Of a stretch of 64,000 nt of DNA, positions 1-64,000 are shown in pieces (position 1 is the first letter of the stretch; each line of letters opens with the position of its first letter). The notes under the pieces were generated by a model. It saw only the letters and a list, made by a program, of their open reading frames with translations. It had not been told where the DNA came from and did not search any database. Position numbers and translations under genes: made by a program. This DNA is from Diacronema lutheri (lineage: Eukaryota > Haptophyta > Pavlovophyceae > Pavlovales > Pavlovaceae). The DNA lies in contig JAGTXO010000058.1 of NCBI GenBank assembly GCA_019448385.1, positions 153,337-217,336 of the forward strand, written 5' to 3'.

Positions 1-242
1 GCGGCGCGGGAAAACGGCAGCGGGCAACTCCTGTCGCTGCGCGCGCCGCGCGAAGCCCGCGCGCCGCATGCGCGCACCTGCGACGATTGGATCATGCCGT
101 CGATGAGGAGCGTGCGGCCAAACGGGGCGAGGTCGACAATGTCGACGGTCTGGAAGGGTGAGGAGCCCGAATGGAGGATCTTGTCGATGCGGTAGACGGC
201 GCGGAAGCCCACCTCCAGCTCCTCCTCAATCTGTTTGGACAT
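1..242 (-). CDS. Spermidine synthase family, first exon (partial)
   Basis: Exon 1 runs from the ATG at 242 down to 78 and is followed by a GT donor at 77-76 (CAG|GTGCGC). The rest of the gene lies left of the window. The 55 residues contain ILHSGSSPFQTVDIVDL and GRTLLIDGMIQSSQ, the N-terminal beta-strand domain of spermidine/thermospermine synthases just before the DE-F-YHE region. These aminopropyltransferases use decarboxylated S-adenosylmethionine to make polyamines in the cytosol. Which polyamine is made cannot be told from this exon. The start lies 145 bp from that of the divergent coiled-coil gene, so a shared promoter is likely. The family call is firm; the subtype is open. Confidence 0.85.
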   Translation of the reverse strand, partial: MSKQIEEELEVGFRAVYRIDKILHSGSSPFQTVDIVDLAPFGRTLLIDGMIQSSQVRACGARASRGARSDRSCPLPFSRA

Positions 243-387
243 GGCGCGCCCGGTGGCGGTGGTGTACGGGCGGCGGCCGCGCGATGTCGGGAGGCGACTT
301 GCCGACTTGGAAGGGGGCCACGCGGCTCGACTTCACCCTCACGAGTTCTTTTGGCGCCGCTTCATTTCAAACGCGCGTTTGAAAACA
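243..387. promoter_or_regulatory. Divergent intergenic promoter region
   Basis: This 145 bp separates the start codons of the spermidine synthase (-) and the coiled-coil gene (+). It is less GC-rich near 340-387 (an AAACGCGCGTTT palindrome at 369-380) than the flanking coding DNA. Bidirectional promoter function is inferred from layout alone. Confidence 0.45.
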
Positions 388-2965
388 ATGTCGATGTCGT
401 TCTTCGGCAGGAGGCCGAAGGCCGAGGGGAAGGTGCCGGCGCCAACGCCGGCGGCAAGGCCGTCGGCCGAGCGCGCGGGCATGGCGCAGCAGCGCAGCTC
501 GACGCTCTCCGGCGCCGCGTCCACGACTGGAGGCGCCTCCACCCGCTCCGACCGCTCCGACGCGACGGCGGACGCGCTCACGCCGACGTCGTCGCGCCCA
601 CAGACGGGCGTGCGAGAGGCAAGCGCGAGCGCAGAGGCGCGCCAGCCGCGCGATGCCGCGCCACTCAACAGCACCGCCGCGCCCGCGCGCCGCGTGCCGG
701 TCGAGCGCGTGCCCGTGGCGGGCGCGCGGCGCGTTGCGTCGAGCGCGACGGGCATGCCGGCCGCAACCGACCACGCGCGCTCGTCCGCCAGCACCGCCGC
801 GGCGCACGTGTCGCCGGCGGGCACGAGCGCAGATGCGGGTGCGGGCGGCGTGGCCGAGGTGCGCGGGCTGCGCGAGGCGCTCGCGCGCGCCGAGGCGGAC
901 GCGGCGGCCGCTCGCGCGGAGCTGGCCACGCGCGACGCGTCGCTCCGCGCGCTGCGCGACGCGGCCGACGCGGATGCGGCGCGCGTGGACGGCGCACGCG
1001 CGCGCATGGCGGCCATGCTGAAGGAGCAGCAGGAGCAGATCAGGATGGCGGACTTTTCAACGGCGGTAGCGCGCACGCGCGCGGCGCTGCACCGGCGCTC
1101 GTCGGAGGAACTCGGCGGCGCGATTCGCCGGTGGGCCGGCGCGGCGCGCGCGGCGGCGCTCGTCGCGGAGCTCGCGGAGAGGACGGCGCCCGCGGTGACG
1201 TACGCGCTGCCCGTGCACGCCGCCGCCCGTGGTGCGGCGGGAGGGTGGGGAGCGGGGAAAGACGATGGTGGCGGATGGGGGGCGGGGAATGAGGATGGCG
1301 GCGGGTGGGGAGCGGGGAAAGACGATGGCGGCGGATGGGGGGCGGGGAAAGAGGATGGTGGCGGATGGGGGGCGGGGAATGAGGATGGCGGCGGCGGAGC
1401 GAGCGGCACTGCGTTGAGCGCGGCGCTGAGCTTCGGCGTCGCCTTCGGCTCGGCGCTCGAGATCGTCTCCGTCCGGCTGGGCGGCGCGCGTCTGCTCATG
1501 CGCGCGCGCGACGGCCGCGGCCGCGCAGCGTCCGACTGGAGCGTCGCCTTTGACCCGGCGCTCTTTTTTAATGTGGCGCACGGCGCGGCGCTGCCCGCGA
1601 CCGCGCCGCTCCTCCCCGGCGCCGGCCCGCCCGGCGCCGAGCAGCGGTACGAGTTCGCCGCCGTCGCCGCGCATGGCAAGGCCGCGCCGGGCGAAGCGGC
1701 GCTCACCGCCCATGCCGCGCCGGCGGCCCGGGGGCGGCGGGCGAGCGGCGGTCGGCCGGCCTCGGCGAGCGCGGGGCGGGCCAAGGGCGCGAACGGCCGC
1801 GCGCTGGCCACCGCCGCCGCGTCGCCCGACCTCGTCGTCACCTTTCGCGTGTGGCACGGCGTCGAGCCACCGCCCGGCGCGCGCCGTCCGGCGGGCGCGT
1901 CGGTCGCCATTGCTCCGGTTGCACCGGACACTTTTTGGAGCGCGGCGAGCGATGGCGGTGGCGGTGGCGATGGTGGTGGTGGTGGTGCAGGCGTGAGTGG
2001 CGCGAGCTCGCGTGCGCCCATCCTCGCCTCGCCGCGCGCGTCGCGGCCGCGCGCGCCGGCGAGCGGAGGCGCGGCAGGCGGCGTGCGCACGGGGAGTCCG
2101 GCGCGAAGTCCGGCGCGAAGGCGCTCGCCCGCGCGCGCGGCCGGCGGCGGCGGTTCGGCCACGGCGAGCAGGGCGCGCGCCGTGACGCCGCCACCGCCGC
2201 CCGCCTCCGCGAGCGCCGCGGCGCAGCCGCCGACGGCCCGCCCGCCCGTCGTGGCGGGCGCGGCGGTTGGCTCAACTGGCTCAACCGTCGGCGAGCGAAA
2301 CTTCGCATGGTCGGGCGGCCGGGGTGCGTGCGCTCAGCCACGCGCGCGCACGCCGCCGCGCGAGCGCGGCGGCGTGGCGCGCACGCACGCGGCTCGGGTG
2401 CGCGCGCTTGTCACCGCCCGCGCGAACGCCCGTCTCTGCCCATCGCTCGGTAGGAGGCGTTGTGCTCGCGCCGCAGCCGTTACGAGCAAAACCTGCCGCC
2501 GCCCTGCCCGGCTCGAGCGCGCGCGTTGGGCCCGCGAGCGGCGGCGGCGTCGGCGTCGGCCTCGCTGGCGGCGAGGACGGCGCGGGGGGCGCAATGTCGC
2601 CGGACGACGCAGCGCTCGCCGCTGCGTTCGTCACGTACGCGTCGAGCTCGGCCGTTCGCGGGCGGATCGGCGCGCGCGCGCTGCGCGGAGCGCTGCATGC
2701 GGCAGGGCTGCAGCTGCACGCGCCGGGCGCGCAGCGGCTCATCGCCGAGGTGCGCGCCGCCGCGCGCGAGCGCGCGCGCACGCGCGCGGAGAAAGGCTGC
2801 CGCACGGCCGCTGCGCGATGGCGAGCGCGCGCGTTGTGCGCGCATTGCGGCAAAGTGCCAGGCCAGCACGGCCTGCGCTGGAGAGCACAGCGCCGCGCGC
2901 GCGCGCGTCCTGTGCGCGGGAGAGGCTTGAGGGCGGGCGCAGGGCGGACGTGGGAGAGGCGATGA
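388..2965 (+). CDS. Coiled-coil, Gly-repeat protein, possible C-terminal EF-hand-like helix pair
   Basis: Two exons, 388-2323 and 2454-2965, joined by a 130-bp GTGCGT...TAG intron. The donor leaves one base and the acceptor restores a GGA codon, giving 815 residues. The start is MSMSFFGRRPK; an earlier in-frame ATG at 235 overlaps the divergent gene. Residues about 155-235 form an Ala/Arg/Glu coiled coil (VRGLREALARAEADAAAARA). An imperfect tandem of GGGWGAGKDD units follows (about 1242-1395). A beta-rich segment (LEIVSVRLGGARLLMRARDG) and Pro/Ala/Gly linkers come next. After the intron, MSPDDAALAAAFVTYASSSA plus GARALRGALHAAGLQL resembles an EF-hand-like region without obvious calcium ligands. 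The Arg-rich last 60 residues may hide another intron. Function unknown. Confidence 0.6.
1242..1395 (+). repeat. In-frame minisatellite (GGGWGAG[K/N][D/E]D)
   Basis: About five imperfect copies of a roughly 30-bp unit (gatggcggcggatggggggcg) encode Trp-Gly decapeptides. The variants gaaagac/gaatgag alternate between copies, as expected from unequal exchange. Confidence 0.85.
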
Positions 2966-3249
2966 CCTGAATACGAAAATCCCCCTGGTTGCGACGCGCG
3001 CGCGTATAGGAGGAGTCGGGGCTGGGGCTTGGCGCGACCCTCGACTTTGCCGCCTTCTCGCGCATCGCGCGCCGCCTACGCGCGGCAAATGCTTGACCTC
3101 GCGACGGCGCAGCAGTGCCGATCCGCCGGATCCGGCACCCAGGCTCCAGCGACCAGCATGGCGGGCCCTTAACGGGGGCATGAAACTCGGAAAGTGCAAC
3201 GACAATAATAATTCGAAATCGGCAGGCGGATTTTCGTATTCAGGTCATC
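2961..3249. repeat. 22-bp perfect inverted repeat pair with 245-bp loop
   Basis: The sequence at 2961-2982 (gatgacctgaatacgaaaat plus cc) recurs as its exact reverse complement at 3228-3249. The left arm covers the stop codon of the upstream gene. The region between has no convincing ORF; aagtgcaacga occurs at 3191 and again just outside the right arm at 3254. No target-site duplication is visible. It could be a small inverted-repeat element or an inversion scar. Confidence 0.8.
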
Positions 3250-3487
3250 CGGCAAGTGCAACGAGAATCTTTGAAGCGGTTCGTAGCGATTCGCGGGGTA
3301 CGGTCACAGCCCGTCGCGCCCGGCGCCAACCTCGGAGCGACGCGCGTGGAGAACCCCGCGCCCGCTCAAGCAACGCGCTCTACGTCCAGCCTGCGCTGCT
3401 CGCGGCAATCCAGCAGGCCGGCTCGTACTCGCACCGCGAGCCACAGCAGCCACACGCCGCGCGCGCACACTCGGACGCGTCTACGCG
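3250..3487. other. Intergenic, 5' flank of the next gene
   Basis: No gene signal that I trust. Short ORFs here are Arg/Ser/Pro-rich, as expected from GC-rich random frames. Confidence 0.4.
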
Positions 3488-4447
3488 ATGTCGACGCTCG
3501 ATTCGCCGGGCGCATGCACGCCGTACTGCGCGCTCGCGACCACTGGCGAGACGATCACACTAGCGTCGACGCCTGTTGAGCAGAGCGTGGGCGCTCGCGC
3601 CGAGCACGGCGCCCTCACCGGCGGCGACGGCGATGGCGGCGCGGCACAGGCCGGCGCGACGGCCGCGCACGCGTCCGCGCACAGCTTTGAGCGCCCGCTC
3701 GAGCGCGAGGAGCTCAACGCTTTCTGGGCGGCGGCGAGCGTCTGCTTGCCCGGCGGTCCCGCCGGCTATGGCGGCGCGCTGATGCACACGCCCCTGTGGG
3801 AGGTGCCGACGGGCGCGCTCGTGTCGATGCCGGCGGTCGGGGGCGGCGCGTTCGCGCTTCCGCCCGTCTTCGGCGCGGCACCGCCGTACGCGCCCGTCGG
3901 CGGTGGCGCGCAGCCGCCGTATGCGCATCCGTCGCCTCGGGCTGCGCCCGCGGGTCGCGTCCGCCGCTCGCATGGCATTCGCAAGAGCCGGCCGGAGGAC
4001 CGGAGGCCGCCCGCCGTGCCCGCCGCTGGCGGCAACGCCTACGATGGCGGCGGCCGCTGGGTGGACGGCGCGGACGGTGGCGCTGGTGGCGGTGTCAAGG
4101 GTTGCGACGGGACGCCACCGCACGCGTACGCGCCGCCATGGGGCGCGCACGTGGCGCACGGCGGCTTCGACGCGCGGCCGTGCAAGCCGGACCACGCGAA
4201 GCCGGACCATGCGAAGCCGGACCACGCGAAGCCGGACCACGCGAAGCCGGACCACGCGCACGCACTGCACTCGCCGCACGCGCCGCCGCTGCCGCACTTC
4301 CACTCGTCCGAGACGATCGCGCCCGAGGACGCGCTGGACGACCTGTTCGCCGACGCGGACTCGCTCGCTGACGGCCTGCTCGACGCCGCCGGCCTCACCG
4401 ACCTGGAGATGCGACAGTTGCTTGCGGACGGTGTGCTCTACGGTTGA
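3488..4447 (+). CDS. Acidic low-complexity protein with (KPDHA)n repeats
   Basis: A single 319-residue ORF from ATG at 3488 to TGA at 4447. The N-terminal half is Ala/Gly/Pro-rich with a helix ERPLEREELNAFWAAASV (about 60-80). A basic patch RRSHGIRKSRPEDRR (about 160-175) could be a localisation signal. Five tandem KPDHA pentapeptides follow (4189-4258). The acidic, Leu-rich tail APEDALDDLFADADSLADGLL resembles an activation-type or interaction helix. I do not recognise a family. Codon usage (strong G/C at third positions) matches genuine genes here, and the end of the ORF is structured rather than Arg-rich, which favours a real gene. A transcriptional role is speculation. Confidence 0.55.
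   Translation: MSTLDSPGACTPYCALATTGETITLASTPVEQSVGARAEHGALTGGDGDGGAAQAGATAAHASAHSFERPLEREELNAFWAAASVCLPGGPAGYGGALMHTPLWEVPTGALVSMPAVGGGAFALPPVFGAAPPYAPVGGGAQPPYAHPSPRAAPAGRVRRSHGIRKSRPEDRRPPAVPAAGGNAYDGGGRWVDGADGGAGGGVKGCDGTPPHAYAPPWGAHVAHGGFDARPCKPDHAKPDHAKPDHAKPDHAKPDHAHALHSPHAPPLPHFHSSETIAPEDALDDLFADADSLADGLLDAAGLTDLEMRQLLADGVLYG
4189..4258 (+). repeat. 15-bp tandem repeat encoding KPDHA
   Basis: Five near-identical copies of aagccggaccacgcg, differing only by one c/t change, lie in frame in the acidic low-complexity gene. Confidence 0.9.
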
Positions 4448-4647
4448 TCCGCGGCGGGCGCGGCGGGCGGTTGCTCGTCGGACAGGGACGAGCCTGTTGG
4501 CTGTTTGCTGTTCACTGTGGCAACTCGCGGTGCTTGACGACGAATGAAAAGAATGCAAGGCTTTTTCTCCAGCCTCGCCGCGCGAGCGGCAGGTGCACGA
4601 CCTGCACAGCGCTCGCCGATTGATAAGAGTCATCGCCCCCGGGGGGG

Positions 4648-5430
4648 TCAAAGGAGCGGCAAAAAGGCGTTGGACCAGAACGTCACGTGCCGGCGCGCGT
4701 GGTCGACCGAAACGTAGGCAAAGTTGTGCGGCGACGCGCGCGGCCAGAGGTCACCGCCCGCGGCGGCCTCGAGTGCGTCGACACGGTAAGTCCACGAGCT
4801 CACCTCGAGCTGCCCCTGCGCGCTCTTGTGCACGCGCACCAGGTCGCGGTACGCCGACTTGACCGAGTCGAGCACAGCGTTGATCGAGTCGTCGTACTGG
4901 CACAGCCCGCCGCCGACCGCGAGGTGGCGCAAAATGCGGAAAAGGAGCTCGTCGCGCTCGGCGACCGAGAATAGGGCGTACTCGTCGCTCCCCTCATCGA
5001 GCAGCGCGAGCCGCAGCCGATCCGACGCGAGCACACCGTCGGCGAGCGGCGTGTCAAAGCACTTCGCGACGTCGCCCGTCTCGCGCCGCGCGACGCCCGC
5101 CTCGAAGAGGCGATCGAAGAGGTCCATGCGAACGCGCGTGGCGGGAACCTGCGCCATGCGCACCGCTGTGACAGGCGCGGGCAGCGTGCCCCACCGCCCG
5201 CGCCCGGTGCAGACAGGCAGCGCCGCGCGCACGCGCGCGTCGTTGAAGAAGTCCGTGACAAAATGCTCCACGTCCGCGCGGCCGAGCTGCCGGTCGTAGC
5301 GGAAGGTGGCGAGCACCATCGAGTCAATCAGGTCCCACTTCTTGAGCCGCTCCGCGCGCTCGCCCGGCGCGCGCAGCCCGTACGCCACGCCGTCGACCGG
5401 GTGGAAGGCGAACGGCTCACGATGCGCCAT
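4648..5430 (-). CDS. CFAP300: CFAP300 (C11orf70) axonemal dynein assembly factor
   Basis: An intronless 260-residue gene, ATG at 5430 and TGA at 4648, close to the animal protein's length (about 267). Family landmarks lie in order along the whole length: an N-terminal ERLKKWDLIDSMVLATFRYD block (compare RLRQWSMLGRIKAQAFGFD in humans), DFFNDARVRAALP, FDRLFEAGVARRETGDVAKC, RDELLFRILRHLAVGGGLCQ, then YRDLVRVHKSAQGQLEVSSW, and the end FAYVSVDHARRHVTFW. CFAP300 is a cytoplasmic factor needed to assemble outer and inner dynein arms; loss causes primary ciliary dyskinesia in humans. Its presence implies a motile cilium or flagellum in this alga. It lies in tandem with the SPX gene upstream (263 bp apart). 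Identification is firm. Confidence 0.93.
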   Translation of the reverse strand: MAHREPFAFHPVDGVAYGLRAPGERAERLKKWDLIDSMVLATFRYDRQLGRADVEHFVTDFFNDARVRAALPVCTGRGRWGTLPAPVTAVRMAQVPATRVRMDLFDRLFEAGVARRETGDVAKCFDTPLADGVLASDRLRLALLDEGSDEYALFSVAERDELLFRILRHLAVGGGLCQYDDSINAVLDSVKSAYRDLVRVHKSAQGQLEVSSWTYRVDALEAAAGGDLWPRASPHNFAYVSVDHARRHVTFWSNAFLPLL

Positions 5431-5692
5431 CGTGCGACGGAACGGTCAACCGCCGAGAAGGAATTCCGGACGGACGCACGGGAGCGACGCGCAGCACGTG
5501 GACGAGGGCTGAGCGCTGTGCATCTCGAACAGATGGTTGGAGGAGCTGGTCGAAGTGTCGTCCCTTCGATCAGCGCTTTGTGGGTCTGCCGTCCGAAATA
5601 CGGCGGCGTGCGACCATCAATCTGTCACTAGCTCATTGCCAGTGCCACACTGACTGGCGGTGCGCGCGCGCGCCGCTTCCCGGCCACTCCAG

Positions 5693-8600
5693 TCAGCGCA
5701 CGGCGATGCGCTGCGCAGAGGCCACCGCTGCACCCGCCGGCAAGCCCGCGCCAATGGCAGCTGCGCCAATTTCCACGCGCATCGCGTCGTGCGCGCGGCG
5801 CGCGCCGTCGACAGCGCCGGCGTGGCGCGCAGAGAAGCCGTCACTGGCGCCGGCGGGCGCCGTTGACTGGCGCTCGTCCGAGCACTGGCAGCTGAAGGCG
5901 AGGCCTGCCTCCGCGCCTCGCGCGCCGCTGTCGTCGCCATCGTCCACAACGCACGGCGTGAACGCGCGCACCGCCGCCCGCGCCGCCGCGCGCGCGCGCG
6001 CGCCGATCTTCGCGCCGGCGGAGCCGCCCGTCGGCACGCCCAGCCCACCAGCCGTTATGGCGCGAAACGAACCGCTCGGCGAGGAGCAATGGCTGCCGGA
6101 CCTGCCGTACGCGCGCGCGCCCAGGACGGCGCGCGCACCTACGTCACGCGCGCGCGCGCCACATCGCGGCACGTCGTCGTCGCCGATGGCCGCGTCCCAC
6201 TCGCGCGGGTGCGAGGCGGCGAGGGCGCGCGCCTCGGCGAAGATGGCGGCGGGTTGGTATTTGTCCGCGCCTTGCGCTGCGTGGGGCACGCGCGCCGGCG
6301 CGCGGCGCGCGGCGCGTGGGCGCGTGGGCGCGACGCGCGGTGCGCCGCGCGTGCGTTGCGAAGAGGGCGCGCGCCGCGTGGTGCGCACCGCCCAGCCCGG
6401 TCAGCGCGCGCGCCGCGTGCACGCGCTGCGTGCACACACCGTTGAGCAGCTGGTGGAGCTCGGCGCCGATCGACTCGGAGAGCGCTTCGTCGGCGAAGCC
6501 GAGCAACAGGCCAGCGCCGCCTTTGCCCGACCAGCCGTCGCCTTCCAGGCTTCTCGCGCACCCGCCCGCGTCCGCGCCGTCGGCCTCGCAGGCGCCATCT
6601 TCGCCGCCATCCTCGCCGCCATCGTGACCGCCATCGTGGCTGTCCCAGTCCTCCGGATGCAGCGAGAGCGATGGCGCCCGGCTGCCCCGCCCCACCCAGA
6701 AGACTGGGTCGGCGCAGCCGTCGCGACTGGGTGGCGAGCCGCCGCCGTCGGCGGCTGCTGCGCAGTGCGAAAGCGCGCGCGCGTTACCGCTCGTGCGCTC
6801 GGCCGCGGGCAGCGATGGCGCCACGGGAGACGGCACGCGCGCACACGGCGGCGCGGACGGCGGTGACGACGGGCGCGTGTTGGCCGCGCTGTCCGTCGAC
6901 GCGAGCGCGGCGGCGAGCGCGCCGAGTCCGCTGCCATGCTTCGCGCCAGACTTGCCGCCGCCACCGACGCCGGCGCCGCCAAACGCCGCGTCCGCGTGCG
7001 GCACGGACACCGCGCAGACGGCGGGGAGCTGGTGCGCGTGCGCCCACGCGCTCGCGTTCGCGCGCGCACCGCGCTCGCCGTCTGCATCCCAGCCGATGCG
7101 CGCGCCGTCGCGCTGCGCACCCGCGCCCGCGCCCGGATCCGGACCCGGACCCGTGCCCGCGCCCGGACCCGCGATCATGTTCAGCGCAAGGCTCTCAGCA
7201 CGCGCGCAGCGCGCGACGGCGGCGAACAGGCGCGAGCGGAGCAACGCGTGCACGAAGCGCGAAGACGTGAGCAGCCGCAGCGCGATCAAGCGTAACGGCA
7301 AGCGTAACGGCTGCGGCGACGGCTCGGCGGCCGGCGCGTCGTTCGGCTGCGGCGACGGCTCGGCGGCCGGCGCGAGCGCGGCGCGCGCCGCGCTGGGCTC
7401 GTCGACGCCGCCGTCGCCGTCGTCGGCCTCGTCGCCGTCGTCGCCGGCGAGAAGCTCGCTAACGCCGCGCAGCGCCTTGTCGTGCTTCTTGACGATCTTG
7501 AGCACGGCGACGAACTGCACGAGGCAGTAGGCGCGCAACGTGAGCGCCGACCGGTGCAGCGTCGCGCGCGCGCGCGCGTCCGCCGCCGCAGAGCCGGGCG
7601 GCGCGGGCGCGCGCGGCGAGCGGAGCGCGGGCGCGCGCACGGCGTGCGGCGACGTGTTCGCGCTCGTCGCGCGCGCGCCGCCGCTGCCGCGCCACACCGT
7701 CGCGTCGACGACGGGCGGCGGGCGCGCGTAACGCGCGCACGCCGGCGGCGTCGGCGCCGCGAGCGCCGCGCGCAGCGGCGGCGCGCGCGAGGTGGCGGCG
7801 GGCACGGCGTCGCGCGGGCGTGACGCGACGACGAACGACGCTGCCCGTGGCGGGCAGCCCAGCGGCACAGCCGCGCCCGCGCTCGGCCGCGGGCCGCCCG
7901 GCGCGCACTCGGCCGCCACCGCCGCGCCCGCGCCATCGCCGGCGGCCGCCGGGACGAAGCTCTCAAAGCAGAGACCACCGAGCGCGCGCGCGCGCGCGCT
8001 GATGCGCGCGCGCCCCTCCGCCGCGCCGAGCGACGTGCCGAAGGCCGAGTCCGACGCGCGCCGCGCGTCGAGGAGGCGCCCGCCGGCATGCGCGTCGTCG
8101 AGCGCGCGCGCGCCGTCTGCCGGCCGGGGCAGCGAGAAGCCAACGGTCGCGTCAGCGAAGGCGGCGGCGGACACGTCAGTATCCCACGCGTCGGTGTACC
8201 CGCCGTCCGACGCGCGCGCGCGCGCGCCGAGCGCCGGCGGTGGCGGGGCCGACGGGCCGGGCGGGTGCGGCGAAGTGAGCGCGCGCGCGCGTCGCTGGTG
8301 CGTGCCGCCTGCCGCCCCAGCGAGGGCCGAGGCGGCGGGCGGCGGGGCCGCGTAGTAGAAGGCGAGGGGAGGCGGGCTGCCGACCAGGCATGCCACGTCC
8401 ACGCCGCACGCGCTGCGGTCGTCGCCGCCGGCGCCATCGTCGCCGCGCGCGGGCGTCGTGCACGTGTGCTCGGCGCTCGGCGCGGGGGCCGGGGCGCGCG
8501 CATCGAACGCGCTGCCGTTCTCGTCGGCGGAGGTGCCGGGCGTGGAGTCGGCGTCGCCGAGCGCGAGGAGAGCGTCGACGATCGCTGCCTCCTGCTCGGC

Positions 8601-9166
8601 GAACGTCTCGTCGATCTCGGCGAGCATTGCCTGCAGCTCGTGGACGAACGCGGCGGACGTGGCGGGTTCGAGGTGCGGCGCGTGCGAGAGAAAGCGCTTG
8701 AAGCCCTTGTAGTCGACTGCGGGGCGCGGGCGAGGCGCGCGCGGGCAGACAAGTGGTCAGACGGCGAGGACGCGCGCGCCGCGCCAGACCGCGCGCGATC
8801 GTGACGGGCGGCGGCGGCGGCGGCGCGCGCGCGCGCGCGCACGCGCCGGCTGCTCACACGAGCGGCATGCGCGCCAGGGCGCGGCGCGGCGTTTGAATGA
8901 CGGCGCAAAAGCCACGCGTGTGCACGCGCACGTGCGTGCAAGGCGCGCGCGATCGCGCTCATCGCGCGCGCGCGTCCCGCGCGCCGCGCGCGCCGCACGC
9001 GCCGCGCGCCTCCGCGCGCCTCCGCGGGCGCCGCATGCGAGCGCCGTCAATGGCGCAATCGGGTCGGCGCGGTCGAGCGCGCGCGCGCGCGCGCGCGCGC
9101 CGCGAGGCAGCACACACCGGTCGGCCATTCGCCAAACGTCATCGCGGCGAGCTTGCCAAACTTCAT
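5693..9166 (-). CDS. SPX-domain protein with a large insertion splitting the SPX domain
   Basis: Three exons: 9118-9166, 6440-8716 and 5693-6276; introns of 401 and 163 bp, phases agreeing; 969 residues. Exon 1 encodes the SPX start MKFGKLAAMTFGEWPT and splices to VDYKGFKRFLS. Helix residues LQAMLAEIDETFAEQEAAIV complete the first half (to about residue 72). A low-complexity insert of about 325 residues follows. The second SPX half is at about 400-434: LTLRAYCLVQFVAVLKIVKK then HDK. The Lys cluster (KxxKKxxK) that binds inositol pyrophosphates in SPX domains is kept. The remaining 500 residues are low complexity with an acidic HDGGEDGG stretch. I see no EXS, VTC, RING or transporter domain. 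The role is probably phosphate or inositol-pyrophosphate sensing. The start is set by the invariant MKFGK. Confidence 0.85.
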
Positions 9167-9347
9167 GCCACCCGCTCGAGCGCGCGCGTTTGATTGTCTG
9201 CAGGGCGCGTGCCCGATCCTCACACCGGGTGCCCACGGATTTTCGCCGCCGGCGTTTCTCGACGGTCGCATAGCTACGTACGGTGGGTGTGACAGCGAGT
9301 ACACATTGCTTTGAATGGATTCGGCGGGAAATCAAGTCCGGGTCTCT

Positions 9348-11396
9348 TCAGAGCAACGGCTCGGCGGCCGACGGCGGCGCGAGTGGTGAGGCGTCGCGCG
9401 CGCGTCGGCCGTGCCGGAGCGCGCACGAGGCCTCGGCGCACACGCGCCGCATCGCCACTTTGAGCGCGCCCTGCTTGCCGCCCGCGGCAACCGCCGCGCA
9501 CGCTGAGACGGCCACGCCCGCCGCGGCGAGCACGAGGCACACGAGCGCGCCGAGCAGCGGCGCCGACGAGGGCGTGGCGGTGCCCTCGTCGGCGCGCGCG
9601 CTCGCGCGCCCAGCCGGTGGCGCGCGCGCCGCCGCGCCTTTCGCGAGCTTTGCGCCGTAGGGCGCCGCGCGTGGCGCGGTCGGTATGGCGGCGTGCGATG
9701 GCATGGCCGGCGAATGCGCGTGCAGCTGCGCGAAGAGCGTCGACGCGGGGGGCGAGAGGGCGTTCGATGCGCCGTTGGGCGCAGGCTGGCCATTGGCCGT
9801 GCGTCGCTCGCCACGCGTGCGCGCCCCGCTACCGCCGGCCTGCGCGACGACTGTGGCGGCGACGCCGGCACTGGCCGCGCCGTGCGCACGCTCGTCGACC
9901 AAGGCGGCCTCCTCCTCCTCCGTCGCCTGCGCCTCCTGCTCATCGGCCTCGTCCTTGTCCTTGTCCTCGTCTTCCTCCGCCGCCTCCGCCTCCGCCTCCG
10001 CCGCCTCCGCAGCCGCCACCGCCGCCATGGCGCTGCTGCCGCCGCCGTCCGAGCTCGAGTCGGCCGCAACACCCGCGCCCCCAACTGCCACCGGACCGCC
10101 GGTCGCTTCGTCCGTGCCGGTCGCGTCCGCCTCGTCCGCCGCGCCGTTGTCCGGGCCGTCGCCGCCTGGTGGGAGCGGCAGCGGCAGCGGCGCCGGCTCG
10201 GGCACCAGTGGTGGACCAAGTCCGCCCGTCCCGCCCGACGGCACGTCGGACGGGACGGACGGCGGCGGCGGCGGGTGCGCGGGCGGCGCGACGCAGCCGA
10301 CGTACGTGAGCCACGCATCCTGCTCGGCGATCGCCTCGAGCTGCGCGATCTGCAGCTCGGTGCTCGCGTCGCGCGCGTCGCCCTTGCCCGCCCCTCCGCC
10401 TCCGCTCGTCGCGCGGCTGCCGTCGGGCGCGACGTGGCGCTCGGTGTTGGCGCCGCCGTCATCGCCGCTGCCGTCGCACGGCCCGGCGCGCCGCAGCAGC
10501 AGGAGCATTTCAAAATCGAGCACGAGGTACGTGCCGTCGGCGCAGAGCGTGTGCACCGTCAGCGACGCCCACGCCGACTCCGGATTGAACAGCGCGTTGC
10601 GCTGCCGCACGAATGAGCTGCTGGCTCGGAACGGCGCGAGCGCGCGCGCGAGCCCGTCCGCACCGCGCGCGCACGAGTCGAGGCCCCACCACGAGAAGCA
10701 CGAGTGCGCGTCGTCGGCGAAGAGGGGCGGCGCGCCCGCAAACGCGTCGCTTCCGCTCGTCGCGCTGCTGTTGCCGCCGTCGCCGCCGTCGCCAGGGGCG
10801 GCGCGCTCGTTCCACGCGCGCACGAGCCGCTCGACCGCGCGCAGCTCGGCGGCAAAGTCCGCCTGCGCGCGCCGCGGCGAAGGGCTGCTTGCGCCCTTGC
10901 ACGCCTCGAGGGCGTGCGCGGCGGCGCTCGCGTCGTAGTAATCAAAGTAGTGCGTCGCCCGGAGCGACTGCGGGTCAAGGCGCATGAAGACGAGGTGGAG
11001 GTCGGCGTAGAGCGGCGTGGCGCCCCGCTCGCACTCGTACACGCCCGAGCGCGTGAAGCCGACAGAGTTGTTGCCGAAGAAGATGGTGCGCGGGAAGAGG
11101 GCAACATGACTGAGGCGAAGCCCCGCGAGAAGCACTTCGAGCGCGGCGTGCGCCTGCTCGTACGAGATGGGCGTCGACGCGCCGCCCGGCGCGTAGATGA
11201 GCGCGTCGCGCGCCTTGTTCTCGACGCACGACGTGACGAAGAAGGTGTCGGTCCCCTCGAGGCAATGTTTCCAGACGGTAAGGTCGACCTCGACCGCCTC
11301 GAAGAGCGCTGGCGCTGAGAGGAACGCCTGGGACGAGATTCCTGCCGCGGCCGCGGCAGGGAGCGCGAGCGCCGCGAGGACGACGACGGCGCGCAT
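9348..11396 (-). CDS. Signal-peptide type I membrane protein, unknown family
   Basis: The frame is open further upstream, but ATG at 11396 gives a clear signal peptide (MRAVVVLAALALPAAAAAG), so it is chosen; 682 residues. The N-terminal 330 residues look globular, with cysteines and aromatic motifs: DLTVWKHCLEGTDTFFVTSC, GGASTPISYEQAHAALEVLL, THYFDYYDASAAAHALEACK, HSCFSWWGLDSC. A Pro/Gly linker, a strongly acidic run (EEDEDKDKDEADEQEAQAT) and a C-terminal membrane span LLGALVCLVLAAAGVAVSA follow, then a short basic tail. One expects a lumenal or extracellular domain on a stalk. No family is recognised. The even cysteines suggest disulfides. It is divergent to the LEA2-like gene. Confidence 0.7.
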   Translation of the reverse strand: MRAVVVLAALALPAAAAAGISSQAFLSAPALFEAVEVDLTVWKHCLEGTDTFFVTSCVENKARDALIYAPGGASTPISYEQAHAALEVLLAGLRLSHVALFPRTIFFGNNSVGFTRSGVYECERGATPLYADLHLVFMRLDPQSLRATHYFDYYDASAAAHALEACKGASSPSPRRAQADFAAELRAVERLVRAWNERAAPGDGGDGGNSSATSGSDAFAGAPPLFADDAHSCFSWWGLDSCARGADGLARALAPFRASSSFVRQRNALFNPESAWASLTVHTLCADGTYLVLDFEMLLLLRRAGPCDGSGDDGGANTERHVAPDGSRATSGGGGAGKGDARDASTELQIAQLEAIAEQDAWLTYVGCVAPPAHPPPPPSVPSDVPSGGTGGLGPPLVPEPAPLPLPLPPGGDGPDNGAADEADATGTDEATGGPVAVGGAGVAADSSSDGGGSSAMAAVAAAEAAEAEAEAAEEDEDKDKDEADEQEAQATEEEEAALVDERAHGAASAGVAATVVAQAGGSGARTRGERRTANGQPAPNGASNALSPPASTLFAQLHAHSPAMPSHAAIPTAPRAAPYGAKLAKGAAARAPPAGRASARADEGTATPSSAPLLGALVCLVLAAAGVAVSACAAVAAGGKQGALKVAMRRVCAEASCALRHGRRARDASPLAPPSAAEPLL

Positions 11397-11734
11397 TCGC
11401 CAAAGGACGGATTTGGCGATGCGTCTTGAGTGGAAAAGGGGATGGGGGCGGGAGAGTTCCTCAACGTAATTTAATCGCGGCGAGTGTGCACGCGGGCGTC
11501 GGCGTCGCTCGGCGACGGACGGCGCTTGCACAGGCGGAGAGACCCGCCGCTCGCTCGGCCTCGGCGGCCTCGGCTCAACGAGCATGGCACGTGGAGTCGC
11601 TCGCGCACGTGCGCGCACACACACCCCTGGCTCGCCCGAGCGGCCGGGCTGGGATGCCAAATTCTCGGCCCGCCTGTCAGTCGACAGTTATCCGCGCGCC
11701 ATATTTGTTACGCGCAGGGATCCGGCCGCGCGCC
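11397..11734. promoter_or_regulatory. Divergent intergenic region
   Basis: 338 bp separate the start codons of the signal-peptide membrane protein (-) and the LEA2-like gene (+). It includes an AT-richer stretch (cctcaacgtaatttaatcg at 11458-11477) and, near the right gene, gccatatttgttacgcg, the likeliest core-promoter DNA. Confidence 0.4.
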
Positions 11735-13700
11735 ATGGAGACCGCGGCGCCTCCCGGCACGTACGGCCGCGGCGCGAGCCTGCTCGGTCGGCGCGCGCCG
11801 ACGCGCCTTCGCCCGGCCGTCGCTTGCTGCTACCTCACCGTCCCCGCCGTCGCCTACGCGGCGTACGTGCTGGCGTCCGTGCTGCGGATGCTGCTGTGCA
11901 CGTCCTTCGAGGTGGTGGAGGCGGACGTGGGTGGGCTCTGCTCGGAGCTCGTGCGCGTGCGCGCGCTTCTCCGCGTCCATTCGCCCAGCCGCGTCGCCGT
12001 TCGCCTCTCGCCGCTCGTGCTCGACGTGTCCGACGGTGTGTCCCCTTCTGCAACGATCGCGCGGCTTCGGCTGCCGGCGCAGACGCTGCGACACGGCGCG
12101 CAGCTGTGGGAGGTGGGCGCGCTGATCGAGCTGGTCGACCCCGAGTCGTTTGGCGCCCTCGTCGCCAGTCTCGATGGCACGCCGCAGCGTGCGCTGACGC
12201 CGCCCGGCGCGCGCGCGGTCGCGGACGGCGCGGACGGCGGCGCGGACGGCGGCGCGGACGGCGGCGCGGACGGCGGCGCGGACGGCGCGGACGCGCCGCG
12301 CGCGCGCTTCGAGACGATCGGTCTGGCACTGCACGGCTCGGTAAGCACGGACGCGCTGTTCGGGCTCCCGATCTCCGTGCCCGTTGCCTTCGCCTTCCAT
12401 CTCAACCCCGCGCGCATGCGCGACCCATCGAAACCGCGCATGAGCGCCAAGGAATCGGCAGAATGGCGGGCGCTGCGCGCCAAACGGTGTGGGTGCGCAG
12501 AGCGGATGCGCGCGGCGGTGGCGGCGGAGGACGCGTCGCACCGCATCGCCGTGCGCTGGGCGAGCGCCGACCGGCTCCACGTGAGCGTCACGCTGCGCGT
12601 GTCGATGCGCGCGGGCGGCGCGCGCCTTTCTGCCGCGTTCCCGCCAATTTCCGCAGAGCTCTTCACACCGCGCGCGGGCGCGGGCGCGGGCGTGGGCGCG
12701 GGCAACGGGACGGTGGCAGGCGTGGGCGGCGTGCACGCGTCAAGCTGGCTCACTGGCGGTTTCGGTGGCGGTGTCGGTGGCGGTTTCGGCGGCCTGTTGC
12801 CCCTCGCGCAATTCTCCGTGCGGCGCTGGCGCATCGCGCCGCCGGCGCTCGGCGCGGCCGCGCGGCGCGGCGCGGCGGGCGCGGCGGTGGCGGCGCGCGC
12901 GGACATGCTGGGTGGCGCTGGCAAGGGCGGCAAGTCGCCGGCGCCCGCCGCACCCGCCAGCGACGCGCCGCCGCCTGGCGTCGAGACGCGCGCGCGCCGC
13001 GCGCGATCCACGCCAGTGGCCGGCCGCGTCCGCGGAGGCAGTCCGGCGGGCGGCGGCGTGCGCGGCGTGGACAACGCAGTCGTGGTTGAGATGGACGTTG
13101 TGATGGTGCGCGTGCCGCGCCGCCCGCGTGCCGCGCCTCCGCAGCGCGCGGTCGGCGCCAACGCCCAAGGGCGCGGCGGGCGCACAGAGCCTCCCCCCTC
13201 CCCCCCTTTGCGCGCACACGCGTCCTCAGGAGCGGGCTGTGCACGGACGCGCGCTGGACGCGTGGGCGTCGCTCGTGCTCGACAACGGCGTGCTCCCGCC
13301 GCTCTTCGCGACGGGCTCTTCCGACGGGGAGATTGCGGCGCTCCGTCCGACCTCGGTGCTTGAGGGCGACCCGCTGTACAACAACGCGAGCGAGGCGTGC
13401 GCGCTGCAGCGCGCGCTGCGCGGCGCGCTCGCACGCGCGTACGCCGGCTCGCCGCTTGCGGACGCGCCCAAGTCGCTGCGCGATGGCGCGCGCTTCTTCG
13501 CATGCGCGTGGCGGACGGCGGGCGACGGGCCGCACGGCGCGACGTCGCTCGTCGGCGGCGTCGCGCAGCTCGCGCAGTGCTCGCACGCCGCCGACGCGGA
13601 CGCGGCCGCCAGCGGCGGCAGGAGTAGCGGCGAGGCAGCCGCGGTGCAGTTTGCGCGCGGCATGTTCGACCGCCTCGTCGGCTCGGAGCGCGTCGGTTGA
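11735..13700 (+). CDS. Membrane-anchored LEA2-like beta-sandwich protein
   Basis: Exons 11735-13105 and 13230-13700 with a 124-bp phase-0 intron (GTGCGC...CCTCAG), 613 residues. A single N-terminal span PAVACCYLTVPAVAYAAYVL lies at about 30-55. The segment VRVRALLRVHSPSRVAVRLS, then VSPSATIARLRLPAQTL and ALIELVDPESFGALVASL, has the pattern of LEA type-2/WHy domains (small polar residues after a strand, NP/SP motif, repeated hydrophobic strands). An (GGAD)n tandem (12225-12285) interrupts it. A second strand-rich region (HRIAVRWASADRLHVSVTLR) may be another such domain. After the intron the C terminus GRALDAWASLVLDNGVLPPL is globular and unrecognised. The overall shape resembles proteins tethered at membrane contact sites or NDR/HIN1-like proteins; the role is inferred only from this. 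Confidence 0.6.
12225..12285 (+). repeat. 12-bp in-frame tandem repeat (GGAD)n
   Basis: About five copies of ggcgcggacggc encode Gly-Gly-Ala-Asp inside the LEA2-like gene. Confidence 0.85.
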
Positions 13701-13865
13701 CCGCACCGATTGCCTCGTCGGCACGGTCACACCGACGCAGCTGGCATCCCGCCATTTTTCCTTGACCGTTCTTATGGGAATGATACCCGTGAATGGAGGC
13801 GAAATAAATAATAATGAACGGTTGAAGGTCTAAGGGCTAAAAAGGGCGGCGCGAGAGGCTGCACC
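13701..13865. promoter_or_regulatory. Intergenic promoter region, locally AT-rich
   Basis: The DNA at about 13750-13855 (tgaatggaggcgaaataaat followed by aataatgaacgg) is one of the most AT-rich stretches of the window. It directly precedes the bestrophin-like gene in the same orientation, so it probably holds both the 3' end of the previous transcript and the promoter of the next. Confidence 0.35.
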
Positions 13866-15814
13866 ATGACGCGCGGCGCGGCCTTGCTGGTGCCCGAGTC
13901 CTTCACGCGGCTCGTGTTTGACGACCTGAAGCCCGCTGTGTACAAGGGTGGCGAGGGCAACCAGATCATGCTCGACAGCTCAACGTGAGCAGCGTGCGCG
14001 CGGACGCTCGCCGCGCCAACCTGTTGCGCGCCGCGGTGTTCGCGCGCGCCTCGTGCACGGTCGATCCCACGCTCGCCGTGCCCTGTCGGGCGCGCCTCGC
14101 GCACGGCCACCGTGATCGGCCGCGCCGCACACATGCGCGGCGGTGCGCGCGCCGCGCGGTAGATACGGCTACTGGCCCGAGTCTCTCTTCGCGCTACACG
14201 GCCGGCCGTTGCCGCTCGGGCCGCTTCTCATCTACACGCTGTGGGCCATCGGCGCGACCACGCTCGCCATGCTCGTCCGCGTCGGCGACGATGGCGAGCC
14301 GACGATCACGCTGCATGTGAACGTTCTCGGCGTTTCCGGGACCGCCCTCTTTTTCCTTCTCGTCTTCCGCACGAACGCCTCGTGCGCGCGCGCCGCGCGC
14401 CGGGCCGCGCCGCGCCGCGCCGTGCGCGCGGCCGAGCGCGGATGGCGGCGTGGGGCGAAGGCAGGGGCGTCGCGGCGTGCCTCGCGCGCGCCGCGCGCGT
14501 GTGCGCAGGCGCGGCCGAAGAGGCGGCGTCCGAATGGGCTGCCAGGTGGATGGGTGGGGATGGGGGACGGGGGGAGGGTGGGGGGGCGACGGCAGGCGGC
14601 GGAGCGCAACATGCCGCGCGCGAGCTGCGCCAGCGCGTGCGCTCTGCGCCGGCGCGTCAGCCTGTGGCGCTCGCTTCCTTTTCGCCTAGCCTGTGGCGCA
14701 CGCACCCTTTTTGCCTCTCGCGCGCAGCTACTAGCCCCCGACCCCCCCCCCCCCCCCCCCCGCCCCCGGGTTCGCTTCCGTCCCCGCCCCCGCCCCTGCC
14801 CCCGCCCACCCGGGCCCCGCCGCCCACACCGCGGCGCGCAGCTACGACCGTTGGTGGGAGGGTCGTAAGATGTGGGGTGACGTAACGGCGTGCTGCCGAA
14901 ATTTTACGCGCCAGGTGATCGCGCACATCGGCCCCGAGCCGCGCGGCGCGCTGTTCGCGCCGGCGAGCGAACCGTCCGCGGCCGAGCGCGTCGACACGCT
15001 CGTGCGCTGGGCGGTTGCCTTCGCCATCGTCGCCAAGCAGCACCTGCGCGACGAGCGCGAGCTGTCGACGACGCTGCGCGGGATCATCCGCACGACGCAC
15101 GCGCGAGAGGTGCAAGCCGCGAAGCACCGGCCCCTCTTCGTCGCCGAGCGGATCACGATGGAGCTCGCGGCGGCGCAGCGCGCGGGCTTGCTCGACTCGG
15201 TGGAGAAGATGGCGCTCGACGCGAACCTGAGCGCGATGGTGCGCGCGGTCACGTCGATGGAGCGGATCGTGCGCACGCGCATGCCGTTTGCGTACATTGT
15301 GCACCTGCGGTCGTTTTTGGTTTTATGGCTTCTCGCGCTGCCCTTCACGATGGTGGTCTATTTAAATTGGGGCGGCGTGCTCGCGTGCACGCTGATCGCG
15401 TATTCGCTGCTTGGGCTCGAGACGATTGGCGTCGAGGTCGAGCAGCCGTTTGGCCGCGACTACTGCGACCTGCCGCTCGACCAGCTCGTCGATGTGCTCA
15501 AGTCCAACTTGCTCGAGGCGCTGAAGCGGCACGAGGTACGAACCGACGGCGGTGCGGCCTGGAGCGGAGGCGACGGCGGCGTGGCAGCTCGCGGCGACGA
15601 CGGCGCGGACGGCGGCGGCGGCCGTGGCAGAGGCGCGGCGCACGCCAACGGCGCGGCGAACGGCGGCGCGTGCGGCGGCGGTGCACAGTACCACGGGCTG
15701 CCGTCGCGCGGCGGCCGCGTGGTGCGCGACGTGCTGCTCGGCCGCGGGCCGGGCAGCGGCTCGGCGCGCAGATTGTACGGCGGGCGGCAAAACTCGCTGA
15801 TCGTGCTCCAGTGA
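13866..15814 (+). CDS. Bestrophin-like anion channel (UPF0187 family)
   Basis: Three exons: 13866-13984, 14163-14381, 14842-15814; introns of 178 and 460 bp, phases agreeing; 436 residues. Family motifs lie in order: PESFTRLVFDDLKPAVYKG, GPLLIYTLWAIGATTLAMLV (TM1), LGVSGTALFFLLVFRTNASY joined across the intron to DRWWEGRKMWGDV (the family RWWEgRk motif), then LWLLALPFTMVVYLNWGGVL and CTLIAYSLLGLETIGVEVEQ, and PFGRDYCDLPLDQ. Bestrophins form pentameric chloride channels. This type, without the acidic calcium clasp of animal bestrophins, matches bacterial and plastid (VCCN1/BST) members; thylakoid placement in algae is known for relatives and only inferred here. The C-terminal 90 residues are a Gly-rich tail. 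The second intron carries a G-rich stretch and a C20 run. Confidence 0.92.
14742..14761. repeat. C20 homopolymer in bestrophin intron 2
   Basis: Twenty uninterrupted C on the + strand lie 81 bp before the 3' splice site. A G-rich stretch (14555-14587, runs of 4-7 G) is upstream in the same intron. Confidence 0.95.
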
Positions 15815-16586
15815 TATATTGGCTGGTGGAAAGGGGGAGGGGGTAGGGGCCTTCGGGGGTGGAAGAATTGTCCGCTCCGTCACGTGACGGAGGGTCCAGG
15901 CCGGACCGTCGGAGGGCCCGAGGCCATGGAATTCGGGGCCAAATGACTGGGCTTTGCGCCCGCCACCGCCACGGCTGCCGGCCAGGCGTGGGCCAGGCGT
16001 GCCATGCGCACCATCGCATGGTCGAGCCTCGCGCTCCAGCGCTCGCGCCAGCGCCTGGCGGGCGGTGGTCGACGTGCGGTCATCGCCGGGCGAGGCGCAG
16101 CCCCCCCCCCCCCCCCCCTTTTTTTTTGGGTTTTTGGTTTTTGTTTTGCGGCAGCAGCCCGTCGCCGAGCGCGCACGCCGAGCGGCGCTGCTAGCAAAGC
16201 CGCCGGAGCGAGAGCGGTCGGCACACGTCGCGGCAGACGATGAGTGGCTGGTCAGAGCGCAGCCCAACGTCCATCGCATGCGCCTTGACGCGCCGCGGCT
16301 CTGCCGCCGCCGCCGCCGCAACCCGCCGCCGCTGCCGCGACCGCCACCACCCGCCGCCGCTGCCGCGTCAACGTCAGCGTTGGATGACCTCTCCACTTTC
16401 CCGGGCAGAAAGAGGCGCGATTTGACCCCGCCCGTCAGCATCAGCCGCCCAGGTCGTCCGCAGACGCGGGCAGACGCGCTCGGTGCACATGTGGCTGCGC
16501 CCTCTCCGCGTACAGCGAAGGCGCACTTCGCGGTCTTCCGCACCGAGGAGCTGCTCCGGCTGATTGCGCGCTTCTGCCTGCGCGCA
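15815..16586. other. Intergenic with C18T9 tract and repeat fragments
   Basis: There is no intact gene. 15831-15856 is G-rich (ggggga/gggggt runs). C18 then T9 occupy 16101-16127. DNA at about 16155-16270 matches a dispersed module also present near 40440-40570. On the + strand 16525-16583 encodes FAVFRTEELLRLIARFCLRA, nearly identical to the N terminus of the F-box-like gene at 28117. The homology stops at cttctgcctgcgc, the point where a second truncated copy begins at 30333. Confidence 0.6.
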
Positions 16587-18969
16587 CTACAAGCACCATT
16601 CGACAATCACGCTTGCGGGCGGCACGCTCACGCGGCAGAGCACGCTGTTGACGACGACCAAGCCGGTCGGCGGCTGCTGTGACGAGGGGGTGCCGCCTGG
16701 CCCCGCCACGAAGGCATCGCCCTCGAGCAGCGCGCAGCAGCCGTCGAGCTCGGCGTGCCCCGTGCCGGCGAGCACCACGCGCGCGCCCGCGCGAAGCCGG
16801 GGAGCGTGCGGTGTGGCGCGCACCCATCCATCGGCGTCTCGGAGCGGCACGGCGGATCCAGGCGGCAAGGGCTCGCGCTTGCGCAGGGCCAGGCCGAGTT
16901 CGGCGTCCAGACACCGCACGCGCTGCGCGTCCGCCTCGGAAAGGTTTGGCAGGAGCACGCAGCGGCGCCCGCGCGCGCTCGCGCGCGTTTGCTCGCCGCC
17001 TGCGTCCATCTCCTCGCCGAGGTATGGCGGCAGCACACCGTAGCGCACAAGCTCGCGCGCCGCTCGCCCGACAAGCGCCTCGGGGCAGTCAAGTGAAAGG
17101 GTGGGCGGCTCGACGCCGTCCGCCATGTGCGCGCCATCCGCAAAGCCGTCGGCCGAGCGGACAAAGAAGGAGGAGCAACGTTGCGCGATGCTGAAGCGGT
17201 CTGCGCGGATCTTCGCGCGGTCGCTCGAGGCCCAACTGATCGTGTGGCCTGACGGGATCGCGGTGTTTGGCACGCGCGGCTCGTCGTCGTTCACGGCTTC
17301 GTCGCCGCCTCCGACCGCTTCAAAGTGATGCGCGGTCAGCGTGCCTCGGGTCTCGCGCAGGTACTGCAGGATGGATTCGTCGTCCGGGAAGTTTGGCTCC
17401 CACGGCACGGGGCCCGACGTGTACAGCACTTGGGGCCGGCGCAACGTGTGCACGTGCAGGACGGTCGTCATGTTCCCCTGCGCGGCGGCGTGAGGGCAGC
17501 GCCGCAGTGGGCACAGCAGCCTCGGCGCACGGCCAAAGGCGAGCATTCGGGGCGGGCCGCGCGCGCACTGCCAGCTCGACCACGCCCGAGAGCGCGTCGG
17601 TGCGCACGGAGAGCTGGCTGCGCAGCTTGCCAAGTCGCTTGAAGGCGAGCGAGGCGTGCAGCCGCTCGTCGCCCGGTTTGGCGCCGCCGCTGCCGGCCGC
17701 GCGGAACGCGCGGTCGGCGATGCACAGCCGCCTCAGGCCATCAATCGGCGGCCTGCCCTCTTGGGGACGGAGCAAGTGCCGGTCGAAGGAGTCTTCGTCG
17801 AGCCGATCGGGGCGCATGAGCTCGGGCATCACACCGATCGCAAACTGGCGCCGCGCGTACTTGAGCAGCCGCGACTCGTACGTCTGCGAGCGCCTCGACG
17901 TGTCCACGACGTTCACGCGCGTGGCCAGCGCGCGCAGCGCGCGAGGGAGGCACACGAGGCGTTCCCCGTCAAAGCCGAAGGCGCAACAGTCCACGTCGAA
18001 CGACGTGAGCACGTCCGCGGGCGAGTCAAACAGCTTGAGGACGACCTGCACGTGGCGCCTTGGGAAGCCGACGGCAAACGTTACGGCCGAGCCCGAAGAA
18101 ATCACCGCGGCAGCCGCGTCCGCGTTCCGCTGCACGACCTCGAGCACGTGCTCGGCAATGCTCACCGCCTCATCCGCCGTGGGCGCGACGCCGTCGTCCC
18201 CGCCGACGATGAAAAGGTCGATGTCGGTCGAGAAGCGGAATGGCGAGCGCTCCGGGTCCTCAGACGTGCGCTTCTTGGGGCCGGGGCCCGGCGTCGGGTC
18301 AAAGTAAGCCGCACGCTTCGCTCCATCAGGCGTACGCCCCGCGCACGCGACGACGCTGCCACCAGCCGCGAGCAGGTTGGTCCAGTCGAGGCCGTCGAGC
18401 AGCCCGCCCGAGAACTCGTCCCAGTTCTTCTTGAAGCCGGCAGCGTCCTCGAGCGCGTTGCGCCAGCCGGGCTCGTGCGCCGCGAAATGGCGAGCGCGCG
18501 TCGAAGCAAAGAGCACGCAGCTCGGCGGGAGCGGCAGGTCGAGCTCGCAGCCGTGCGCGAGGTATTGCGTGTACCGATCGACGGCGAACGGATTGATGAG
18601 CGGCGACTCGATGCTGTCCGCCGCGAGGCCCCCGGCGCGCGCATCGCGGTAGGCGCTCTCGTCGCGGCGGATCGCGTCCTCTAACAGCCCTGCGCGCGAG
18701 GCGAGGCGCCGGAGCTCGGCCGCGCCGCGCGGCTCGGGCAAGGTGGCCACGCGATCCAGCGCGCCGTCAGCGCCGGCGGCGAGCGTGACGCCGGCGAGGC
18801 GGCAGAAGGCGAGCGCGCGCGCGGGGAGCTCGGCCAGCAGCTCGAGCAAGATCTGAACGGGCAGCCTTGCGAGACGCTCGGCGAGCTGCATCAGCTCGGC
18901 GTCCGTCAAGTCGCCGGCGGCCCAGCGGGTGAGCGCGCGCGCCGCGCGTTTGCTGAGCGAGTCGGCCAT
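16587..18969 (-). CDS. Nucleotidyltransferase-fold protein (GGS...DID motif), possible N-terminal F-box-like region
   Basis: Two exons, 17569-18969 and 16587-17477, separated by a 91-bp phase-0 intron (GCA|GTGCGC...CGCAG|GGG); 763 residues. The N terminus (LARLPVQILLELLAELPARA) could be F-box-like. The centre has the Pol-beta-type nucleotidyltransferase signature: NLLAAGGSVVACAG followed about 35 residues later by FRFSTDIDLFIVGG. Next come VISSGSAVTFAVGFPRRHVQ, VLKLFDSPADVLTSFDVDCC and DTSRRSQTYESRLLKYARRQ. From memory, this arrangement occurs in large uncharacterised protein families of fungi, algae and some large viruses, often near ankyrin repeats. After the intron HVHTLRRPQVLYTSGPVPWE continues a separate C-terminal domain. 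The substrate is unknown. Alternative start at 19014. Confidence 0.7.
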
Positions 18970-19073
18970 CTTCGCAGACCGCTCAGATGGACGGAAGGAG
19001 GTATGGCGGCGCACGCGTCGGATTGGCTAATCGACCTTTGCTACTGATTATCTCGTTATAAATCGAAGCCGCC
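18970..19073. promoter_or_regulatory. Short divergent promoter region
   Basis: 104 bp lie between the start codons of the nucleotidyltransferase-like (-) and FHA (+) genes. It contains an AT-rich patch (tattggattatctcgttata-like DNA at about 19018-19066), the likely core promoter(s). Confidence 0.45.
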
Positions 19074-21254
19074 ATGCTCCACCGGTTCACCTCTGAGCAC
19101 GAGAATGGCGGCATGGCGGGAACTGAAGCTGTGACGGGATCGGACTCGGATGCGACATGGGTACGCGAGCTTCGCGCTGCACTCGCCGCAGGCGCTGAGC
19201 GCATCACCATCGGACGTGCGCCCGGCGCCGGCGCCATTGTCATCGACTCGCCGCTCGTGTCGCGCGCGCACGCTGAGCTCGTGCGCGCGCCTGGAGCGCC
19301 CAAGCCGCGCGGCACCGCGCCCGTCGGCCATGGCGGCGAGCCCTCGATGGGCGCGCGCGCATGCTTGGCCGTGCCAACCGTGCGCGCTCGCGTGGCCTAT
19401 CGCCTGACCGACCTCGGCTCGGCGAACGGCACCTTTGTGCAGGGCGGCACGGGCGCCGCGCGCGTGCGGCCGGGCGAGGGTCGCGAGCTGCATGGCGGTG
19501 AGCGCGTCACGCTGGGGCCGCGCCAGCTCGAGCAGCCGTTCTGCTTTCGCTTCGAATTGCGCGCCGTGCAGCAGCCGCCACAGGTGCGCGTGACCGTCGA
19601 TCGCACGCCCACCGCCGCCGCACCGCCCGGTGCACCGCCCGGTGCGCAGCGTGTGCCCTCGCCGCCGCGCCGCGCCGAGCCGCCTCCGCCGCCGCCGCCG
19701 TCGCCGCCGAAGGCCGGCGGCCGGGCGCGGCGCAAGCGCCGGTGGGCGCTGATGTCGAGCGACGGCGAGGACGAGGAGGAGGAGGAGGAGGGGGAGGCAG
19801 CTTTGTGGACGGAGGCGGACATGCAGGCGGACGCCCAGCCGCGCGCGCGCGCGCTCGCGCCGCCGGGTGGCGCAGCGGGCGGCGACGCGCGCGGCGTCGG
19901 CGGTGAGCGCCACGCCGCGTGCGCGGCCGTGCCCGCGGTGGACGCCGACGTCGGGCGCGCGCGCGCCGACGGTACGATGGCCGCCATGGCTACGATGGCC
20001 GCCGATGGTACGATGGCCGCCATGGCTACGATGGCCGCCGATGGTACGATGGCCGCCATGGCTACGATGGCCGCCGATGGTACGATGGCCGCCATGGCGG
20101 CTCTGTCGACTGGCGGCCGCGCACGGCGCGCACGTAGGCACATCAGCGCGAGCAGCAGCGATCAGGATGGCGGCTCGGGCGACGATGGCGATGGCGGCGC
20201 GGCACGCGCCCCGTCCGCGCGCGCGGGCGCCGCGCCGGCCGCGCCGGCGTGCGCGCACGCCGCGGCTGCGCGCGGCGCTCGCCGCGCGCGCGGCTCAGGC
20301 GACGGCGCGGCCGACGGAGCGGCCGACGATGGCGGGCCGCCCGCGCTCTCCGAATATGAGCAGCAGCGGCTGGCCAACATGGCGGCGAACCGCGCGAAGC
20401 TCATCGCACTTGGCCTTGCGAGCGGCGGTCGGCGCGCCGCGCTGCACGCCAGCGGCGGCAATGCGCACGACGACGACGACGACGACGACGATGCCGGCGG
20501 CAGCGACGGCGCAGCTGCTGGCCGGCGGCGCGCGCGCAAGAAGGCAGCGCGCGCGCGCGCCACGACATACGCTGGCGCTGCCGCGCAGCCGCGGCGCGCG
20601 CCCAGCCGACGGTTGGCCAGCGCGCGGCTGGCGAGGGGCGAGCGCACGCGGCGAGCGGCGGCTGGGCTGGCGCTGCAAGGTGTGGCGGTGACGGAGGATT
20701 TTGGCGGGGAGGGCGGCGGGGATGGGGATGGCGTTGCCGTGTGCGCTGCTGCGTGCAGCAACGATGGCTGCTCCCGCAGCGATGGCTGCTCCCGCAGCGA
20801 TGGCTGCTCCCGCAGCGATGGCTGCTCCCGCAGCGATGGCTGCTCCCGCAGCGATGGCTGCTCCCGCAGCGATGGCTGCTCCCGCAGCGATGGCTGCTCC
20901 CGCAGCGAGCGCGGCGAGGCGACGGGCGGCAGCAGCGACGGGAGCAGCAGCAGCAGCAGCGGGGGCAGTGACGAAACCGACGGCGAAACCGACAGCGAAA
21001 CCGACGGCGAAATTGACGGCGGGAGCAGTTGCAGTACGGACGGCGGCGTCAGCTCGTCCCCGGGCTCGCACGGGCCGAGGGGCTGGACAACGCGGGGAGG
21101 CGCGCGTGGCGCGCGCGGCGGTGGACGCGGTCGTGGGCGCGGACAGGTGGCGTGGCGGGCGGGTGATGCGCGCGCTCGTGGGGCCGGCGGCCGCGGCGCG
21201 GTCGAGCTCAACGTGTGGCATGCGCGCTCGCGCCCAAGGGATCTGAACGAATGA
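19074..21254 (+). CDS. FHA-domain protein with long repetitive acidic/basic tail
   Basis: An intronless 726-residue gene from ATG at 19074. The N-terminal FHA domain (about 25-160) is textbook: ERITIGRAPGAGAIVIDSPL, VSRAHAELVR, then YRLTDLGSANGTFVQGG, with the GR, SRxH and NGT residues that bind phosphothreonine. A Pro-rich linker, a nuclear-type basic patch and an acidic run (EDEEEEEEGEAALW) follow. At about 425-445, EYEQQRLANMAANRAKLIAL resembles the Y-E-x-x-R-x-x-N-I-x-x-N-x-x-L motif of WDR76-like chromatin proteins. The tail carries two minisatellites and an RGG-like end (GGARGARGGGRGRGRG), suggesting nucleic-acid binding. A nuclear phospho-dependent scaffold is likely; the specific role is unknown. 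Confidence 0.85.
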   Translation: MLHRFTSEHENGGMAGTEAVTGSDSDATWVRELRAALAAGAERITIGRAPGAGAIVIDSPLVSRAHAELVRAPGAPKPRGTAPVGHGGEPSMGARACLAVPTVRARVAYRLTDLGSANGTFVQGGTGAARVRPGEGRELHGGERVTLGPRQLEQPFCFRFELRAVQQPPQVRVTVDRTPTAAAPPGAPPGAQRVPSPPRRAEPPPPPPPSPPKAGGRARRKRRWALMSSDGEDEEEEEEGEAALWTEADMQADAQPRARALAPPGGAAGGDARGVGGERHAACAAVPAVDADVGRARADGTMAAMATMAADGTMAAMATMAADGTMAAMATMAADGTMAAMAALSTGGRARRARRHISASSSDQDGGSGDDGDGGAARAPSARAGAAPAAPACAHAAAARGARRARGSGDGAADGAADDGGPPALSEYEQQRLANMAANRAKLIALGLASGGRRAALHASGGNAHDDDDDDDDAGGSDGAAAGRRRARKKAARARATTYAGAAAQPRRAPSRRLASARLARGERTRRAAAGLALQGVAVTEDFGGEGGGDGDGVAVCAAACSNDGCSRSDGCSRSDGCSRSDGCSRSDGCSRSDGCSRSDGCSRSDGCSRSERGEATGGSSDGSSSSSSGGSDETDGETDSETDGEIDGGSSCSTDGGVSSSPGSHGPRGWTTRGGARGARGGGRGRGRGQVAWRAGDARARGAGGRGAVELNVWHARSRPRDLNE
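19976..20096 (+). repeat. 36-bp minisatellite in FHA gene
   Basis: About 3.5 copies of a unit containing gccgatggtacgatggccgc followed by catggctacgatg encode DGTMAAMATMAA. Confidence 0.9.
20763..20911 (+). repeat. 18-bp minisatellite (SDGCSR)8 in FHA gene
   Basis: Eight essentially identical copies of agcgatggctgctcccgc. The perfect identity at synonymous positions indicates recent expansion. Confidence 0.95.
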
Positions 21255-21272
21255 ACAACAAGGAGATGCTAG

Positions 21273-21303
21273 CCCCCCCCCCCCCCCCCCCACCCCCCCC
21301 CCC
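21273..21303. repeat. C-run between convergent genes
   Basis: Nineteen C, one A, then eleven C lie in the 65 bp between the stops of the FHA gene (+) and the formyltransferase gene (-). On the minus strand this is a G-run downstream of the formyltransferase. Confidence 0.95.
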
Positions 21304-21319
21304 ACTGACATGTGGGTAC

Positions 21320-22507
21320 TCAGCGCAGCCAGCTCAGCTCGTCCTTGCCCTGCAGCCCATTCCAGAACGCGCGCGCGTCGACGCGCCTCCTGCCCGCCAC
21401 CTGCAGCTCCTCGATGTGCAGCACGCTCCCGTCCGCGCAGACGGCGACGAGCGCGGCGCCGTCGAGCGTGAGCGCGCGCGTGCGCGCCGCGCCGGCGGCC
21501 GCGTCGGACGCGGGCAGCCGCGTGCGGCACAGCTTGACGTCGGTCGGCTCGCCGCCGACGCTGAGCGAGACAAGCGTGCCTGGCCACTCTGCGAACGCGC
21601 GCACGGCGTTGTGCAGCTGTGTGGCGCTCTGCGCCGCGAAGGAGCCGAGAGCCTCGTCCTTGCTCAGCTTGGGCGCCGTTGTCGCCGCGCCCTCGTCCTG
21701 CGCGCGCGCGCGCGCCGCCGCCTCGCCACTCCACACGTCGGGCAGGCAGTCGAGCAGCTCGTGGCACCCAATTTCAAAGAGGTTGCGCAGGAGCTCCGGG
21801 CACTGCTCGTCACCGCGGAGCGGGAGGGTGCGCTGGCGGACGATGGGGCCAGCGTCCATCTTGAGCACAGTGAAGAGCACCGTCACGCCCGTTACCGCGT
21901 CGCCCGCCTCGAGCGTGCGCTGGACGGGCGCGGCGCCGCGCCAGCGCGGCAGGAGCGACGGGTGAATGTTCAGCGTGCCGCAGCTCGGGATGGCGAGAAA
22001 GCGGGCGGGGAGGAAGCAGCCGTACGCGGCGGTAACGCACAGGTCGATGCCCATCGCCTCCAGCTCGTCGAGGAAGGCGCCGTCGCGCGCCGACTTTGGC
22101 GTGAGCACGCGCACGCCACGCGCGTCGGCGAGGGCGTGCACCGGCGAGTTGGTCAGCACCTTCTTGCGGCCGGCGGGCGCGGGGGGCTGCGAGACGACGG
22201 CGACGACCTCAAAGGTAGAGTCTGGTGCGTGCGGCCGGGCCGCGTCGAGGAGCATCTCGAGCGAATGCGCCGCCACAGCCGGCGTGCCCAAGAAGACGAC
22301 GCGTCGCGCGGGCGTGGCCGCAAGCGCCGACGCGCGCGGCGCGGCACGTGGCGCTGCGGCGCTGGCGGCGGCGGCGAGCGGCCGCCGAGCGAGCGCGCGC
22401 AATGCGAGCGGCGCGCGCGCGGGCGGGAGCGCCGCCACTGCCGCCGCCGCCGCCGCCGCACCACCCCCGAGACCGGCGATGAGCAGCATCGCCTTCGCCG
22501 GCGCCAT
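21320..22507 (-). CDS. MTFMT: Methionyl-tRNA formyltransferase, organellar
   Basis: An intronless 395-residue gene; ATG at 22507 is chosen because further upstream the frame would overlap the divergent RPS23 transcript. The first 65 residues ([40 protein letters not shown]) are an Ala/Arg-rich organelle presequence. The catalytic domain begins [20 protein letters not shown]. The formyl-THF site has [20 protein letters not shown] with the catalytic Asn and His, and [17 protein letters not shown] supplies the Asp. The C-terminal tRNA-binding barrel ([12 protein letters not shown]) is present. The enzyme formylates Met-tRNAi for initiation in plastid or mitochondrion; which one cannot be decided here. 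It is head to head with RPS23, 93 bp between starts. Identification is firm. Confidence 0.95.
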
Positions 22508-22600
22508 CGTGGGCCCGTGGCTCCCGTTTAGAAATGAAAACGGGCCCCGGACTTTTTTCTGCCGGCCCTCACGACCTCGTGCCTCTGAGCAGCCGCAAGC
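22508..22600. promoter_or_regulatory. 93-bp bidirectional promoter (MTF / RPS23)
   Basis: The region contains a 7-bp stem hairpin cccgttt...aaacggg at 22522-22543. A pyrimidine run cttttttctg at 22552-22561, on the RPS23 strand, resembles the pyrimidine-rich initiators of ribosomal protein genes. Two starts in 93 bp make shared regulation likely. Confidence 0.55.
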
Positions 22601-23520
<920 letters not shown>

Positions 23521-23828
23521 GACCTGAGCGTGCGGCGGAAACAGTCTCGCATGGCACGCAGCCGCAGCGAAGGCACGGCGCGATGACGTGGAGTAACTTG
23601 TCACTCGTGGGGCACCATGAAAATCTGTAGGGGCGCAAGGTCTCGGGCCTCGGGGCAGTCGGACAGCCCGCGGATGCCGCGGAGCGAGGGGCGACCGGGC
23701 GAGGCCAAAGCGCCAGCCGCCAGTCGTTTCCCGCCACCGGCGACAAGCGCTGCACCGCACAAGGCGCACCGCCGCGGCGCAGAGCCCGCACGCGCGCTCC
23801 GCGCGCGGTGCAGCCCGCGCCGCTAATA

Positions 23829-25760
23829 TCACCAGCGCGGAATCGTCGTGAAGGTGAGCGCGCCCGCCGCCGCCGCCGCCATCGTCTTGTGCAGGCGGCG
23901 GCGCGCGGCGCGCTCGTGCGCGAGGCCATTGAATCGATAGCCGCGTGCGCCAATGTCGTAGAGGAGCGCATCGTGCTCGGGCCGGCAGAGCAGCGGGAGA
24001 ACGTCGCATGGCGGCGGCAGGTAGCTCGCCGCCTCGCACCGCACGAGCGCGCGCACGGGCGCCGCCACGTCCGCGCCATTGGGCCCCGTGGCCGAGCCCG
24101 CGTCGTCGGCCGTTGCGATCAGCTGACGCATCAACCGGCCAAAGTCGGCGGCGCGCGGCGCGAAGGCGCGCGCCGAGCTGAGGTCCGGGAGCAAGACCGT
24201 TGAGCCGACGGGCGCGAGCAGATAATCGACAGCGAGGCTCGCCATGCGCGCGTGCCGCTCGGCGAGCGCGCGGAGCGCGCGCTCCTGCTCGCGCGCGCTG
24301 TTGCAGGTGGCGAGGAGGCGCGCGCAGTGCTCGAGGGTTGCGGGGCGCGTGCCGAGCGCGTCGATCACCTGCGCGCGCAGCTTGGCCGACGCCGCGTCCG
24401 CCTGCCGCGCCGCGTCGTCGCCGCCGCCGTCCGCGCCGCCGTCCGCGCGCCCGTCCGCCCCGTCCGCCCCGTTCGCCCCGCCCTCGCGCGTCGCGGGGCG
24501 GCAGGCGCGGACGGGCGTGCCGGCGTGCGCTGACTTGAGGAGCGCGTCGGCCTCGTCGCGCTCCATGTCGCCGATCCACAGCGCCGCGCCGCGGTCCGTG
24601 CCGAGCGCCCACGCCGGCAACGCGAAGGCGTCGGCCGCGCGCGCGAGCACGCCGATCGCGCGACACGCTCGCTGCTCGACGGCGGCGCGCTTGAGGATGT
24701 TGAACGCGGCGGCGATGTGCTGCGCGGGCGTGCCCGGCTCGATCTCGACGAGCAGGCACGGCAACCACTCGCCCTCAACGCGCGGCGCGGCGGCGTCGGC
24801 GTCGGCGTGGCCGGACGCCGGCCGCGCGGCCGCGACGGCAAAGTCGAGGGCGTGCGCGGCGCGGTGGATGGTCGCACTCGCCTTGAGGAAGGGGACGAGC
24901 TGGTCGGCGACGCTCTCGTGTGACGAATCCTGCTTCAGACCCGCCGTCTGCATGAGCGTGCCGTACAGCGCGCCGACGCCGACGGTCTGGCCGAGGGAGA
25001 CGGGAAGGACGCCGGCGCGGCTCGCGAGGGCCTGGCGCACGGCCGTCGTCTTGCCGGAGCCCTCGGGGCCGGTGACGATGAGGACCTGGCCGGCCGGGCC
25101 GCAGAGGTACGCCTCGAGCGCTCGCGCCACCGCCGGCCGCGCGACCAGCCCGTCCGCGCCTTCCGGCCGCTCGGCCGCAAGGGAAGCTTCCGAGAAAGCG
25201 CGCGCCGCGCGCCGCGCGAGCCGCGGGTTGCGCGCCCAGTGGAAGGCGTCGCGCGCGGCGGCGTGCGCGCTGGCGCGGCGGCCATTGTGTGCCGTCGCCG
25301 TGTGGTGCTGCGGCATCGACGGGTCGCGTCCGCCGAGGAAGAAGCCGACTGCGCGCGCGAGCGCGCCGGCGGCGGTCGACGCGGCAGCGACGAGGCCGAG
25401 GCGTGCGCGCACGGCGCCGAGCGCGAGCGCGACGAGGCCGGCGATGCTGCGCCAGTGGGCGCGCGCGGCGGACACGCGCGCGCCCAGCCCGCCGCGCACG
25501 TCGGCGCTCCCGGCGTCGCGCCGCTCGCAGCTCGGCGGCGGCGCGCCGTCGGCGCGCTCGCGCGCGCGGCCGCGCGTCGCCCTCCAGCGCGGCGCGGCGG
25601 CGGGCGCGGGCGGTAGCGCGGCGGCGGGCGGCGGCGGCGTCGCACGCGTCGACCACGCGAGCGCGATGCCCACCGACGCGGCTATTGCCACGCACGCGAG
25701 CGTGCGCGCGCGCGCGCCGCCGCGCTCGCCGCTGCGCTCGCCCTCCGACGATCGCGCCAT
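23829..25760 (-). CDS. Membrane-anchored P-loop ATPase (AAA/STAND-like)
   Basis: 643 residues with ATG at 25760; the open frame upstream is only the antisense of the F-box/ankyrin gene. Hydrophobic segments occur at about 20-40 (TLACVAIAASVGIALAWS) and 110-150 (SIAGLVALALGAVRARLGLV). A Walker A motif follows: VLIVTGPEGSGKTTAVRQAL. A likely Walker B strand is CLLVEIEPGT, with Glu where an Asp is usual. Downstream, FNILKRAAVEQRACRAIGVL and GAALWIGDMERDEADALLKS look like sensor and lid helices. This pattern, an N-terminal membrane anchor plus an Orc/STAND-like ATPase, occurs in uncharacterised organelle-membrane ATPases of algae and fungi. The substrate and organelle are unknown. Head to head with the F-box/ankyrin gene, only 48 bp apart. 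Confidence 0.75.
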   Translation of the reverse strand: MARSSEGERSGERGGARARTLACVAIAASVGIALAWSTRATPPPPAAALPPAPAAAPRWRATRGRARERADGAPPPSCERRDAGSADVRGGLGARVSAARAHWRSIAGLVALALGAVRARLGLVAAASTAAGALARAVGFFLGGRDPSMPQHHTATAHNGRRASAHAAARDAFHWARNPRLARRAARAFSEASLAAERPEGADGLVARPAVARALEAYLCGPAGQVLIVTGPEGSGKTTAVRQALASRAGVLPVSLGQTVGVGALYGTLMQTAGLKQDSSHESVADQLVPFLKASATIHRAAHALDFAVAAARPASGHADADAAAPRVEGEWLPCLLVEIEPGTPAQHIAAAFNILKRAAVEQRACRAIGVLARAADAFALPAWALGTDRGAALWIGDMERDEADALLKSAHAGTPVRACRPATREGGANGADGADGRADGGADGGGDDAARQADAASAKLRAQVIDALGTRPATLEHCARLLATCNSAREQERALRALAERHARMASLAVDYLLAPVGSTVLLPDLSSARAFAPRAADFGRLMRQLIATADDAGSATGPNGADVAAPVRALVRCEAASYLPPPCDVLPLLCRPEHDALLYDIGARGYRFNGLAHERAARRRLHKTMAAAAAGALTFTTIPRW

Positions 25761-25808
25761 CCGTGTCGGTCGGGTCCGGTCAAGGGTCGAGCGGCGGACG
25801 GTGCAGCA

Positions 25809-26465
25809 ATGGCCGCGATGGCCCGGTCGCGCGGCGGGCGGCCGACGTCGCCCTTCTCGCGGCTGCCTGCCGAGGTCATGCGGCACATCGGCGACCTCGT
25901 CGGCCCGGCGGACGCGCTCTGTTGGCGCGCGACGTGCCGCGCCTTCCGAGACGCGCGGCGCGCGCCGCCGCGCACGCCGCGCTCGGCAATGCTGCGCTCG
26001 GCCGCGCTCGCCGCGTGGGCGTGGGAGCAGCGCGGCTTCCGCACGCGCGCGTTCCCGCCGGCCGAGCAGCGCCTCTTCTGCAAGCTCGCCGCGCGCACGG
26101 GCAGCGTCGGCGCGCTCGCCTGGCTGCGTGAGCGCCGCTGCGAGTGGGACCGCGACACGTGCTCGCAGGCCGCCGCGGGCGGGCACCTCGCCGTGCTCCA
26201 GTGGGCGCGCGAGCACGGCTGCGCGTGGGACGGCGTCGTGTGCGAGGCGGCGGCGGGCGGCGGGCATCTCGCGGTGCTGCAGTGGGCGCGCGCGCACGGC
26301 TGCGCGTGGGGGCAGGGCACGTGCCTCACCGCCGCCGCGTACGGGCGCCTCGCCGTCCTGCAGTGGGCCGTTTCGCACGGCTGCCCGTGGGAACGTTCCG
26401 AGTGCGTGTCGATGGCGGCTTTCCGGTGCAACGGCGAGATGGCGGCGTGGCTGCGTCACGCATGA
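25809..26465 (+). CDS. F-box plus ankyrin-repeat protein
   Basis: A 218-residue intronless gene. The F-box is PFSRLPAEVMRHIGDLVGPA then DALCWRATCRAFRDA (about 15-50). Four degenerate ankyrin repeats of the algal/large-virus type follow, each with GHLAVLQWARxHGCxW and CxxAAxGG signatures (about 95-210). F-box proteins recruit targets to SCF ubiquitin ligases; the ankyrins would bind the target. The ankyrin type is common in large lineage-specific families of algae. The start is the first ATG after the short divergent spacer. Confidence 0.88.
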   Translation: MAAMARSRGGRPTSPFSRLPAEVMRHIGDLVGPADALCWRATCRAFRDARRAPPRTPRSAMLRSAALAAWAWEQRGFRTRAFPPAEQRLFCKLAARTGSVGALAWLRERRCEWDRDTCSQAAAGGHLAVLQWAREHGCAWDGVVCEAAAGGGHLAVLQWARAHGCAWGQGTCLTAAAYGRLAVLQWAVSHGCPWERSECVSMAAFRCNGEMAAWLRHA

Positions 26466-26546
26466 GCGTGGACAGCCACAGGCAAAATCGGTCACTGGCA
26501 CAGTGGCACTGGCACTGGTGACTCAAAAGTCACCAGCCTGCGCAGC

Positions 26547-27548
26547 TCACAGCCGCGCGGCGGGCGGAAGGACGGCGGCGTCGCCGTACACGGGGAAGGC
26601 GCTGTGCTCGCCGGTGTCGGCGAGCGGAAACGGGTATCCGACGAGCGACAGGCCGCCGTCGACGGAGAGCTCCTGCCCGGTCACGTACGCGGCGCCCTCG
26701 CTGAGCAGCCACACGACCGCGCTCGCCACCTCCTCCGCCGTGCCGAGCCGCTTGCACGGCACGGCGGGCGTGACCGCGTTTAAAAACGGCTCGCCCATCG
26801 CGCCGTAATTTTCAAAGCCGGACGGTGTGTACACGATGCCAGGCGCGACGCAGTTGATGCGCACGCCCGACGAAGCCCACTCGGTGGCGAGCGAGCGCGC
26901 GAGGTTGAGCACGCCCGCGCGCGCCGCGCCCGAGTGCGCCATCCGCGGGAAGCCGTTGCGGTTGACCTGCGCGGCGCGGGGGGGGGGGGGGGGGGGGGGG
27001 GGGACGGTGAGCATGCGTCCGCGTGGCCTTGGAGGGGCGAGGGCACGCGGCGGCGCGCGCGGAGGCCCACGGCGGACCATCGTGATGTTGACGATCGCGC
27101 CGCCATGCTCTCGCATGTACTGCGTGAACGCCTCGCGGCATGCGAGGAACGTGCCGAGCAGGTTGGTCTCGACCACGGCTCGGAAGCCGTTGGCCGACAG
27201 GTCAGCCGCGGGCGAGATGAACTGGCCGCCGCCATTGTTGACGAGGAAGTCGAGGCGGCCAAAGGCCTCGAGCGCGCCCGCGACGGCGCCGCGCACGTCC
27301 GCCTCCGAGCGCACGTTGCACGGCTGCGCGCGCGCGCGGCCGACGCACGCGCCGTCGCGCCGCAGCGCGTCGAGCGCGGCGTCGAGCTTCACGGCGGAGC
27401 GCGAAACGATGCTCACGTCGCAGCCAAGCGTGAGGAGCTCGCGCGCGATTGCCAGCCCGATCCCCGTCCCACCGCCCGTCACGAGCGCCGCCTTGCCCGC
27501 GAGTAGGCCTGGGCGGAAGGCCGAGCTGCGGCCGTAATCACGCGCCAT
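26547..27548 (-). CDS. PECR: Peroxisomal trans-2-enoyl-CoA reductase-like SDR
   Basis: Exons 27078-27548 and 26967 acceptor side 26547-26966; the 111-bp intron is a multiple of three and starts GTCCGC; 296 residues (human PECR 303). Short-chain dehydrogenase features: GKAALVTGGGTGIGLAIARE (NADPH site), FLVNNGGGQFISPAADLSAN (matching PECR closely), and HSGAARAGVLNLARSLATEW, where the usual YxxxK appears as HSGAARAG, as in human PECR. INCVAPGIVYTPSGFENYG and AAYVTGQELSVDGG complete the fold. The C-terminal tripeptide ARL fits a peroxisomal PTS1. The enzyme reduces trans-2-enoyl-CoA in fatty-acid elongation or phytol breakdown. Without splicing, the intron would insert 37 Pro/Arg-rich residues in front of the active-site loop. 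Confidence 0.92.
   Translation of the reverse strand: MARDYGRSSAFRPGLLAGKAALVTGGGTGIGLAIARELLTLGCDVSIVSRSAVKLDAALDALRRDGACVGRARAQPCNVRSEADVRGAVAGALEAFGRLDFLVNNGGGQFISPAADLSANGFRAVVETNLLGTFLACREAFTQYMREHGGAIVNITMVRRGPPRAPPRALAPPRPRGRMLTVPPPPPPPPRAAQVNRNGFPRMAHSGAARAGVLNLARSLATEWASSGVRINCVAPGIVYTPSGFENYGAMGEPFLNAVTPAVPCKRLGTAEEVASAVVWLLSEGAAYVTGQELSVDGGLSLVGYPFPLADTGEHSAFPVYGDAAVLPPAARL
26978..27003. repeat. G26 homopolymer (C-run on the sense strand of the PECR intron)
   Basis: On the sense (minus) strand it is a C26 run ending ten bases before the 3' splice site, where it takes the place of the polypyrimidine tract. Confidence 0.95.
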
Positions 27549-28116
27549 TTTGCGTTCGTGCGACTGACGATGACGTTGACTGAGGAACCTCACTCTCTCG
27601 CTCAGTTTGACGGCCCATCGCTCAGTTTGATCGGCAAGGCGCGGAAGGTCGAGGCGGCTCGCGGCTTGCCGCGTCGGCGCAGGCATTCGTCTCAAACGTG
27701 ATGTACGTCCTGGTGATTCACATGTCTCTCACACTGACTCGACTGCCATTGAGTGAGCTGCGATGACGCTCTGGCGTGAGCAGAGCAGCGAGCGATCGGC
27801 ATGCAGACATTGCACGGTGGAGTGGCCGTCACTGGCCGAGTGGGGCACGCACACACAGGAATCCGGATGCGCTCCTCACTCGCAATGGAGCGCGAACGGA
27901 TGCGCCGGAGGGCGCGCCCATTTGGGCGCACCCACCACCTGCGCGATTCGCGAAACGATGGCGGACCATCGAGGGGCGTGGCGAGCGTGCGCACGTCAAT
28001 CCCCTCCTCCGCGCGCTCGCCGCGCGCGGACTCGCCGCGTTCTCGCGCGCGCGCGCGCGCGCAGCCGAAAGCGGCGCACCTTGGAACTCGAGATGGGGGA
28101 GGAGGGGAGTGCTCAC
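27549..28116. other. Intergenic, no gene recognised
   Basis: Moderate GC, several short near-palindromes (for example gggcgcgcccatttgggcgc at about 27911-27930). I see no tRNA, no conserved ORF and no clear repeat. It includes the promoter of PECR at its left end and the 3' flank of the F-box-like gene at its right end. Confidence 0.4.
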
Positions 28117-29625
28117 TCATGTACGAGGGTGTCGTGAGCAGCCGGGGCAGCACCGGCCACACCTGCCGTGCGCGCAGTCTTTCGCGGGGCTGTTCGAGCA
28201 GCGCCCGCCGCCCTGGCAGATGGTGTGAACGGACGAGCCACGCCGCGCGTGCAGCGCCTGCAATGCAGCCCCGTGCTCCTGGAGCTCGCGCGCCTTGCGC
28301 GCCTCGAGCGCGGCCCTGCGCTCGTGGGCCTCCGCCTGCATCGTGCCGAGCTCGGCGCGCACGGCGGCGAGCAGCGCGGCCGCGACCGCGTCGTCGTCGT
28401 CGTCCTCCTCGCGCGGCACCGACGCACCGACGCGCTCGACGAGCTCGCTGAGCTGCCACGCGTTGTGCAAGGCGTGCACGAGCGGGAAGTCGTGCTGCGC
28501 GCTCGGGTCGGTGCGCAGCTCGCGCGCGACGCGCGCCGTGCGCTGCTGCCGGCGCAGCTCGGCGATGGTGGCGGCGCGCAGCGCGGCGGCCAGCGCGTCG
28601 GGCGCGTCGGGCGCGTCGGGCGCGTCGCCGGCCACGCCCGACGCGGGTGTCGCGGCGGCGAAGCGCGCGACGAGCTTGCGCAGGTCACGCGCCGACCGGG
28701 CGGCGGGCACGTCGGGGAACTGGTCGAGCGGGGCGCTGTGCGCGCGCAGCTCGCGCGTGACCTGCGCGATCGGCGCGCGCTCGGCGAGCGCGGCGGCCAC
28801 GCGCTTCACGCCCACTTTCGAGGTGACCATGCGCGCGAAAAATGGCGCGAGTTCGTCCATGAGGCCAACGTCCTCGACGAAGGCACGCGCGTCTTCTGCC
28901 GAGTCGAAGGGCAGGTCCTTGGCGGTGATGGCATGCGCGAGCGAGGCGAGCCGCGCCGCGAGCGCGTCGTTGCGCGCGTCCGCGACGCGCGCGCGCTTCG
29001 CATTCGCCTCGTCGGCCTGCGCGAGCATGTCGGCGTCCGTCATGTTCGCGCGCGCGCGCTTGGTCGCCTCGACCTTGTCGCGCCGATCTTGCTTCTTGCG
29101 CACGCGCGCCTCGAGCGCGTCGAGGCCGCCGTGATCGGCGACGATGCGCGGGATCAGCGCGCCGTAGAAGGAGTGGTACTCGTAGCCCGTGGACCGCGAC
29201 TTGCCGCGGTGGAACGGGTAGCGCTTGAGCTGCTCCGGCTTGAGTAGGAGCATGTGCTCGAGCTCGCTCTGCACGAAGCCGGACGGGTGGTATTTGTGGG
29301 ACTTGTTCGAGCGCTTGATGCCGGCGAGCTGCGCGATCGGGTCGGGCAGGTCGCGCGCGGCCGTGGCGGCGAGGCGGCACACGCGTTGCAGGTTGATTGG
29401 CCGCTCGCCGTGCGAGCGCAGGCAGAAGCGCGCGATCATCCGGAGCAGCTCCTCGTTGCGGAAGACCGCGTCCGCCGCCGAAATGGGTGGCGAGGGCAGC
29501 GCGCCGGCCGCGCCGCCGGACTTGGTAGCGCGGGCCTTGGATCGCGAGCGTGCGGGCAGCGCGCCGGCCGCGCCGCCAGACTTGGCAGTGTGGGCCTTGG
29601 GCCGCGAGCGCGCGCGCGGCGGCAT
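28117..29625 (-). CDS. F-box-like N-terminus, coiled-coil middle, Cys-rich C-terminus (lineage repeat family, long copy)
   Basis: An intronless 502-residue gene. It starts with two copies of a 20-residue unit (RSKARATKSGGAAGALP). An F-box-like block follows: AVFRNEELLRMIARFCLRSH, INLQRVCRLAATAARDLPDP, IAQLAGIKRS. Then come a conserved FYGALIPRIVADHGGLDALE block, a Lys/Arg/Ala coiled-coil centre, and a C-terminal cysteine cluster CQGGGRC...PAKDCAHGRC plus GRCCPGCSRH that could bind zinc. A second, shortened copy lies 300 bp upstream (29923-30333) and an N-terminal fragment is at 16525-16583 (+). This is therefore a multi-copy family of this genome. Its function is not known to me; an E3-adaptor role would be a guess from the F-box-like start. 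Confidence 0.7.
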   Translation of the reverse strand: MPPRARSRPKAHTAKSGGAAGALPARSRSKARATKSGGAAGALPSPPISAADAVFRNEELLRMIARFCLRSHGERPINLQRVCRLAATAARDLPDPIAQLAGIKRSNKSHKYHPSGFVQSELEHMLLLKPEQLKRYPFHRGKSRSTGYEYHSFYGALIPRIVADHGGLDALEARVRKKQDRRDKVEATKRARANMTDADMLAQADEANAKRARVADARNDALAARLASLAHAITAKDLPFDSAEDARAFVEDVGLMDELAPFFARMVTSKVGVKRVAAALAERAPIAQVTRELRAHSAPLDQFPDVPAARSARDLRKLVARFAAATPASGVAGDAPDAPDAPDALAAALRAATIAELRRQQRTARVARELRTDPSAQHDFPLVHALHNAWQLSELVERVGASVPREEDDDDDAVAAALLAAVRAELGTMQAEAHERRAALEARKARELQEHGAALQALHARRGSSVHTICQGGGRCSNSPAKDCAHGRCGRCCPGCSRHPRT

Positions 29626-29922
29626 CGAACTGGGCTGGCGAGAGATGGAGGGGGAGGGGAGGGGGAAGTGGCCGGCCCACGAACTTTCTTTTTAAAATTA
29701 ATGTAAAATAAAAATCATTCTGGACGCCTCATCAGCCGGAGTCCGGCGCCGGACCGGCTGGTCTCCGCGCTTCACGCCCCTGCCGCGTCCTCGCCGTCGC
29801 TGTCGTCATCCCCTGCCGACGTGCACATGATTATCGCCCAGACTACTTACGCCAGACACGCTCTTTCGCTCGCTGCGTACGTCGCGCGCCTCGGCCCGGT
29901 GTACGTGACACTCCCCGACTGG
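29626..29922. other. Intergenic between family copies
   Basis: AT-rich at 29690-29716 (tttaaaattaatgtaaaata), followed by a Gly/Pro-type GC stretch with the palindrome ccggagtccggcgccggacc near 29741. No gene seen. Confidence 0.4.
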
Positions 29923-30333
29923 TCATCGGTGGCGCCTGCAGCCGATGCGAGAGCAGCATCGGCCGCACATCTTGAAGGCGCATTTGCGGGCTGGCTTGGC
30001 GAGGCAGTGGTACGAACAGACGCTCGCCGCCCACCTCGTGTCAATCGCATCGAGCCCGCCATAATCGGCGACAATCCGCGGGACGAGCGCGCCGCGAACG
30101 GAGTGTGAGAGCCACGCGTCGTTCCACGGGTGCGCGTCGAGTGCGCGGGGCTTGAGCACGAGCATGTCCTCGAGGTCGCTCTGCGCAAAGCGCGGCGGGA
30201 CGTAGCGCTTGCGCTTGCGGCGCTTGACGCCGGCGAGCTGCGCGATTGGGTCGGGCAGGCCGCGCGCGGCCGTGGCGGCGAGGCGGCACACGCGTTGCAG
30301 GTTGATTGGCCGCTCGCCGTGCGAGCGCAGGCA
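29923..30333 (-). pseudogene. Truncated second copy of the F-box-like/Cys-rich family
   Basis: The reading frame FCLRSHGERPINLQRVCRLA...GLPDPIAQLAGVKRRKR, FAQSDLEDMLVLKPRALDAH, GALVPRIVADYGGLDAID matches the long copy through its first 150 residues after the F-box start. It then jumps directly to a C-terminal cysteine cluster, CSYHCLAKPARKCAFKMCGR plus CCSRIGCRRH. The coiled-coil middle (about 300 residues) is missing. The upstream AVFRNEELLRMIAR block is also missing: homology begins abruptly at cttctgcctgcgc (30333). No ATG precedes it in frame except the internal Met of MCRLAATAARG. It could still make a 122-residue protein, but I judge it a broken copy. Confidence 0.7.
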
Positions 30334-31128
30334 GAAGCGTTGTCGTCGCGTTCGCTCAGCGCGTCGGCGAGCACGGCCCGTGCAAGCGACCGGAACACGC
30401 GGTCACGAAGACGCTCGTAATCGCCAGGGCGGATGCACCGCATGCGCTGCACAAGGCGGCGTGCCACATCGCCGACGGTGCCGTCGGCCTCGCGCCGCGC
30501 AGCCGCCAGCTCGGTCGGGAGAGTGTCTCGCTCGCCACATACTGCTGCAACGCGGCCGAGCCCGTGGCGAGCGACCGCAGCGTCTGCAGCTCAAAAGCGC
30601 GGTCGGCGGTGTTCGGCCCCTTGAGCACGGTGAAGCCGAGGGGTCGCGTTGCTCTTCGTCCAGCCCGAAGCCGCGCGCGTTGCAATGGGCGCGCGATATG
30701 ATTTCCTGAGGTGACCGTCGACAACCCGGCGGCCAACGGACACGTGCACGGCGCCATGGCGTCGCGCATGCAGCGGCAGGTGGACGTGCGCGGCAAGCTC
30801 GCGCCGCTCACGCGTGCGTTGGTGCACGGCGACGCGAGCCGCGCGGCGAATGGGCCGCTCGACTTCAACCACATGCCTACGCAGTCGCGGCGCTCGGCCA
30901 GTACGAGCGCGACAGCGCGGCGAAGGAGAGGCTGCGCACGACACTTTTGCGTAGGTGCAGGAGGCCAGCGGCACGACACAAGCGGGCCAGGTGCAGCGCG
31001 TCGCGCCAATGAGGACTCCGCCCAGCCCACGACGGGCAACGGCGACTCGATGCCCAAGAAGGTGCGGCAGGGCGGCAGGGTGCATGCAGTTTCTTGCAAA
31101 GACCCGCGCAGGCACGGAACGATTTAAT
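30334..31128 (-). pseudogene. Decayed gene fragment(s)
   Basis: On the minus strand GFTVLKGPNTADRAFELQTL RS then LATGSAALQQYVASETL reads sensibly until about 30527. There the sense continues in another frame as LPTELAAARREADGTVGDVA, then RRLVQRMRCIRPGDYERLRD and RVFRSLARAVLADALSERDD. No splice signals lie at the switch, so this looks like a frameshifted remnant. On the plus strand 30770-30955 also contains protein-like words (DVRGKLAPLTRALVHGDASR, then AYAVAALGQYERDSAAKERL in a shifted frame). I do not recognise either family. Confidence 0.45.
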
Positions 31129-34100
31129 TCAAGTCATTACGAGAGCGCGCCCCGCCTCGCGGGCGCGCGGCTCGCGCGGCGGCGCTCGCCACGTGCGCCC
31201 CCGGCGCGCGGCGCGCCACGCCCAGAGCGCGGCACCGGCGGCAGCAAGTGCAGCGCCCGCGAGCGGCAGCGGCGCGCGCGCACCGCGCGCGCCGCCGATG
31301 GCGCGCGCGGCCACGTCGGCCGTGAGGTCGCCGCGCGCGAGCCGCGCGAGCTCGGCGGCGGAAGACGGCCAGTGATCGGGCGCGTGCGGGTCGGGCGCGC
31401 ACGACGGCGCGGGCTCGCCGATGTCGCAGCAGTCCCACGCGCGCTTGGCCGACTTGACGTAGCACCATGCGCAGAAGGACCAGCGGCTGCGGCCCGCGCG
31501 CGCGCGCAGGCGGCGCGCGCGGCGCGCGCGCGCGGCGGCGGCTGAGCGCAGCGACGCGCGCACGGCGGCGGCCGGGTCCGTCGGCCGGCCGCGCGCGCGG
31601 CGCGCGCGCGCAGCCGGCGCGCGGGCGCGCGGCGCGTGGCGCACCCGGCGGAGCGGCAGTAATTGTGCGCGCCGAGTCCGGCGTACGCGTAGCGGCCGGA
31701 CTTTGCGGAGTATTCCTGTCCGGTGGCGAACGGGTCGTCCCAGCGCACGCACGGCTTGCCCGAGACCGTGCTGCGCGCGCGCGCGGCGCAGCGGCGGCGG
31801 CGGCGGCGAATTGGAAGAGCGCGTGAGCGGCCGCGGCGCGTGCGGCGGCGCGCGGCGCGTGCGGGCGCGCCTATTTTGAAAGCCGCGGTAGTCACGCGCG
31901 ATGTGTGACGTGTAACACTCGCGCCGCACGTAGAGGTGGACGAACGGCGGCGGCGGGGACGGCGGCTGCGACGGCGGCGGCGGCGGCTTGGGCGAGGGCG
32001 GCGGGCTCGGCGCGGGCGCCCAGCCGTCGCCCGCCTCGGCGCAGCCGCCGCGCTCGCGCGGCGGGCCGACGTCGCAGCAGTCCCAGCCCTTGCGCGTCGC
32101 AATATAGCACCACGCGCAATAGTAATCAAGCGAGCGGCACAGGTTGTGCGCGCCCACGCCGGCGGCGCCGCGCCGCTCGGGTGTGTACGGGTGCGCGTTG
32201 GGGAGCTGAACGTCCCAGCGCTGGCACGGCTCGCCCGTAACGGTGACGGCGACGTGGCCGCGGTAGTCACTTGCCGCGTGCGAGGTGTAACATTCTCCGT
32301 CCACACGCTGGTGCCGCGGCGGCGGCGCGGGCGACGGCGGCGGGCTCGGCGGCGCGGGCGGCGCGCGCGGCGGGCTCGGTGGGCTCGGCGGCGGGCTCGG
32401 CGCGGGCGGTGGGCGCGGCGGCAGCGGCGGCGGGCTCGGCGGCTCGAGCATCTCGCAACGGCCCATCCGCGGGCCCACGTCGCAGTAGTCCCATTCCGGC
32501 CGCTTCGGCGCGAGCGTGAAGCACCACGGGCCGGTCGCGCCGCGCTTTCCCACCGCGCGGCAAAACGGATGCGCGCCCAGACCGCCATCGTCGTCGTCAA
32601 TCGCCGCGGCGGCGGCCGCGCGCGCGCCAGCGGCGCTCGCCGCGCCGCCGCGCGGGCGCCGGCCGTGCGCGCCGCCCGCCGCGGCCGCGATCGCGGCCGC
32701 GAGCTCGGCGGGCGGGTCGTCCGACCGCGCGCCGAGGCCGCCCAGCTTGCGCGGCGTGTACGCGTGCGCGTGCGGCAGCTGCGACGACCAGCGCTGGCAC
32801 GGCCAGCCCGAGATGGTCTGCGAGACGAAGCCGCGGTAGTCCGCGCCGTTCTCCGCCGTGTAGCACTCGGCGTCGACGCGCCCGCTCGCGCTGGCGGGCG
32901 GCGAGGGCGGGATCGGCGGCGGCGAGAGCACGCGCGCGGCGAGCGAGAAGGCGTCGGGCGCGGGCGAGCCGTCGGGCCGCTTGCACGCGCGCTGCCGGTC
33001 GGCGTTTGCAAGCTCGAGCTCGACGCCGACGGTGCGATGACGGTGGGGGCCGGGCGCGCCGGCGCACTCGCCGTGCGAGTGGAGGCGCGAGAGCTGCGCG
33101 CCGCACTGCGCCGAGCAGCGGCTTTGGCGCGCGCAGTGCAGGTCGAGAAGCTCGGAGAGTTGGAGCGAGCACTCGTCGGGCTGGAGGACGCGCGGCGGCG
33201 ACGGCGGCGGCGGAGGCGCGGCGGGCGGCGACGGCGGCGGCGAGGAGAGGGGCGGCGACGGTGGCTGTGGCGAGGGCGGTGGGCTCGGGCTCGGCGGCGG
33301 CGGCCGGTTGGGCGGGCGCGGGCTCGGCGGCGGCGTGTGCGGCGCGCCAATATACGCGGCGAGGTTGTAATAGACCGACCAATCAGCGTCGACCGGCCGC
33401 GCGCCCGCGGGCGCGCACGCCGCGCACGCGCGCAGCGCCGCCGAATAGGCAAAGTAGCGCGGCGGACGCGCCGGTCGGCCCGCGAGTGCGGCGCAAGCGC
33501 CCGCGGAAGGCACGGCGCCGCGCACGCCGAGCGGCGCGGCGCTCGGCCCGCAGGAGCGGCGCGAGAAGGCAATGGCGAGGGGCGTGTCGTCGGCCGGGGG
33601 CGCGGCGCCGCCGCGAGCGCCGCCGCTTGGCACAGCGGGCGCGAACGCGGGCGCGGAAGTGGGCGCGGCGGGCGTGGGCGCAGCCGCGGCGGTGGCGCCG
33701 CCGCGCGCCGCGTCGAGCGCAGCCGCGGCGACCGTGCCGCCGTCGCGCCACGCGCCGCCGTCCGGCGCGCCGGCCGGCCGGCCGGCCGGCCCGGCGGCGC
33801 TCGCGGGCAGCCGCGCCGCCGCCGAGCCCGCGCCACGGCTCGCGTGCGCGAGCGGCGCGGCTGCGAGCGCGCGCAGCAGCCGCTCGAAGAAGCGGGTCGC
33901 TTCGGCGCCACGCAAAGCGCAGCCGGCGCGCAGGTCGACAGGGTCGGGCGCGTGCGCGCCGGCGGCGGCGGTGGCGGCGGCGGCGGCGGTGGCGGCGGAT
34001 GCGCCCGACGCGTCGAGCGGCAGCGCGAGTACGCCGCACTCGCGCAGGTGGCGCAGCAGCGCGGCGAACGTGTCGGCGCACTCGGTCGACGCGCACAGCG

Positions 34101-34476
34101 CGCCACGCGCGCCATCCGCGCCGAGCGGCGCGCCGGCAGTGATGGCGGGGTGAAGCGGCGCGGCGCACGGGTGGCAGAGCACGGCAAGCGTTGCGCCACC
34201 CAGCTCCGCGTCCGTGCACGTCGCCTCCGCCGCCGCGCGTTCGCGCAGCACGTCGTACCACGAGCGGCAGCGGTGCTCGCACAGCAGCGCGCCCGCGCCG
34301 AGCGCCGCGCCGGCGGGCGCGCCGCCCGAAGGGTCGTCGTGCGGCGCGACGCACGCGGCGTCGGCTGCAAGCCGCCGGCCGTGCGCGAGCACCGCGGCGA
34401 GCGGGCCGTCCGCCACCGGCCCTGCGAGCGCGAGGAGCGCGACCGCGCCGACGGCGACCGGGAAATGTGGCGCCAT
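31129..34476 (-). CDS. Membrane-anchored protein with three kringle domains and SPPP hinges
   Basis: Exons 31871-34476, 31645-31770 and 31129-31486 give 1029 residues. ATG at 34476 gives a signal peptide (MAPHFPVAVGAVALLALAGP). A Cys-containing Ala-rich ectodomain precedes an SPPP-type hinge (about 380-430). Kringle 1 (about 537-674) has ECYTAENGADYRGFVSQTIS, CQRWSSQLPHAHAYTP, then a 50-residue loop, then FCRAV...GPWCFT and WDYCDVGP. Kringle 2 (about 728-812) has CYTSHAASDYRGHVAVTVTG and GWDCCDVG. Kringle 3 (about 853-940) is restored only by splicing both introns. The first of these is GC-AG (AATAG|GC...GCAG|C). A C-terminal span LPLAGAALAAAGAALWAW anchors the protein. Kringles bind proteins, often through lysine. 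The Pro-rich hinges recall algal pherophorin-type wall proteins. A cell-surface adhesion role is inferred. Confidence 0.85.
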   Translation of the reverse strand: MAPHFPVAVGAVALLALAGPVADGPLAAVLAHGRRLAADAACVAPHDDPSGGAPAGAALGAGALLCEHRCRSWYDVLRERAAAEATCTDAELGGATLAVLCHPCAAPLHPAITAGAPLGADGARGALCASTECADTFAALLRHLRECGVLALPLDASGASAATAAAAATAAAGAHAPDPVDLRAGCALRGAEATRFFERLLRALAAAPLAHASRGAGSAAARLPASAAGPAGRPAGAPDGGAWRDGGTVAAAALDAARGGATAAAAPTPAAPTSAPAFAPAVPSGGARGGAAPPADDTPLAIAFSRRSCGPSAAPLGVRGAVPSAGACAALAGRPARPPRYFAYSAALRACAACAPAGARPVDADWSVYYNLAAYIGAPHTPPPSPRPPNRPPPPSPSPPPSPQPPSPPLSSPPPSPPAAPPPPPSPPRVLQPDECSLQLSELLDLHCARQSRCSAQCGAQLSRLHSHGECAGAPGPHRHRTVGVELELANADRQRACKRPDGSPAPDAFSLAARVLSPPPIPPSPPASASGRVDAECYTAENGADYRGFVSQTISGWPCQRWSSQLPHAHAYTPRKLGGLGARSDDPPAELAAAIAAAAGGAHGRRPRGGAASAAGARAAAAAAIDDDDGGLGAHPFCRAVGKRGATGPWCFTLAPKRPEWDYCDVGPRMGRCEMLEPPSPPPLPPRPPPAPSPPPSPPSPPRAPPAPPSPPPSPAPPPRHQRVDGECYTSHAASDYRGHVAVTVTGEPCQRWDVQLPNAHPYTPERRGAAGVGAHNLCRSLDYYCAWCYIATRKGWDCCDVGPPRERGGCAEAGDGWAPAPSPPPSPKPPPPPSQPPSPPPPFVHLYVRRECYTSHIARDYRGFQNRRARTRRAPPHAPRPLTRSSNSPPPPPLRRARAQHGLGQAVRALGRPVRHRTGILRKVRPLRVRRTRRAQLLPLRRVRHAPRARAPAARARRARGRPTDPAAAVRASLRSAAAARARRARRLRARAGRSRWSFCAWCYVKSAKRAWDCCDIGEPAPSCAPDPHAPDHWPSSAAELARLARGDLTADVAARAIGGARGARAPLPLAGAALAAAGAALWAWRAARRGRTWRAPPREPRAREAGRALVMT
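31771..31870 (-). other. GC-AG intron inside kringle 3
   Basis: The only donor that joins DYRGFQN to STVSGKPC with the same spacing as kringles 1 and 2 is AATAG|GCGCGCC, so the intron starts with GC. The acceptor is CGCGCAG|C; the phase (2) is consistent. Confidence 0.75.
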
Positions 34477-34665
34477 CGTTTTGGCGCGCCTTTTGTGGGC
34501 GGATTCGGCCCAGTCACGCGTTTTGCTGACCGCGGATCGGATTTCGGGGTCTAGCCGCCGGGGGCGCCCGGGGCCCCGGGCAGATCCGATCGGACCTGGC
34601 GCCATCGGGGGCGCCGTCGGGGGCGCCCGAGTGCCGCGCGGGCCGTGCACGCGTGAACCGCGCGT

Positions 34666-36164
34666 GTTACACGTCGCCAGCCGCGCATGACCTGCACGGA
34701 GCTCGCGTGGCGTCGACCGCTGCGCGGCTTGGCCGCGCGTCAACGCCGGCGGCGCTTCGGGCCGTGCGCGCTGCTGCCGCCGGCACGGGCGCTGCCGGCT
34801 CCGCGGGCGGGGCTGCGGGCGCGGGCGCTACCGCCGCCTGCGTGGGCGTCGCCTCCGCGCCCGCCGCCGCACCCGCCGCGCCCGCCGCCGCCACTGCCGC
34901 CGTCGCCGTCGCCGGCATCATCGTCGCCGTCACCGTCACCGTCACCGTCACCGTCACCGCCCTCGCAGTCGTCGCCCTCGCCGCGCACCATGCGCTCCTC
35001 ACGCTCCCACACCTCGCCGCGCGCCCACCAGGCGAGCACGAGGGCGAAGCGCTCAGGCGTCGACGTGGTGTCGCGCCCGGCCGCGTGCGCCGCCATGTCG
35101 TGCACGTCGTAGAAGATGTTGCGCGCGGCGTTGTAGTCGCGGTGCACGGGCTTCTTGCCGCCGTTGCACGTCGGGCAGATGACGAGCGCGTGCATTTGGT
35201 GCGGGTCCTGCGCGAGCCGCAGCGTCGAGCAATGCATCGACGTGTACGGCTCGGGCACGCAGACGGCCGCGACGCCGCGCCGCCGCAGCTCACGCAGCAG
35301 CCCCACCTGGAAGGCGGGCGGCGCGCCCTTGGGCTGCGCGCCCCTGTGGTCGTGCAGCCACTTGCCCACGCACACGAGCAGCCGGTCGCGCGTCACGCCG
35401 TCGACGCAGTGCGCCGCGATGAGCGCCTCGGCGACGCGCGCCGCGTGGGACCGCCCGCCGCTGTCGCGCCGCCAGCGCTCCTTCCGGCGCGCCGGCGCGT
35501 CGTACACGTGCTCGGCGGCGCGCTCGCGTACCCGCGCGCTCTCGCGGTGGAAGGCGAGGAACTCGCCCTCGCCGAGCACCTTGGCGCTGTGCGCCTCGCC
35601 AAGCCGCGCCTCGTCCGCCTCCACGCTGAACTTCTCGCCGCGCACGTTCTTGCGCACGCGCCGCCGCGCCGCGTTGGTCTTGGCCGTCTCGCGCGCAAAA
35701 CCCGCGGCGCGCGTGCACGCGCGCTGCGTGAACTGCCGCCAGACGGCCGCCCGCCCGACGTGCGCCGAGTAGGTGGTGATGTTGCCCATGTTTTGGTCGG
35801 CCGCGACGACGACCGCCTCCTCCTCATCGATCGCCCGCCGCAGCTCGGAGCCGAGCGTAATGGCGATGCGCCCGTCCGGCCGACGCCAGCGGTGCAAGAC
35901 GCTCGAGCCGCCGGCCGGCGCCTGCGCCTTCGGCACGAGGACGGTCCCGACGGCGTGCACGGCGACGCCATCCGTCACCACCGACGTGACGGGCTGCCGG
36001 CCCGGGAGCGGCACGCGCGGCAGCGGCGCGAGGCCAACCCACGAGCGCCGCGCGTGCCACGGCAGGTCGGCCGGCGGCCGCTCGCGCGCGGCGTTGTCGA
36101 AGACGCGGTTGGAGATGTCGAAGCGCGTCGCAACGACCGCGTACCTGACGCGCACGTCGCCCAT
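34666..36164 (-). CDS. Fanzor (eukaryotic TnpB-like) RNA-guided nuclease, copy 1
   Basis: The CDS is 34740-36164 (474 residues from ATG 36164); homology to copy 2 runs on downstream to about 34666. The RuvC nuclease signature is complete: VVVAADQNMGNITTYSAHVG (RuvC-I, D123), VCVGKWLHDHRGAQPKGAPP, RRRGVAAVCVPEPYTSMHCS (RuvC-II, E305), then the zinc knuckle ICPTCNGGKKPVH and RDYNAARNIF (RuvC-III, D343). The 38-residue E-to-D spacing and the GxW...TSxxC order are those of Fanzor proteins, which cut DNA guided by an omega RNA. A (GD)n acidic tail and a basic end GPKRRRR (possible nuclear signal) follow. The N-terminal recognition lobe is short, so upstream exons may be missing or unrecognised (acceptor-like CAG at about 36152). 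The first zinc Cys pair is incomplete (only C312). Confidence 0.8.
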
Positions 36165-37169
36165 CGGCGGAAACCGACGACCCCGCCCAGCCAAGGGAAT
36201 AACTCATATACGGCTTGATCATATACCCCCATACGGCTTGATCATATACGGCTTGATCATATACTGCTTGATCATATAATACTAACGACGCTTCCGACGG
36301 GTCAGGAAGTGCGGGGTCAGGAAGTGCGCAGCGAGGCGCCAGGCGAAGCAGGCCCAAAGGCCCACACGCGCCTAGCCACCGCGCGCCGCCGCCCGCGCGC
36401 CGCCGCACCGGTGGCCGCCGTCAACCACACCACCGGCCGACCCGCACGCGCACGCCGAGGCCCGAAGATCGTCGACGACGACCGCCACCCCCGAGCCGCC
36501 GCCTGCCACGTCGCCAAGCCGCCCGCCGCCGCTGCAGAGCGCGACGCCCGCCGCCAGCGAGCCGCCGCCCTCCCCGCCGCGTCGCAGCCCCCTGCCACCG
36601 CCGCGAAGCGCACCGCCACCCGCCGCCAGCGTGGCAAGCGCCGCGATGCTGGCCGCGTGGCCGCGCACGCGCGCCCCGTCGCCCCCAAACCCACCGACCG
36701 GGGCTTGATCATATACGGCTTGATCGGCTCGCCGTCGTGGTCGCGCAAGTCAAGCGGCTTGAGCCGCCCGCGCAGCTCCTTGCGCTCGTCCTGCCCGAGC
36801 GCGTTGCAGATGGCGTCCACGGTGAGGAGGCAGGCGCACGCTGCGCGGCAGCTGCGCGCAGCGCTCGGCGCGCCAGTTGGCGGGCGCGTGAGCAGCCTGC
36901 CCGCGTGGCGGCGCGTGCGGCGGCGCGCGCGCGCGCGTGGGCGCGTGGCGGCAGCAGCGCGTCGCGCGCACATTGTGCGTGCGCAGCGGCGCCACGCGGT
37001 GTTGCGACAGCCGGCAGGTGAGCGGTGTGTGCGCGAGTTGGCAGAGCAGCGCCTGCCCCTTGGCCACGTGGGCACGTTTTGCAGCTTTTTGGTCTCGCTT
37101 TTCCCCTCCGCAGCGTGCATAGAATCGTCCTTCGGACCCTCGCTGCGCGCGCCCTGCTGCGCGCTAGCC
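36165..37169. other. Upstream region of Fanzor copy 1, with AT-rich 15-bp repeats
   Basis: No complete gene is resolved. On the minus strand LLTVDAICNALGQDERKELR GRLKPLDLRDHDGEP, read in one frame at about 36715-36850 and ending in IKPYMIKP, looks like coding sequence. It could be an upstream Fanzor exon or a separate fragment. Between 36280 and 36700 the DNA is Ala/Arg-coding in every frame, with CpG-rich bias and no clear reading. Confidence 0.4.
36204..36279. repeat. 15-bp tandem repeat (catatacggcttgat), plus outlying copy at 36702-36727
   Basis: Four to five copies of catatacggcttgat, each with a TGATCA palindrome, lie just 5' of the Fanzor start; one copy has an inserted ccccc. A further 1.7 copies lie 430 bp away. 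On the minus strand the unit encodes IKPYM in one frame and YDQAV in another. Confidence 0.9.
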
Positions 37170-37961
37170 TCACGCCTCGAGCGGATGGGCGGCTGGTGGC
37201 GCAGCCGCGCCTAGCGGCGCGCCGTCAGACGCTGCCGCGGGCGTGCCGCGCGCGGCCGCCTCGGCCGCGCCCTCGGCCGTCGGCGCCGCGGCCCGTGGTG
37301 CGCGCGCGCCGCGCGCTCGGACGTGCGGCGCCTCGCCGACGTGTAGCCCGCCCTCGGCGCAGGCGAGCATGCAGTGCGCCACGTCGGCCCGCCCGATCTG
37401 CTCGTAAGGCATCGCAAAGAAGCCGAGCGCGTACTCGCCAGCCCTCCGCCGGTCGTCGAGCGACGGCGCGCGCACGCACGTCCAGCGCGCGCCTGATGCG
37501 CGCAGAATATCGAGCTGGCCGGCCGCGTCGGCGAGCTGCTCGGGCGCGACCGCAGCGACAAACGCGCGCACTAGCCGCGTGCTCAGCAGCGGAGGCGGGT
37601 CGCGCACGTCGCGCGTGGCTGCGCGGCCGAGCGCGACGACGCGGCTCACGCCGGCCGCGGCCATGGCGGCGAGGACGTTGCGCGTCGCATCGCGGAGGAG
37701 CGAGACGTCGCGCGGCTCGCCGCGCCGCGCGCCCAGCGCGAGCAGCACCACCGCGTCCGGCTCGGTGCCGGCCGGGATGGCCGCCGCGACCGCCGCCGCG
37801 TCGAGCGCGTCGCCCGGCACGACGCGCAGGCGGACGTGCCAGACGCCGTGCTGCTCGACACGGCCACGCACAAACGCGGTCACGTGGTGCCCGCGCTCGA
37901 GCGCCTGGCGCACGAGCTGCGAGCCCGTCCGCCCCGCCGCGCCAAACACGATCACGCGCAT
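37170..37961 (-). CDS. NmrA-like / biliverdin reductase B-like NAD(P)H oxidoreductase (atypical SDR)
   Basis: An intronless 263-residue gene, ATG at 37961. The N-terminal Rossmann motif is MRVIVFGAAGRTGSQLVRQA then LERGHHVTAFVR. PDAVVLLALGARRGEPRDVS, NVLAAMAAAGVSRVVALGRA and DILRASGARWTCVRAPSLDD align with BLVRB/flavin-reductase-like members of the atypical SDR family. IGRADVAHCMLACAE is the family's conserved GxxDVAxxML helix. The last 45 residues are a Pro/Ala tail. These enzymes use NADPH to reduce flavins, biliverdin or quinones, or act as redox sensors. The substrate cannot be read from the sequence. Confidence 0.85.
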   Translation of the reverse strand: MRVIVFGAAGRTGSQLVRQALERGHHVTAFVRGRVEQHGVWHVRLRVVPGDALDAAAVAAAIPAGTEPDAVVLLALGARRGEPRDVSLLRDATRNVLAAMAAAGVSRVVALGRAATRDVRDPPPLLSTRLVRAFVAAVAPEQLADAAGQLDILRASGARWTCVRAPSLDDRRRAGEYALGFFAMPYEQIGRADVAHCMLACAEGGLHVGEAPHVRARGARAPRAAAPTAEGAAEAAARGTPAAASDGAPLGAAAPPAAHPLEA

Positions 37962-38316
37962 GCCGTTCGCCGCTCAGCTTTAAAAAGCTTTTCGAGCGTG
38001 ATCGTGTTTGGACCGTTGCCGACCAAGCGATGACCGCCGCCGGGCGCTGGGGCAAGCGCTGGAGCGCTAGGCGCAACCATGCCGTGGCGCGCCTGAGCGT
38101 GGTTCTGGCATGCTGTCTATCTTCTGACGAGCCATCACACCGTGACCGCCGTCTTGCGCGTGCGGAGCCCCTCCTCAACGGCGGCACCCATCATCGACGC
38201 GTTTGCAAAAGGAACTAAAAGGAAGACGTGAGAGAAATGATGTGCGGATGCGTGCAAAGTCGCCACACACGGTCACACGGTCGCACAACACGTCCATCAG
38301 CCGATGTGCCACACGG
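37962..38316. other. Intergenic, no gene recognised
   Basis: It contains the promoter side of the NmrA-like gene (tttaaaaagctttt at 37980-37993, an AT-rich palindrome-like stretch) and a run of cacacggtcacacggtcgca at about 38263-38284. Nothing else is supported. Confidence 0.4.
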
Positions 38317-39893
38317 TCAGCCGACGGTGCGATTCGCCTCCGACCCACCGTTGCCGACGCCGGCAGAGGCAGCGGCCTCCGCGGCAAAGCGCCGGCATCC
38401 TGCCTTGTGCACGGGCCACATGCGCCGCTCGCACTCAACGCCGCAAAACTTGGCTACGCGGCACTTGCTGCACACCTTGAGCTTCTTGGTCTGGCCGCAG
38501 CCGATGCAGCACGCGCGCACAACCTCGCGCTTGCCTGCATGCTCGCCCAGCAGCGCAAGCGCAGCGTCGCGTTCGGCCATGTCTTCGCGCTGCTGGGCGG
38601 CGCGCGCGAGGAGGAGCGCGCCCTCGCGCTGCTGCGTGCGGTCGCCGCCAGCGCCAGGGTCGGTGGTGATGAGCCATTTGCCTAGGCAAATGATGGCGTG
38701 CACGTGTCCCTGAGAGGCGGCGAGGCGGTAGAGGCGCGCGGCCTCCGCCAGGTCCCGTGCCACGCCTTCGCCATTCTCGTAGCAGATGCCCAGGTTGCAC
38801 TGCGCGCCGGAATGCTTCTGCTCGGCGGCGAGGCGGAAGAGGCGGACGGCCTCCGCCAGGTCCCGCGCCACGCCTTCGCCCCTCGCGTAGCTGACGCCCA
38901 GCTCGAGCTGCGCGTCGGCATTATTCTGCTCGGCGGCGAGGCGGAAAAGGCGGACGGCCTCCGCCCAGTCCTGCGGCACGCCGTCGCCATTCGCGTAGCA
39001 GAGGCCCAGCTCGAGCTGCGCGTCGGCGTTCTTCTGCTCGGCGGCGAGGCGGAAAAGGCGGACGGCCTCCGCCCAGTCTTGCGGCACGCCTTTGCCCCTC
39101 GCGTAGCAGAGGCCCAGCTCGAGCTGCGCTTCGGCGTTCTTCTGCTCGGCGGCGAGGCGGAAAAGGCGGACGGCGCCCAGTCCTGCGGCACGCCTTCGCC
39201 CATCGCGTAGCGGACGCCCAGGCTGTACTGCGCGCTTTCTTGGTTCTGCTCGGCGGCGAGGCGGAAAAGGCGCACGGCCTCCACCCAGTCCTGCGCCACA
39301 CCTGCGCCCGTCTCATAGCAAATGCCCAGGTTGCACTGCGCGCCGGAATGCTTCTGCTCGGCGGCGAGGCGTAAGAGGCGCACGGCCTCCACCTGGTCCT
39401 GCACCACGCCTTCGCCCCTCACGTAGCAGACGCCCAGCTCGAGCTGCGCTTCGGCATTATTCTGCTCGGCGGCGAGGCGGAAGAGGCGGACGGCCTCCGC
39501 CCAGTCTTGCGGCACGCCTTTGCCCCTCGCGTAGCAGAGGCCCAGCTCGAGCTGCGCGCCGGCGTGATTCTGCTCGGCGGCGAGGCGGAAGAGTCGCACG
39601 GCCTCCGCCCTGTCCTCCACCACGCCTTCGCCATTCGCGTAGCAGAGGCCCAGGTTGCATTGCGCGCCGGAATGCTTCTGCATGGCGGCGAGGCGGAAGA
39701 GGCGCACGGCCTCCGCCCAGTCCTGCAGCACGCATTCGCCCCTCACGTAGCAGACGCCCAGGTCGAACTGCGCTTCGGCATTATTCTGCTCGGCGGCGAG
39801 GCGGCAGAGGCGCACGGCCTCCGCCCAGTCTTGCGCCACGCTGTCGCCCCGCATGTGGCGGTGAGACCGCGCCTTCGATTTTGCCTTCGCCAT
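38317..39893 (-). pseudogene. Sel1-repeat (SEL1-like TPR) protein with C-terminal MYND finger, frameshifted
   Basis: From ATG at 39893 (MAKAKSKARSHRHMRGDSVA) the frame carries Sel1 repeats of 36 residues (QDWAEAVRLFRLAAEQ...GLCYANGEG). At about 39174 the expected cggcctccgcccag is cggcgcccag: four bases (ctcc) are missing in repeat 7 of 11. The remaining repeats and the C terminus continue in another frame to 38317. The C terminus is a MYND zinc finger: CIGCGQTKKLKVCSKCRVAK then FCGVECERRMWPVHKAGC, with all eight ligands. Sel1-MYND proteins are protein-interaction adaptors; MYND binds Pro-rich partners. Either the gene is newly broken or this is a sequence error in a repetitive tract. All other repeats are intact. 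Confidence 0.85.
38740..39850 (-). repeat. 108-bp tandem repeat coding Sel1 units
   Basis: Eleven 36-codon units lie head to tail with high nucleotide identity, suggesting recent unequal exchange. One unit carries the 4-bp deletion. Confidence 0.9.
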
Positions 39894-41164
39894 GATTCCG
39901 GGCGTGTGGGTGCGGACGCCGAGTCGCGCCGAGTTACGTGGCTCCCGGCTGGGAGGTGCAGCTCGCTGCACGGGGAACGCGTTCATCACGCTCGGGCTTT
40001 AGCTCGTCACGCTTGACCCCGGCTCGCGCGCGTAGGTGCCGTACAAGCCGAGCGGGGAACGCCCTGCGCAAATCTCCGTGATGATCCGCATGCATGCGCT
40101 GGCCACGCATGCGTGCGCGCCGCGCTCGAGCGCGCGCTAAATGCCACGCGCCGCTCGGCGCCGCGCAGGCCAGCGGCGGCGCGATGACGGCGTGCCATCG
40201 GCGGCGCTGCTCGTAGCGGCGCTGCGCGCGACGCGCGCCGTGCAAGCGACAACCGACGCACGCGCGCGGCTTGCCTCTCACGTCGCGCGCAGGCACACGC
40301 GCGCCGCGTCCGTGCGCGTGTACGCGGCGCCCGTGCGGCCGCGTGCAAACGCGCGGTCGAGTCCCTTGGTCGGGCGCGCTGCGGCGGTGGCGGCTGCGGC
40401 GGCGCCGCGGCGCTCGAATCAAGGCAGACGCGACGGACAATGGACTACGCTCCCGACCGGCCACTTGTCGTTTGCAGCGACGGTTTTCGACCGCTCGCGC
40501 GGCAGCGGCTTTTCGCGCAGCGCCGCGCGGCGTGCGCTCTCGGCGACGGGCTGCTGCGCGCACAGCGCGAGCTCAGCGTCGCGACGACGCTGCTGCTCGC
40601 TTGTGACTGCGGTCGGCGACCATCCCATGCATGGGCTCCATGAGCGCGCGGGCAGTTGAGTGCTCTTCAGGGATGGACCCCCGGTGTGGCGGCGCTCACG
40701 GCGGTGAGCCGGTGGCGCACGACGAGCTGCTGCTGCTGCTGCTCGTCGTCGACTTCGCTTCATGAATAGATAGGGCGCGCGGCGCGCGCTCCTGTCGCGC
40801 CTCCCGGATGGCATGCTGGCGTCCGTGTTCTCGAACGCGGCCGCCACCATGTTCGTCTGCACCTCGCCGAGATCGAGAAGCTTGACGACGCACCCGGCGC
40901 ACGATCACCCGCGTGCCGTTTAACAGCCGTCGCCAGGCCGCAGGTTGTGCACGAGCATCACGACCATCGTGATGCTCGTCGCGATGGGGTCCAGATGGCG
41001 GCTGCCCACCCAGCGTCGTCGCGAAGCAGACTGCGGGCTGCGCAGGCTGCCTTACACGTCGGGTGACCGATGCCACTGTACGTGTGCAGAGCCGCGTGGC
41101 ACGGCGCTCGGCGCACGTGGTGCAGCACGTGCACGCACATTTGACATTTTGGATCCCAACGGCA
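39894..41164. other. Accessory region with repeat and helicase remnants
   Basis: No intact gene. It contains a dispersed module (about 40440-40570, + strand DRPLVVCSDGFRPLARQRLF then AQRRAACALGDGLLRAQ), the counterpart of 16155-16270. It also contains a PIF1-helicase-like remnant at about 40860-40990. The rest (39900-40430) is GC-rich with Arg/Ala frames only. Confidence 0.5.
40860..40990 (-). pseudogene. PIF1/Helitron-type helicase remnant
   Basis: The minus strand reads MVVMLVHNLRPGDG, then after a one- or two-base frame change LLNGTRVIVRRV. This is the late PIF1 helicase motif (V-M-L-x-x-N-L-x-P-x-x-G-L-x-N-G-T-R). A stop (TAA) interrupts the first frame at the switch. VVKLLDLGEVQTNMVAAAFE follows. 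Only the C-terminal part survives. Origin from a Helitron or a cellular PIF1 cannot be told. Confidence 0.55.
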
Positions 41165-42079
41165 ATGGCCGTCGAGCGTGAGCAGCCGGTCGAGCAAGGG
41201 GGCCGCGCTCTCGCGCGGCGCGAGGCGTGGCGGCGGCGGAGCGACTCGGCGCCGTGGCAATTCATCATCGTCGCCGCCGGCGTGGTGGGCATCGCCGCTG
41301 GCCTCGCCGGCACAGCGCGCGCGCGCGACGAAGGCGCGCTTGGCGCGCGCGTCGCCGGTGCGTTCGCCGTCACCGTCTTTGTGCGCGCCGCCGCCGCCAC
41401 CCCGGGAGCGCCGCTGCCGCGCCCGCTTCACTCGCTCTCCGCCATGCCTTTGTGATTGCGCCGTCGCGCCCTCGTGCGCCCGCGCGTGCGTCCGCCGCTT
41501 TGGCCGCGCCGTGCGCGCGCCGTGTCCTCGTTGCCTCCATCAGCTTTCCGATGTGCTGCTGAAATTGTGGGTGTATGGGCCCGCGCTCTTCCGCAAGTCG
41601 AGCTGGCGGCTGCTCGAGACAAGCGCCACGCTTCTCGCCCTCGTCCTCCTCGCCGCCCACCCGAGCCGATCGACGGCCTTCGCGGGCGGCGTCTTTGCCG
41701 CCGCGCGCGCCGCGCTCGCCGCGCGCGCGCTCGCTGTCGGCGCGCGCGCGGCTCGCGCGGCTCGAGCGGCGCGGCTGCGCTTTCGCGCGGGTGCGGGTTC
41801 GCAGCTCGCCGCGCGCCATCTCGCGACCGGCGGCTCGCGCCGCTTTGTTGACCTGAAGGAGCGACTTGAGCTTGATCTGACGTGCGGCGCAAAAAATGGG
41901 GAGGGTGGGGGGGGGGGGGGGGGGGGGGGGTGGGGTGGGGTTGGGAGGGGCTCGTGGCGTGGTAGGAAGCGTGGGCGCACGGTGGCTCTCCGCGCATCAG
42001 GGCGCGCGACGTGGGGCGGTTGGCCATGGCCATGCCGCACGCGCGCGCGCTGTGGTCTTGAATTGCCTTGTGCCCTGCG

Positions 42080-42125
<46 letters not shown>

Positions 42126-45100
42126 TGGCAGCTACCTGACTCCCGGACTGATCGCCATGGCCGCGCCGCGCCCACCGCCGCACGAGCGCGAGCGCCCGTG
42201 CGCGCGCTTTCTCGCGGCCGTTACTCTGTCATATATTGCTGCCCCGAGTGGCCCTACGACGGCGCGGCGTTCGCGTCGGGAGAGTTCACGTCGTACGACG
42301 TGCAGGACGGCACGCCGCCCACGATGGTCTGCCGCGTGCCGCCCCCGCTGCTGTATCTCGCCGCCCACGATGGTCTGCCGCGTGCCGCCCCCGCTGCTGT
42401 GTCTCGCCGCCCACGATGGTCTGCCGCGTGCCGCCCCCGCTGCTGTGTCTCGCCGCCCACGATGGTCTGCCGCGTGCCGCCCCCGCTGCTGTGTCTCGCC
42501 GCCCACGATGGTCTGCCGCGTGCCGCCCCCGCTGCTGTATCTCGCCGCCCACGATGGTCTGCCGCGTGCCGCCCCCGCTGCTGTGTCTCGCCGCCCACGA
42601 TGGTCTGCCGCGTGCCGCCCCCGCTGCTGTGTCTCGCCGCCCACGATGGTCTGCCGCGTGCCGCCCCCGCTGCTGTGTCTCGCCGCCCCGCTGCTACAGC
42701 ATGCCGCCCCCGCTGCTGTGTCTCGCCGTCCCCGCTGCTACAGCATGCCGCCCCCGCTGCTACAGCATGCCGCCCCCGCTGCTGTGTCTCGCCGCCCCCG
42801 CTGCTACAGCATGCCGCCCCCGCTGCTGTGTCTCGCCGTCCCGTTGCGACAGCATGCCGCCCCCGCTGCTGCCCGTGGGGCGCTCCGCGTGGCGAGGCGC
42901 CGCGCTCACGCGCCACGCGCCGCCCGCCGCTGCCCCCACCGCCCGGCCGCTTTCGCCGTCGGGCCGCAGGCGCAGCTCGTCCACTTTTTGAATTTGAGCG
43001 GCCCGCGTGTGGCAGCGGACTCGGCGCACGTGCTCGCCATCTGTTGCCGGCGCGGCACGGGGCGGACGGCATGCTTCGCGTGCGCGTGGTTGCTGTACGC
43101 GCGGCAGTGCGCGACGGTCGACGAGGCGCTCGAGCTTTTCGCGCTCGCGCGCTCGGAACTCGCGCCGGGCGCGCGCCGGCTGCATGGCGTGGATGCGCCC
43201 AGTCAGAGGCGGTATCTCAGTCAACTGAGTGCCACGATGGCGGCGCAGCACACGTACCTCGACACGCCCGCGCACGGCGCGCAGCCGCACCGACGCGCGC
43301 AGCCGACGCACAGCCGAGGCGCGGCAGCGGCGGCCGCGCCGCCCGCGCGCGCGCACCCGAGCGGCGGTGGCATGACGCCCGTGCCGTGCGGCGTGCGGCC
43401 GCTGCCGCACCTGCGGCCGCTCGCACTGCCGCCGTGCCCGCGCCTCACGCTGCGCTCCCTCGCCGTGCGGCAGTGGTGGACGCGCCCGCCCATTGGCCCG
43501 TTGGTCTGCGCCGTGCACCTCGTCCTTGCTGATAGGCCCGGGGGCGCCATCGTGTTTTGGTCGCAGCCTATCATCGTGCGCGCGCGCGCGCCGGGCGGCG
43601 GTGGCGGCGGAGGCGAGGCGGTCGAGGAGGGGAGCGGGTGTGGTGGAGACGGCGGTGGCGGCGGAGGCGAGGCGGGGCGCGCGAGCGGCGGTGGTGGCGG
43701 TGGCGGCGGCGGCGGCGGTGGCGCGTCGGCGTTCGGCAGCGCCGCGCCGGCCGTCGCAGCGCTCGCCGCGAGCGTCGGCGCCGCGTTCCGCCCGGGCCGC
43801 GCGCGCTCGGGCTCGCAGGTGCGCGCTGCGCGAGCGCGCGACCGCGGTCGCCGCGCACACCGCCCCCCCGCCGCCGTGACCGTCGTAGCCGCACCCCTTC
43901 GGCGCGCGCGCGTACGGTCGCGCCCGCGCGGTCGCAGGTTGGCATCCGCGCGCGCGAGCTGCGTGCGGATGGGCTGGGCGACGGAGCAACGCCGCCATCG
44001 TTGCTCCCGTCCACGCCGCCATCGTTGCTCCCGTCCACGCCGATCGCACGGCCAGACGCCGCACGGCCAGACGTGCCGCTCGGCGGCGGCGCGGGCGGCG
44101 CGCTCGCGCGCACGTCGACGGCGCTAAGCGACGGGGGCGGGGTCAGCGATGGCGGCGGGGGCGAGCGCGGTAGTCGGCGCGACGGTGCGGGAACCGACGC
44201 GCTGGGCGCTGTAGAGGAGGGGCATGCACTGCGCACGCGCCCGCCGCCGTTGGTACCGGCGCGCATTGCCGGCGCGTCGGCACGCGCGGCCGCGCGCGGC
44301 GCCGAGCTGCTTGGCGTGGCGCGGCGCACGGCGTTGGCGGGTGCGTCGGCTGGCTCGCGGCGCGCGTGCCACGAGGCGGCCATTTTTAATCTCGAGAATG
44401 TGCAGGTGCGCGGTGACGTTCGCGTGTCGGTCTTCGCGCTCGGTCCGCTGCTCCGCGCGAAGGAGGCGAGGCCGTGGCAGCGCTCGTTGCGCGGTTCGCA
44501 GCTGCCGTTCGAGGTGGGCGAGGCGCACGCGCCGTGGGCGGGTCCATTCGGCGAGGGCGAGCGCGCGGGCGCGGGCGCGGGCGAGCGCGCGGACGTCGAC
44601 GGCGCGCCGGCCGACGGCGACGCGCCGCCGGCCGGCGAGGTTGCGCTGCGTGAGCTGCGACGCATGGCGACGGGCGAGCGCGCGGCGTGCGCCAGCGTCG
44701 TCGCCGGCAGCGAGGCTGGCTGCCTGTTCCACTTCCAGTTCCACACGGGCTTCGCGCCGCCGGGCGTGCTCTCCGTTCCCGTCGGCCAGATGGACACGGT
44801 GCGCACGCGCGCTGGCCGGTGCGCCGCGCGCCGCGCCGCGCCGCCTGCGCCGACGCGCAAGGCGCGCGCGCGGCGCGCCGGGCGCGCGCCTTTTTCAGGC
44901 CTGCCGCCAGGTACCCGCGCTCTACGATGAGGACGGCTTCGCCTCGCTGCGCTACACGCACGCCGACGCACCGCCGCCGCCGCTGCCGCCGCCGCTGCCG
45001 CGATCGCTGCCGCCATCGCAGCTGCAGCCGGCGCACGAGCCGTGCGCTGCGCGCGCGCCTTCGGCCGCGTCGGCCGCGCTCTCCGTGGCGGGCGTGAGGC

Positions 45101-45747
45101 TAGACGGCCTCGATGCACGCGGCACGGCGGCATCAAAGCCCGGCGTGTCGCCACCCGGCGGCGCGGCCACCGCGCCGCTCGCGCGCGGGAGCGGCGCGGA
45201 GCGGCCCGGCGACGGCGAGCGGCTGTTGCGCGCGGAGGAGATGGCCGTGGAGCTGGGGTGGGTGGACGCGGCGGGAGCAGGCGGTGATGCGCACGCGGTT
45301 GGCGGACGAGCGTGCGCGCGCGGCGGCGCGCCGCAGTTCGCGGCCGCCGCGGCCCCATCGCCGGCGTCCGGCGCGCGCGCGTCGCACAGCCGCGTGGCGA
45401 CCGTCGACTTGTCCAGCCTGTCCAGCATGGCGCCCCCCTTCGGCCGCGAAGACTATGAGATGAAGGCGGCGGGCCTGACCGCGTCGCACACGGCGTTCGG
45501 TTGCGCGCCGCGCACGACCGGCGCCTCGCCCGCGCGCGGCGCGGAGCAGCTCGCGCCGCCCGCACCGTGCGCACCGCCCGCGCAGCACCGCCGGCCGACG
45601 TCGGCGCTGCGCGCGGTGCACCGGCGCTCGGCGTCCGATGCGGCGCCGGCGCGCCGGCCCGGCGCGACGCGTCTGCACGACGAGGCTGACGAGGCCGAGG
45701 CCGGGCCCGCCGCCTTGCGGCCGAGCGACGACGAGCCGCCCCCGTGA
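41165..45747 (+). CDS. Voltage-sensing phosphatase (TPTE/Ci-VSP-like), one frameshift
   Basis: Six exons: 41165-41380, 41544-41881, 42132-42326, 42970-43818, 43938-44798 and 44899-45747. The voltage sensor includes PWQFIIVAAGVVGIAAGLAG, LSDVLLKLWVYGPALFRKSS and an S4 with Arg every third residue (VGARAARAARAARLRFR). The linker RRFVDLKERLELDLT joins YLTPGLIAMAAP by splicing. The phosphatase domain has RYSVIYCCPEWPYDGAAFAS, DVQDGTPPTM|AQLVHFLNLS and the active site ICCRRGTGRTACFACAWLLY. The CX5R is intact, but His before Cys is Cys. The C2 domain has VQVRGDVRVSVF and GCLFHFQFHTGFAPPGVL. These enzymes remove phosphate from PtdInsP when the membrane is depolarised. A one-base frame change between RFLA and GRYSV (about 42215) is not explained by splicing. 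The C terminus is a long Pro/Ala tail. Confidence 0.8.
41907..41930. repeat. G24 homopolymer in VSP intron 2
   Basis: Twenty-four G begin 25 bases after the 5' splice site at 41882. A C45 run lies in the same intron on the same strand. Confidence 0.95.
42080..42124. repeat. C45 homopolymer in VSP intron 2
   Basis: Forty-five C end seven bases before the AG acceptor at 42130-42131. It is the longest homopolymer in the window. Confidence 0.95.
42318..42870 (+). repeat. 46-bp minisatellite filling VSP intron 3
   Basis: Eight direct copies start every 46 bp from 42318 (42364, 42410 and so on to 42640). Each contains acgatggtctgccgcgtgcc, that is, the exon end and donor sequence ATG|GTCTGC. Shortened variants with ctgctacagcatgccg follow to about 42870. 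The copies differ only at a t/g in ctgtatctcg/ctgtgtctcg. Confidence 0.95.
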
Positions 45748-45840
45748 GGACGCATCGCGCATCGCTCCCTCGCGGGGGGGAAAATCGCGCGAAACGGTCA
45801 GCCCGAGATCCGACGGCGGAACGACCGAATTAGCGACACC

Positions 45841-46681
45841 ATGAGCGCCGCCCTCCTCCTCCTCCTCGCGCCCGCCTTCGCGCCGCAGCTGGGCGCGGGC
45901 CTGCGCAGCGTGGTGCACTCGGCTTCGCCGCGCATGGGGTGCGCCGCTCTCCGCCCGCTGGCGTTGCGCACACGGCGCCACACGCGCGCGCCGTCCGGTC
46001 GAGCGCACGCGCGGCCGCCGACCCCGCCGCTCGCCGATTCCGCGTTTGCGCTGCGCAGCCTCTTCGACGGCCTGAACAAGGGCTCGTTCTACGACGATGA
46101 CGCGCCGTCCAAGGAGCTCGGCACGTTCCAGGCGCGCGCCAAGAAGCAGCAGGTGCGCCGCCGCGCTGCCGCGCCGCAGCCCACGCCCGCCGCGCGCTCG
46201 CCCGCGCGCACAACGCCCATGCGCGTGCGCGTGCGCGTGCGCGCGCGCCGGTGAATGTGGCCCGTGCAGGACGACTTCAAGAAGATCTCGCCCAAGCTGC
46301 AGCGCAAGCTTCTGAAGGAGTCCGCCGCCGCTGACCCCGAGCAGGCAAACCGTGGCGTCATGTGCGTGCGACACCCGCGCGCGCGCGCGCGCGAGTAAGA
46401 ACGGCGCGCCGCCCGCCGGCTTGTCGTGCGCGGCGCGCCCCACGCGCCGCCCCGCTCTCCGCCGCGCCATCCTCGCGCGCCGCAGCTACGCCATCGGCGC
46501 TGTGCTCGCGCTCGTCGCGATCGGCGGCAATGGCGTGCTCTACCAGATCGACATCAAGCCGGCGCCGGTCTCGTCGGATCAGATGCGCGAGGCGGCGGAA
46601 ATTCCGGGCGGGCCGGCGCAGAACCAGGTTCGCCCGCCCACGTTTGGCACCTCGGCAGGCACGTCCAAGCCGCGCCAGTGA
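45841..46681 (+). CDS. Plastid-targeted single-span membrane protein, unknown
   Basis: Three exons (45841-46152, 46270-46361, 46486-46681), introns of 117 and 124 bp, phases 0 and 2; 199 residues. The leader MSAALLLLLAPAFAPQLG is a signal peptide followed by an Arg/Ser/Pro-rich transit-like region to about residue 60, the bipartite form used for secondary plastids. The mature part reads FALRSLFDGLNKGSFYDDDA, KELGTFQARAKKQQ|DDFKKI and SPKLQRKLLKESAAADPEQA. A membrane span follows: YAIGAVLALVAIGGNGVLYQ, then a short tail with DQMREAAEIPGGPAQNQVRP. A thylakoid or inner-envelope small protein is the best inference. I do not recognise the family. The TM appears only after splicing AT|GTGCGT to CAG|C. 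Confidence 0.7.
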
Positions 46682-46817
46682 GCGGCGCGCGTCCGGAGGG
46701 CGGCGACGCGCCGCGCACCCGGCTCGAAGCCGATTTTGAAGCGGCGCGCGTGGCATCCCCCCCACTCCTCCACTCGCCCGTCCGCCTTGCCTTGACCATC
46801 CCCCCATCCTAGTCTTC

Positions 46818-48479
46818 CTAGCTTTTTTCGTTGCTCTCGTCAGCGATGTCGCTGCCGCCGAGCGCGGACGCGCCAGTCTCGCGCAGGCAGCGCTCGCGCG
46901 CGGCGATGAGCGTCGGCACGAAGTTGGCGAGCGACAGCGGCGTGACGGGCGGCGCGCGCAGCACGTGCTCGGCGCGCACCGGCCCGATCGCCGCGAGTCG
47001 CTGCCACGTGTGCCGCTCGGGCTCGGCGGCGGAGTAACCGACAAATGGCAGCCCGCCCGCGGCAAGCACGAGCGGCAGCGCGAGGCCGGGCCGGTAATGG
47101 AAGTTTGGGAAGAGCTCGAGCACCGCCGTGCACGGGCGCGCGAAGACGAGCGACTCCGCGCCCGCGCCGTGCGAGAGGATGAGGATGCCGTGCGCGCGCA
47201 CGAAGCGCGCCTGCGTGCCGAGCGGCGCGTTGGCGAGGCTGGCCGCGCGCACGACGAGACCCACCGGACTGCCGGACTGCCGGTGCAGGACGCCGCGCAG
47301 CATGTTTGCGCGCGCGGGCCCGAAACCGCCGTCGGGCTCGAGGAGGCCAATGGCTACCGACAGGTTGCCGTGCCCAAACGGAGGCGCGGCGGCGGCGGCG
47401 GCGCGGGCGCGTGGGTTCAGCCGCGCGCCCTGCGCGCCCTTGCCGCTCGCGCCGCCGCCATCGCCATCGCCGCCACCGCCGCCGCGCTGCTCGCCGACCG
47501 GCGCGTCCGCCGCGTCCTCGTCGGGCACGAGGAGGCGCGCGAGCGACGGCACGTCGGCGGCGTGCAGCGCGTAGGTGATCGACCCGGCCGCGCGCACGAA
47601 TTTGGCGAGGAGGGCGGCGGTGATCGCGCCGGCGCGGTGTGCGGAGGGGTCGTCCTCGTCCACGTCGATCACCACCTCGGAGACGCGCTCGTGCGCGCCC
47701 GCGGCGAGGGCGGTCGCGAGCGCGCTCGCGTTGGGCGCGGCGGGCGCCCATTCGAGCGGCCAGCCCGTGCGCGCGGGCGCGAGGCGCGCGGCGTGGAGGG
47801 CGCACGGATCGTCGGGCAGCGCACGCGCGCCGGCGACGCCACCGCTCGGCGAGAGGGCGGGCAGAAGCACGTCGGTGCCCATCGCGTCGAGCAGCCGCGC
47901 GGCGAAAGAGTCCGAGCCGAGGCGCAGGCCGCCGCGCAGCACGAGCACGCGCCTCGCGCGCGGGTGCTGGCGGAAGATGGCCCAGCACGGGAGGAGTGTG
48001 GCGAGGGCGTGCATCCGGTTGTCCAGCGTGCGCGCGATCGCCGCCGCCGGCCCCACCTCGCACTCGACGCGCGACGCGCCCGCGCACGACGTGGCGGGCG
48101 CACGCACGTCGAACAGCCGGTGCGCGGGCGGCAGCGCCGGCTCGGCGGGCGCGTACGGCGCAAAGGTGGGCGTGACGAGCCGATTCTGGTCGTCGCGCAG
48201 GCCCGTCGACGTCAGGTACCACACGCTCACCACGACGAGGATCACGACGACCGCCTTTTGCGCGAGGATGGCGGCGGGCGTGCCCGGCGGGCCGGCCGGC
48301 TTTGGCGGCGGGTCGTCGGCATCGCTCATCGAGCGCTCAAACTGGTCCTCGGAGGCGCTGGCGCCGGCGCCAGCGCGCTTCGCTCCGCTCGCGTCGCGCC
48401 GCCGCGCCGGCCGCGGCAGCAGCGATTCCGCCTCCGCCTCGTCCGCCGCGCTCGGCTCGCTGCGCGGCGCCGCCCACAT
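46818..48479 (-). CDS. Type II membrane glycosyltransferase, GT61/DUF563-like
   Basis: 553 residues from ATG at 48479, intronless. A short cytosolic tail with acidic and Arg clusters precedes a single span, AILAQKAVVVILVVVSVWYL (about 75-95), and then a lumenal domain. The end carries the best signature: FVRAHGILILSHGAGAESLV then FARPCTAVLELFPNFHYRPG, comparable to the HGAxLtn...vvElfp motif of GT61 (plant beta-1,2-xylosyltransferase/EOGT family). RRVLVLRGGLRLGSDSFAAR is a plausible donor-fold element. A Gly/Asp linker (EQRGGGGGDGDGGGA) interrupts the domain. A Golgi or ER enzyme adding sugars to glycans or glycoproteins is inferred. The family is moderately sure; the sugar is unknown. Confidence 0.6.
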   Translation of the reverse strand: MWAAPRSEPSAADEAEAESLLPRPARRRDASGAKRAGAGASASEDQFERSMSDADDPPPKPAGPPGTPAAILAQKAVVVILVVVSVWYLTSTGLRDDQNRLVTPTFAPYAPAEPALPPAHRLFDVRAPATSCAGASRVECEVGPAAAIARTLDNRMHALATLLPCWAIFRQHPRARRVLVLRGGLRLGSDSFAARLLDAMGTDVLLPALSPSGGVAGARALPDDPCALHAARLAPARTGWPLEWAPAAPNASALATALAAGAHERVSEVVIDVDEDDPSAHRAGAITAALLAKFVRAAGSITYALHAADVPSLARLLVPDEDAADAPVGEQRGGGGGDGDGGGASGKGAQGARLNPRARAAAAAAPPFGHGNLSVAIGLLEPDGGFGPARANMLRGVLHRQSGSPVGLVVRAASLANAPLGTQARFVRAHGILILSHGAGAESLVFARPCTAVLELFPNFHYRPGLALPLVLAAGGLPFVGYSAAEPERHTWQRLAAIGPVRAEHVLRAPPVTPLSLANFVPTLIAARERCLRETGASALGGSDIADESNEKS

Positions 48480-48611
48480 GGCGCCCGCGCTCTTCGCTGA
48501 ACTCTCGTCTTGTCGTTTCAAAGGCCGCCCACATGATATTCTGCAAAACGTTATGAATATGGGTACCGTAATACTCTGTACTGCCGACTGCGAGCGCATC
48601 GACAATTCGAC
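48480..48611. promoter_or_regulatory. Divergent region between glycosyltransferase and hAT gene
   Basis: 132 bp with an AT-rich centre (tgatattctgcaaaacgtta then tgaatatgggtaccgtaata, 48533-48572). It could hold the hAT element's left end; no terminal inverted repeat was found by eye. Confidence 0.35.
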
Positions 48612-51600
48612 ATGGACGCGAGCGCGTCGTCCACCGACCTCCACCCGCCGCCTGTCGACGCCGGCGGCGGCGGCGCCAACACGATCGAGCCCGAAGGCGC
48701 GTTGCTCGTGTCCTCGGCGCCCGCGGCGACTTCGGGTACATTGGCATCGCTCGCGGAGACGTTTCCCGCGTCCTGGTATGAGCTCGAGTCGGTGGCGCGC
48801 CTACGCGAAGGGGCGCGTGAGAAGAGCACGAGCACGGTCTGGTCTCTCACATACCGACTCACCAGGGGCTACTTTGTCGCTAACAACCTCGAGATGGGGG
48901 GCGTGGCCGTCGCGACGCACGTGTGCCGCGCGCCCCTCGTCGACAGCAGCGGCGAGCCTCGGCTGGGCGCGTTCTGCAACAAGGTGCTCGTGCTGTACCG
49001 CCAGAAGAGCGAGGGCAAGCTCGGGCCGTACATCACGACCAAGGCCATCGCGCACTGCTCAGAAAGGCACCAGGGCACGGACGTCGCCGCCGCGACGGCC
49101 GCGAGGGCAAAGACGCTCGCGTACAAACGGCAGAACGTGTTGCTCGCGGGCGGCGGGCAGGCGGGCGCGAGCCTCTCCAAGCTCGTCGGGCAGGGCAAGT
49201 TCGGGGGGATGGTGCTCAACTTGAAACAAAAGGCGCTCTGCGCGCAGGTCCGCTGGTTTGTCTACTGCAAGCAGAGGATCTCCAAGTCGATGTTTAACGA
49301 CGAGACTTTCCGCCACATGCTGCAGTACAAGGACAGGCCCGGCGAGCCGACGCCGATCCTGTCGTTCAAGATGATCGACAAGTAGGTCAAGGCGGAGTAC
49401 GACATCTTCCTGCTCTTCTTTCGGCACGCAATCGCGCTCAAGTGCGAGCAGGCCAAGGGCAACGCGTTTGCGCAGGCGCAGCACGATGGCGGTACGCTCC
49501 AAAACCGCAAGAAGGTGCAGGTGCAGGCGCTACAGTGGATGGACCCGATGAACAAGCGCAACCACGTCGTCGTCTTCGCGCTCTCGTCGCTCGCCGCCGT
49601 CAGCACCCTCGAGGAGGTCTCGCTGCCGACGACCGACCAGGAGGACGACCTCGAGGGACTCTCGCTCGACCCTCCGTCGATGCTCTTCCCGGTGGCGGCG
49701 GCGCACACGGACGCGAACGTCGCCAAGGACTACACGCTCAACCTCGAGTCGTCGACGCGCGCTAAGTTCACGGAGGTCATCGCCACCTCGATCCAGGATG
49801 GCGCCGCGGGCGGCGTCGCCGGCCACCTTCCGCTCCGCCTGTCGGAGCAAGAGATCTGCAACGTGCACTCTGCGAGCAAGATCGGCGCGGCCGCGCTCGG
49901 CTTCCTCGTGCGCTCGCGCATGAGGACGGAGATCGACCCCTTCCCGTGCGGCAAGAAGGTCTGCGCGCGCATCCTCGCCGTCGCCAAGGCGTTCTCGCAC
50001 GCCAAGGCGCGCGAGGCGCTCGCGCGCATCGCGGAAAAGCTCCCAGAGGTGAGCACCGCGCGAATGCCTTCGCGTGCGGTGCGCCCGCGTGGGTCTGCGC
50101 GCGCGCGCACGCGTTTGCGCGCACGCTTGGGCTGACCTTATCCTTACTCCCACCCCACCTCCGCGCTCTCGTCTGTCGCGGCCGCGCAGTCGCCCAAGCT
50201 CACGCTTCAAGTGCCGCTGAACGGCACGCGTATCGCGGCCAGCCACGACCTCTTCCTCTCGGTGCTCCGGATGAGCAAAGCGCTGCGCATCTACTTTGAC
50301 GCGCAGGACGGCCCCACCCGCGGCATCATGCTCACGGACGAGGAGATTGCGGACGCGCTCGTCTTCGAGGCGATCCTCTACATCGTCTCGAAGACGACCA
50401 CGCTCGCGCAGGACGAGCACCTCTTCAACGGCGCGATCCTGGTCCTCATCAAGATCATGACGCTCCGGGCGCTCCGCGCAGACCAACGTGCGTGCGCGCG
50501 CGCCCGCTCGCTCCCTCCCTGCTCCGCGCCAGCGCTCGTTCTGACGCGTCTCCAACATACCCCTCGCCGCGTGCGCAAATTGGTATGCGCAAAGTGCCGT
50601 GCATCGATCTCAACTCGCCGGTGATGAGCGCGCACCCGCAGCGCATCATGGTGCCCGTCTCGAGCATGTCGGCGTGCGCACAGGAGGCGGTGACGCGCGC
50701 CAAGCTCGCGGCCGAGCGGCGGTTTGCCGGCAACGACTCGCTCGAGCTCACGGGCGCACCGCTCAAACTCAACAAGCGCGAGCTGCTCGCGACCATCCTC
50801 GACGTGCGCACCAAGGGCTGCCGGCACGTCCCGCAGGCCCAGAGGGAGCAGGCCTTCGACCTGTGCCTCGACGAGCTCTGCACGTTCACCGAGCGGTGCG
50901 AGGACTATGACGCGGCCAAGGCCGCAGCCGCCGCGGCAGCGCGCGTCGGCGCGGTGCGCCAGCGGTCGCCGTCGTTCGCAGACGCGGCGCCCTCGCGCAG
51001 CCCGCGCCGCAGGCTGGGGGGGGTCGGGCCGAGCGAGTTTCTCTCCCCTGGGGTGGGCTCGGCGGCTGATGAGACGGACCCCTGGGCTCACCTGCAGGTG
51101 GAGGCGGCCCCGGCGCTCCCGAGCGCCGCCTGCGACTCAGCTGAGGCGGCGGCCGCGGCGCTCGTCGCGCGCAGAGCCTCGATCCGCGTCCTCGCCCGCT
51201 CGCAGCTCATCCGATGGCTCAAGCTCGAGATCGACTTCCGCGCCGAGTTCCCGGACGAGCGCTTGCCGCCGACGGACGACGAGGCCGGCGAGCCGATTCC
51301 GCTCGACATCGTGAAGGACCTGATGCGCCTCCCGATCGGCGTTTTGTACAACAAGATGATCGCGGCCGCGGGCAGCTTCGCGCTCTACGGCTACATCCCG
51401 CTGATGGCGAGCTGCTCGGCGGGCCAGATTGGAGCGCTCGGCGCGGAGAGCTTCTGCGAGCGCGTCCTCTCCGCGGCCAACCTCGTGCTCGACGAAGGCA
51501 ATACCTGCCTGAAGCCGACGACGGTTGAGATGCTTGTGCTCCTCCGCATCAACCGCGATTTCATGGACTTCATGCGCGCCACCTACCCGCATCTCAGCCA

Positions 51601-51667
51601 GCAGCCTTTCAACGTGACGGTCCCCGACCCGGCGGACGCCGACGGCAAGGCGGGCGGCGAGGCCTAG
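48612..51667 (+). pseudogene. hAT-superfamily transposase with in-frame TAG
   Basis: Exons 48612-50048, 50190-50490 and 50595-51667 join in phase (0, then 1), giving 936 codons. The C terminus is the hAT dimerisation region: FCERVLSAANLVLDEGNTCL then KPTTVEMLVLLRINRDFMDF. Upstream, DVRTKGCRHVPQAQREQAFD and ALQWMDPMNKRNHVVVFALS are hAT core blocks. The N terminus (STVWSLTYRLTRGYFVANNL, HCSERH) may be a degenerate BED-type DNA-binding region. At 49383-49385 the frame reads IDK-TAG-VKAEYDIFLLFF: a single stop inside otherwise intact coding sequence. hAT enzymes move DNA by cut and paste and leave 8-bp duplications. One stop and no other damage suggests a recently silenced or readthrough copy. 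Confidence 0.8.
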
Positions 51668-51767
51668 CCCTGCAGCCTGATTGCATAATTATTGCCGGCT
51701 GTTCGGGGTAGCAATTGCGGCGTACCTGGTCGCGTTCCGCACTCACTTTGCACAAGCTACGATTGTG

Positions 51768-54759
51768 TCAGCCGTCGAGGAAGCGCTCGCCAAAGTTGCG
51801 GTACGCGCCGCGCGCGTAGTCGGCCGGCAGGTCGAAGACGTCGGCCGCCGGCGCGTCGGGGTGGTGCTCGCCGCGCGGCCCTCGCGGGAAGACGGCCGCT
51901 TTGCCAAACGTGACGGTCGCGGTCACCGTCGGGAAGACGGCGAGCGTGAACTGCACGGGGAAGCCGGCGGGCAGCTTGCGGCTGAAGAATGCGGCGAGCG
52001 ACTCGTGCTGGCGCGACGAGACGGCGAGCGCCTGCGCGAGCGGCAGCATGTGCGGCAGTGCAAGCGGGAAATCGGACGCCATCGTGAGCGAAATGGCACC
52101 GACCGCCGTCTCCGACGCCGACGACGGCAGCCGGCGGACGAGCGCGGCGGCGTGCGCGCGCTCGACGCGCGCGCCGGGCGGCAGGCGGAAGTACTCGTCG
52201 AAGGGCATCGCGTCACGCTCGTCCGCTGCGTCGCCGTTGCTGCCGGCGGCGGCGGCGGTGGCGGCGGCGGCGGCGGCGGACGGCGCGGCGATGCCCGGTG
52301 GTGTCGAGCTCGCGCGCGCAATGCCGAGGGGGCTGGCCGAGCCCGCCGCCTGAGCGCCGGACGGCGGCGTGTGCGCACGCGCGGGCGGCAGCGAGTGGAC
52401 GCGCGGCGGCGCGGGTGGCTGGGCGGGCGGCGGCGGCTGCGGCTGCGGCTGCGGCGGCGGCGGCTGACGCAGCGGCGGCGGCTGAGGCGGCGGCGGCTCG
52501 TTGGCTGCGGGAACGACGGTGAACCGATAGCGCACAGCCCTGCCGCGCATCCAGCTGTGCTCGTTTGAAAAGGTGAGCAGCACGCGTCCACCCGCCTTGT
52601 CGACAAACGGGCCGAGCGAGCCCCGCCGCGCATGCATGTGGGCGGCCGCGCGCTCGAGCGGGCGGAGCGGCACGCGCGGCAGCGCAGCGGCCGGGGACGC
52701 GGCCGCGCCGCCGGCGGCGGGCGCGGCGGGCGCATCGGCGGGCGGCGTGGCGTCGTCGAGCGAGTCGAAGGAGTTTTGCGCCGTCCAGAAGAGTTCGACC
52801 GTCTCGCCGTCGCCCTCACGCGCGCGCGCGCCGCCGCTGCCGCCGTCGCCGTCGCCGTCGCCGTCGTCCGGCACGCGCGCCGCGAGCACGGACGTGCGCT
52901 GGGCGCGCGCGGCGGCGAGCGCGCGCTGGCCGGGCAGGTGCGCGAGCGCGTCCGGCTCAGAGTCCAACTCAGAGTCCGGCTCAAAATCGAGGCGGTAGGC
53001 GATATCGTGCCCTTCGGAGAGGAAATGGTAGCGCACGACCCACGCGCCTTGCGCCGGCACGCGCACGGCTGCGGTGTGCGTGCCGCCCGCGCTCAGCTCG
53101 ACGCGCGTCGCGAGCGCGTCGTCGAGAAGGTCCTGAAGAGGCGTTTGGGGGTTGCGGGGTGGGGATGGGAAGCGGGGTCGCGGATCTGAGCGGTGGCGGG
53201 CGGGAGCGCCGGTGCGGTCCGGTCCGGTGCGCGGCGCAATGCAGTCCGGTGCGGTCCGGTGCGGCACGGTGCGGTCCGGTGTGGTGCCCTTGCCTCGTCC
53301 TGCAGCGCGCGGCCTGCGGTGAGCGGGTCGGGCTGGGCGAGCAGGGCGCGCAACGCCTCCTTCACAGGGCGCAGCGAGGACTCGGCGGAGAGCACACGCC
53401 GCGCGACGGCGACGACCTCATCGTCCGCCTCGCCGTCGCCTGAGCCGCCGCCGTGCACGCCGTCGCCACCGCCCTTTGCCGCGGCGGCGGCCGCGTCCGC
53501 CGCGTCCGCCGGCGCGCCGTCGACCGCCGCCTGCACGTCGTCGCGCAGCGCGCACAGCCGCGAATTGCGCTTGAGGACGACACGCACCTTGGCGCCGGTC
53601 ATCTCGAAGAGCGCACAGCCGCGCCACGGGCCAACGTCGGCGCGGAGCGCGTCGCCGCGTCGGTCGAGCAGCGCGCGCGTCTCGGCGCCGAGCACGAGGG
53701 GCTGAGACGCGGCGACGTACTCGGCCTGGCGCGCTTGCAGCGTCGCGACTGCGAGGGTCGTCGCCGATGGCCGCTCGAAGCGCTCCTTAAGCGAGCCCTC
53801 CGCCTGAGGGACAGGTGAGAGGGGTTGGGGCGAGGTTAGCGGGAATGGTGGGGGTAAGGTAAAAGGGGGCACCACGCGGCTCGCGCGCGTGGGCGCAGGC
53901 GCGCGCGCGCGAGAAGGAGGAGACGCGGGCGGCGAAGGCGCGCGGACGCGGCGGCGCAGGGGCGGCGCAGGGGCGGCGCAGGAGGGGGCGCAGGAGGGGG
54001 CGCAGGAGAGGGCGATGCAGGGACGGCGCAGGGGCGACGCACCTTCTCCCCGTGGTCGAGCAGGTGGAGGGCGCAGCGCGTGGACCCGTCAGCGGAGGGC
54101 CCGCGCAGCACGGCGGAGACGGAGCCACGCTGCCACTCGAGCGACTTTGCGGCAAAGGAGCGGAGCGACGAGTCGATGCGCACGCACGCGCCGCGCTTGC
54201 GCACGCGCACGACGTCGGACGGCAGCACGCGTGAGACGAGCGGCAGCCACGATGAGAACTGCCAGTGGATCTCGAGGTCGACGTCCGGGATGGCGTCGAG
54301 CTGCGCGCACAACGCCGCGAGCTTCGCCTCGGTGCGTGCCCACGTCTCGGCGAGGAGCGCGCGCAGCGTCGCGCGGTGCGCGTCGATCCCGGCGCGGCCG
54401 GGCAGCTGCACGGCCTCCTGGAAGGCGGAGAAGCCCTCGCGGTCGCGCGCGAGCGCCGACGCGCCGGCGCCAATCAGCACGTGTACCAGGTGGACGCGCT
54501 CGAGCTTGAGCGCGAGCAGCAGCGGCGTGTTCCCCCGCGGGTCGACCGCCTCAAGGTCGGGTGGCGGCGAGGCGCTGAGCGCCGCGCGCAGCGCACGCTC
54601 GTCACCGTCCCAGACGGCCGCGTGCAGCGGCAGAGCGCGCTCGGCGGACGACGCGGCGACGAGCGCGGTCGCGCGCGCGCGCGCGGCCGCGTTGCGCTCG
54701 GCGGGCGAGAGCGAGTCGCCTGCTGCCCCGCCCGCCGCGCCACCCGGCGCCGTCGACAT
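51768..54759 (-). CDS. ANKRD13-like protein with GOLD domain inserted
   Basis: Exons 54043-54759, 53294-53803 and 51768-53132; introns of 239 bp (GT-AG) and 161 bp (GC-AG); 863 residues. Ankyrin repeats (about 35-110) read ALPLHAAVWDGDERALRAAL and GNTPLLLALKLERVHLVHVL. The GPCR-chaperone domain of ANKRD13 begins IHWQFSSWLPLVSRVLPSDV then KRGACVRIDSSL and WQRGSVSAVLRG. It ends PFDEYFRLPPG, ASDFPLALPHMLPLAQALAV and RKLPAGFPVQFTLAVFPTVT. Between these parts lies a GOLD-type beta sandwich: AWVVRYHFLSEGHDIAYRLD, ETVELFWTAQNSFDSLDD and GRVLLTFSNEHSWMRGRAVR YRFTV. ANKRD13 proteins bind ubiquitinated membrane cargo. GOLD domains occur in secretory and lipid-trafficking proteins. A membrane-traffic adaptor is inferred. 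Confidence 0.85.
53133..53293 (-). other. GC-AG intron in the ANKRD13-like gene
   Basis: The donor is GACGAG|GCAAGG, a strong GC-type site; no GT donor joins the two coding blocks in frame. The acceptor is CCTCTTCAG|GAC and the phase is 0. The intron contains repeated cggtccggtgcgg words. Confidence 0.8.
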
Positions 54760-54998
54760 TTTGGCACGCCGGAAGGACGCGATGTGTTCCGCAGGCTTTT
54801 GGACTTTTGACCTCTGACATTTCGAAAAGACTCGAAAAGACTAAAAGAGTTCCGCGTGATAATCATGGAAATTGGCTACTCGATTCCCCCGCAGCTGGTG
54901 CTGACCCCGCTGTCCTGACGTCAGCGCCGTTAGTATAATCATGGAAATATGGGTATTGGGTGAGTGGGAAAAGTCAAGTCGGCGCGGGCGGGGCCGTC
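54760..54998. promoter_or_regulatory. Divergent promoter with duplicated ataatcatggaaat
   Basis: 239 bp between the ANKRD13-like (-) and coiled-coil (+) start codons. The 14-mer ataatcatggaaat occurs at about 54858 and again at about 54936. The rest is AT-richer than the surroundings. A regulatory role is inferred from position and duplication. Confidence 0.45.
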
Positions 54999-58030
<3,032 letters not shown>

Positions 58031-58053
58031 GAGCACGCTCGGTGCGCCGCTGC

Positions 58054-58221
58054 GCTGAGCGGCAATTTTGCGGTCTGAAGGGTCGCGCCACGGCAGGACG
58101 CTGCGCCGCCGCGCTGAGCGGCATTTTTGCGGTCCGAAGGGTCGCGCCACGGCAGGACGCTGCGCCGCCGCGCTGAGCGGCAATCTTGCGGTCCGAAGGG
58201 TCGCGCCACGGCAGGACGCTC
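58054..58221 (+). repeat. 59-bp tandem repeat, three copies
   Basis: Copies start at 58054, 58113 and 58172 with gctgagcggc and carry gaagggtcgcgccacggcag. They lie directly 3' of the coiled-coil gene stop, so possibly in its 3' UTR. Confidence 0.95.
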
Positions 58222-58925
58222 GTAGCCCCGGCGGCCCACATTGCGCACGTGTCGTCGCGGCCGGCGCGCACATAGAATTGCGGGCACACGAGGCGGGCGC
58301 AGACGCTCCGCGTGCCGATTGACGCGCCGTCCGAATCCAAGGCGTGCGGATGCGCGTCTGTGGGCCGGCGTTGCGTGCTGTCGGCGCGGGTCGCCGCCGC
58401 ACGACGAGAAATACTTTCATCCTCTCCCCGACCCGCAGGGGCAATGCGCGTGCGCGCCAGCGCGCCGGCAGCGTGGCATGCCACGGCCGCGGCGAGCGCG
58501 TCCCCGCCAGTCTGCCGCTTGCTCGGCGCCCCGTCACGCGCTTCGCGCGCGCGGCCCGCTGCGTCCGCGTGCATGAGCGCACTGGCAGCGCGCGCATTAT
58601 GGCCTGGGCAAGATCGCTCCGCGCTCGCGCCGCCGTCGCGTCGCCCCATGGCGTCCGGCCCGGCCGTCCGCGCCGTTCTCGGGCAATGCCGCACCGCCGT
58701 TTTTGAAAAACGGATGCCGCCATCCATCCAGTTCTCCGAGCCGCCTCCGCGTGGGCGTCCGACCGGTGCGAGAAGCGGCTCGCGTCTCCGCGCGGGCGCG
58801 CCTCCTCGCCGGGCGCCCGCCGCACGCTCGTCTTCCCACGCCACCGCGCTGCTCCGCGCTTAACCCCCGCTTGCCCCTTCCCCCCTCTTCTCTGCTGCGC
58901 AGCCCGCCGTGCCAGCAGCGCGCGC
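58222..58925. other. Intergenic, no gene recognised
   Basis: Both strands have long open frames, but composition is Arg/Ala/Pro-rich and no family motif is seen. 58660-58740 is less GC-rich (tttttgaaaaacggatgccg). Confidence 0.4.
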
Positions 58926-61900
58926 ATGAGGCGTGCACGACCCAGCGCCTGGAACAAGTTTTGGGCCGTCGGGCGGCCACCAGTGGGGAGCGAGGGCATC
59001 GGCCCGAAAATGCCCGACATGCCGCGTGGTGAGTGCCTGCACGGCTTGCCGGCTTTGGCGCTCGGCCAGTCGGCGCGCAGTCCTCACTCGACCCCCTCGA
59101 AAACCTTGCGTGCGCACCCCGCACACCCGGCGCTGCGCGGCGCGGCGCAGGCGTGGAAAACGAGGGCAACACGCGCTTTTTGAACGCCCTCGTGCAATCG
59201 CTCGCCGCCTTGGACGTGCTCCGTGCGATGCCCCGCTCCGCTTCGCGCCGTGCCAAGAGAGTCGAGAAAGCGCTCTTTCGGGACTTTGACACGCTGCTCG
59301 AGGATACTCAGCCCGCCGCCGAGCCCGCCGTCGCGCAGCGCGGCATCCAGCCCGCCGCCCCGGCGCTGCTCGCGTGGGCGGGCGACGCGGCTGCGCTCCG
59401 GCTGGCCGATGCCGCCGCACGCGCCGGCATCGCGCAGGCAGAGGTGGACTGCATCGCGGGCGGCGACATGCTCGCCTCCACCGTCGACGCGTGCTGCGAG
59501 GTCGTGCTGCGCGTGCACGGACAGGCCGGCGAAGGGCGCGTCTGCTACGTGCCGCTTGCCGCACAGCCCGCGGTGTTCCAGGACGGCGCCGAGCGCGCCG
59601 CGCTGCTGCACCGCCTGCGCAGCGAGGCGACGACGCAGGCGGTCATCGGCATGTGGAGCCCGCCGGGCGGGCGCGGCGGTGCGGGCAGTGACGACGGCAC
59701 GCAGCCCGCCTCCGGCCATTTTACCGCATTGCGCCTTGTGCGCGTCGCGCGCACGGGCGAGCATCGTTACGATGCGGTGCTCATCGACACGCTCGCGTCG
59801 CCGAGCAGGCAGGCGCTCAAGCGTGCCAGGGCGATAACCGCCACGCTGCACGCGGCGGGCCTCGACGTCTTGCCCGTGCGCCGCGCGCGGCTGCTCGACA
59901 AGGCGGCACAGCGTGGTGCGACGTGCGGCCTCGCGATAGTGGGCGCGCTCAACGACGCGCTCGCCGCGGCAGGCTGCGCGTCCGCGCCGCGCACGTTCAG
60001 CGTGGCGGACATGTACGCTGTTGGCGAGCGCCTCCGCGTCGCGCTGACCGGCGCGACCAGCAGGCGTGCGCCGAGCGGCGCCTGCGCCGGCGCGGGCGCG
60101 GTGCGCGGCGGAGGCAGCCGCGATCGCCCCAAACCGCCGCGGCAGGCGCGTGGCGCGACGGCCGCCGCAGACGCCGCCGTCGCGCCCGGCGCGCCGCTGC
60201 TGTCGCCTGCCGCGCCGCCGCCCGCCGCCGCGCCACCGCCGCTGCCACCGCTGCCGCCACCGCCGCCGCCACCGACGCCACCGGCGGCGCTCGGCCGCCG
60301 GCAGCACGTCGGCGGTGGCGGCAGCGCGGCGAGCCGGCGGCTGGCGGACGTTGAACGGCGGCAGCGCGGCGTGCGCGCGACGCCGCCCGCCGCGCGCTTC
60401 CTCGCCACGCTGCCGCCACCGCCAAGCGCCGGCCTCGCGCGCACTGAGCGAGCAGGCGCGCGCGGAGCGCAACGCGGACGGCCGGCCGGCGCACACGCGC
60501 GCGGCCAACGCGCGCGCCTTCTACCGCGGCGTGGAGCTCGGCATGCACGCGACGCGCGCCATCGTCGACGCGCGCCACGCCGACCTCCCGCAGGCCGTGT
60601 TCGTGGCGGAGGCGCGGGCGATCGTCGCGCGCTGCGCCGGCGGCGGCGTGCTGCTCGCGCCGGACGACGTGCGCGACCTGTGCGACGCGCAGACGGACGC
60701 CGATCGCGCTGCGATCTGGGCGTCGGTGGGCGCGCACGAGGCGACGCGCATCTTTGCGCTCGTCACGCGCAACGCGAGCTTGGCGGGCGCGGCGCTGCTC
60801 GTGCTGCACGCGCCGGCGGACGCGCCGGCGCGCGCGCTTGGGCTCGTGGCGACGCGCTCGCGCGCGCCGTCGACGGGCGCGCCGCGCGACGCGCACGGGG
60901 CGCTGGTGCAGCGGTTGGACGTGCTGACGGGCGCGATCGCCGCGGCGCGAGGCGCGCCGCCGCTCGAGCTCGAGCTCGCGCTCGCGCCCGAGCCGCAGAG
61001 CACGTGCAACGCGCGTGCGGCCGCGCTGCTCTGTCTGCAGGCCGTCGCGGACGCGAGCGACCGCCCCACCGCTGAGCACGCGCTGGCCTCGCTTGATGAC
61101 GCGCGGGGCATCGACCGGCACTGCCACGCCGTCCGGCAGCAGATCGAGGCGGAGCTCGAGTGGCGGCGCGCTGACGGCGCCGACGGCGACGACGGCGCGC
61201 CCGCGCTTGCGCCTGCCGCCGTCCCGCCGGCGTGTGCGCCGGCGCACGCTGCCGGCGTGGCTGAAGTCGACCAGGCGATCGTCGCGCGGGTGCGCGACGC
61301 GCTGCGCGCGTGGGCGACGACTGGCACCGCGCCCAGCGCGGCGCTGCTCGACGACGCCTGCGCCGCGTACACGGCGCGCGCACGCACGCGCCAAGACGCG
61401 CGCACGGCGCTGGGCCCGACGCGCGCGGCCGAGCTGCTCGCCGCGGCCGCGCGCGGCGGAGCCGACGGTGCGGATGCCGCGCGCGCACTGCTCGGCGCCG
61501 CGCCGCGCCTGCTCGTCGTGCTCCTCTGCGTGCCCGTCGCCGCGCCGTCCGGCGAGCCACCGCGCCTGGTCGGGCTGCTCGTCGCCGACCGGCCGACGGA
61601 CAGCTCGCGCCCGGCCGCGCTCGTGCGCTACGACTTTGCGCCGCTCGACGAGGACGTGGCCGTCGCGGTCGGCGCCCATGCCGTCGCGCTGGCCGGTGCG
61701 ATCTGGCCGCTGCTCGCGGCCGAGGGGGAGCCGCAGCCATCGCCCGTCGTGCGCTCGCAGCCGCGCGGCGGCGACGATGGCGCGCGTGCGCTCGCAACGT
61801 TCGCGTGCCTCGACGCGCTGATGACCGCCAGCGTCGGCGCGCACGGCCTCGCGGGCGGTGCGGGCATGCTGCCCGCGCTGGTCGCGCGAGGCACCGCGGC

Positions 61901-63011
61901 CGCCCAGCGCGAGCGGCAGCTGCGCGCGGCCGCCGAGCGGCTGGGCGGCACGGTCGTTGGGTGGCCGGACACGGGCGCGAGCGCGGCGGGCGCGAGCGTT
62001 GACGAGGAGGCTGGCTCGAGCGTCCTGCACCGCTGGCGCCGGCCGGACGGGCGCATCGCCATCGCGCTCGGCTCCGAGCTGCGGCGGGCGATCGATGAGG
62101 AGGAGGCGGTCATCGTCGCAGCCGACCAAAACATGGGCAATATCACCACCTATTCCGCGCACGTCGGGCGCGCGGCCGTCTGGCGGCAGTTCACGCAGCG
62201 CGCGTGCACGCGCGCCGCGGGTTTTGCGCGCGAGACGGCTAAGGCCAGCGCGGCGCGCGTCGCCGAGGCGCTCATCGCGGCGCACTGCGTCGACGGCGTG
62301 ACGCGCGACCGGCTGCTCGTCTGCGTGGGCAAGTGGCTGCACGACCACAGGGGCGCGCAGACCGAGGGCGCGCCGCCCGCCTTCCACGTGGGGCTGCTGC
62401 GCGAGCTGCGGCGGCGCGGCGTCGCGGCCGTCTTCGTGCCCGAGCCGTACACTTCGATGCATTGCTCGACGCTGCGGCTCGCGCAGGACCCGCACCAAAT
62501 GCACGCGCTCGTCATCTGCCCGACGTGCAACGGCGGCAAGAAGCCCGTGCACCGCGACTACAACGCCGCGCGCAACATCTTCTACGACGTGCACGACATG
62601 GCGGCGCACGCGGCCGGGCGCGACACCACGTCGACGCCTGAGCGCTTCGCCCTCGTGCTCGCCTGGTGGGCGCGCGGCGAGGTGTGGGAGCTCGAGGAGC
62701 GCATGGTGCGCGGCGAAGGCGACGACTGCGACGACGAGAGCGACGGTGACGGCGACGGCGACGACTATGAGGGCGGCGACGGCGACGGCGACGTCGACGG
62801 GGACGGTGACGGTGACGGCGGCGGCGGCGACGACGGCGACGGCGGCGGTGGCGGGCATGGCGACGGCGGAGGCAGGCGCGGCGGCGGCGGCGGGCGCCGC
62901 GGCGGCGGCGGTGGCGGCGGCGGCGCTCGCGCCCGCACCCCCTCCCGCAGAGCTGCCGGCGCCGGTGCCGGCGGCGGCAGCGCGCGGGGGCCGAAGCACG
63001 GCCGGCGTTGA
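58926..63011 (+). CDS. Chimera: USP-like (Cys-to-Arg) protein fused to Fanzor nuclease half, copy 2
   Basis: Exons 58926-59028, 59151-60370 and 60456-63011 join in phase (1, then 0): 1292 residues. Splicing restores PDMPRGVENEGNTRFLNALV QSL, the Cys box of ubiquitin-specific proteases, but with Arg at the catalytic Cys. SGHFTALRLVRVARTGEHRY resembles the His box. A Pro-rich linker follows, then two further regions with weak mutual similarity (ALLVLHAPADAPARALGLVA; LVVLLCVPVAAPSGEPPRLV). At about residue 960 the sequence becomes nearly identical to Fanzor copy 1 from GSSVLHRWRRPDGRIAI on: VIVAADQNMGNITTYSAHVG, VFVPEPYTSMHCSTL, ICPTCNGGKKPVHRDYNAAR. All three RuvC acidic residues remain. About 76 residues after FARETAK are deleted relative to copy 1. 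Whether this fusion is expressed or is an in-frame insertion scar is open. Confidence 0.7.
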
Positions 63012-63088
63012 CGCACGGCCGAGCCGCGCAGCAGTGGACGCTATGCGGGCTCTGCCCAAGTCGCGCGCAGCTGGCGACGCGTGCCGCG
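62013..63088 (+). mobile_element. Fanzor-bearing duplicated block (inverted relative to 34666-35912)
   Basis: Nucleotide identity to the minus-strand block 34666-35912 starts abruptly at ggctcgagcgtc and continues through the stop codon for about another 80 bp (ending near gctggcgacg). Substitutions are few and mostly third-position. No terminal repeats or target duplications are evident, so the ends of a transposon were not located. Confidence 0.75.
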
Positions 63089-63484
63089 CGCCGCACGCCC
63101 GTGCGCGCCGCCGCCCGTGGCCGAGCGCGCCGCATCAGCCGGCCCGCTGCAACCACCGTTTGGATCACGGACGCTTGCAACAGCTCATCGGTGCGCGTCA
63201 TCTGCGCTGGCGGCCACGGCGACGTCCGTTCCGACCTTGTCTCGACAAGCTCGCGCGGTGCTCGCGGCCCCCACGCCGCCGCAGGCACGCTGCACGCCGT
63301 TCTGCAAAGTTACAGGGTTGTTAGGGTTGTAAGGGTTGTATGGGTTGCAAGGGTAGAAGTAAGAGTTAGGGTTAGTAGTCTGGGCGAACGCAAAGGGAGC
63401 GTTTCGCGACAAACCTGGCCAGGCCGATCGATAAAGTAGACCTCGGGGACACCTGGCTCCAATTTTGAGCGACTTTGGCCTGGT
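63012..63484. other. Subtelomeric region with degenerate telomere-like motifs
   Basis: 63313-63376 holds scattered gggttgt/gggttag words (agggttgttagggttgtaag). No gene is seen. GC falls towards the end. Confidence 0.6.

Positions 63485-64000
<516 letters not shown>

Follow-up and report, generated by a model that had tools for sequence, protein, structure and literature searches.

The locus on the minus strand at positions 34,740 to 36,203 of the analysed stretch of Diacronema lutheri DNA (the window, 64,000 bp, C49:153337-217336) raises the question of whether this haptophyte carries a gene for a Fanzor-type RNA-guided nuclease there, as the original prediction held. Judged by its sequence, the locus is a copy, now dead, of a Fanzor-like nuclease gene that belongs to an unclassified giant element. 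The window as a whole probably holds two dead remnants of one such D. lutheri element, whose Fanzor-like protein would be the C-terminal part of a very long frame and would act as an RNA-guided DNA endonuclease aiding copy-back. The genome searched comprises 43,492,796 bp in 103 contigs (C1, C2 and so on). The assembly of D. lutheri NIVA-4/92 has 73.25% G+C and 22.9% repeats, the annotated ones being mainly LTR and LINE, and the stem 'transpos' does not occur in the accessible text of the genome paper (PMC8379373).

The minus-strand open frame 36203-34740 encodes 487 amino acids and represents the RuvC half of a Fanzor-like remnant, here called copy 1. Numbered from the first methionine, motif comparison places the RuvC-I aspartate D123 in DQNMGN (35796..35798), the alternative RuvC-II glutamate E305 in EPYTSMHC (35250..35252) and the RuvC-III aspartate D343 in VHRDYNAARN (35136..35138), all on the minus strand and exactly where they had been predicted. 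A profile search, which had been proposed as a check, gave 31.7 bits for PF07282 (Cas12f1-like_TNB) against a curated cut-off of 26.3; together with the D...E-x2-TSxxC...RD order and the position of the alternative glutamate, this supports a RuvC protein of the TnpB/Fanzor lineage. Searched against its own genome, the protein of copy 1 gave 169 matches (from 411 candidates, of which 88 were scored), and the frame is therefore not a chance ORF.

For comparison, 20 paralogues with their flanks were taken from the genome. The 3' end they share has a sharp border, with ...GATTTGGCTTGACCATCTATAC giving way to unrelated DNA, and is exact in 18 of the 20 loci; of the remaining two, one differs by a single substitution and the other breaks off earlier. 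The 5' end was found by walking upstream along two copies, which gave an element of 31,056 bp for the copy on C82. The full-length copies on C9 and C82 are 99.62% identical over 31,069 columns. Exact patterns located 169 5' ends and 193 3' ends genome-wide. With up to three mismatches allowed, the whole genome contains 232 RuvC-III, 230 RuvC-I, 235 chromodomain and 204 PIF1 sites, while control patterns (read backwards) gave 0 sites. The TNB domain occurs in bacterial TnpB too, and assembly contamination could in principle have brought in such a gene. The distribution of about 230 copies across contigs refutes this explanation, whose probability is negligible; the assembly also has TTAGGG repeats at several contig ends (e.g. 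C15, C29 and C30), and the gene has a GT-AG intron and a chromodomain in the same frame.

Pairing of the ends on contigs C1-C47 (89 of the 169 5' ends and 97 of the 193 3' ends) gave 59 complete copies with a summed length of 1.65 Mb, most of them falling into distinct size classes near 21.6, 26.3, 29.2 and 31.0 kb. By extrapolation, the element family would occupy roughly a tenth of the genome if the other copies are alike. One C2 copy lacks about 8.5 kb (element ~11368-19910), including ORF1. On contigs C1-C42 (78 listed 5' ends, 86 listed 3' ends), 53 copies had both exact ends paired. Counting exact sites only, among the first 100 of 232 (RuvC-III), 235 (chromodomain) and 204 (PIF1), the RuvC-III site was present in all 53 and the chromodomain site in 52, and a PIF1 site was listed in 32. 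By class, listed PIF1 sites were found in 22/22 copies of about 31.0 kb, 5/7 of about 26.3 kb, 0/10 of about 21.6 kb, 0/7 of about 29.2 kb and 5/7 of the others. Because the lists hold exact sites only, a missing PIF1 site may be diverged and need not be lost, and the counts give no basis for a loss of PIF1 in whole size classes. Nearness to the 3' end may alone explain why the Fanzor-like gene is kept in the paired copies.

A complete 31-kb copy lies at C49:118967-150027, about 3.3 kb ahead of the window start. Nine contig ends fall within 2 nt of the element 3' terminus, namely the first bases of C1, C5, C6, C10 and C12 and the last bases of C3, C8, C14 and C32. Two more, on C26 and C29, are within about 14 nt of it, and C32 and C72 start at, or a few nt from, the element 5' terminus. 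Such contig ends could mean that the assembler trimmed at repeat borders, or that the element also exists as free linear copies.

Among the genes of the element the Fanzor-like one comes last. Its recognition half, in the ORF2 frame, ends with ...RYNVAPLRTHN at element position 28798. Next comes a phase 0 GT-AG intron (128 nt), after which exon 2 takes up the reading at 28927 with VPRNVRLAAS.... The same splice is present in the NCBI protein KFE25_006464, which derives from another copy (...PLRTHNVPRNVRL...). The Fanzor-like part with its N-terminal half has about 750 residues (758 amino acids in the spliced protein). In fuller copies the frames follow in the order lambda/RecE-type exonuclease, chromodomain, recognition half, intron, RuvC half and acidic tail. 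The short recognition lobe reported from copy 1 is thus an artefact, since the upstream exon joined by the 128-nt intron supplies the N-terminal half, some 290 extra residues in fuller copies. The annotated gene KFE25_006464 (C69, P0002) combines about 107 amino acids of the Fanzor-like recognition half with SAM domains; it could be a fusion gene of the host, or else the gene model may wrongly span a truncated copy.

The motifs of exon 2 are highly conserved, with ADPNMGN and EPYTSMHC in 20/20 paralogues and VHRDYNAARN in 19/20, the diverged paralogue L024 reading RDYDAARN with the aspartate kept. Exon 2 is free of stops in 18 of the 20; stops in the other two mean that some near-identical copies are already broken. 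Selection on the family is weakly shown, the copies being too young for a selection test to carry weight. The four cysteines of the family zinc ribbon are C364, C378, C404 and C407, with a spread first pair (C-x13-C).

The accessible text of Bao and Jurka (PMC3627910) gives the pattern of the Fanzor/TnpB lineage as D-X(125,275)-[TS][TS]-X-X-C4 zinc finger-X(5,50)-RD. Family exon 2 agrees with this pattern (D175, T360-S361, C364/C378/C404/C407, R416-D417), and copy 1, with three cysteines, departs from it. According to the available portion of PMC10711439, a DPG motif in RuvC-I is near exclusive to Fanzors, and a second fingerprint is an alternative glutamate six residues upstream of the zinc finger, the canonical site having no glutamate. 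The alternative glutamate is found in 20/20 paralogues and in copy 1 (E357-PYTSMH-C364 in family numbering), and the strand taken as canonical, chosen by eye with no structure, reads LLVCVGKW and has no E or D. The RuvC-I motif is DPN in all 20 paralogues and DQN in copy 1, and since DPN stands in place of DPG the family is named Fanzor-like and not certified as Fanzor.

For PF07282, one paralogue (L013) gave 28.4 bits, above 26.3, and the diverged L024 gave 23.8 bits, below it. The NCBIfam TnpB model NF040570, with a cut-off of 100, gave 14.5 and 15.5 bits (15.5 for copy 1), and phmmer against PDB returned only non-significant matches to Cas12f1 (E 0.21 for copy 1, and 0.35). An AlphaFold model of exon 2 only, computed without depth, has a mean pLDDT of 36.3, too low for the fold to be read. 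Rfam over 1.4 kb of the element 3' end gave one chance-level match and no guide RNA. The weak profile scores, this result for the guide RNA, the DPN motif and the spread cysteine pair would suit a RuvC-fold relic that has lost its RNA function and works within a polyprotein as an ordinary nuclease or binding protein. However, the amplified copies read retain the three catalytic residues, the four cysteines and the N-terminal half, and such a relic is considered unlikely.

Homologue searches with the spliced 758-aa protein, both whole and as residues 600-725, yielded a total of two proteins: the first carries the name D. lutheri, and the second is an ENA protein 99% identical to the family. A scan of viral contigs gave no relative, and a viral scan for a DEYRTSK-like Fanzor motif gave no match. 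It is plausible that the Fanzor-like family is an undescribed subgroup.

Copy 1 itself is not intact, as shown by a 548-bp insertion and by its partial coverage of the element. It spans only element positions 28694-30747 of 31056, so that both element ends are missing, including the final 309 bp. Alignment shows that the insertion (36171..36718) splits the gene, parting the RuvC half from a minus-strand remnant of the N-terminal half at 36719..37070, which comprises the last part of exon 1, the intron and the first part of exon 2 (element 28694-29052, 81% identical). At the other end of copy 1, 34644..34984 on the minus strand contains the acidic/glycine-rich tail and the beginning of the 3' non-coding part. 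The insertion contains tandem AT-rich 15-mers (ATACGGCTTGATCAT; alignment, TRF) and is bordered by them. The AT-rich 15-bp repeat that had been noted upstream of copy 1 is present (36231-36278, TRF score 89), but it belongs to the insertion that broke the gene. Within the insertion, at 36212-36264 and 36702-36716, there are four GGCTTGATCATATAC copies which are similar to the last 17 nt at the 3' terminus of the giant element (GGCTTGACCATCTATAC) and look like tandemly repeated ends of a related element.

The zinc ribbon of copy 1 has 17 bp in place of the 83 bp of the family (35195..35211, minus strand). Because of this deletion of 22 codons relative to the paralogues, which includes the second of the four cysteines (C378), the zinc element described in the original prediction as a zinc knuckle is incomplete.

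The remaining RuvC block (35212-36170) has 959 bp without indels and is 95.9% identical to the C82 copy. The lack of indels in this block and the presence of D, E and D in copy 1 could indicate that the host has retained copy 1 as a short nuclease gene. The 39 substitutions relative to the C82 copy are however evenly spread over the codon positions (12/13/14), and 23 of the codon changes are non-synonymous against 11 synonymous. In addition, the zinc ribbon is disrupted, the insertion and a +7 shift relative to the family upstream of the RuvC block sever the N-terminal half, and both element ends are missing. Retention by the host is on this evidence highly improbable. Some of the substitutions in copy 1 are also found in other subfamilies, and the substitution pattern is therefore to be read as a lack of constraint and not as a date. 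A TnpB/Fanzor-lineage protein of an algal transposable element is supported, but the designation as an RNA-guided nuclease gene is not supported for copy 1, which is truncated, interrupted, broken in its zinc ribbon and without codon-position bias in its substitutions. The divergence from the C82 copy differs within copy 1, with identities of 81.0% at 36719-37070 and 95.9% at 35212-36170; the former part includes the intron, and a mosaic origin or gene conversion is possible.

The second remnant in the window, copy 2, lies on the plus strand at 58289..63300 and is an internally deleted remnant of the same element. It aligns to element 6750-30940 in seven blocks, 77-95% identical, with large internal deletions, and includes Fanzor-like fragments at 62009..62482 (plus strand; element 29335-29589 and 29798-30035). 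A subtelomeric (GGGTGA)n array occupies 63485-63994 at the contig end; ahead of it, a short way past the broken 3' end of copy 2 (~63300), there are degenerate TTAGGG-like repeats. The (GGGTGA)n pattern has 1482 matches in the genome; the 100 matches listed are on C5, C9, C11 and C17, near contig ends at least on C5, C9 and C17. The neighbouring minus-strand frames at 31129-34827, 37170-37973 and 38317-39312 are, from their motif shapes, presumably host genes for a kringle-repeat protein, an NmrA-like oxidoreductase and a Sel1-repeat/MYND protein.

In the C82 copy of the element, Pfam identified a PIF1 helicase in two frames (element ~3369-5780; PF05970 87 bits, PF21530 48.9 bits) and a UCH protease (element 6872-8365, 33.5 bits). 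ORF1 (element 11731-15765) is without a Pfam match. ORF2 (element 15428-28966) has 4513 codons and, in profile scans, contains a lambda/RecE-type exonuclease and a chromodomain. The exonuclease matches RecE-like phrog_434 with 57.3 bits (E 3e-15); its matches to TIGR03033 (lambda-exonuclease, 25.1 bits) and PF09588 (15.8 bits) do not reach the respective cut-offs. The chromodomain matches PF00385 with 48.6 bits, above the cut-off. Along ORF1, ORF2 and exon 2, most values of third-position G+C lie between 0.85 and 0.98, with a minimum of 0.76, which is a coding signature; the first 2.9 kb of the element are flat and lack this signature. The chance of 4513 open codons at the composition of the element is about 1e-18 if independence is assumed. 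A homologue search with the helicase returned a near-identical ENA protein and one distant PIF1. Motif shapes might hint at an Ulp1-like protease and PD-(D/E)XK-like motifs in ORF1/ORF2 and at an ssDNA-binding-like N-terminus of the helicase frame, but Pfam gave none of these. No transposase, Rep, integrase, reverse transcriptase, capsid or polymerase was found with Pfam in the named ORFs and twelve other frames, scans in which ~8.4-11.7 kb and the minus strand beyond ~8 kb were partly or wholly uncovered and which genes split by introns could escape.

The insertion sites were compared for 22 insertions with both flanks read, including those on C82 and C9, one 3' flank being only 1 nt. A target duplication of 12 bp was found in one of them, and in the other 21 any duplication was at most 5 bp, as in shuffled pairs. 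No terminal inverted or direct repeat above chance was found, the longest exact inverted match between the first 60 and the last 100 nt being 6 nt. Nor did the whole assembly contain a head-to-tail (circular or tandem) junction with a 3' end followed by a 5' end within 6 nt. This insertion pattern fits rolling-circle-like, recombinase-like and break-copy mechanisms alike.

The PIF1-family helicase (PF05970), the lack of terminal inverted repeats, the lack of target duplication in 21 of 22 insertions, as in the shuffled control, and the Fanzor1 already described within Helitron2 in the available part of PMC3627910 are all in keeping with a Helitron-like rolling-circle element moved by Rep/helicase. 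The Fanzor-like gene would then be passive cargo that contributes at most to copy retention. Several results speak against this. The HUH Rep domain (PF14214, Helitron_like_N) is not found in the scanned frames of the element; its sole genomic match is at C63:35738, and no element 5' end is on C63 among the matches listed, which follow contig order as far as C69. An HUH motif scan in all six frames gave two unconvincing strings. The 3' end of the element is ...CTATAC and not CTRR, and its hairpin is no better than in shuffles (z -0.67; 5' end z -1.72). There is also no asymmetric terminal inverted repeat of Helitron2 length. With neither HUH Rep nor Helitron ends found, the assignment to Helitrons was rejected, and rolling-circle transport of a passive gene is retained as a rival explanation that is doubtful but still deserves weight.

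The single insertion with a 12-bp duplication (C9:2907804; flanks L055, L075) sits in CTATATACGG, which is nearly the first ten bases of the element. By eye, insertions recur beside ...AAGCGYCGTTAGTA...-like repeats (C4:227k, C8:74k, C4:1097k, C29:137k and C36:903k), and a similar sequence is found in the window insertion at ~36275. These repeats are possibly a preferred AT-rich target in a GC-rich genome.

Giant eukaryotic transposons such as Terminons, Starships, Teratorn and Polintons are tens of kb long and carry many accessory enzymes, as does the D. lutheri element. It differs from them in that Pfam scans of most, though not all, of its frames gave no reverse transcriptase, tyrosine recombinase, DDE transposase, capsid or type B polymerase. 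In the accessible text of PMC3627910, Helitron2 CRe-1, 2 and 3 of Chlamydomonas share with it an algal host, a high copy number, a multi-exon Fanzor gene and the absence of target duplication for insertions complete at the 5' end. In contrast to these, the D. lutheri element is 31 kb long and itself encodes PIF1, UCH, exonuclease and chromodomain, and the terminal inverted repeats and HUH Rep of Helitron2 were not found in it (scanned frames). There is also a close likeness to Fanzor1 (SpuFz1 and others), as far as described in the available parts of PMC10432273, PMC3627910 and PMC10711439: the order of RuvC D...E-x2-TSxxC...zinc ribbon...RD with the alternative glutamate, a domain of about 750 amino acids with an N-terminal half, and a eukaryotic mobile element as carrier. 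By analogy, RNA guidance would be expected for the D. lutheri protein. Unlike Fanzor1, this protein has DPN for DPG and a spread first cysteine pair, and it belongs to a 31-kb element in which a chromodomain and an exonuclease are encoded in the same frame.

In the accessible text, the words Diacronema and Pavlova are absent from PMC10711439 and PMC10432273, and chromodomain is absent from PMC10711439 and PMC3627910. Among the matches listed, no paper describing the D. lutheri family was recognised by its title or abstract opening (subscription papers and supplements being outside the scope). PMC10820777 (Fanzor and haptophyte) and PMC6338049 and PMC11071296 (both Fanzor and chromodomain) are unrelated, as far as their available portions go.

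The homology with Fanzor, as characterised in the accessible part of PMC10432273, leads to the expectation that a working protein of the family would bind an RNA derived from the end of the element and cleave DNA matching the flank. Under the preferred reading of an endonuclease that aids copy-back, the Fanzor-like protein would use an RNA made up of the element 3' end and the flank and would cut the matching empty site, with the result that the element would be copied back and kept. The chromodomain may tether the protein to chromatin, the two being a putative fusion read from one shared frame, and PIF1 and the exonuclease would process the break. A more far-reaching version, which we regard as improbable, is an element with no separate transposase, in which the chromatin-tethered RNA-guided RuvC nuclease would itself open the target, and exonuclease and PIF1 would drive break-induced copying of the 31-kb unit.

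The window illustrates how the reading of a single copy misleads: copy 1 is dead, the lobe is not short and the upstream repeat belongs to the insertion that splits the gene. For the question of what Fanzors do for the elements that carry them, a young family with about 230 gene copies in a compact genome of 43.5 Mb constitutes a rich natural series. The discrete size classes, together with the presence of the gene in 53/53 paired copies, make the family suited to asking whether spread or retention needs the gene. If a transcript confirms the link to the chromodomain, the protein would be a natural chromatin-tethered RNA-guided nuclease, and the more far-reaching version, if true, would make the element a transposase-free RNA-guided giant mobile element.
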